Origin: an uncultured Hyphomicrobiales bacterium
Lineage (GTDB): Bacteria > Pseudomonadota > Alphaproteobacteria > Rhizobiales > Hyphomicrobiaceae
Assembly (NCBI GenBank): GCA_902826255.1
Contig: CADEEC010000021.1
Location: 1 to 33,784 of the forward strand
Direction: 5' to 3'
DNA: 33,784 nt
The notes under the pieces are model-generated. The model saw nothing but the letters and a program-made list of their open reading frames with translations. It ran no database searches and was not told the origin of the DNA. The position numbers and the translations under genes were made by a program. This document shows, in pieces, positions 1 to 33,784 of this stretch. How positions within the stretch are numbered: the stretch's first letter is position 1; every line of letters begins with the position of its first letter.

Positions 1-369
1 GGCGAACTGTCGGGCGGCATGCAGCAGCGCGTCGGCATCGCGCGCGGCCTCGTGCACGATCCGGCGCTTCTCTTGATGGACGAGCCGTTCGCGGCACTCG
101 ATGCCATGACGCGCGAATCCATGATGGTCGAGCTGCAACGCATCTGGCAGTCGACGTCGAAATCGATCTTGTTCATCACGCATAGCATCCCCGAAGCTGT
201 CTTCCTGTCCGATCGCATCATCGTGCTTTCGGAACGCCCCGGACGCGTGGTGCGCGAGTTCGTCGTCGATCTTCCGCGCCCGCGCACCATAGAAACGATG
301 GCGGATGCCGCCTTTGGCGCCTACTGCACCGAGCTGCGCACCATGTTCAAGAAGCGGAGTGTGCCGTGA
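1..369 (+). CDS. ABC transporter ATP-binding protein, SsuB/TauB type (C-terminal part)
   Basis: The reading frame is open from the first base and gives the last 122 residues of an ABC ATPase; the N-terminal half with Walker A lies outside the window. Visible motifs are the signature LSGGMQQR at the very start, Walker [13 protein letters not shown] with its D-loop, and the switch histidine in [10 protein letters not shown]. The sequence [10 protein letters not shown]-like after the H-loop and the downstream single permease place it in the nitrate/sulfonate/taurine (SsuB/TauB/ThiZ) family. It would energise the permease that follows, whose start overlaps this stop codon. The substrate cannot be told from the ATPase; the periplasmic binding protein is presumably upstream of the window. 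Confidence 0.9.
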
Positions 370-1151
370 TGGAACGCGCAAAGTCGATCGGCTTCCCGCT
401 GATCACCCTGGCCGCGATCCTCGCCGCTTGGCAGGTTTCTGTCACATGGCTACAGGTGCCCGACTATTTGTTGCCGACGCCCCGCGCGGTTTGGAACGCG
501 CTGTATCAGGCCTACGTCGAAGGGACCTTCTGGCCGCATTTCTTCTTCACGCTGCAGGCGACCTCCATCGGCTATCTGGCGGGGTGCAGCGCCGGCCTGC
601 TCATGGGAGCGCTGCTGGCCGAGAGCCGCACTTTCGAGCAGTTCGTCTATCCCTACATCGTGGCCCTGCAATCGATGCCCAAGGTGGCCTTGGCGCCGCT
701 GATCATTGTCTGGCTCGGCTTCGATCTGGCTTCCAAGGTGGTGATGGTGGCGCTGGTGTGCTTTTTTCCAGTGTTTGTGAACACCGTTGTCGGCATCCGC
801 CAGACGAGCCCGGCGCTGCTGGATCTCATGAAGGTGTTCTCCGGCTCGCGCGCCCGCACGTTCTTCCGGGTGAAGCTCCCGGCCGCGGCCAGCCATATTT
901 TCGCCGGCCTGCAGGTCGCCATCGTGCTCAGCCTGATCGGCGCCGTGGTGGCCGAGTTCGTCGCTTCGAGCAAAGGGCTCGGTTACCTGATCAAGGCCGC
1001 TTCGGTGAGTTTCGAGACCAACGTCATGTTCGCTGCGCTGCTCAGCCTTGCGTTGATCGGCGTCGTAGCGAGCCATCTCGTACGCTTGCTGCACCATGCC
1101 GTGGTCTTCTGGGACCGGAATGCGAGCAGTGGAAGCGTCATCGCCGAATAG
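369..1151 (+). CDS. ABC transporter permease, SsuC/TauC type
   Basis: Protein of about 260 residues with six or so hydrophobic segments, the usual size of an SsuC/TauC-family inner-membrane permease (BPD_transp_1 fold). The EAA-like cytoplasmic loop is at roughly residues 150-180 (GSRARTFFRVKLPAAASHIFAGLQ), followed by the typical AVVAEFVASSKGLGYLI stretch. The ATG at 369 overlaps the TGA of the ATPase gene (TGATG), showing translational coupling; a GTG one codon upstream is also possible. With the ATPase it forms the membrane part of an importer for a small organic anion such as a sulfonate, aromatic acid or pyrimidine-like compound. The neighbouring aldolase and Rieske oxygenase suggest an aromatic or organic acid, but this is inference. 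Confidence 0.9.
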   Translation: MERAKSIGFPLITLAAILAAWQVSVTWLQVPDYLLPTPRAVWNALYQAYVEGTFWPHFFFTLQATSIGYLAGCSAGLLMGALLAESRTFEQFVYPYIVALQSMPKVALAPLIIVWLGFDLASKVVMVALVCFFPVFVNTVVGIRQTSPALLDLMKVFSGSRARTFFRVKLPAAASHIFAGLQVAIVLSLIGAVVAEFVASSKGLGYLIKAASVSFETNVMFAALLSLALIGVVASHLVRLLHHAVVFWDRNASSGSVIAE

Positions 1152-1186
1152 CTATCGAACTTGTGACTGTCATCGGAGGAGTATGC

Positions 1187-1969
1187 ATGTCGAAGGGTGC
1201 CAACCTGAACAAGCTGTTGCGCGAAGGAAAGCCGATCTTCGGCACCTTCTGCTCGCTGCCGGCGTTCCACACCGTTGAGCTGATTGCCTCATCGGGCTTC
1301 GACTATGTTCTGCTGGATGCCGAGCATGGTGCGACCAACCCCATGGTTGTTCACAGTCAGCTTGCAGCGCTGTCCGGCAGCAGCACGGCCGCCATGGTAC
1401 GTCTGCCGTCACACGACGCCGCCGTCATCAAGCAATACCTGGACTTGGGGGTCGACGGATTGATGGTGCCGAGCGTGGATACGGCCGAGCAGGCGCAGGC
1501 CGTTGTGCGGCTGACGCAATATCCCCCGCATGGCATTCGCGGCATTGCCGGCAGCGTGCGGGCTACCAACTACACCCGCGACAAGGCTTACGCGGGGGAT
1601 GCGCGCAATCGCTTCTGCCTTGCTGTCCAGATCGAAAGCCCGACCGCGGTCAAGAACCTGGATGCGATCTGCAAGGTGGACGGCGTTGACGTGCTGTTCT
1701 TCGGACCCAACGACCTTGCCGCACAATCAGGTTTGCTCGGTCAGCCGTTCCACCCCGACAATGTCAAGGTGCTGGAGGAGGGGATACGCACCGTGCGCAA
1801 GCATGGGAAGGTTGCGGGAATATTGATTGGCGAAGGCGATTGCGACAAGTATCTCAAGCTTGGAGTGCAAATGATCGTGGTGGGCTCCGAGGTCGGACTG
1901 TTCGTGCAGGCTGCCGACGGGCTCGCCTCCAGGCTTGCCGCCAAGCGCGACGTGCGCGCGGGTGCCTGA
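1187..1969 (+). CDS. HpcH/HpaI-family class II aldolase
   Basis: The 260-residue protein matches the HpcH/HpaI aldolase/citrate lyase fold over its full length. In Escherichia coli HpaI the catalytic and metal-site residues are His45, Arg70, Glu149 and Asp175; here H47 (LLDAEHG), R72 (VRLPS), E150 (QIES) and D176 (FGPNDLA) occur at matching spacing. Family members cleave 2-keto-3-deoxy- or 4-hydroxy-2-oxo acids to pyruvate plus an aldehyde with a divalent metal. The ATG at 1187 has a strong GGAGGA site six bases upstream. The gene lies 35 bases after the permease and about 60 before the Rieske oxygenase, so it probably acts on a ring-cleavage or side-chain product of the same pathway. The exact substrate is unknown. 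Confidence 0.9.
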   Translation: MSKGANLNKLLREGKPIFGTFCSLPAFHTVELIASSGFDYVLLDAEHGATNPMVVHSQLAALSGSSTAAMVRLPSHDAAVIKQYLDLGVDGLMVPSVDTAEQAQAVVRLTQYPPHGIRGIAGSVRATNYTRDKAYAGDARNRFCLAVQIESPTAVKNLDAICKVDGVDVLFFGPNDLAAQSGLLGQPFHPDNVKVLEEGIRTVRKHGKVAGILIGEGDCDKYLKLGVQMIVVGSEVGLFVQAADGLASRLAAKRDVRAGA

Positions 1970-2032
1970 GCCGCCGATGACAACAACACGACAGGGGGCG
2001 TACAAGCCCCTTGGCAGTTCCGGGAGCTGGAA

Positions 2033-3409
2033 ATGCTGAGCGCATCCGACAACGAGATGTTGATCAGGACCAACGCGGGGACGCCCATGGGCGATTACTT
2101 CCGCCAGTACTGGGTCCCCGTCCTGCTGTCGCGCGAGGTGCCCGAGCCCGACTCCCCTCCGGTGCGCGTTCGCATCATGGGCGAGGACCTGCTCGCATTC
2201 CGTGACAGCGAAGGAAAGGTCGGCTTGATCGAGCCGCGCTGCCCGCATCGCGGCGCCAATCTGTTCTTCGGCCGCAACGAGAAGTGCGGGATACGCTGCT
2301 CCTATCACGGCTGGAAATTCAATACCGACGGCGAGTGCATGGACGCGCCGACGATCAATCTCGACGACAATTACGAGAAGATCCGCAGCCGTATCCGCAT
2401 CCTCGCCTATCCTGTTCGCGAATGGGGCGACTTCCTGTGGGCCTACATGGGCCCTAAGACGGACGAGCTGCCTAAGCTGCCGATGATGGAGTTCGCGCTT
2501 CTGCCGGAGTCTCACCGCTTTGTGTCGAAGAAGTATCAGGACTGCAACTGGGCACAGGCGGCCGAAGGCGGCCTCGATACCGCGCATTTCTCCTTCCTGC
2601 ACATTCCCATCGCGGCATCGGAGGAGGACTTCAAGGCGAAGACATCGCGCGTGACGAAGGGCTACTCGGCCAACAGCATGGGCTCGGATCACATCCGCTG
2701 GATGGTGAACGACAGTCGCCCGCGCTTCACGATTGCCAAGCATGATGTCGGCTTGGTGCTCGGTGCCTCGCGCCATGCCGACAACGGACACCTTTACTGG
2801 CGCATCGCCCAGTTCCTGCTCCCAAACCACGGCTACACGCCGAGCGCGGCCAAGGGCGAGACCTATCACGGCCAGACCTGGGTGCCGATCGACGATGAGA
2901 AGTGCTGGGTCTATGTCTACTCGTGGAACCCGGAACGCCCGCTCCTGCCGGAGGAGGTGGAGAGCTACAAGAGGGGCGCGGCCGTTTACGCGGAAGTCGA
3001 CGAGCACTACGTGCCGGTTCGCAATCGAGGCAACGACTACATGATCGACCGTGCCGTGCAGAAGACGGAGAACTTTACCGGCATCAAGGGCATTTCCGAG
3101 CAGGACGCCTGCATCCAGGACAGCCAGGGCCGCATCGCGGACAGGACGCGCGAGATCCTGGGGCCTACCGATGCCGGCGTTGTGCAGTTCCGCCGCCTGA
3201 TGCTGGAAGGCGCACGCGATCTCCAGAAGGGCAAGCGCCCTGTTCCCGCAGTCAATGCGGAAGGTTACCGCGTGCGTGCGGGTGGTGTCGTGGCGCCGGG
3301 CACAAAGAACTTCCGCGAGGTTATGATGGACCGCTTCGGCGATCCCTACGGTCGCTTCAACGTGGAGCTGTCCGAAGAGGATATTGCGGCGCTCGTTCGG
3401 CCGCACTGA
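2033..3409 (+). CDS. Rieske non-heme iron oxygenase, alpha subunit (phthalate 4,5-dioxygenase-like)
   Basis: 458-residue ring-hydroxylating oxygenase. The N-terminal Rieske domain binds a [2Fe-2S] cluster through C70 and H72 (CPHRGAN) and C89 and H92 (CSYHGWKF). The catalytic domain has D182, H185 and H190 in DTAHFSFLH, at the same spacing as the bridging Asp and two Fe(II)-ligand His of naphthalene dioxygenase. NWAQAAEGG before it is typical of the phthalate-4,5-dioxygenase/vanillate-demethylase group, which works as an alpha-only oligomer with a phthalate-dioxygenase-type reductase. That reductase is encoded seven bases downstream. It probably hydroxylates or demethylates an aromatic acid in the cytoplasm. 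GGGAG lies nine bases before the ATG. Family assignment is firm; substrate is not predictable from sequence. Confidence 0.93.
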   Translation: MLSASDNEMLIRTNAGTPMGDYFRQYWVPVLLSREVPEPDSPPVRVRIMGEDLLAFRDSEGKVGLIEPRCPHRGANLFFGRNEKCGIRCSYHGWKFNTDGECMDAPTINLDDNYEKIRSRIRILAYPVREWGDFLWAYMGPKTDELPKLPMMEFALLPESHRFVSKKYQDCNWAQAAEGGLDTAHFSFLHIPIAASEEDFKAKTSRVTKGYSANSMGSDHIRWMVNDSRPRFTIAKHDVGLVLGASRHADNGHLYWRIAQFLLPNHGYTPSAAKGETYHGQTWVPIDDEKCWVYVYSWNPERPLLPEEVESYKRGAAVYAEVDEHYVPVRNRGNDYMIDRAVQKTENFTGIKGISEQDACIQDSQGRIADRTREILGPTDAGVVQFRRLMLEGARDLQKGKRPVPAVNAEGYRVRAGGVVAPGTKNFREVMMDRFGDPYGRFNVELSEEDIAALVRPH

Positions 3410-3416
3410 CGACGCC

Positions 3417-4367
3417 ATGCTGCAGGTCCGGGTCCTCAAGAAAACACGCGAGGCGGTTGATATTCAGTCCCTCGAGCTGGGCAGCGTGGACGGCTCCGGG
3501 CTACCTCCCTTCACACCCGGCGCGCACATAGACGTCCACGTCACCCCGAACATCATCCGCCAGTATTCATTGTTGAATGGCCCTGCCGAGACCGCGGTCT
3601 ACCGCATCGCCGTTAAGCTGGAGCCGCAGTCGCGCGGCGGATCACGCCGCGTTCACGACGACATCCAGGTGGGGCAGGTGATCACGATCAGCGCCCCCCG
3701 CAACAATTTCCCGCTGCACGCGGACGCACCCTTCAGCTTGCTGTTGGCGGGCGGGATCGGGATCACGCCCATTCTCGGCATGGCGCGCCATCTTCAGGCG
3801 CAAGGCCGACCCTTCGCACTTCACTATTTCACCCGTGCGCCGGAGCACACCGCGTTTCGTGCGCTGCTGGCTGAATCGGGCATGGCCACGTCGGTCCACT
3901 TCCACGAGGGCGTCGAATTTGCGCAGGTGGAAGGCAGGCTCCATGAAATCCTGGGCGCGCGCGGCGAGGGTGCGCACCTCTACATGTGCGGCCCTAGGCC
4001 ATTGATGGATCTGGTTGCTGCGTTGTCAGCATCGTGGCCATCGGACGCGGTGCATCGCGAGGATTTCTCGGCTGACCCTACCGCCCTCATGCAGGAGGGG
4101 GACACGTTTAAGGTAAAGTTGGCGCGTTCAGGCGGCACCTATGAGGTGCCTGCGGGCGAGAGCATCGTCGATGTTCTGGCCAGGCACGGCATCGAGGTCA
4201 ATGTCTCTTGTCAGCAGGGCATCTGCGGCACCTGCCTGACCGCCGTGCTCGAAGGCACACCCGACCACCGCGATATGTATCTGACGGACGACGAGAAGGA
4301 GGAGGGCAAGCAGATGACGCCCTGCATCTCGCGTTCGAAGACTCCGTTGTTGGTTCTCGACCTGTAA
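3417..4367 (+). CDS. Phthalate-dioxygenase-reductase-like FMN/[2Fe-2S] oxidoreductase
   Basis: 316-residue reductase that would pass electrons from NAD(P)H through flavin and a plant-type [2Fe-2S] cluster to the Rieske oxygenase upstream. Domains in order: flavin-binding barrel (about 1-100, RQYSL at 48-52), NAD-binding domain (about 105-220, AGGIGITP at 111-118 and CGPRPLM at 191-197), and a C-terminal ferredoxin domain with C265, C270, C273 and C303. This FMN-NAD-[2Fe-2S] order is that of phthalate dioxygenase reductase and vanillate demethylase VanB. The start at 3417 lies seven bases after the oxygenase stop; an in-frame start at 3384 would overlap the oxygenase and add residues the family lacks. 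The pair forms a complete two-component oxygenase. Confidence 0.92.
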   Translation: MLQVRVLKKTREAVDIQSLELGSVDGSGLPPFTPGAHIDVHVTPNIIRQYSLLNGPAETAVYRIAVKLEPQSRGGSRRVHDDIQVGQVITISAPRNNFPLHADAPFSLLLAGGIGITPILGMARHLQAQGRPFALHYFTRAPEHTAFRALLAESGMATSVHFHEGVEFAQVEGRLHEILGARGEGAHLYMCGPRPLMDLVAALSASWPSDAVHREDFSADPTALMQEGDTFKVKLARSGGTYEVPAGESIVDVLARHGIEVNVSCQQGICGTCLTAVLEGTPDHRDMYLTDDEKEEGKQMTPCISRSKTPLLVLDL

Positions 4368-4378
4368 GGAGCCCGCAT

Positions 4379-4813
4379 ATGCCAAGCGGCACTGAGACTT
4401 CGGCCGGCATCGGCAAGAACCGGCTTCTCCACACGATGGTTCGCGTGCGCGACCTCGATGCAGCGGTCGATTTCTACACCGGCAAGATGGGGATGCACGT
4501 CCTGCGCAAGCGCGAGGCGCCGGAGGGCCGCTACACCAATGTCTTCCTGGGCTATGGTTCCGAGCGCGAGATCACCGTGCTGGAACTGACCTACAACTGG
4601 GATCAGAAGGAGCCATACGAGCTCGGCGCTGCCTTCGGTCATCTCGCCATCGGCGTCGAGGATGTCTACGAGGCCTGCAAGCGTCTGGCGGCTGCGGGTG
4701 TGAAGATCACGCGCCAGCCGGGGCCGGTGCAGTTCGGCAAAACGCTGATCGCCTTCATCGAGGATCCCGACGGCCGCAAGATCGAGCTGATCCAGGAAGA
4801 CACGCTGCCCTAG
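4379..4813 (+). CDS. gloA: Lactoylglutathione lyase (glyoxalase I)
   Basis: 144-residue vicinal-oxygen-chelate protein very close to E. coli GloA along its length (RLLHTM, ELTYNW, YELG..FGH, FIEDPDG.KIELI). The four metal ligands of GloA are present: H18, E69, H88 and E136. GloA isomerises the hemithioacetal of methylglyoxal and glutathione to S-lactoylglutathione. There is an extension of about 13 residues before the usual start. AGGAG lies upstream of the ATG and the gene follows the reductase by 11 bases, so it is the last gene of the plus-strand operon. In this setting it may remove an alpha-oxoaldehyde or act on a glutathione adduct made in the pathway; a housekeeping role is equally possible. 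It converges with livF, 23 bases away. Confidence 0.9.
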   Translation: MPSGTETSAGIGKNRLLHTMVRVRDLDAAVDFYTGKMGMHVLRKREAPEGRYTNVFLGYGSEREITVLELTYNWDQKEPYELGAAFGHLAIGVEDVYEACKRLAAAGVKITRQPGPVQFGKTLIAFIEDPDGRKIELIQEDTLP

Positions 4814-4836
4814 CGCCAGCGTCGCGGGTTGACGGC

Positions 4837-5541
4837 TCACGCGCCGAGATAGGCGGCTTTGACGTGGGGGTTGTTGAGCAGCTCCGCGCCCGTGCCGGTC
4901 ATGATCACGCGGCCCTGGTCCAGGACATAGGCGCGGTCGGACAGTTCGAGCGCGGCGTAAGCGTTCTGCTCGACCATCACAACCGTCACGCCCTGCGCGC
5001 GGATGCTCTTGATGATTTCGAATGTGCGCTCGACGAGGTTGGGTGCGAGGCCGAGCGACGGCTCGTCGAACAGAACCAGCTTAGGCCGGGACATCAGGGC
5101 GCGCGAGATCGCCAGCATCTGCTGCTCGCCGCCTGAGAGGGTGCCGGCAGCCTGGTTGCGGCGCTCGTGCAGGATAGGGAAGCGCTCGAATAGCTTCGCC
5201 ATGTCCTCGGCCACCTCTGCGCTGTCGCTGCGCAGGTACGAGCCCATTTCCAGGTTCTCCAGCACGCTCATGTAGGGGAAGACGCGGCGGCCCTCCGGGC
5301 AATGCGCGATACCGAGCTGGAGGATGCGCTTGGGGGTGGCGCGCGTGATGTCTTCACCGAGGAACGTGATGCGACCGGAGGCCGGCGGCAGCACCCCGGA
5401 GATCGATTTCAAGGTGGTGGTCTTGCCGGCGCCGTTGGCGCCGATGAGCGACACAAGCTCGCCGGCGTTGACGTCCATCGACAGCTCGCGCACGGCGGCC
5501 ACTTTGCCGTAACGGCAGGTCAATCCCTCAACCTTGAGCAC
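4837..5541 (-). CDS. livF: Branched-chain amino acid-type ABC transporter ATP-binding protein LivF
   Basis: 234-residue ABC ATPase of the LivF group: Walker A GANGAGKT at 34-41, signature LSGGEQQML, Walker B LVLFDEPSLGLAP, and the family-typical VVMVEQNAYAAL H-loop region. It pairs with LivG on the cytoplasmic side of the LivHM permease. GTG start; it begins within the last bases of livG. It is the distal gene of a five-gene operon read from about 9449 down to 4837. The Liv/HAAT family imports not only amino acids but also amides, urea and aromatic acids, so the liv name describes family, not substrate. The operator at 9523 upstream of the operon suggests induction together with the F420 catabolic genes. 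Confidence 0.92.
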   Translation of the reverse strand: MLKVEGLTCRYGKVAAVRELSMDVNAGELVSLIGANGAGKTTTLKSISGVLPPASGRITFLGEDITRATPKRILQLGIAHCPEGRRVFPYMSVLENLEMGSYLRSDSAEVAEDMAKLFERFPILHERRNQAAGTLSGGEQQMLAISRALMSRPKLVLFDEPSLGLAPNLVERTFEIIKSIRAQGVTVVMVEQNAYAALELSDRAYVLDQGRVIMTGTGAELLNNPHVKAAYLGA

Positions 5542-6322
5542 GGACGTACCTCTCGCCCAGGTAGGCGCGGATCACCTCAGGATTGCCCTGGATTTCGGCC
5601 GGCGACCCGTTGGCGATGATCTTCCCTTGATTGAGGCAGACGACGCGATCGGATACGCCCATCACCATTTTCATGTCGTGCTCGACCAGCAGTACGGTGA
5701 TGTCGAGCTTGCGGATCTCGGCAAGGATTTTCATGAAGCTCGCCGTTTCGGAGGGGTTCATGCCTGAGACGGGCTCGTCGAGGAGCAGGAGCTTCGGCTT
5801 GGCAGCAAGCGCGATGGCGACTTCCAGCAGCCGCAGCTCACCGTAGGGAAGGGAAGAGGCGGCCCAGTCGGCACGTCCGCTGAGGCCAACGAACCCAAGG
5901 ATGCGGTGCGCTTCAGCAGCCAATTCCATCTCCTCGCGCGCTACGGACGGGAGGCCGAAGATGATGGCCAGCGGCCTCTGCTTTGAAACGAGGTGAAGGC
6001 CGTGCAGCACATTGTCGAGGACGGTCTGGCCCATGAAGACGCTGGTCTTCTGGAACGTGCGCACCAGGCCGAGCTCGGCGATCTGGTTGGGCTTGAGGCC
6101 GTTCAGCAAGGTGCCCTGGTAGGTCATGGACCCACCGTTGGCCTGGATATAGCCGGTGATGGCGTTGAAGGCGGAGGTTTTGCCGGCGCCGTTCGGGCCG
6201 ATCAGCGACAGGACCTCGCCCCTGTTCACTTCGAAGGTCATGCCTTCGACGGCCGTGAGGCCGCCAAAACGGATGGTGAGGTCCTTGACGATGAGTTCGG
6301 CGCTGGCTGGGGACTGGCTCAC
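5528..6322 (-). CDS. livG: Branched-chain amino acid-type ABC transporter ATP-binding protein LivG
   Basis: 264-residue ABC ATPase of the LivG group, with Walker A GPNGAGKT at 42-49, the LivG-type degenerate signature LPYGELRLLEVA, Walker B LLLLDEPVSGMNPSE, and the H-loop VLLVEHDMKMVMG. The C-terminal extension (about 235-264, ending VIRAYLGERY) is typical of LivG. GTG start at 6322; the GTGA overlap with the livM stop indicates coupled translation. Forms the nucleotide-binding pair with LivF. Confidence 0.92.
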   Translation of the reverse strand: MSQSPASAELIVKDLTIRFGGLTAVEGMTFEVNRGEVLSLIGPNGAGKTSAFNAITGYIQANGGSMTYQGTLLNGLKPNQIAELGLVRTFQKTSVFMGQTVLDNVLHGLHLVSKQRPLAIIFGLPSVAREEMELAAEAHRILGFVGLSGRADWAASSLPYGELRLLEVAIALAAKPKLLLLDEPVSGMNPSETASFMKILAEIRKLDITVLLVEHDMKMVMGVSDRVVCLNQGKIIANGSPAEIQGNPEVIRAYLGERYVRAQG

Positions 6323-7362
6323 CGGCTTGCCGCCTTGGTTGTTGCCTCGGCCGGAACGTCTGGAGCGTCAGCCGCGCGGCGCGAGAGCCACCAGTCACGC
6401 ACGGCCGGAACGATCCCCTGCGGCAGGAAGTAGACGACCAGGATCATCAGGACGCCGTAGACGACCCACTGCATTTCCGGCGGAACCCGGGCCGAGCGCA
6501 GGACCTCAGGCAGCAGCCCGAAGATAATGCCGCCCACAACGGGCCCCGCCAGCGTGCCTTTGCCACCGCTGATAACCATGATGACCATGGTCACCGTATA
6601 GATGAACAGGAATACGTCGGGATCGACGATGCGGACGTAGTGGGCGTAGAGGGTGCCCGCGGCACCCGCCATGGCGGCGGAGACGACGGTCGCCAGCACC
6701 AGATAGCGTGTCACGTCGACGCCGACGGAGGACGCGAGCGGCTCGTTCTCGCGCAGCGCAATCATGGCGCGTCCGGCGCGCGATTTCACCAGCCGGCGAA
6801 TGATGATGTAGCAGAGGATGCCGACGGCGAGCACGAGGTAGTAGTTCGCTGGCTTGCGCAGGAACGCCACCTCGAACACCTCGGGGATGCCAAGACGCAG
6901 GTAGGGAATGTTGTTGAGGGCCATGGGGCCCTGGGTGAGCTCGACCCAGTTGAGGGCCACGAGCCGGATCACCTCGGCGAAGCTGATGGTGACGATGACG
7001 AAGTAGGCCCCGCGCACCTTGAAGGCGAGACGGCCGATCGCCCAGCCGAACAGTCCGGCCACCACGGTGCCGAGCAGCATGCCGAACCAGACCGGCTTCG
7101 GATCAGCTGAAACCTGCCAATCCGGCAGCAGGTGCACGGAGAAGCCGAGTGTGGTGAGGCTCGAGACGTAGGCGCCGATACCGAAGAAGGCAACATGGCC
7201 GAGGCTGAGCTGGCCGGTGTAGCCGAGCAGCAGGTTGAGGCTCATGGCGGCGATCACGAAGATGCCGGTCATGATCAGCACGTGCAGAATGTAGAGGTTG
7301 TCCAGCCACAGCGGAACGGAGGCCAGGAACAGCAGCCAGGCGAGGGTCAGGCCGCGCTTCAC
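6319..7362 (-). CDS. livM: Branched-chain amino acid-type ABC transporter permease LivM
   Basis: 347-residue inner-membrane permease with about eight to nine hydrophobic segments. LLLGYTGQLSLGHVAFFGIGAY (about residues 44-66) is the LivM hallmark, and the cytoplasmic EAA-like loop contains SRAGRAMIALRENEPLASSVGVD. The C-terminal tail of about 30 residues after the last membrane segment is polar. GTG start overlapping the livH stop (GTGA). With LivH it forms the translocation pore of the transporter. Confidence 0.92.
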   Translation of the reverse strand: MKRGLTLAWLLFLASVPLWLDNLYILHVLIMTGIFVIAAMSLNLLLGYTGQLSLGHVAFFGIGAYVSSLTTLGFSVHLLPDWQVSADPKPVWFGMLLGTVVAGLFGWAIGRLAFKVRGAYFVIVTISFAEVIRLVALNWVELTQGPMALNNIPYLRLGIPEVFEVAFLRKPANYYLVLAVGILCYIIIRRLVKSRAGRAMIALRENEPLASSVGVDVTRYLVLATVVSAAMAGAAGTLYAHYVRIVDPDVFLFIYTVTMVIMVISGGKGTLAGPVVGGIIFGLLPEVLRSARVPPEMQWVVYGVLMILVVYFLPQGIVPAVRDWWLSRRAADAPDVPAEATTKAASR

Positions 7363-8231
7363 CCGATGCGCTCCTTCTGAGCGAACAGTCCCGTCGGCTT
7401 GACGAGCAGGATGATAATGATGAGCAGGAAGCCCATGGCGTCGCGGTAGCCGGACGAGACGTAGCCGGCGCCCAGCTCCTCCATGAAGGCGAGGATAAAG
7501 CCGCCGATGGTCGCGCCCGGGATGCTGCCGAGGCCGCCGAGGATGACGATGGCGAAGGCCTTGAGCGAGGCGAGGTCACCCATCGTGGGGTACACGACGA
7601 ACACGGGGCCCAGCAGCGCGCCGGCCGCAGCCGCCAGGCCAGAGCCCAGGGCGAATGTCGCGGTATAGATGCGGTTGATGTCGACGCCCATCAGTGCGGC
7701 GGTGTCGCGGTCCTGAAAGGTCGCGCGCATCGCCTTGCCGAGGCGGGTGCGGTTGATGATGACGTAGGTAGCGCCGATCAACGCCAGCGCGACGATGAAC
7801 ACGAACAGCCGGTTCCATGACACCGACACGGAGCCGAGCACCAAAGGAGACGTCGGAAAGGGTGAGTCGATCGACTTGGCAACGCCGGTCCAGGTGAGCT
7901 GCTGCGTGTTCTGCAGCGCGATCCATGCGCCGATCATGATCAGCATGGTCGTGTCGATGTCGGCGCCACGCATCTTCCTGAGCAGCACGAACTCCATCAA
8001 GGCGCCGAGCATGACGCCAAGGAGAACAGCCAGGGGAAGAGCGAGATAGAAGTTCGTCCCCAGTACCATCACCCACAGGTACATCATGTAGGCGCCGAAG
8101 GCGTAGAGCTCGCCATGGGCGAAGTTCACCACGCGCATGATGCCGAAGATGAGCGTCAGCCCAATCCCGAGCAGCGCATAGGTGCCGCCCAGGATGAGTG
8201 CGTTCAAGACGTGCTGAAGGAACTGGTCCAC
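7359..8231 (-). CDS. livH: Branched-chain amino acid-type ABC transporter permease LivH
   Basis: 290-residue permease with about eight membrane segments. YALLGIGLTLIFGIMRVVNFAHGELY near residues 20-45 is diagnostic for LivH, and ILGGLGSIPGATIGG near the C-terminus is also conserved in the family. GTG start at 8231 with no strong ribosome-binding site. A perfect 9-bp stem-loop lies in the 66-base gap between this gene and the substrate-binding-protein gene, which may lower expression of the permease relative to the binding protein. Confidence 0.92.
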   Translation of the reverse strand: MDQFLQHVLNALILGGTYALLGIGLTLIFGIMRVVNFAHGELYAFGAYMMYLWVMVLGTNFYLALPLAVLLGVMLGALMEFVLLRKMRGADIDTTMLIMIGAWIALQNTQQLTWTGVAKSIDSPFPTSPLVLGSVSVSWNRLFVFIVALALIGATYVIINRTRLGKAMRATFQDRDTAALMGVDINRIYTATFALGSGLAAAAGALLGPVFVVYPTMGDLASLKAFAIVILGGLGSIPGATIGGFILAFMEELGAGYVSSGYRDAMGFLLIIIILLVKPTGLFAQKERIG

Positions 8232-8261
8232 CAGGGCCTGGTGCTTGAGATTTGGAGGAAA

Positions 8262-8285
8262 CCGCTCCCCGCGACGGGGGAGCGG
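8262..8285 (-). terminator. Intra-operon stem-loop between binding-protein gene and livH
   Basis: Perfect 9-bp inverted repeat CCGCTCCCC / GGGGAGCGG with a 6-base loop, between the substrate-binding-protein stop (8298) and livH start (8231). Read on the minus strand it is followed only by a short T run (TTTCC), so it looks like a leaky terminator or an mRNA 3'-end stabiliser rather than a full stop. Such hairpins are known after binding-protein genes in ABC operons, for example after malE, where they give excess binding protein. The role here is inferred. Confidence 0.55.
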
Positions 8286-8297
8286 CAGTTGATTGGG

Positions 8298-9449
8298 CTA
8301 TTGGCGCGTGACCTTGCCACCGGCGATCTTGACCAGGTAGACGCTCGGCACGTTCTGCGCGCTTTCCTTGCCGGCGGGACCCTGTTTGATGAAGGCGATG
8401 TCGCCGTTGATGCCCTTGACCTTCACGTTCCAGAGCGCCTTGCGGATCGCTTCGGGTTCGGCCTTGCCTGCGGCCTTGATTGCGGCCGTGATGGTATAAA
8501 TGCCATCCCATCCGCGGAAGCCTTCGGTCAAACCACCGACATGATACTTTTTCTCGTTCCAGAGCGAAACGAACCGCTTGGCGATGTCTGGGTTCTTCAC
8601 GGCCTCGGGGAACCACGGCGTGAAGAACACCAAATGATAGGAGTCGTTGGCAGCATCACCGGCCTGCTGGATCAGCTGGTCGGGCGAGTTGGAACCGCCC
8701 GTGGTGATGATGCGCGCCTTCACCTGCTGGTCCTTCGCCTGCTTGAGGATCAGGGTGATCTGCTCGACCGCGGTCGTAACGAACAGCGTGTCGCTGCCCG
8801 ACGCCTTGATCTTTGCAAGCTGTGCGGAGAAGTCGGTCGCCTTCGGATCCATCGTCTCCATGACGCCGACCTGAACGCCCGCCGCCTTGGCGGCCGCGGA
8901 GAACTCCTTGGAGGCGCCAAGCCCGAAATCGTTGTTGGTGGCGAGGAAGTCTGCCTTCTTGATGTTCATCTTCTTGAACAGCGGTGAGAAGGCTTTCGCT
9001 TCCATCTCCGACGTCGGGCTGATGCGGAAGATGAAGGGATTGCCCGAGGTGGTGATCTTGCCGGACGAGGAGGTCTCGACCAGCATCGGCACCTTGTACT
9101 CTTCGAGCTTCGGCATGACGGCCAGCGTTAGCGTCGAGCTCCAGGCGCCCAGCATAACCGGCACCTTCTCGCGCGTGATGAGCTTCTCGGCGGTGGAGAC
9201 GGCTTCCGTCGGGTTGGACTTGTTGTCCTCGACGATGAGCTGGATCTTCTTGCCGAGCACGCCGCCGGCAGCGTTGATTTGCTCCTCGGCGATCTTGGCG
9301 CCTTGTGTCACGTAGTTGCCGGAGGCGGCAAACGCGCCCGTCAGCGGCTGGGTGACGCCGATCTTAATCGTGTCTTGCGCAGAGGCGGTGGCGGCGAGGA
9401 GCGTCGCTCCCAGCACGGCCAGTGCCGTTTTCAATGTACGAAACATCAT
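8298..9449 (-). CDS. Periplasmic substrate-binding protein of Liv-type ABC transporter
   Basis: 383-residue type I periplasmic binding protein (Peripla_BP_6) with a clear Sec signal peptide, MMFRTLKTALAVLGATLLA, and a likely cleavage site after ATASA. The mature start DTIKIGVTQPLTGAFAASG is the family hallmark (ligand-binding Ser/Thr loop). The ATG at 9449 is chosen because GGGAAG lies about eight bases upstream and the signal peptide begins there; an in-frame ATG at 9476 would add nine residues. It is the first gene of the transporter operon. The family binds leucine-like amino acids, amides, urea or aromatic acids. Its location beside lactam-opening and F420 genes suggests an organic nitrogen compound, which is inference. 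Confidence 0.92.
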   Translation of the reverse strand: MMFRTLKTALAVLGATLLAATASAQDTIKIGVTQPLTGAFAASGNYVTQGAKIAEEQINAAGGVLGKKIQLIVEDNKSNPTEAVSTAEKLITREKVPVMLGAWSSTLTLAVMPKLEEYKVPMLVETSSSGKITTSGNPFIFRISPTSEMEAKAFSPLFKKMNIKKADFLATNNDFGLGASKEFSAAAKAAGVQVGVMETMDPKATDFSAQLAKIKASGSDTLFVTTAVEQITLILKQAKDQQVKARIITTGGSNSPDQLIQQAGDAANDSYHLVFFTPWFPEAVKNPDIAKRFVSLWNEKKYHVGGLTEGFRGWDGIYTITAAIKAAGKAEPEAIRKALWNVKVKGINGDIAFIKQGPAGKESAQNVPSVYLVKIAGGKVTRQ

Positions 9450-9522
9450 ACCGATCTTCCCTTCGATGAGACGCATTCGTCGGATGGCGCTGCCGCTTCG
9501 CGAGAGACCCGACGGCTTATTT

Positions 9523-9538
9523 GTTCCAATGTTGGAAA
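9523..9538. promoter_or_regulatory. Predicted shared operator, copy 1 (transporter operon)
   Basis: GTTCCA-ATGT-TGGAAA, containing the perfect 14-bp palindrome TTCCAATGTTGGAA, 74 bases upstream of the binding-protein start codon. It matches three other 16-bp sites in this window (13959, 20308, 23088) in half-site and in spacing. Proposed binding site for the GntR/UTRA protein encoded at 22238. Pattern seen directly; binding is inferred. Confidence 0.65.
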
Positions 9539-9632
9539 CACCATCACAGTGGAGCCTAGGTGAGCGTCAGCTCTGTTACAAGCGGCTGGACGGGGTTTTA
9601 CGCTCCCGCAAAGCATGTTTTCTCAACCGCGC

Positions 9633-10586
9633 CTATTTATTGAGCCTGGGGATGATTTCGTGAGCAATGGCCTCGACCTGCTCCTTCTCGTATTTGTACG
9701 GAACGAAGATGATGCGATCGACCCCGGCCTCGAGGTGAGGCTTTAGCTGCTCGACGCATTCCTCCGGCGTACCCATGATCGCGCTGTCCATGGTCGACTC
9801 CGACCACGAGGCGTAGTCCCATTCTGTCTGCAGCCAATGCTTCATCGGCGCTTCGATCTTGTTGCGCGGCCCGATGCAGATAGGCAGCTGGTTGGTTGAG
9901 GTGAGTTCCGCAGGGTTGCGGCCCGCCTCCTCGGCGAAGGCGACGATCTTCGCCCAGGACTTCTTGAAGCTTTCAGGCGTGTAGTAGTAGGTGAGCCAGC
10001 CGTCGCCCTTGGTGGCCGCGCGCTTCAACACCGCATCGACGTAGCCGCCGATCAGGATGGGCGGATGCGGCTTCTGCACGGGCTTCGGGTAGAGAACGGC
10101 ACCGCGCAGGTTGTAGGGCAGATATTCACCGTCGACCCGCGGCTCGGTCCATAGCCGCTTCAGGATCTCCAGATCCCGCTCCATGATCTTGCCGCGCTTG
10201 GTGAAGTCGACACCTAGCGAGTCGAACTCGCGCTTGTACCAGCCGACGGCGGCGCCCAGCAGCAAGCGGCCGTTCGAGACGTGGTCGATGGTGGCCAGTT
10301 CCTTGGCCAGCAGCACGGGATTGCGCACAGGCATCACCAGAATGCCCGTGCCGACCTTGATTTTCTTGGTACGGGCGGCGATCGCCGTGAGGATGATCAG
10401 GGCTTCGTGGATCGGAAAATTGGGCTCGACGCCGAGCAGGATGTGGTCCCAGGCCCAGAGCGACTCGTAACCCAGCTCCTCCATGCGCACGCCGTAGTCG
10501 ATCAGCTCCGTCGCGCTCGGCATCTCGGGATACTTGGTGAAGTTCCGCATCGCGATGCCGAACTCAGTTTTCTTTTTCTTGCTCAT
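9633..10586 (-). CDS. LLM-class oxidoreductase, probably F420-dependent
   Basis: 317-residue luciferase-like TIM-barrel protein. GTGILVMPVRNPVLLAKELATID and NGRLLLGAAVGWYKREFDSLG (about residues 78-135), then PPILIGGYVDAVLKRAATKGDGW (about 180-200), are the pattern of the F420-dependent LLM subgroup rather than the FMN-dependent monooxygenases. Such enzymes transfer a hydride between F420 and an organic substrate. The neighbourhood supports F420 use: a full F420 biosynthetic operon and an NADPH:F420 reductase lie a few kilobases upstream on the same strand. The gene is the last of the operon that starts with the PLP enzyme and two CoA-transferase subunits. Which bond it reduces or oxidises is unknown. 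A flavin-dependent role cannot be excluded from sequence alone. Confidence 0.85.
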   Translation of the reverse strand: MSKKKKTEFGIAMRNFTKYPEMPSATELIDYGVRMEELGYESLWAWDHILLGVEPNFPIHEALIILTAIAARTKKIKVGTGILVMPVRNPVLLAKELATIDHVSNGRLLLGAAVGWYKREFDSLGVDFTKRGKIMERDLEILKRLWTEPRVDGEYLPYNLRGAVLYPKPVQKPHPPILIGGYVDAVLKRAATKGDGWLTYYYTPESFKKSWAKIVAFAEEAGRNPAELTSTNQLPICIGPRNKIEAPMKHWLQTEWDYASWSESTMDSAIMGTPEECVEQLKPHLEAGVDRIIFVPYKYEKEQVEAIAHEIIPRLNK

Positions 10587-10629
10587 GCTGGTGTCCTTGT
10601 GCGTCGCGCTTGCGAAGGGAGGCGTTCGG

Positions 10630-11412
10630 TCAGGCGGTAAAGCGGCGGTCGGGGTCGAGGTGGCGGAGCGTGGCCAGCTCCTCCTTGGTCGGCGGCGTAA
10701 TGGCCTCCACCTTTTTGTCGAACAGCAGCTTGAACCCCGTATTTTCCTGCACCTGCTCCTTTGTGACGCCGTGCTGGAGGGCCAGCACCTTCATCTCGCG
10801 CGTGTCCTCGTCGAAGCCCATCAGGGCGAGGTCTGTCACGACGCGCCACAGGCCGCCTTCGGGCAGGCCGGCCTCGGCACGCGAACGGCGGCCCTTCACC
10901 CAGCCGGGCGAGGTGATGAAGTCGACGTCGGCGACGAAGCGGCGCTTCTCGTGCTTCATGGCCACGATCATGTTGGTGAGCGAGGAAATGTCGTTGCCGC
11001 CGCCCGTGCCCGGCAGACGGGTCTTGGGATTGTCGGCATCGCCGATGAAGGACGAGTTGAGGTTGCCGAAGCGGTCGATCTGGGCGCCGCCCATGAAGCC
11101 GATGTCGACGTAGCCGCGCTGCAGGAGCAGCAGCACATCGGTGATCGGCAGCAGCATGTTGGCGCTGCGCGTGCAACGCTGCTCGTTGGTGGACGGCGGC
11201 AGCTCGCCCGGAACGATGCGCGGGCCGATGGTGCCGCCCTCGAACAGGATGGTGAGGTGCGGGGCAAACTGGTGTTGCGCCAGCGTCGCCGCCAGCAACG
11301 GCACGCCGATGCCGGCAAACACGATCTGGCCGTCCTTGAGCAGGCGCGAGGCCATCACGCACAGCAGCTCGGAGGCGGTATAGGTCGCGTCGGCGGATTG
11401 ATGCTTAGTCAT
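10630..11412 (-). CDS. CoA-transferase family I, beta subunit (GctB/IpdB-like)
   Basis: 260-residue beta subunit of a family I CoA-transferase. E58 in LFEGGTIG fits the catalytic glutamate of glutaconate CoA-transferase (Glu54 of its beta subunit), which carries the CoA thioester intermediate. The start ATG at 11412 overlaps the stop of the alpha-subunit gene by eight bases (ATGACTAA). The two would form a heteromeric enzyme that activates a dicarboxylate or ring-derived acid with CoA. The related actinobacterial IpdAB pair instead hydrolyses a ring of a steroid-derived CoA ester, so a C-C hydrolase role is an alternative. Downstream by 43 bases is the LLM oxidoreductase. Confidence 0.87.
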   Translation of the reverse strand: MTKHQSADATYTASELLCVMASRLLKDGQIVFAGIGVPLLAATLAQHQFAPHLTILFEGGTIGPRIVPGELPPSTNEQRCTRSANMLLPITDVLLLLQRGYVDIGFMGGAQIDRFGNLNSSFIGDADNPKTRLPGTGGGNDISSLTNMIVAMKHEKRRFVADVDFITSPGWVKGRRSRAEAGLPEGGLWRVVTDLALMGFDEDTREMKVLALQHGVTKEQVQENTGFKLLFDKKVEAITPPTKEELATLRHLDPDRRFTA

Positions 11413-12376
11413 TGTGAACACTCCTGCCACGTCGGCATGCGTCGAGGACGGCGTCCATGCCGAGTTGAGAGAGATAGTCGGACCAAGACTTCGGCTCGTA
11501 GTAGTAGCGCTGGAGGTAATCCGCTGCGCCCTTGATCGGATCCTTGGAGGTGATGGCGGCGTACTCGTCGAGGTGGGTGAAGAACGGCTCGTACACACCG
11601 TAGCACTCATGCGGCGCGCAGCCGATGGGCGCTTCGACGACGGCCTCGACGGTGAAGAAGGGGATGCGCGTCTGGTCTGGCGCGCGGCGGATCTGCTCGT
11701 TGGAGACGATGCGCTCGGTCGTCAGGATCACGCGCTTGGCGGCCATGCACAGGTCGAGATCCATGAACTGCAGCCCGTCGAGCTGCGCGTTGCCGTAAGG
11801 ATCGCAGCGCTGCACGTGGATCAGCGCGACATCTGGATTGAGCGCGGGCAGCAGGCCGAGTTCCTCGCCAGTGAATGGGCAGGTCATCGTCTTGAAATCG
11901 CTGCCGAGTCGCTTGCCGACGTCGGAGCCCAGCATGGTGCGGGAAGGCATGAACGGGATGCCCATGGCGCCGGCGCGGTAGCGCAGGCCGATCGACATAT
12001 GGCTCCACTCGTCGAAGACCGCGATCTTGTTCTCGGTGTAGTGGCGCATGATCTTGGAGACGCCCCAGATCAGGCCCTGGCTGAACCAGCTTGTCTCGAC
12101 ACGGCGGCTGGCGCCGCCGGCCAGCAGCAAGTCCGTTTCCGTGGACGCGATGGAACGCGAGATGGTGAGATCCTTCTTCTTGGCGCGGATGAGCGCCCAG
12201 ATCATCGCCATTGGCGTGCGGGAGAGGTGGCAGCCGCCGAGCGCGACATGATCGCCGTTCTTGACGAGCTTTGCCGCTTCTTCCAGCGACATCACCTTTT
12301 CGCGCAGGCCGCGGTCGCGCTCCAGCGTCTCCTTGCGGAGCTGGCCGTAGGGCTCAACCAAAGCATCCTTGCTCAT
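11405..12376 (-). CDS. CoA-transferase family I, alpha subunit (GctA/IpdA-like)
   Basis: 323-residue alpha subunit with the CoA-binding glycine motif GDHVALGGCHLSRTPMA at about residues 41-57 and the family stretch PALNPDVALIHVQRCDPYGNAQ in the C-terminal half. Length and pattern fit the glutaconate CoA-transferase/IpdA group. GGGAG lies about 12 bases before the ATG. It is 22 bases downstream of the PLP enzyme gene and overlaps the beta-subunit gene, so the three are co-expressed. It likely forms an acyl-CoA from an acid released after nitrogen removal in the pathway; substrate unknown. Confidence 0.88.
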   Translation of the reverse strand: MSKDALVEPYGQLRKETLERDRGLREKVMSLEEAAKLVKNGDHVALGGCHLSRTPMAMIWALIRAKKKDLTISRSIASTETDLLLAGGASRRVETSWFSQGLIWGVSKIMRHYTENKIAVFDEWSHMSIGLRYRAGAMGIPFMPSRTMLGSDVGKRLGSDFKTMTCPFTGEELGLLPALNPDVALIHVQRCDPYGNAQLDGLQFMDLDLCMAAKRVILTTERIVSNEQIRRAPDQTRIPFFTVEAVVEAPIGCAPHECYGVYEPFFTHLDEYAAITSKDPIKGAADYLQRYYYEPKSWSDYLSQLGMDAVLDACRRGRSVHND

Positions 12377-12398
12377 GCGGGCGATGTCTCCCTGATCC

Positions 12399-13907
<1,509 letters not shown>

Positions 13908-13958
13908 GGCGCCTGCTTTCCCTGAGCAAGGGCGTGGACGCCCCATATTGTTTCTATT

Positions 13959-13974
13959 GTTCTATACTTAGAAC
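13959..13974. promoter_or_regulatory. Predicted shared operator, copy 2 (PLP enzyme operon)
   Basis: GTTCTA-TACT-TAGAAC, a perfect 6-bp inverted repeat with a 4-base spacer, in the gap between fbiC and the PLP enzyme operon. It is the most symmetrical of the four related sites in the window. Its place shows that the PLP/CoA-transferase/LLM genes have their own controlled promoter rather than depending only on readthrough from fbiC. Confidence 0.7.
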
Positions 13975-14015
13975 CACTATCCCCCGGCCCGCGTTTCTGA
14001 TCAAGGCGGATTTGT

Positions 14016-16418
14016 TCAAGCCGATCGAGATGCCTCTGGATGAAGCACCGGCCCACGGTTCGGGCGGCCGTAGAGTGTGCTGCGCTGCAACGGGATACGG
14101 CCGGCCTGTTGGATGATGTTTTCCATATGTTCGGCACCGACTTCCTGGCCATGCACGGCGCCGGCCGCGCGGGTGATGGACTCGTCCATGAGCACGCCGC
14201 CCATGTCGTTGGCGCCGGCATCGAGGCACAATGCAGCGCCGTCGGGCCCCATCTTCACCCAGGAGGCCTGTACGCGGACGATGAGAGGGTCGAGGACCAG
14301 GCGGCCGACGGCGTGCATCAGCATGGCCTCGCGGAAAGTCGGTCCCTTGCGCGCATGGCCGCGCAGGTAGATCGGCGCTTCCATGTGGACGAAGGCAAGC
14401 GGCACGAACTCGGTGAAGCCACCCGTGCGCGCCTGCAGGTCGCGGATGCGCAGGAGATGGCGTGCCCAGTGACGGTAACCGTCGATGTGGCCGAACATGA
14501 TGGTGGCTGTGCTTTTGAGGCCGACAGCGTGCGCGGCTTCCATCACGTCGAGCCACTGCTCGGTCGAGATCTTGTCGGGGCAGAGGACGGCGCGCACCTC
14601 GTCATCGAGGATCTCGGCTGCCGTACCGGGCAGGCTGCCCAGGCCGGCCGCCTTGAGGCCGGCGAGATAGGTGCGCAGCGGTTGCCCCAGCGTGCTTGCG
14701 CCATTCCAGACCTCGAGCGGCGAGAAGGCGTGCACGTGGATATCCGGTGCAGCCAGCTTCACCGCCTCGACGATCGCGCGATAGGTGTGGCCGGTGTAGC
14801 CGGGACGGATGCCACCTTGCAGGCAAACCTCGGTGGCGCCGCGCTCCCATGCCTCTTGCGTTCGCTTCGCCACTTCCTCGAGGCCGAGATCGTAGGGCTT
14901 CTCGCGCTCGGCGAAACTGTGCCGGCCCTTGGAGAAGGCGCAGAACTTGCAGCCGTAGGTGCAGATGTTGGTGTAGTTGATGTTGCGGTTGACGACGTAG
15001 GTGACGACATCGCCCACCCGCTCCGCACGCAGCGCATCGGCGGCACGGCAGACGGCCGTGAAGTCGGCGCCGCGGGCGTTGAAGAGGGTGACGATATCTT
15101 TCTCCGAAAGGCGCTCGCCGCTGCCGGCCTGGGCCAGGATGTCCAGTACGGCCGGGGAGGCGCCGGAGCCTGAACGGACGCGCGCAACGTGTGCTGCAGG
15201 TGGCCGGTCGCCGGCACCGGGGGACCATGCGTCCTCGCGCGCATAACCCGCGGTGTCGCGCTGGCGAAGCACAGGGGTACGCAGGGCCGGATCGAGCCAT
15301 GGGCTCTCGGCTGTAGTGCGCGGCGTGTCGGGTAAGTATTCGGGATAGATGGCCAGGCGCTCGACGAGCGTGCGGCCAGCGGCCTCGGTGGCGCGTTCCA
15401 GATCGCGCAGATGCGGCCAGGGCGCCTCGGGGTTTACATGATCCGGCGTAACCGGCGAGACGCCGCCCCAGTCATTGATGCCGGCGCGCACGAGCTGGGC
15501 CAGCGCGGCCGGCTGCAGGTTGGGCGGCGCCTGGATGTTCATGGCGGGACCCAGGACGATACGCGCCACGGCGATGGTCCACAGATGATCGTCCAGCGAC
15601 GGCTCGACGGCGCCCGCCATGCGTGTGCCGGGCTTGGCGCGGAAGTTCTGGATGATCACTTCCTGGATGTGGCCATAGCGGTCGTGCAGATCGCGAATGG
15701 CGAGCAGCGACTCGATGCGCTCGGCGTGCGTCTCGCCGATGCCGATTAGGATGCCGGTGGTGAAAGGCACGCCAGCGCGGCCCGCGGCTTCCAGAGTGGC
15801 AAGACGGACTGCCGGGACTTTATCCGGGGAGCCGAAGTGCGGGCCGCCGCGCTCGGAGAGGCGTTGCGACGCGGTTTCCAGCATGATGCCCTGCGAGGCG
15901 GAAACCACCTTCAGGCGGCGCAGCCAAGATTCGTCCATCACGCCGGGATTGAGGTGTGGCAGCAGCCCGGTCTCGCGCAGAACTAGACCCGCACTCTTTT
16001 CCAGATACTCGAGCGTGGAGGCGGCGCCGAGCGCTGCGAGCGCGTCGCGGGCGGCGGTGTAGCGATCCTCCGGCTGGTCGCCCAGCGTAAACAGGGCTTC
16101 CTTGCAGCCTGCAGCCGCACCGGCGCGGGCAATGTCGAGAATGGCCTCGGGCGAGAGGAAATGCGGTTCCGATTTCGAGGGCGCGCGGGCGAAGGTGCAG
16201 TAGTGGCAGACGTCGCGACAAAGACGCGTCAGCGGGATGAACACCTTCTTGGAGAAGCTGACCGTGCGGCCGTGGCCGGCGAGGCAGAGCTTCTCCGCCA
16301 GGGCCATCAGGCGCGGCAGGTCCGTGCAGTTGGCAAGCGCAAGCGCTTCGCCGCGCGAGACGGGCTGGCCCGCTTCTGCCGCGTCGAGCGCGTCATCGAT
16401 GGAGGAAAGCGTCGTCAT
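14016..16418 (-). CDS. fbiC: 7,8-didemethyl-8-hydroxy-5-deazariboflavin (Fo) synthase, CofG-CofH fusion
   Basis: 800-residue fusion of two radical-SAM domains that together make Fo, the deazaflavin chromophore of F420, from tyrosine and 5-amino-6-ribitylaminouracil. The CofG half (about 1-390) has the cluster motif C67, C71, C74 (CRDVCHYC); the CofH half (about 430-790) has C486, C490, C493 (CTYGCKFC). The fused form is the one known from actinobacteria (FbiC); methanogens carry separate CofG and CofH. The start ATG overlaps the cofC stop (ATGA). It is the last gene of pxpA-npdG-cofE-cofD-cofC-fbiC. No terminator is evident between its stop and the next operon on the same strand, so some readthrough is possible. 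Confidence 0.95.
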   Translation of the reverse strand: MTTLSSIDDALDAAEAGQPVSRGEALALANCTDLPRLMALAEKLCLAGHGRTVSFSKKVFIPLTRLCRDVCHYCTFARAPSKSEPHFLSPEAILDIARAGAAAGCKEALFTLGDQPEDRYTAARDALAALGAASTLEYLEKSAGLVLRETGLLPHLNPGVMDESWLRRLKVVSASQGIMLETASQRLSERGGPHFGSPDKVPAVRLATLEAAGRAGVPFTTGILIGIGETHAERIESLLAIRDLHDRYGHIQEVIIQNFRAKPGTRMAGAVEPSLDDHLWTIAVARIVLGPAMNIQAPPNLQPAALAQLVRAGINDWGGVSPVTPDHVNPEAPWPHLRDLERATEAAGRTLVERLAIYPEYLPDTPRTTAESPWLDPALRTPVLRQRDTAGYAREDAWSPGAGDRPPAAHVARVRSGSGASPAVLDILAQAGSGERLSEKDIVTLFNARGADFTAVCRAADALRAERVGDVVTYVVNRNINYTNICTYGCKFCAFSKGRHSFAEREKPYDLGLEEVAKRTQEAWERGATEVCLQGGIRPGYTGHTYRAIVEAVKLAAPDIHVHAFSPLEVWNGASTLGQPLRTYLAGLKAAGLGSLPGTAAEILDDEVRAVLCPDKISTEQWLDVMEAAHAVGLKSTATIMFGHIDGYRHWARHLLRIRDLQARTGGFTEFVPLAFVHMEAPIYLRGHARKGPTFREAMLMHAVGRLVLDPLIVRVQASWVKMGPDGAALCLDAGANDMGGVLMDESITRAAGAVHGQEVGAEHMENIIQQAGRIPLQRSTLYGRPNRGPVLHPEASRSA

Positions 16419-17095
16419 GGGCCTTGCACGATTGCCTTGAAGGTATTTGCGCTGTGCGCGTGGAGAAAGGCATAGCGCGGATCGTTGCCCTTGGCTGCCA
16501 TCAAGCGCATCAGGTCGCCCGGATCGTCCACATCCATGGCTATGCCGGGAAGCTCGATCACGTTGCAGGGAAGCCCGCGCTCTGCCGCGAGGGATCGATG
16601 GCGCAGCAGGCTGCCGGGTCCGAAGCTCGGCTCGAACGCATCGGGCGGCGTCACAAGGATGGCGTTGGTGCCCTCGCCCTCGCGGTTGGGAACAAAAGCG
16701 ACGCGCGGAGAGTCCGTTATGAGAGCTTGCGCGACGAGCGCCCGAACCTCGTGGGCGGTCATGAGCGGCGCGTCGGCGGGCAGCGTCACGGCGTGTGCGG
16801 CGCCTTTTGCCCGCGCTGCGGCAAAGCCTGCGGCGACAGCGGCGCTGTGGCCCCGGCGTTCAGCCTCCTTCAAGACCTTGGCCCCGATGCTGCCGGCGAT
16901 CTGAGCGACGTGCTCGTCGGGCGTGACGACCAGCACAGTGCTGATCTCTTCGATCTGCTGCAACACCGCAATCACGTCCTCGAACATGATGAGCATGAGT
17001 TGGTCGCGCGCGCACTGCGGGAGGGCCGGCGCGAGGCGCTGCTTGACGTGGCCCAATGTCTTGACAGGGACGACAGCCCAGATCGAACCGCTCAT
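16415..17095 (-). CDS. cofC: Phospholactate/phosphoenolpyruvate/3-phosphoglycerate guanylyltransferase CofC (FbiD)
   Basis: 226-residue nucleotidyltransferase. The N-terminal VPVKTLGHVKQRLAP (about 9-23) is the GTP-binding signature of CofC; HAVTLPADAPLMT carries the metal-binding aspartates, and a later region (about 190-198) holds MDVDDPGDL. CofC joins GTP to a three-carbon phospho-acid (2-phospho-L-lactate, phosphoenolpyruvate or 3-phosphoglycerate, depending on organism) to give the donor used by CofD. Which acid is used here cannot be read with confidence. Overlaps cofD and fbiC by four bases each. Confidence 0.92.
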   Translation of the reverse strand: MSGSIWAVVPVKTLGHVKQRLAPALPQCARDQLMLIMFEDVIAVLQQIEEISTVLVVTPDEHVAQIAGSIGAKVLKEAERRGHSAAVAAGFAAARAKGAAHAVTLPADAPLMTAHEVRALVAQALITDSPRVAFVPNREGEGTNAILVTPPDAFEPSFGPGSLLRHRSLAAERGLPCNVIELPGIAMDVDDPGDLMRLMAAKGNDPRYAFLHAHSANTFKAIVQGP

Positions 17096-18075
17096 CGTGC
17101 CCCCGCTTGCAGCTTGACCCCACGCTGGCTTGCAAGTTTCGCGCAGAAGGCGAGGCAGAATTTGGCGAGGTCGATTCTGTCCGCAAGCGTGTGCATCACG
17201 GTGTTGGTCACGGTGGTTGCGAGTGGCAGCGCTGGCGCGGCGGCTTCATCGGTCTTGTCGATTACGAGGCCATCGAGAATGCCAACGTAATGCTCTGCAA
17301 TTGTGCGAATGTCCGGCGACAGACCGAGCTCGGCCATGATCTTTGCAGTAGGGCCTTTCAGCGCACGGCCGCCGATGATTGGCGTAACAGCGACGATGGG
17401 GGCGCCGCTGGCGCGCAGCGCTTCCCGCATGCCTGGCACGGCGAGGATCGGATCGATGCTGAGCCAGGGATTTGACGGGCATATGACGATGCCGGCGAGA
17501 TCAGGCCGGGACAAAGCGCTGACGATCTGCGGCGTCACGCGGGCTGCGTCCGCGCCGTCGTAGCGGATGTGCTGCACGACGGGCTGACAGCGGTCGCGCA
17601 CGAAATATTCCTGGAATGCGAGCGTGCCGGCGTCGCTGTCCACGACCGTGCGCACGGGCGTGTCGGCCATGGGCAGCACGCGGGCAGAAATGCCGAAGGC
17701 GCGGGCAAGATGGGCGGTGATCGCGGTCAACGTCTCGCCAGCGTGCAGACGCCGCGTACGCTCGACGTGAGTGGCGAGATCTTTGTCGCCGAGATTGAAC
17801 CATGTGGGGCCGCCGAGCGCGGCCGTGGATTCCATGAAGTTCCAGGTCTCGTCGCGGCGTCCCCAACCGGTCTCGGGGTTGACGAGATCGGCGAGCGTGT
17901 AGAGCGTGGTATCGACGTCCGGCGAGATCGCGAGCCCGAGATGCTCGAAATCGTCGCCGGTGTTGTTGATGACGGTGAGCTTCTCGCCGAGCAGGTGCGA
18001 GAGGCCGAGCGACAGTTTGGCGCCGCCGATGCCGCCGGAGAGCGCCACATACGTCGATGCGCCGTTGCTGCTCAT
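17092..18075 (-). CDS. cofD: 2-phospho-L-lactate transferase (F420-0 synthase)
   Basis: 327-residue CofD/FbiA. ALSGGIGGAKLSLGL at residues 11-25, the NNTGDDFEHLGL motif at 37-48 and SPDVDTTLYTLA next to it are diagnostic. It transfers the phospho-acid moiety from the guanylylated donor to Fo, giving F420-0 or its dehydro form. ICPSNPWLSIDPIL in the centre matches the conserved donor-binding region. Overlaps cofE and cofC by four bases each. Confidence 0.95.
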   Translation of the reverse strand: MSSNGASTYVALSGGIGGAKLSLGLSHLLGEKLTVINNTGDDFEHLGLAISPDVDTTLYTLADLVNPETGWGRRDETWNFMESTAALGGPTWFNLGDKDLATHVERTRRLHAGETLTAITAHLARAFGISARVLPMADTPVRTVVDSDAGTLAFQEYFVRDRCQPVVQHIRYDGADAARVTPQIVSALSRPDLAGIVICPSNPWLSIDPILAVPGMREALRASGAPIVAVTPIIGGRALKGPTAKIMAELGLSPDIRTIAEHYVGILDGLVIDKTDEAAAPALPLATTVTNTVMHTLADRIDLAKFCLAFCAKLASQRGVKLQAGAR

Positions 18076-18839
18076 CGGAACAGGTCCTGATGGCGGGGAC
18101 GCACGAGGGCGCGGGCGGGCGATGGGGGTGCCGTCCAGGTGAGGCCGCGAACGACCGCGGCCGGACGGCCTTCGGCGGCCTCGCCCATGACGAGCACGGC
18201 GGCCGCCGCGACCGCGTCGGCGAAACCCGTTTCGGTGACTTCTAGCGGGCGGCCGCTCAGGTCCTTCTCGCCGCGGCGATCGTGCAGGGCGGGGACGCCG
18301 GCTGCGCCGATGGCGAGGCCGACGGTGCCGAGGCGCCAGGCCCGGCCGGCGCTGTCGGAGATGACCACCCCGATGTCGGCTTTGAAGTGCGCGTCCAGGC
18401 GCTGCTTGATGCGGCGCGCGCTGTCGTCGGGATCGAGCGGCAGCAGGAGCACGCGCTGTCCGCGGTCGTTGGCATCGAGATTGGATTGGTCGATGCCGGC
18501 GTTGGCGATGACGAGGCCGTGCCGCGTCTCGACGATCAGCACGTTCGGCCGCGCGCGCACAACTTCGCTCGCCTCGGACAGGATGGCCTCGACGAGATGG
18601 ACATCCTTTTCCGTGGCGGCTGCGATCTCTTGAGCGTGGACACTAGGTGAAAGCCTGGCGAGGTCGAGGTAGCGGCCTTCGGCCTTGGAGACGATTTTCT
18701 GCGTGACGACCAGGACATCTTGCGCGCGCGGCGTGAGAGATGCGGCTTCGAGAGCGGCGATCAGCAACGTGGGAAGGTCGTCGCCCGGGCGCACCTGGGG
18801 TATGCCGCCGAGCGGCTTAATGGTGAGCTCACTGTCCAC
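18072..18839 (-). CDS. cofE: F420-0:gamma-glutamyl ligase, single-domain
   Basis: 255-residue CofE that adds gamma-linked glutamates to F420-0 using GTP. VISDSAGRAWRLGTVGLAIG (about 157-176) followed by a DRRGEKDLSGRPLEVT segment fits the family. It is a single-domain protein: the C-terminal nitroreductase-like FMN domain of actinobacterial FbiB, which reduces dehydro-F420-0, is absent and no separate copy is in the window. GTG start, nine bases after npdG. Overlaps cofD by four bases (ATGA). Confidence 0.93.
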   Translation of the reverse strand: MDSELTIKPLGGIPQVRPGDDLPTLLIAALEAASLTPRAQDVLVVTQKIVSKAEGRYLDLARLSPSVHAQEIAAATEKDVHLVEAILSEASEVVRARPNVLIVETRHGLVIANAGIDQSNLDANDRGQRVLLLPLDPDDSARRIKQRLDAHFKADIGVVISDSAGRAWRLGTVGLAIGAAGVPALHDRRGEKDLSGRPLEVTETGFADAVAAAAVLVMGEAAEGRPAAVVRGLTWTAPPSPARALVRPRHQDLFR

Positions 18840-18848
18840 CAGGGCTGT

Positions 18849-19499
18849 CTAGTCCGTAGCGATACCGGTAATGCGGATGCCGGCGCCGTCGACCTTGTAG
18901 TTGCGATTGATGCCGATGAGGACCGAAGTCAGCGCCTCGGCCGCAACGGAGTTGGCAAGTGGCCCTGCGTGCACACCGCGCAGGCCGGCGGCCTTGGCGA
19001 GGTCCGCCACGATGGCGCGATCCTTGGGCTCGTCGCCGAAGATGAGGACGTCGCAGTCGATGTCGATGTCCTGCTGCAGCTTGTGGCCGGCGACGTTGTG
19101 GAAGGCGGACACGAGGCGCACGCCGTCGCCGAGGCGGCGCTGGGCGGCCAGGGCTGCGGAGGTCTCGGCAGGGAGCTGCACGCGCGCCACCTTGGGCGGG
19201 ACGAGCGGCACCGTGGTGTCGACGACCAGCTTGCCCGCGATGTGCGGCTTGATCTCGTCTATGATTTGCGCGTGGGTGGCCCACGGCACGGTCAGGATGA
19301 CGATTTCGGCAGATTTCGCGGCATCTGCGTTGGAGGCGCCGGTGGCGCCCGGAAACGCGCGGGCCGCCTCGGCGGCCTTGGCTGCGTCGCGCGAGCCGAT
19401 CACGACGGGAAATCCCGCTTTCGCCCAGCGCCCTGCGAGGCCGGAGCCGAGCGTGCCGGTACCGCCGATGACGGCCAGTGTGGGCTTGCTGCTGCTCAC
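18849..19499 (-). CDS. npdG: NADPH:F420 oxidoreductase (NpdG/Fno type)
   Basis: 216-residue Rossmann protein. VIGGTGTLGSGLAGRWAKAG at residues 9-28 and the following VIGSRD (NADP specificity) are typical of the F420-dependent NADP reductases NpdG and Fno; the centre holds the family stretch VDTTVPL and SAFHNVAGHKLQ. It moves hydride between NADPH and F420 and so supplies F420H2 to the LLM oxidoreductase. In actinobacterial picrate degradation NpdG plays exactly this role for the F420 hydride transferases NpdC and NpdI. GTG start, overlapping the pxpA stop (GTGA), so it is translated with pxpA. Confidence 0.92.
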   Translation of the reverse strand: MSSSKPTLAVIGGTGTLGSGLAGRWAKAGFPVVIGSRDAAKAAEAARAFPGATGASNADAAKSAEIVILTVPWATHAQIIDEIKPHIAGKLVVDTTVPLVPPKVARVQLPAETSAALAAQRRLGDGVRLVSAFHNVAGHKLQQDIDIDCDVLIFGDEPKDRAIVADLAKAAGLRGVHAGPLANSVAAEALTSVLIGINRNYKVDGAGIRITGIATD

Positions 19500-20272
19500 G
19501 ACAGCTTCATCTCCGTCAACGGGACGTTCTTGATGCCGGCGGCGGCTAGCCCGTCAGCGATGGCGCGGGCGACGGCAACGCCGGTGGCTTCGTCACCGTG
19601 GACGCACAGGGTGTGTACGTCGATTTTGATCTTCTTACCACTGCGCGAGATGATCTCGCCGTCGCCGGCCATGCGCACGGCCTGCTCGGCAGCCGCCTTG
19701 GGGTCCTTCAGGACGACGCCCGGGTTGACACGCGAGGAAAGATTGCCGTCATCGTCGTAGAGGCGGTCCGGGAAGCTTTCGCGCGCGAGCGGCAGGCCGA
19801 GCCTCACGGCGGCCTTCTCCATCTCCGAGCCGTACAAGGCGACATAGATGATTTTTGGATCGACCGTCTTGATGGCGCGGCCGATGGCCATGGCATAGCC
19901 CTCGTCCTCGGCGGACATGTTGTTCAGGGCGCCGTGCGGCTTGAGGTGCGTGACCTTGAGGCCGGCGTAGCTCGCCATGGCCTGCAGGGCGCCGATCTGG
20001 TAGGCGACCATGTACTCAAGGTCGACCGGCCGCATCTGGATGCGGCGGCGACCGAAGCCCCACAAATCGTTGAAGCCGGGATGCACGCCGACGCTGACGC
20101 CCTCCTGCTTCGCCAGCATGCAGAGCCGGTGCATGCTGTTGGGATCTCCGGCATGGAACCCACAGGCGACGCTGGCGGATTTGATGATCTTCATGAGCTC
20201 GGCATCATTGCCGATGTTATAAGCGCCCCACCCTTCGGCGATGTCGGCATTGAGATTGATGGTTTTGCTCAT
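19496..20272 (-). CDS. pxpA: 5-oxoprolinase subunit A (LamB/YcsF family)
   Basis: 258-residue LamB/YcsF protein; LNADIAEGWG, ACGFHAGDP, GVHPGFNDLWGFGRR and LKPHGALNN are all conserved family blocks. With PxpB and PxpC it forms the bacterial ATP-dependent 5-oxoprolinase, which opens the lactam of pyroglutamate. Here pxpA is separated from pxpBC: it reads in the opposite direction across a 69-base gap and heads the F420 operon. That location suggests that the complex works on a lactam intermediate of the F420 pathway, not only on metabolic 5-oxoproline. AGGA lies about eight bases before the ATG. The operator at 20308 lies between the divergent genes. Confidence 0.92.
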   Translation of the reverse strand: MSKTINLNADIAEGWGAYNIGNDAELMKIIKSASVACGFHAGDPNSMHRLCMLAKQEGVSVGVHPGFNDLWGFGRRRIQMRPVDLEYMVAYQIGALQAMASYAGLKVTHLKPHGALNNMSAEDEGYAMAIGRAIKTVDPKIIYVALYGSEMEKAAVRLGLPLARESFPDRLYDDDGNLSSRVNPGVVLKDPKAAAEQAVRMAGDGEIISRSGKKIKIDVHTLCVHGDEATGVAVARAIADGLAAAGIKNVPLTEMKLS

Positions 20273-20307
20273 TGCAATCCTACGCTCCGGCTGATCAGAC
20301 CTATATG

Positions 20308-20323
20308 GTACTATTTATAGGAA
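20308..20323. promoter_or_regulatory. Predicted shared operator, copy 3 (divergent pxpA / pxpB promoter)
   Basis: GTACTA-TTTA-TAGGAA, the least symmetrical of the four related 16-bp sites. It is centred in the 69-base gap between pxpA (minus) and pxpB (plus) and could control both directions. It is flanked by an outer inverted repeat TATGGT (20304-20309) and ACCATA (20325-20330). Confidence 0.6.
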
Positions 20324-20341
20324 GACCATACAATCTCGCCT

Positions 20342-21106
20342 ATGGCCGACACCATGACCGAAAAAAGACGGGATGCACAAGCGCCGCGCTTCCTGGCCTG
20401 CGGCGATACGGCTTTGTGCATCGAATTCGGGGATCAGATCGATCGTGAGGTCAGCGCGCGGGTGCTGGCCCTGGCCGATCGGATACAGGCTGCCGGAATC
20501 GCCGGTGTCGTGGAGCTGGTGCCCACTTTCCGGTCACTGCTCGTGCATTACGATCCGTCCGTGGGCAGTCAGTCCGACCTCAGGGCGGCACTCGCGCCCC
20601 TGGTCGTCGACCTGGGTGCGGCGCAGGGTGCGAGCCGGAGGTGGAGGCTGCCGGCCTGCTACGACACCAGCGTCGCGCCCGATCTGGACGAGGTGGCTTC
20701 GCGCACGGGGCTGTCAGTGCAGCAGGTGATCGAGCGGCACAGTGCGGTGACTTATCACGTCTATATGCTGGGCTTTCTGCCCGGCTATCCCTATCTCGGC
20801 GACTTGCCGCCGGAGCTCGCTTTACCGCGCCGCGAGAACCCGCGCACGCGCGTGCCGCCGGGCTCGATCGCTATCGCAACCACGATGACCGCGGTTTATC
20901 CGCTCGAATCTCCCGGCGGCTGGCACCTCATCGGCCGGACGCCGGTGGCGCTATGGGATGTGCGGCGCGACCCGCCGGTGCTGCTCAGCGCCGGAGACAA
21001 GATCGAGTTCTCGCCGATCTCTGTGCGGGAATACGAGGAAATGGCGGCAAGAGCGGTAGCGGGTACGCTAACGATTGCCCCGGAAGGCCAAGGGGTGGTG
21101 TCGTAG
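20342..21106 (+). CDS. pxpB: 5-oxoprolinase subunit B (KipI/PxpB family)
   Basis: 254-residue KipI-like protein. GFLPGYPYLGDLP, PRRENPRTRVPPGSIAIA and YPLESPGGWHLIGRTP in the second half are the hallmark of allophanate-hydrolase subunit 1/PxpB. The N-terminal part (about 15-80, GDTALCIEFGDQI) is also conserved. The first 10-12 residues are extra; an ATG at 20354 would give a more usual length, and neither start has a good ribosome-binding site. Stop and the pxpC start are directly adjacent (TAG ATG). Confidence 0.9.
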   Translation: MADTMTEKRRDAQAPRFLACGDTALCIEFGDQIDREVSARVLALADRIQAAGIAGVVELVPTFRSLLVHYDPSVGSQSDLRAALAPLVVDLGAAQGASRRWRLPACYDTSVAPDLDEVASRTGLSVQQVIERHSAVTYHVYMLGFLPGYPYLGDLPPELALPRRENPRTRVPPGSIAIATTMTAVYPLESPGGWHLIGRTPVALWDVRRDPPVLLSAGDKIEFSPISVREYEEMAARAVAGTLTIAPEGQGVVS

Positions 21107-22165
21107 ATGCCGGCGCTCAAGGTCATCTCTCCCGGGCTGATGACGACGTTGCAGGATCTCGGCCGGCGCGGCTACCAGCGGCTGGGGATTCCCGTCTCAG
21201 GTGCCCTCGACGAGATCAGCCTGCGTGCAGCCAATCTGATCGCCGGCAACCCGGCAGCAATCGGCGCACTGGAGATCGCCTACCAGGGCCCGACCCTGGA
21301 GGTGGAAGCAGAGAGCGTGCGCGTCGCCTATGCCGGCGGGGGGGCGGCCGTGGAGGTCTTGTCGAGCGCCGGAGCCGCGGAAGCGAGGCGCCTGCCGCCG
21401 TTGCAAAGCGTGCGCCTGACGAAGGGACAGGTCGTCCGCATCGGTGCGCTGTCGGGGAGCCCGATCGGCTATCTCGCCGTAGAGGGCGGGTTCGATGTAC
21501 CGTTGGCGCTCGGCAGCCAATCGACCTACATGCGCGGCGGTCTTGGCGGATTTGCCGGCCGGGCCTTGCGATCCGGCGACCTTCTTGGCCTCAAGCGGCC
21601 GCAGGCCGACGCCCGTGATGAGCGCATGCTGGCCTCCGTCGACCTGACGCCCCCGAAGCGCATCCGGGTCGTGTTCGGGCCGCAGGACGACTATTTCACC
21701 GCCAAGGGGAAGCATACGCTCGGCGAGAGCGAATACACGGTGACGCCCGCTTCCGACCGCATGGGCATGCGGCTCGATGGGCCACCCTTGGAGCACGCCA
21801 AGGGCTATAACATCGTCTCGGACGGGATATCGCCGGGCTCCATACAAGTGCCCGGAAACGGCGTGCCGATCGTGCTGCTGGCGGACCGGCAGACGACCGG
21901 CGGCTACCCCAAGATCGCCACCGTTATCTCTGCCGACATGCCGGCGTTGGGCCGCCTCGCGCCGGGGGCTAAGGTTGCGTTCGAAGCTGTGGACATCGCC
22001 GCCGCCGAGGCCGCCCACCGGCAGTTCCGGGACGGGCTCGAGCGGATGGCGAAAAGCGTCGCGTCCGTGCGCCCGGCGGCGGCTGTCGACGAAAGCAAGC
22101 TGCTAGGGTCGAACCTGGTCAGCGGAGTGGTGAGTGCCTGGAACTGGCAAGAAGTGGATGTCTGA
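21107..22165 (+). CDS. pxpC: 5-oxoprolinase subunit C (KipA/PxpC family, biotin-dependent carboxyltransferase-like fold)
   Basis: 352-residue allophanate-hydrolase subunit 2/KipA-like protein. ISPGLMTTLQDLGRRGYQRLGIPVSGALDEISLRAANLI at the N-terminus, VFGPQDDYF in the middle and DGISPGSIQVPGNGVPIVLLADRQTTGGYPKIA in the second half are family blocks. It is the catalytic partner of PxpB in opening lactams with ATP. The protein is of normal length and all blocks are intact. It ends 72 bases before the GntR regulator on the same strand, so the two may be cotranscribed. Confidence 0.92.
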   Translation: MPALKVISPGLMTTLQDLGRRGYQRLGIPVSGALDEISLRAANLIAGNPAAIGALEIAYQGPTLEVEAESVRVAYAGGGAAVEVLSSAGAAEARRLPPLQSVRLTKGQVVRIGALSGSPIGYLAVEGGFDVPLALGSQSTYMRGGLGGFAGRALRSGDLLGLKRPQADARDERMLASVDLTPPKRIRVVFGPQDDYFTAKGKHTLGESEYTVTPASDRMGMRLDGPPLEHAKGYNIVSDGISPGSIQVPGNGVPIVLLADRQTTGGYPKIATVISADMPALGRLAPGAKVAFEAVDIAAAEAAHRQFRDGLERMAKSVASVRPAAAVDESKLLGSNLVSGVVSAWNWQEVDV

Positions 22166-22237
22166 TGATCGGGCACTTCTGCTTGACCAATAGGCACATC
22201 TGCGGGTTACAACGCGGGCCACATACCGGGGAACGGA

Positions 22238-23008
22238 ATGGGTAAGGACCGCCGCATGGCCAGCAGTGCACGCAAGGCGACAGCCTTCCAGACAGCAGAC
22301 AGCCGGGTGCCGCGATACCTTCAGGTGGCGTCCGTGCTGCGGCGGCGCATCCGCGACGCACAATGGGCCGTGGGCGACAGGATCGCCACGCTCGAGGAGC
22401 TGGAGAAGGAATTCAACGTGGCGCGCGTGACGGTGCGCCAGGCCATCGAGCTTTTGCAGAGCGAAGGGCTTGTGAAATCCTACCAGGGCCGCGGCACGTT
22501 CGTGACGAAGACGGTCGAAAGCGACCGCTGGATGCAACTCGCCACCGACTGGGAAAGCCTGATCGCGCCGATCCGCGATCACGTTCCGCAGGTGCTGCCG
22601 TCGGAGCCACGCCCTGTGCCGCGCCTCGAGGAGGATGACGGTACCCCGGCACCGGCCTACGTGTTCCTGCGCAGCATCCAGAAGCGTGCGGGCAAGCCCT
22701 ACGCCTATGCCCGCGTGCACATCGCCAAGCATCTCTATGCCAAGGCGTCGAAGCAGTTCTCCTCGCGTGTCGCGCTGGCTGTCCTCTCCGAGATAAAGGG
22801 CGCCGCGATCGCGCGCGCGCACCAGACCGTGGTGGTCGGCGCCGCCGACATCGAGGCCGCGCGGCATCTCGGCATTTCCCTGAATTCTCCGACGGCCGAG
22901 GCGCGGTGCGTCGTCAGCGACAAGGACGGCATGGTGCTCTATATCGGCGAGATCACCTATCCGGGCGATTACGTGCGCCTCAACATCGAGCTGATCGCGC
23001 AAGACTGA
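22238..23008 (+). CDS. GntR-family regulator with UTRA domain (HutC subfamily)
   Basis: 256 residues: winged helix-turn-helix of GntR type at about 22-90 (LRRRIRDAQWAVGDRI, EFNVARVTVRQAIELLQSEGL, YQGRGTFV), then a UTRA effector-binding domain to the end. HutC-type members are usually repressors released by a pathway metabolite. The gene lies inside the catabolic cluster, between pxpC and the molybdenum hydroxylase, and four related palindromes stand before the cluster's transcription units, so it is the best candidate to bind them. No such palindrome is seen directly before this gene. The start could also be ATG 22256, with AAGGA upstream. Confidence 0.88.
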   Translation: MGKDRRMASSARKATAFQTADSRVPRYLQVASVLRRRIRDAQWAVGDRIATLEELEKEFNVARVTVRQAIELLQSEGLVKSYQGRGTFVTKTVESDRWMQLATDWESLIAPIRDHVPQVLPSEPRPVPRLEEDDGTPAPAYVFLRSIQKRAGKPYAYARVHIAKHLYAKASKQFSSRVALAVLSEIKGAAIARAHQTVVVGAADIEAARHLGISLNSPTAEARCVVSDKDGMVLYIGEITYPGDYVRLNIELIAQD

Positions 23009-23087
23009 AACGGCTTGCCTGCGCGCAAACGGCAAGCTGTCCACAACGGCTGTGCGCGCGGAGGGCTGGACGATCCCCGGATAACTT

Positions 23088-23103
23088 GTTCTAAATGTAG
23101 GAC
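23088..23103. promoter_or_regulatory. Predicted shared operator, copy 4 (molybdenum hydroxylase operon)
   Basis: GTTCTA-AATG-TAGGAC, 21 bases upstream of the GTG start of the large-subunit gene. Same half-site and 4-base spacer as the sites at 9523, 13959 and 20308. Its closeness to the start codon fits repression at the promoter. Confidence 0.68.
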
Positions 23104-23124
23104 CACTTCGCGGGGGCCTCACAG

Positions 23125-25470
23125 GTGACAGGGCAGGGCATCGGCGCGCGGCTGCTGCGCAAGGAAGACGAGCGCTACATGCGCGGCCGCGGCCAGTATG
23201 TGGGCGATATCCGCCTTCCGGGCATGCAGGAGGTGGCGTTCCTGCGCAGCCCGTTGGCACATGCGCGCATCAAAGCCATCCACATTCCCGATCGCATTCG
23301 CGACCGCGTGTTCATTGCCGCCGATCTGGACGGTGTGGCAGCGATCCGCGCGGATACGGCGCTTCCCGGCTTTAAGTCGTCGGTGCAACCGGTGCTCGCC
23401 ACCGACAAGGTGCGCTACGTCGGCGAGACGGTTGCCATGTGCATCGCGCCGACGCGCGCGGAGGCCGAGGACCTGGCCGCCGAGATCGACGTCGAATTCG
23501 ACGCCTTGCCGGCCCTGCACGACATGCTGGCTGCGCGCAACGCAGGCGCTGCGCTGGTGCATGAGCACTGGGGCGACAACCTGTTTCTCCCCACCAGCAC
23601 GGATGTGGACTTCGAAGCCGTAAAGGCGAAGGCGGCGTTCTCCGTGACGCGCGAGCTCAGGACCGCGCGGCAGGCGATGTGCCCGCTGGAGGGCCGCGGC
23701 GTCATCGCCGAGTGGAACTCGCGGCTCGAGCAGCTCGTCGTCACCAGCTCCACACAGCAGCCGCACATCGTGCGATCGGGGCTCGCCGAATGCCTCGCCA
23801 TCGACGAGGGCAGCATCCGCGTGGTGGCGCCCGATGTTGGCGGCGGCTTCGGCTACAAGGGCATCCTGCTGCCCGAGGAGGTCGCGTTGGCGTGGGCGAC
23901 GCGCAAGCTCGGCGTTCCGCTGCGCTGGCTGGAGGATCGGCGCGAGAACCTGATCGCCGGCGCCGACTGCCGCGAGCATCACTACATCCTCACGGCCTAT
24001 GCGGATCGCGACGGCCGCCTGCTGGGGCTCGACTGCGAGGCGACCGTGGATTCCGGCGCCTACTCTGCCTATCCGTTCTCGGCCTGCCTGGAGGCGGGGC
24101 AGATCGGCTCGATCCTGCCGGGTCTCTACGATTTCCCACATTACCGCTGCCGCACCTATTCAGTCGCCACCAACAAGCCGCCAATTCTGCCCTATCGCGG
24201 CGTGGCGCGTACCGGCGTGTGCTTTGCGTTGGAGGTGACGCTCGACGCGCTGGCGCGCGAGGTCGGCATCGAGCCGAACGCGCTGCGGTTCAACAGCCTC
24301 GTGCAGCCCGAGCAGATGCCGTTCGACAACATCGCCAAGCGCCATTTCGATTCCGGCAACTACCCCGACGCGCTGCGCCAGGCGGTCGAAGCCATCGGCT
24401 TCGACAAGGTGCGTGACCGCCAGACGCAGGGCGAGGCTGACGGGCGCCGCATCGGCATCGGCTTCTCGATGTACGCCGAGCAGGCAGGCCACGGCACCAG
24501 CGTCTACGCGGCCTGGGGCATTCCGTTCGTGCCGGGCTACGAGCAGTGCCAGGCGCGCTTCACGCCCGACGGCGGGTTGGAACTGCGCATCGGCGCGCAC
24601 AGTCACGGCCAGGGGCTGGAGACGACGCTGTCGCAGGTCGCGCATTCGATCCTGGGCGTGCCGCACGAGCGCATCAAGGTCGTGCACGGCGACACCGCCG
24701 AGACACCCTATTCGACAGGCACCTGGGGTTCGCGCTGCATGATCATGTCGGGCGGCGCGGTGGCGACTGCGTGCGAGGAACTGGGCGAGCGCGTGCTCGC
24801 GATCGGGGCGAAGCTGCTGCAGGCGCGGCGCGAGGATGTGCGCATCGAGGGCGCCGATGTGGTCAGCCCTTCGGGTAAGGTGGCGGTCGCGGAAGTGGCA
24901 CGCACCTGGTACCGGCGCCCGCAGGACCTGCCGCCCGATGTCAATCCGGGCGGGCTGGAACTGACCGCGGGCTACAAGGCCAAGCGCGACACGGGCACGT
25001 TCAGCTATGCCGCGCATGCGGCCGTGGTGGCGGTGGAGCCGGACACGGGTGAGGTCGAGATTCTCGACTACGTGGTGGTCGAGGACGGCGGTGTGCTCGT
25101 CAATCCGATGATCGTGGACGGCCAGATCATCGGCGGCTGCGCGCAGGGCATCGGCACGGCGCTGTACGAGGAGATGCCCTACGACGCGCAGGGCCAGCCG
25201 CTCGCCTCCACGCTGTCCGACTACATGCTGCCGGGGCCGACGGAGGTGCCCGAAATCCGCATCCTGCATACGGAAACGCCGTCGCCGTACACGCGCTTCG
25301 GGCAGAAAGGCATCGGCGAGGGGGGTGCGATTGCGCCGCCTGCCGCCATCACCAACGCCATCAACGACGCGCTTAAGGATATCGGCGCCGAGCTCGTTGT
25401 TTCGCCGATTTCGCCGCGGCGGATCGCGGAAGCCATTGCGCGCGCCAAGCCCAAAGCGGCGGCAGCATGA
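23125..25470 (+). CDS. Xanthine dehydrogenase-family molybdopterin-binding large subunit
   Basis: 781-residue molybdenum hydroxylase large subunit. GIGARLLRKEDERYMRGRGQY at the N-terminus, VGGGFGYKG (about 241-249), PYRGVARTG (from P356) and GQKGIGEGGAIAPP with the likely catalytic base E732 are visible. The AYXCSFR active-site loop of true (form I) CO dehydrogenase is absent; PYRGVAR stands in its place, so this is a hydroxylase of an organic substrate, probably a C-H next to nitrogen or a carbonyl. GTG start with GGGGG upstream. It overlaps the FAD-subunit gene (ATGA). Family sure; substrate unknown. Confidence 0.92.
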   Translation: MTGQGIGARLLRKEDERYMRGRGQYVGDIRLPGMQEVAFLRSPLAHARIKAIHIPDRIRDRVFIAADLDGVAAIRADTALPGFKSSVQPVLATDKVRYVGETVAMCIAPTRAEAEDLAAEIDVEFDALPALHDMLAARNAGAALVHEHWGDNLFLPTSTDVDFEAVKAKAAFSVTRELRTARQAMCPLEGRGVIAEWNSRLEQLVVTSSTQQPHIVRSGLAECLAIDEGSIRVVAPDVGGGFGYKGILLPEEVALAWATRKLGVPLRWLEDRRENLIAGADCREHHYILTAYADRDGRLLGLDCEATVDSGAYSAYPFSACLEAGQIGSILPGLYDFPHYRCRTYSVATNKPPILPYRGVARTGVCFALEVTLDALAREVGIEPNALRFNSLVQPEQMPFDNIAKRHFDSGNYPDALRQAVEAIGFDKVRDRQTQGEADGRRIGIGFSMYAEQAGHGTSVYAAWGIPFVPGYEQCQARFTPDGGLELRIGAHSHGQGLETTLSQVAHSILGVPHERIKVVHGDTAETPYSTGTWGSRCMIMSGGAVATACEELGERVLAIGAKLLQARREDVRIEGADVVSPSGKVAVAEVARTWYRRPQDLPPDVNPGGLELTAGYKAKRDTGTFSYAAHAAVVAVEPDTGEVEILDYVVVEDGGVLVNPMIVDGQIIGGCAQGIGTALYEEMPYDAQGQPLASTLSDYMLPGPTEVPEIRILHTETPSPYTRFGQKGIGEGGAIAPPAAITNAINDALKDIGAELVVSPISPRRIAEAIARAKPKAAAA

Positions 25471-26276
25471 AACCGGCACCCTTCGCTTACGAACGGCCGG
25501 CAACCTTGAGCGAGGCCGTGCGCATCCTGGCGGACGTGCCGGGCGCGAAAGTCCTGGCCGGCGGACAAACGCTGGGGCCGATGTTGAATCTGCGGCTCGC
25601 GCAGCCGGAGATGATCGTCGATATCGGCCGCATCCCGGAGCTCGCGGAAGTCACGGAAACCGCCGGCGCGATCAGCATTGGCGCGACCGTAACGCATGCC
25701 GCGATCGAGGACGGCCGCGTGAGCGATCCGGCCGGCGGATTTCTCAGGCGCGTCGCGAAGGGGATTGCCTATCGCGCGGTCAGGACGCGCGGCACCATCG
25801 GCGGCAGTCTCGCGCATGCCGATCCGGCGGCCGATTGGCTCTCGGCCTTGACGGCGCTTGGCGCCGAGGTGGTGCTCTCGGGATCGCACGGATCGCGCAC
25901 CGTGGTGCTGGCGGAGTTCGCGCGCGGCGCCATGCAGGCGGATATTGCTGCGGATGAGATCGTCGTGGCTGTGCGCGTGCCGAAATTCTCGCGGGCTTCG
26001 CGATTTGCCTATCACAAGATTTGCCGCAAGACGGGCGAGTTCGCGGAGGCGATCGGCGTCGCCGTGGACGATCCCGAGCGCGGCGTCCGCCGCCTCGTCG
26101 CGGGCGCGACGGAGGGGCGGCCGATTGTCTTGAACCTGGAGCGCGACCTCATATCCCTGAGCGTGGCGGCGCTGGAGGAAGCCTTGTCGGCGTCGGGATA
26201 TGTCGCGGACGCCTACGTCTTGAAATTACATGCGGTTGCGCTGCACCGCGCCTGCCAGGAAGCATCGGCGTTATGA
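25467..26276 (+). CDS. Xanthine dehydrogenase-family FAD-binding medium subunit (CoxM-like)
   Basis: 269-residue FAD-binding subunit. AGGQTLGPMLNLRLAQP at 31-47 and TIGGSLAHADPAADW at 110-124 are the two FAD-binding motifs of CoxM/molybdopterin-dehydrogenase FAD subunits; a CO_deh_flav_C domain follows to the end. It passes electrons from the iron-sulfur subunit to an acceptor. Its ATG overlaps the large-subunit stop and its stop overlaps the next start, so the three subunits are made together in the order L-M-S. Confidence 0.92.
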   Translation: MKPAPFAYERPATLSEAVRILADVPGAKVLAGGQTLGPMLNLRLAQPEMIVDIGRIPELAEVTETAGAISIGATVTHAAIEDGRVSDPAGGFLRRVAKGIAYRAVRTRGTIGGSLAHADPAADWLSALTALGAEVVLSGSHGSRTVVLAEFARGAMQADIAADEIVVAVRVPKFSRASRFAYHKICRKTGEFAEAIGVAVDDPERGVRRLVAGATEGRPIVLNLERDLISLSVAALEEALSASGYVADAYVLKLHAVALHRACQEASAL

Positions 26277-27502
26277 AGATCTCGCTCACGCTCAACGGCA
26301 GACCGGTGCAGGCGGACGTCGCGCCGCGCACCAACCTCGCCGATTTCATCCGTGAGCAGATGCTGCTCACCGGCACGCATGTCGGCTGCGAGCACGGCGT
26401 TTGCGGCGCCTGCACCGTCGAGATCGACGGCGAAATCGCGCGCTCCTGCATCACCTATGCCGTGAGCTGCGACGGTGCGCGCGTGCGCACCATCGAAGGC
26501 TTCGACGACGATGCGCTGATGGCACGCCTGCGCACTGCCTTCACCGAGGAGCACGCGCTGCAGTGCGGCTACTGCACGCCGGGCATGTTGGTGGCTGCGC
26601 GTGATCTCGTGCGCCGGAAATCTGCTCTGTCGCGCGCCGAAATCCGCACCGAGATGAGCGGCAACCTTTGCCGCTGCACCGGCTACATGGGAATCGTCAG
26701 CGCCATCGAGCGCGTGATGAACGACGGTGACGTGCAGCGGGAGGCGCGCCAAAGCACGTGGCTCGGACCGGCTCCGGGTCCGCAGGTATCCAGCGCCTCG
26801 GCCGAAGCATCCCCTGCAGCTGTCCTGCAGCGGCCGGCCGCCAGACCTGCAGCACCCCTGCAGCCCCGACCGCAGCGCGCGCCGGCGCGCCGCGTTGCCG
26901 TCACCGTCGGCGAGGTCGAGGAGAAGGACGGCATCGTCAATCTTGCGCAGAGCTTTGTTCTTGCCCATCCGCGCGCGGAGGTCTGGCGTCTCCTCTCCGA
27001 TCCGCAGGCTGCCGCCGCGTGCATGCCGGGCGCCTCACTCGATGGACCGCCCGTGGACGGCAAGGTGAAGGGCCGCATGGAGGTGAAGCTCGGCCCGGTT
27101 GCGGCGTCCTTCGCGGGCGAGGGCACGGTTACGCAGTATCCGCAAGAATTTCGCCAGGTGATCGAAGGCCAGGGCGGGGACAAGAAGAGCGGATCGCGAG
27201 TCAGGGGCCGGGTCGACTACCGCCTCACGGAAACCGCGAGTCCGGATGGAACGCCCGCGACCCGCGTCGATGTGCTCATCGGCTACGGCCTCACCGGCAT
27301 GCTGGCGCAGATCGGGCGCTCCGGCATCGCCCGCGATCTGGCGCGCCACATGGGCGAGGTGTTCGCCCAGAACATCGACGCGGCGCTCACCGATCCCGCG
27401 TCGGTTCCTGCCGGGCAGGGTGGTATCAGCGGAATCTCCCTCGCTTTCGCTCTCATTTCAGAGCGTGTGCGCGCCCTCCTCCGGCGCGTGGTGGGCCGCT
27501 GA
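26273..27502 (+). CDS. [2Fe-2S] small subunit fused to a CoxG (SRPBCC) domain
   Basis: 409-residue fusion. Residues 1-160 are a standard xanthine-dehydrogenase-family small subunit with the plant-type cluster C39, C44, C47, C59 and the second cluster C98, C101, C133, C135. Residues about 160-215 form a Pro/Ala/Gln-rich linker. Residues about 220-370 are a CoxG/SRPBCC domain (SFVLAHPRAEVWRLLSDPQAAAACMPG), and the tail (about 380-409) is hydrophobic then basic (LAFALISERVRALLRRVVGR). CoxG is usually a separate protein, thought to bring CO-dehydrogenase-type enzymes to the membrane and to quinone. The fusion would tether this enzyme to the respiratory chain. Start ATG 26273 overlaps the stop of the FAD-subunit gene. 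Confidence 0.9.
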   Translation: MKISLTLNGRPVQADVAPRTNLADFIREQMLLTGTHVGCEHGVCGACTVEIDGEIARSCITYAVSCDGARVRTIEGFDDDALMARLRTAFTEEHALQCGYCTPGMLVAARDLVRRKSALSRAEIRTEMSGNLCRCTGYMGIVSAIERVMNDGDVQREARQSTWLGPAPGPQVSSASAEASPAAVLQRPAARPAAPLQPRPQRAPARRVAVTVGEVEEKDGIVNLAQSFVLAHPRAEVWRLLSDPQAAAACMPGASLDGPPVDGKVKGRMEVKLGPVAASFAGEGTVTQYPQEFRQVIEGQGGDKKSGSRVRGRVDYRLTETASPDGTPATRVDVLIGYGLTGMLAQIGRSGIARDLARHMGEVFAQNIDAALTDPASVPAGQGGISGISLAFALISERVRALLRRVVGR

Positions 27503-27637
27503 ACTCCGTATCCGGCGCGTTCTTCCCCAGCCAAGCCTGAGTTTCGACGCCTTGTCCTGCGCACCTTTGCGTGGAAGGCGCGCGCGAGTCGTGCTTTCTT
27601 GCGTTGACGATCATCGCACGCATCGAGAAAGGAGCCC

Positions 27638-28408
27638 ATGAGCAAGACGCCTTCGGACGCCGGCTTCTGGGACCCCGTCGATCTTCTTCACACTGCGCGC
27701 GCAGGGGATCCCAAATCCACCTGGTCGTTGTTCGACACGGCCCTCACCAAGGCGGGCTTCCAGAACAGCTTCTTCGCCTACGGGGTGCCGATCGACTCCA
27801 AAAACCCTCTGCTCGATAAGTTTCAAACCGGCATCTTCGGCGGCGGCCGCTTCTCGACCGAGTTCTTTCCCGAGCTCGTCAAGCGCCCGGACCTGCTCGC
27901 CCAGGATCCGGTGGCACCGCACTGCAAGGGTTCGCTCACGCCCTATGTCTGGTCGTGCTCGCAGTTGCAGCCGCGCGAACAGGGTCCGCTGCCGCTTGCC
28001 TACGACTTCGATCTGCGCTCCTTCATGGTCTTCCCGTTGCGCAACGGCGATGCCACGCGCTACGGCAATTTCACGGTCTACTGCGAGGACGCCCGCCACA
28101 AATCGTGGCTCAGGCATGCGCATCGCTTCGCGCCGCTGCTCCATGTCACCGCGCAGTTCCTGCACGACAGCCTCGCCGGCCTGGAAGCGGCCCCGCCCGG
28201 CATGGAGCCCGTCACGCTTTCGCCGCGTCAGCGCGAATGCCTGCTGTGGGCCAGCCGCGGCTGCTCCACCAAGAAGATCGCCGAGCGCCTCACGCTGTCG
28301 GAGCCCGTGGTCAATGAGTACCTGCGCTCGGCCAAGCAGAAGCTCGGATGCGCCACCCGCACCCACGCCGTCGCCCGCGCCATCCGCCTCGACCTGATCA
28401 AGCCTTAG
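27638..28408 (+). CDS. LuxR-type transcriptional regulator with autoinducer-binding-like domain
   Basis: 256 residues: an N-terminal autoinducer-binding-like domain (about 20-175) and a C-terminal LuxR helix-turn-helix (about 190-250: LSPRQRECLLWASRGCSTKKIAERL). In the ligand pocket the D-P pair (D90, P91) and W105 of TraR-type receptors are present, but the positions aligned with TraR Trp57 and Tyr61 appear as F77 and V81, so the ligand may not be a standard acyl-homoserine lactone. No luxI-type synthase is in the window, so this is a LuxR solo here. AGGAG precedes the ATG. It lies 135 bases after the molybdenum hydroxylase operon and could sense a pathway compound or be unrelated. Confidence 0.85.
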   Translation: MSKTPSDAGFWDPVDLLHTARAGDPKSTWSLFDTALTKAGFQNSFFAYGVPIDSKNPLLDKFQTGIFGGGRFSTEFFPELVKRPDLLAQDPVAPHCKGSLTPYVWSCSQLQPREQGPLPLAYDFDLRSFMVFPLRNGDATRYGNFTVYCEDARHKSWLRHAHRFAPLLHVTAQFLHDSLAGLEAAPPGMEPVTLSPRQRECLLWASRGCSTKKIAERLTLSEPVVNEYLRSAKQKLGCATRTHAVARAIRLDLIKP

Positions 28409-28436
28409 GACACAGCGAGGGCAATTGTGAGCCGGC

Positions 28437-28452
28437 CCCTCACTTTTGAGGG
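28437..28452 (+). terminator. Weak stem-loop after the LuxR gene
   Basis: CCCTCA-CTTT-TGAGGG, a 6-bp stem with a 4-base loop, 28 bases after the LuxR stop codon. There is no T tract after it, so terminator function is uncertain. Confidence 0.35.
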
Positions 28453-28530
28453 ATTGGTGCTCGCCGCTGTCCTCTCCAAACTCACTTTGTCGGGGGTCGT
28501 CCGACGGAACTGGGATCGGCGGAGGTTGAG

Positions 28531-28740
28531 GTGCTGAGAGCCGCTGCGCTGGCGTGTGCGCTCATCGCGATGACGCAAGCGTCCTGCCATGCCGCGTCAC
28601 CGCACGCCTGCAGGGACGGAACCAGCAAGGACAGCGCCGGCCGGCAGGTCGCGTGCAAGGCAAAGCTCAAAGCCAAGCCGCGTGCGAGGAGTGCGAAGCC
28701 GCGGCATGTGCATGGCTTCACGTCGCGGTTCTCGCAATGA
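28531..28740 (+). CDS. Small predicted secreted basic peptide
   Basis: 69 residues, not recognised. The first 22 residues form a hydrophobic signal-like segment (MLRAAALACALIAMTQASCHA), cleaved perhaps after SCHA. The rest is strongly basic (K/R-rich, AKLKAKPRARSAKPR). It shares a TSKD motif with the next small gene. Start is GTG 28531 with GGAGG eight bases upstream, which supports real translation. It is followed after 31 bases by a second gene of the same type. Function unknown; a cationic periplasmic peptide is the most that can be said. Confidence 0.6.
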   Translation: MLRAAALACALIAMTQASCHAASPHACRDGTSKDSAGRQVACKAKLKAKPRARSAKPRHVHGFTSRFSQ

Positions 28741-28771
28741 GCCGCTTCTAACAGCATCGCAGGGGGATCAC

Positions 28772-29014
28772 ATGCTGCGCAGAGTTTTCATCGCATCGTC
28801 CGCCCTGGCCGCCCTTGCTTTCCTCGTCGACCCCGGCGCGCGCGCCGAGCAGATCGCGGCGAAGAAGAAGCGCAGGAAGCTCCCTGCCGTGCAGAAGATC
28901 CGCGAAGGGGCCGGTAAAAACACCAGCAAGGACGACCAGCCCAACGTGCATTGGTCCAGCGGGATGGGCGGCGTGCGCGGTTCCACCAAGGGCAAGGGGA
29001 AGCAGGCGCCGTAA
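28772..29014 (+). CDS. Small predicted secreted basic peptide, second copy type
   Basis: 80 residues, not recognised. The N-terminus is a signal peptide (RRVFIASSALAALAFLVDPGARA, cleavage likely after GARA). The mature part is very basic (AAKKKRRKLP) and ends in a Gly/Ser/Lys-rich tail. NTSKDDQPN resembles GTSKDSAGR of the preceding peptide. The ATG at 28772 has AGGGGG seven bases upstream. The pair is probably co-transcribed. Function unknown. Confidence 0.65.
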   Translation: MLRRVFIASSALAALAFLVDPGARAEQIAAKKKRRKLPAVQKIREGAGKNTSKDDQPNVHWSSGMGGVRGSTKGKGKQAP

Positions 29015-29188
29015 ACCCGGTCGCATAAGGGCGCGATGTGCGGCAGGCGCGCCGCGGTCCCTGTTCTGCGGGCATGCCTGCGGTATGGAGCGCCGGCGAT
29101 GTGGAGAATCCGGCGGCAATGCCGGAATAATGGCGCGCCTCATCCGTTATTGCGGCGCAACTCGGTCTGCGCGTCCGAGGTGCGCGGG

Positions 29189-29219
29189 TGCCTTCCACGG
29201 CTATTTTTGGTGGAAGGCA
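29189..29219. terminator. Probable bidirectional stem-loop terminator
   Basis: TGCCTTCCAC / GTGGAAGGCA, a perfect 10-bp stem with an 11-base T-rich loop, lying in the 265-base gene-free gap (29015-29279) between the converging small-peptide gene and the DUF983 gene. Tails on both sides lack long T runs. Nothing else coding is seen in this gap. Confidence 0.45.
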
Positions 29220-29279
29220 TTAAGGCTTGCAGGCAAGGGGCGGGTGGGTCTGACGAGACTTCGCCCGCCTTCTCGCGCG

Positions 29280-29705
29280 TCAGCGCGCCAGCGCTGATTG
29301 TGCCGCCGGCCGCGTGTTCGCGCCTGGGAAGCCGTGCATGCCGGCGTGCCATTGCAGGGCGACGACGGCACCCTTGGTCGGCTGCAGCAGGGCCAGACAC
29401 ATGGCGAGCGCCAGCGGCACCCACAGGATCACGTGCACGAGGGTGCTCGGCTGGTACGCCTGCTCGAGCCACAGCATCAGCCCCACCACGACGTGGCCCA
29501 CGACCGCGATCACCAGATAGGCCGGCAGGTCATCGGCGCGGTGATGGTGCAGGGGCTCGCCGCAAGCAGGACACGCATCGGCAACCTTGAGAAAAGCCCG
29601 GAACATGCGGCCCTCGCCGCACTTGGGACAGCGCCCAAGAAAGCCCCGCCACAGGGCCTGCCCCAGCGGTCTCGGCGCTGACGTTGCGTCGTTGTTCGCG
29701 GCCAT
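29280..29705 (-). CDS. DUF983 family membrane protein
   Basis: 141 residues. Two CxxC pairs (CPKCGEGRMF at about 26 and CPACGEPLHHH at about 45) make a likely zinc ribbon, followed by two hydrophobic segments (about 60-82 and 88-110). This is the DUF983 pattern, found beside cytochrome oxidase genes in many alphaproteobacteria, though none is seen here. The ATG at 29705 is chosen because GGAGGG lies six bases before it; longer in-frame starts (29717, 29786) would run into the regulatory gap. Function of the family is not established. It is divergent from the MocR gene. Confidence 0.85.
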   Translation of the reverse strand: MAANNDATSAPRPLGQALWRGFLGRCPKCGEGRMFRAFLKVADACPACGEPLHHHRADDLPAYLVIAVVGHVVVGLMLWLEQAYQPSTLVHVILWVPLALAMCLALLQPTKGAVVALQWHAGMHGFPGANTRPAAQSALAR

Positions 29706-29740
29706 TGTTCCCTCCATCTCCGAGCATCGATCTTGAATTC

Positions 29741-29805
29741 CTGTATGGATCAGATTATGCGTTGTATCCGTACAATCAACGGACATGACGGATAATTGTA
29801 TGGAT
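29741..29805. promoter_or_regulatory. MocR-type operator: three TGTAYGGAT repeats in the divergent gap
   Basis: Two direct copies, CTGTATGGAT (29741-29750) and TTGTATGGAT (29796-29805), and one inverted copy TTGTACGGAT (complement of 29766-29775). The last also forms the palindrome TTGTA-TCCG-TACAA (29762-29775). Direct plus inverted repeats around their own promoter are typical for MocR/PdxR regulators. One copy overlaps the first codons of the MocR gene, which suggests autoregulation or that translation begins at the internal ATG 29800. Confidence 0.6.
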
Positions 29806-31173
29806 TGGTCCCCTGCAATCCTCGACCGCCACGGGCCCGTCTACGTGCGGGTCGTGGAGGCCCTGCGGGCGGATATTGCCTCCGGTCGGCTGCATCGGGG
29901 CCAGCAGCTGCCCACCCAGCGCGCGCTCGCCAAGGCGCTCGGCATCGACCTCACGACGGTGACCCGCGCCTACACCGAGGCGCGCCGGCAGGGGCTGATC
30001 GAGGCCAGGGTCGGGCAGGGCACGTTCGTTGCCGAAAGCGTCTCGCAGGCGCCGCGCGCGTTTGGGCAGCGGGCGGAGATCGACCTCTCCATGAACATCC
30101 CGCCGCAGCCACTCGAGGCCGACCTGGACGGGCGCATCCTGCGTGGGCTGACGAGCATTCAGAGCGAGACCGGTTTCTTCGGCCTGCTCAACTATCGCCA
30201 GCCGGGCGGCAGCCCGGAGGAGCGGGCCGTTGCGGCGGCGTGGTTGGCGCGCCGCGTGGCCGGGGTGACGCCGGATACGGTGCTGGTCGGCTCCGGCACG
30301 CAGACGGCAATTCTCGCGTTTCTGCTGGCGAATACATCGCCCGGCGACGTGGTGCTCGCGGAGGATTTGACTTTTCCGGGCTTCAGGGCCGCCGCGACCT
30401 ACGCCGGCGTGCGTGCCGTCGGCGTGCCGATGGACGGCGAGGGCATCATCCCCGAGGCCCTCGACGAAGCTTGCCGGCAGCATGCGCCGAAGGCCGTCTA
30501 TCTGATCCCGACCGTGCAGAACCCCACCGCCGCCACCATGCCGGAGAAGCGCCGTAGGGCCGTGGCGCGCGTCATCGAGAGCCATGACGTGCAGCTCTTC
30601 GAGGACGATGCATACGGTCTGCTCGCACCTGAGGTGGCGCCTTTGGCAGCTCTCATGCCGGAGCGCACCACCTGGGCCGTCAGCCTGTCGAAGTGCCTGG
30701 CGCCGGGCCTGCGCGTATCGTTGCTGAATGCGCCCAATCCGGCGGCCGCGGCGCGTCTTGCCGATGCGCTGCGCGCGGCCGTGCAGATGGCGCCGCCGCT
30801 GATGGCGGCCATGGTGATGCGCTGGCTGCAGGACGGCAGCGCCGACAGGATCATCGCCGCAATCCGCAGCGAGGCGGCCGCACGCCAGAGGATCGCGGCA
30901 CAGGCTTTGGCCGGCGTGCGCTTTGCGGCCGACCCGAGAGGCCATCACATCTGGCTGTCGCTGCCGCCGCACTGGACCCGCACGGCATTTCTTGCGCATC
31001 TCCAGCGTCAGGGTTTGGCGGTGGTGGCGGGCGAGGTGTTCAGCCTCGGCGAAGCGCCGCACGCTATTCGTGTCTCGCTGGGCGCAGCACGCAGCCGGGC
31101 CGAGCTTGCCACCGCGCTCGATATTCTCGCGGCCGCCTTCAGGTCAGCGGCGGCGACGTCGCACATCGTATGA
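29785..31173 (+). CDS. MocR-family regulator (GntR helix-turn-helix fused to aminotransferase-like domain)
   Basis: 462 residues: GntR winged helix at about 15-85 (QLPTQRALAKALGIDLTTVTRAYTEARRQGL), then a fold-type I aminotransferase domain. The PLP lysine is K303 in SLSKCLAPGLR, and IPTVQNPTAATMPEKRR and LFEDDAYGLL are cofactor-binding stretches. MocR proteins use PLP as effector and regulate vitamin B6, GABA, taurine or similar amino-compound genes. The target is unknown; the divergent DUF983 gene and the regulator itself are candidates because the operator repeats lie between them. The start may be 29800, five codons downstream. Confidence 0.92.
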   Translation: MTDNCMDWSPAILDRHGPVYVRVVEALRADIASGRLHRGQQLPTQRALAKALGIDLTTVTRAYTEARRQGLIEARVGQGTFVAESVSQAPRAFGQRAEIDLSMNIPPQPLEADLDGRILRGLTSIQSETGFFGLLNYRQPGGSPEERAVAAAWLARRVAGVTPDTVLVGSGTQTAILAFLLANTSPGDVVLAEDLTFPGFRAAATYAGVRAVGVPMDGEGIIPEALDEACRQHAPKAVYLIPTVQNPTAATMPEKRRRAVARVIESHDVQLFEDDAYGLLAPEVAPLAALMPERTTWAVSLSKCLAPGLRVSLLNAPNPAAAARLADALRAAVQMAPPLMAAMVMRWLQDGSADRIIAAIRSEAAARQRIAAQALAGVRFAADPRGHHIWLSLPPHWTRTAFLAHLQRQGLAVVAGEVFSLGEAPHAIRVSLGAARSRAELATALDILAAAFRSAAATSHIV

Positions 31174-31186
31174 TTCTGGAAGCGAT

Positions 31187-31260
31187 TGGAGCGGGTGAAG
31201 GGAATCGAACCCTCGTCGTGAGCTTGGGAAGCTCCTGCTCTGCCATTGAGCTACACCCGC
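31187..31260 (-). tRNA. tRNA-Gly (anticodon CCC)
   Basis: A full cloverleaf is read on the minus strand: acceptor GCGGGTG/CACCCGC, D arm GCTC/GAGC, anticodon loop TTCCCAA (anticodon CCC) and T arm GAGGG-TTCGATT-CCCTT. The discriminator T and an encoded CCA follow. The top of the anticodon stem is a G-A mismatch. Confidence 0.95.
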
Positions 31261-31435
31261 CGTCCGCCTCTATCTACCGTGCGCCCGCCGCCCCGGGCAA
31301 GTGCGGGCCACGCGCGTGCCATGTTCGCGATCCTGGATGACCCACGCACGGCGGTCTTTCCCTCGCGCTGCCGCCCGCGATAACCTTGCTCGGCCGCGGG
31401 GTCGCCCGCATCGCAGCCGCATCAGGATCACGCGC

Positions 31436-32668
31436 ATGTCCCTTTCGTTCGACCGGCTGCTGCACCCGGTGTCGCCCGCGGCGTTCTTCGCCGACTACTA
31501 CGAGAAGCAACCGCTCCTGATCCCGGCGCAAGATCGCACGCGTTTCGATGCGCTGCTGAGCGTGGCCGCCATCGACCGCTTCCTCGCCACCACCTCGCCC
31601 TGCCACCCGGATGTGTTCCTGGTCGATGCCACCCGCGACCTGCCGCCCGAGGAATACTCCTTCCAGAGCGGCCTGCCGGCCGGCCGCCTCGACCTGCCGC
31701 GCGTCTACCAGCACTTCGCGGCCGGCGCGACCATCTCCATCTCGCACCTGCAGGAGTGCCTGCCCGAGCTTGCCGCACTCTGCCGCGCGGCCGAGAAAGT
31801 GTTCAGCGGCCATTTCCAGACCAACATCTACCTCTCGCCGCCGAATGCGCAGGGCTTCAAGACCCACTTCGACAGCCACGACGTGTTCGTGCTGCAGATC
31901 GCGGGCTCCAAGATCTGGACGCTCAACGACACCGGCATCGAGCTGCCGCTGCATGGCCAGCGCTTTGAGCCGGGCACGCACGCGGCGGGGCCCGTGACCC
32001 AGGAGTTCACGCTGCGCCCCGGCGATGTCCTCTATTGCCCGCGCGGGCTCTACCACGCCGCCCGCTCCACCGATGAGGTTTCGCTACACATCACGCTCGG
32101 GCTCATCGGCAAGACCTGGGCAGACGTCGTCACCGAGGCGCTGTCGGAAGCTGTTCTCGCCTCGCCGGCCTTTCGCGCCAACCTGCCGATCGGCTACGCC
32201 AACGCGGATTTCGACCGCGGCGAAGCGCGCAAAACCTTCCGCATACTGGTGGACACCTTCGCGCGTCAGGCCACCGTCGATGGCATCCTCGATCGGATGG
32301 CGGAGGAGTTCGTCAAGTCGCGCCGGCCGGACTACGCGGGCGGGCTCGAGGAGCTGGACGACGCGCCGGACGTCACGCTCGATACGCGCGCCGTCGCCAA
32401 GCCCGATCTCCTTTACCTCGTGCGCGAGGAGGGCGAGCAGCTCACGATTCTGTTCGGGCCCTCGCAGATCACCATGCCGGCGTTCACCGCCGATTGCGTG
32501 CGCTTTGCACTCTCCGGCACGCCGTTCGCGGTGCGCGAGCTTCCCGAGCCGCTCGATGACGCGGGCAAGATCGTGTTCGTCAAGCGGTTGATCCGGGAAG
32601 GGCTTCTGAAGCGGGCGGAAAGTCCGCCCGTTTCAGCGCAGGCCACTAAGCCTGCGCTCGTCGCCTAG
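31436..32668 (+). CDS. JmjC/cupin-4 family Fe(II)/2-oxoglutarate oxygenase (ribosomal oxygenase-like)
   Basis: 410 residues. The iron facial triad is H144 and D146 (THFDSHDVFVLQI) and H207 (CPRGLYHAA), and the domain WTLND and RPGDVLYCPRG are typical of Cupin_4 proteins related to E. coli YcfD/RoxA, a ribosomal-protein arginine hydroxylase. A C-terminal winged-helix-like region (about 280-400) follows as in that family. Members hydroxylate ribosomal or other protein side chains; substrate here unknown. The ATG at 31436 starts the conserved MSLSFDRLLHPVSPAAFF; upstream codons overlap the tRNA region and are not conserved in type. Confidence 0.85.
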   Translation: MSLSFDRLLHPVSPAAFFADYYEKQPLLIPAQDRTRFDALLSVAAIDRFLATTSPCHPDVFLVDATRDLPPEEYSFQSGLPAGRLDLPRVYQHFAAGATISISHLQECLPELAALCRAAEKVFSGHFQTNIYLSPPNAQGFKTHFDSHDVFVLQIAGSKIWTLNDTGIELPLHGQRFEPGTHAAGPVTQEFTLRPGDVLYCPRGLYHAARSTDEVSLHITLGLIGKTWADVVTEALSEAVLASPAFRANLPIGYANADFDRGEARKTFRILVDTFARQATVDGILDRMAEEFVKSRRPDYAGGLEELDDAPDVTLDTRAVAKPDLLYLVREEGEQLTILFGPSQITMPAFTADCVRFALSGTPFAVRELPEPLDDAGKIVFVKRLIREGLLKRAESPPVSAQATKPALVA

Positions 32669-32704
32669 TTCCGGATCCGATCAGATGGGCTCACGGCTTC
32701 ATTG

Positions 32705-32810
32705 TCATCCCGGAATTGCGCGCGAGCGCAATATCCGGGACCCAGGGCTGCAGATCGAGCTGGAGCTTGTTGCTCTGGGTCCCGGCTCTCGCTGCGCTTG
32801 GCCGGGATGA
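32705..32810. repeat. Alphaproteobacterial REP-like palindromic repeat
   Basis: Imperfect inverted repeat with arms TCATCCCGG...CCGGGACCCAG (32705-32745) and CTGGGTCCCGG...CCGGGATGA (32775-32810) about a 29-base centre. Each arm folds into its own small hairpin (for example ATTGCGC/GCGCAAT in the left arm). Elements of this type are scattered between genes in Hyphomicrobiales genomes. It lies between the converging oxygenase gene and mscL and could also terminate both transcripts. Confidence 0.75.
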
Positions 32811-32850
32811 CCAAGGTCGCAGCGGTCTGATTGAACCAGACTAGAAATCC

Positions 32851-33255
32851 CTAGCGCTTCACCAGCGCGTCGCGGATATCCTTCAGGTAGGTTTCCGTCG
32901 GCGTCGGAGCCGGCGGTACAGCGGGCTTCTCGGTCTCGAAGCGGCGGCGCAGTTCGTTGATCGCCTTCACCAGCATGAACACCGCCAGCGCGACGATCAG
33001 GAAGCTGATCACGTTGTTGAGGAACAGGCCGACGTTCATGGTCACGGCTTCCCGGCCCTCGGCCGCGGCCTTGAGCGGAAGCTTGATGTCGGAAAAGTCG
33101 ACGCCGCCGAGCGCCAGGCCGATCGGCGGCATGATCACGTCCTTCACCAGCGATTGCACGATGGTGCCGAAGGCACCGCCGATGATGATGCCGACCGCCA
33201 TGTCGACAACGTTGCCCTTGATAGCGAATTCCTTGAATTCCTGAATCAGGCTCAT
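32851..33255 (-). CDS. mscL: Large-conductance mechanosensitive channel MscL
   Basis: 134 residues, usual length. [46 protein letters not shown] contains the N-terminal amphipathic helix and the first membrane helix (about 15-45) that lines the pore; the second is at about 70-95 ([19 protein letters not shown]), followed by the cytoplasmic helix. MscL opens under membrane tension to release solutes on osmotic downshock. ATG 33255 is chosen over the GTG at 33264 because GGGAG lies eight bases before it and E. coli MscL starts at the same point. Single-gene unit. Confidence 0.95.
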
Positions 33256-33447
33256 CCGAGACACTCCCTGTTTTTCCTACGGCGAACCGTCACGACCCTG
33301 GCGGCGACCGAACACCCACGCTAACACAACGCAGGCGCACGATTGGACACGCCCGATGCGTTGGTCCACAATACAAACGCCGCAGGGTTAGCGGTGCAAG
33401 TCATTGATGAGTGGGCGTTTTAGGCGTCCACGGCAGGGCTGCCGCAG

Positions 33448-33784
33448 ATGATCGAGGGCTGGACCGTCATACTGCTGGCGCTGGGCTATGTAAGCGGCCT
33501 GTTCGCGCTCGCCTGGTATGCAGACCGCACGTTCGGGTCGCGCAAGGGCGGTAACGGCCGCCCCGTTATCTATGCCCTCTCCCTGGCGGTCTACTGCACG
33601 TCCTGGACCTTCTTCGGCAGCGTCGGTCTCGCCGCCTCCACCGGCTACAATTTCATCCCCGTCTATCTCGGCCCGATCCTGCTGTTCGTGTTCGGCTGGC
33701 GCTTCCTGCAGCGCATCGTGCGCTTGGCCAAGAGCCAGAACATCACCTCGGTCGCCGACTTCCTCGCCGCCCGCTACGGCAAGA
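33448..33784 (+). CDS. SSS-domain sensor histidine kinase, N-terminal fragment
   Basis: The window ends 112 residues into this gene. The visible part has the start of a sodium:solute-symporter-like domain: MIEGWTVILLALGYVSGLFALAWYADR, then ALSLAVYCTSWTFFGSVGLAASTGYNFIPVYLGP and SQNITSVADFLAARYGK, the pattern of CbrA/NahK/ErcS-type hybrid histidine kinases. The kinase part is beyond the window, so a plain symporter is possible but less likely. No convincing ribosome-binding site is seen before the ATG. Confidence 0.75.
   Translation, partial: MIEGWTVILLALGYVSGLFALAWYADRTFGSRKGGNGRPVIYALSLAVYCTSWTFFGSVGLAASTGYNFIPVYLGPILLFVFGWRFLQRIVRLAKSQNITSVADFLAARYGK

Follow-up and report, generated by a model that had tools for sequence, protein, structure and literature searches.

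The window, the whole stretch of 33,784 nucleotides analyzed here, contains a gene in which the [2Fe-2S] small subunit of a molybdenum enzyme (CoxS) is joined through a linker to a CoxG domain. Our best reading is that the gene represents the known CoxG coupling in a covalently fused, widespread form. The literature searched contained no description of a CoxS-CoxG fusion and no assay of membrane binding or quinone reduction with a fused protein; the key CoxG paper and the HpdA paper lay outside that search, and an earlier mention is possible. On whether furoyl-CoA dehydrogenase (HmfABC) is a known case of such a fusion, the same search gave no deciding evidence.

Table 1. Positions in the window of the fusion gene, its parts, and the adjoining genes.
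Feature	Position	Strand	Basis or remark
F420 cofactor genes (FbiC-like radical SAM, CofC, CofD, F420 ligase, F420-dependent NADP oxidoreductase)	14016-19499	-	
5-oxoprolinase-like pxpA, pxpB, and pxpC	19496-22165	pxpA -; pxpB, pxpC +	Adjoin the enzyme; conserved in near relatives
GntR/UTRA regulator	22238..23008	+	Pfam; in near relatives, kept on the upstream side of the enzyme genes; 10 loci have it close to the fused enzyme
Molybdopterin large subunit, CoxL-like, motif PYRGVARTG	23125..25470	+	Ald_Xan_dh_C, MoCoBD_1, MoCoBD_2; nearest solved chain 1t3q_B
FAD subunit, CoxM-like	25467..26276	+	FAD_binding_5, E 2.7e-48; 4-base overlap with both neighbors
CoxS-CoxG fusion gene, 409 aa plus stop	26273..27502	+	Open frame; Pfam domains; fused in 80 of the 112 loci fetched
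[2Fe-2S] small-subunit domain, residues 1-160, two clusters	26273..26752	+	Fer2, Fer2_2; nearest solved chains 1n5w_A, 1t3q_A; eight invariant Cys
Pro/Ala-rich disordered linker, residues 161-209	26753..26899	+	pLDDT 44-60 over 161-200; mean pairwise identity 0.21; P+A 44%; in relatives, 12-60 residues within the aligned region
CoxG (SRPBCC fold) domain, residues 210-373	26900..27391	+	PF06240; phmmer 8uds_D, E 9.7e-14; Foldseek 8uds, TMt 0.90, rmsd 1.7
Hydrophobic-basic C-terminal helix, residues 387-409, probable membrane anchor	27431..27499	+	Helix 387-407; conserved composition; 8uds title

The fusion gene runs from ATG to TGA, with neither a stop codon nor a frameshift in the linker. The start codon shares bases with the stop codon of the FAD-subunit gene (ATGA), and the FAD-subunit gene likewise overlaps that of the large subunit; these overlaps suggest that the L, M, and fused SG genes are translationally coupled. 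On the encoded protein, Fer2 (residues 6-59), Fer2_2 (73-146), and COXG (228-372) all scored above the Pfam gathering cut-offs, COXG with 43.8 bits against 22.2. The two [2Fe-2S] domains carry the eight cysteine ligands of a xanthine-oxidase-family small subunit, and these residues (Cys 39, 44, 47, 59, 98, 101, 133, and 135) are invariant across 59 fused proteins. The window protein has 14 Ala and 10 Pro among 54 linker residues. The production of free CoxG from an internal start was rejected, since no in-frame ATG, GTG, or TTG occurs from residue 154 to the CoxG domain. A preliminary description had proposed a single open frame through a flexible Pro/Ala-rich linker to a hydrophobic-basic tail; all of this was borne out, and its domain boundaries, which nearly coincide with those of the AlphaFold2 model, are correct to within about 10 residues.

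The genes for the molybdenum and FAD subunits lie in the same operon, as in the xanthine-oxidase family, and the fusion gene is best explained as encoding the [2Fe-2S] member of a molybdenum hydroxylase heterotrimer belonging to that family. The solved chain nearest to the large subunit belongs to quinoline 2-oxidoreductase (487 bits). The active-site loop lacks the AYxCSFR form with the Cu-ligating Cys of form I CO dehydrogenase, and its PYRGV motif is common to all relatives compared (PFRGV in one). The NCBIfam models for CO dehydrogenase large subunits remained below their cut-offs (NF040766, 548.6 bits versus 950; TIGR02416, 461.7 versus 991). On the missing copper-cysteine loop and these scores, we rejected CO dehydrogenase as the identity of the enzyme. 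The partner is a molybdenum hydroxylase, probably of an N-heterocycle.

The operons of the nearest relatives adjoin varying subsets of the GntR/UTRA regulator, pxpABC, the F420 genes, and a branched-chain-type ABC transporter. Hydroxylation of an N-heterocycle to a lactam, followed by ATP-driven opening of the lactam by PxpABC, would fit this neighborhood. In five other loci (L034, L035, L039, L040, and L048), genes for F420 oxidoreductase, cofE, cofD, and fbiC are among those adjoining the same molybdenum enzyme. The F420 genes hint that the same catabolic pathway includes a step dependent on F420; in the window, a luciferase-like monooxygenase (9633-10586) accompanies the set. Farther upstream, a Rieske oxygenase with a LigXa-type C-terminal domain stands beside a reductase with a ferredoxin domain (2033-4367, forward strand), and an HpcH/HpaI aldolase-type gene occupies 305-1969; together, these genes look like aromatic-ring catabolism. 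A LuxR-type regulator with an autoinducer-binding domain (27638-28408, forward strand) lies directly downstream of the fusion gene.

An AlphaFold2 model was built from the 59 fused proteins. It is confident for the FeS part up to about residue 160, disordered over the linker, and confident again for the CoxG fold (pLDDT 80-98 over 210-373), which is followed by a separate C-terminal helix of lower confidence (pLDDT 60-73). In the PDB, the FeS part matched the small subunits of quinoline 2-oxidoreductase and CO dehydrogenase. The modeled CoxG domain aligned with Mycobacterium smegmatis CoxG (8uds) at 31% identity, a match also obtained by sequence; the COXG-type structures 2ns9 and 2pcs came next. 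As modeled, the window domain is a true CoxG fold. The PDB title of 8uds reads 'CoxG from M. smegmatis, minus lipid anchoring C-terminus'.

The mean pairwise identity among the 59 fused proteins was 0.67 in the FeS part, 0.39 in the CoxG domain, 0.32 in the tail, and lowest in the linker. The tails consist of 44% ILMFVW residues with a mean net charge of +3.6 (+3 in the window helix). From these values, the linker resembles a spacer, and the tail a module. Ten core positions of the CoxG domain (W238, C250, P252, G253, G274, P275, F280, G282, G342, and Q346) are common to the fused, adjacent, and stand-alone forms. Where a separate coxG directly follows coxS, the protein ends in the same type of helix, for example LDLGNLFWKMLWSRIRGWL in L046. 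A C-terminal helix of the same type was found in two genomes (L114 and L115) that encode CoxG elsewhere, with none adjoining the enzyme genes; the query for this genome-wide search differed slightly from the window protein over its first dozen residues, and its matches begin at query residues numbered at least 12. Since it is kept in both fused and separate CoxG, the anchor-like helix belongs to the CoxG module, whether fused or not. Four separate CoxG proteins of Paraburkholderia/Caballeronia (L043, L046, L106, and L111) have a long Ala/Pro-rich stretch after the CoxG domain and before the C-terminal helix, as though the spacer now sat on the opposite side of the domain. The amphipathicity of the tail was dropped as a stand-alone proof: 15% of shuffled versions reach its hydrophobic moment, and therefore only the conservation of the tail counts. 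On this conservation, the helix is probably a membrane anchor.

The fusion is a recurring architecture in Alpha- and Betaproteobacteria, common rather than rare. Among 112 fetched loci, including that of the window, both domains share one frame in 80 and occupy two frames in 12, and the FeS part stands alone in 20; one further locus (L003) was moved to the two-frame class by a family HMM. An even sample of the class to which the window belongs contained the fusion in 17 of 385 genomes, its own genome counted, and a sample of the phylum in 11 of 398, one of the 11 lying outside that class. Carriers include Rhodoplanes, Bradyrhizobium, Methylopila, Reyranella, Paraburkholderia, Caballeronia, and Burkholderia, and matches spanning both domains were found on plasmids of Sinorhizobium meliloti, Variovorax, Methylobacterium, and Paracoccus. 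The deposited annotations of S. meliloti pSymA and Variovorax SRS16 give a single CDS, '2Fe-2S iron-sulfur cluster-binding protein', in an L-M-SG operon. A frameshift or assembly artefact was rejected on the single frame at the 80 loci. These counts do not bear out the implication of the preliminary description that the architecture is unusual.

Several clades keep coxS and coxG as separate genes. In unfused relatives whose coxG comes immediately after coxS, the order is L-M-S-G, so the loss of one stop codon could create the fusion. Near relatives such as L092, whose large subunit is highly similar, have no CoxG at the locus; the L092 genome encodes a CoxG homologue elsewhere. Since close relatives have a separate CoxG or none adjoining the enzyme genes, the fusion is not needed for this type of enzyme. 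In a large-subunit tree built by a quick method, with several long branches, the fused state does not form one clade and requires 5 changes; scoring fused, adjacent, and absent as states gives 6 changes compared with a shuffled mean of 17.2, and the tree is compatible with either direction of gain and loss. A single-origin clade of fusions is unsupported, given these 5 changes. Fusion may have arisen by stop loss between neighboring coxS and coxG in an L-M-S-G operon and may revert by stop gain. In Bradyrhizobium sp. C9 (L112), the frame breaks inside the linker and the nearest relatives are fused, probably reflecting a sequencing frameshift that also enters the tree.

In Oligotropha carboxidovorans, coxG mutants still make cofactor-complete CO dehydrogenase, and their generation time on CO rises from 21 h to 149 h, about 7x slower; CoxG was proposed to act by membrane recruitment (PMC4240915). 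The CoxG-like proteins of Sulfolobus recruit a quinone-linked dehydrogenase, G3PDH, to the membrane, and this enzyme reduces quinone in vitro without CoxG (PMC11962113). According to a 2026 survey that follows Kropp 2025, CoxG is a membrane protein that binds menaquinone and delivers electrons to the quinone pool (PMC13240472). The statement that CoxG-type proteins are usually separate is supported, as is their link to membrane and quinone (PMC4240915, PMC11962113, and PMC13240472).

We consider it rather likely that the tethered CoxG module anchors the enzyme at the membrane and hands ubiquinone to its FAD. Electrons from substrate hydroxylation at Mo would pass through the two [2Fe-2S] clusters to the FAD of subunit M. 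With its C-terminal helix in the membrane and its flexible linker on the enzyme, the CoxG domain would bring this soluble enzyme to the inner membrane, where it would present bilayer ubiquinone to the FAD site. The linker would replace the docking of a free CoxG with a fixed 1:1 partner that is always near. In enzymes of the xanthine-oxidase type, the expected site of quinone reaction is the FAD of the neighboring M subunit; for CO dehydrogenase, this is stated in PMC4240915. With the reaction expected on M and not on S, the flexible linker is what would let the CoxG domain reach the FAD. The analysis shows the fusion, its domains with their modeled folds, its spread, the gene order of unfused relatives, and a partner other than CO dehydrogenase; we infer that the tail binds the membrane, that quinone is bound and receives the electrons, and what the substrate is. 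Support is stronger for anchoring than for the quinone step. The intact overlapping frames, the domains, the 8uds-like fold, the helix in fused and separate CoxG, the shared core positions, the L-M-S-G relatives, and the published findings on CoxG (PMC4240915, PMC11962113, PMC13240472) argue for the tethered module; the tail pLDDT of 60-73, the 15% of shuffles, the L092 locus without CoxG, and Sulfolobus G3PDH (PMC11962113) argue against it. Of the proposal that the fusion builds quinone delivery into the enzyme, a built-in CoxG function is the most natural reading, and quinone delivery itself stays putative, given Sulfolobus G3PDH (PMC11962113) and the relatives without the fusion.

Anchoring alone is a serious rival to quinone delivery. 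The CoxG part might be a membrane anchor only, with the FAD reducing quinone directly or by collision and the SRPBCC cavity holding a lipid or nothing. This agrees with the Sulfolobus G3PDHs, which need CoxG for membrane binding and not for quinone reduction (PMC11962113), with the recruitment proposed for O. carboxidovorans CoxG (PMC4240915), and with the conserved hydrophobic-basic tail. For anchoring, the tail alone would suffice, yet the SRPBCC domain and its motifs are kept, and the domain matches a CoxG described as quinone-binding (8uds; PMC13240472). We regard anchoring as the sole function as rather unlikely. Far less probable is that the cavity takes up, instead of quinone, a maturation ligand or a hydrophobic compound that the hydroxylase converts or releases. 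SRPBCC/Bet v 1-type folds do bind many large hydrophobic ligands (PMC2577659), and the partner is a catabolic hydroxylase rather than a CO dehydrogenase; however, the domain resembles the CoxG of CO dehydrogenase despite the differing substrates, which points to the side that the enzymes share, the electron acceptor, and the cofactor-complete enzyme of the O. carboxidovorans mutants argues against maturation (PMC4240915). That the frame is continuous only by sequencing error, or that the domains are split after translation into two separately working proteins, is highly improbable: L112 shows the reverse, a break where sister species are fused, so errors do occur, and several clades keep separate genes, but the 80 fused loci come from many independent assemblies and complete plasmids, and the internal start codon is missing.

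A large group of non-CO proteobacterial molybdenum hydroxylases might be built-in quinone reductases, whose own tethered CoxG pulls membrane ubiquinone to the FAD so that N-heterocycle hydroxylation feeds the respiratory chain directly; we propose this reading only tentatively. The spread of the fusion suggests that many 'xanthine dehydrogenase family' enzymes are quinone-linked, and their true electron acceptor may have been missed because the CoxG half goes unannotated. Since the fusion is common, a single gene of this kind will not surprise a database reader. Studies of CoxG have concerned a stand-alone partner of CO dehydrogenase. With CoxG naturally joined to the electron-transfer subunit, the enzyme that it serves is fixed, and the idea of a quinone shuttle becomes open to a direct test within a single polypeptide.

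Among known systems, M. smegmatis CoxG (8uds) and its Mo-CO dehydrogenase (8uem) share with the window the SRPBCC/CoxG fold, a C-terminal segment that is a probable anchor in the window protein, and an L-M-S molybdenum enzyme as partner. The mycobacterial CoxG is a separate protein that serves CO dehydrogenase, whereas the CoxG of the window is fused to the S subunit of an enzyme that is not one. In O. carboxidovorans (coxBCMSLDEFGHIK), unlike in the window, coxG is a separate gene away from coxS and the enzyme is a true CO dehydrogenase with a Cu-Mo center. HpdA, the four-component 3-hydroxypyridine dehydrogenase of Ensifer adhaerens HP1, has a CoxG homologue proposed as its membrane anchor (cited in PMC11962113), like the role predicted here. 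Quinoline 2-oxidoreductase (1t3q) is the nearest solved enzyme to the large subunit and among the nearest to the FeS domain, but its small subunit, 1t3q_A, has 168 residues and lacks a CoxG domain. The fused proteins of Sinorhizobium, Variovorax, Caballeronia, Bradyrhizobium, Rhodoplanes, and others have the same architecture and L-M-SG order as the window; they differ in linker length and sequence and in neighboring genes, with an overall identity to the window protein of 38-59%.
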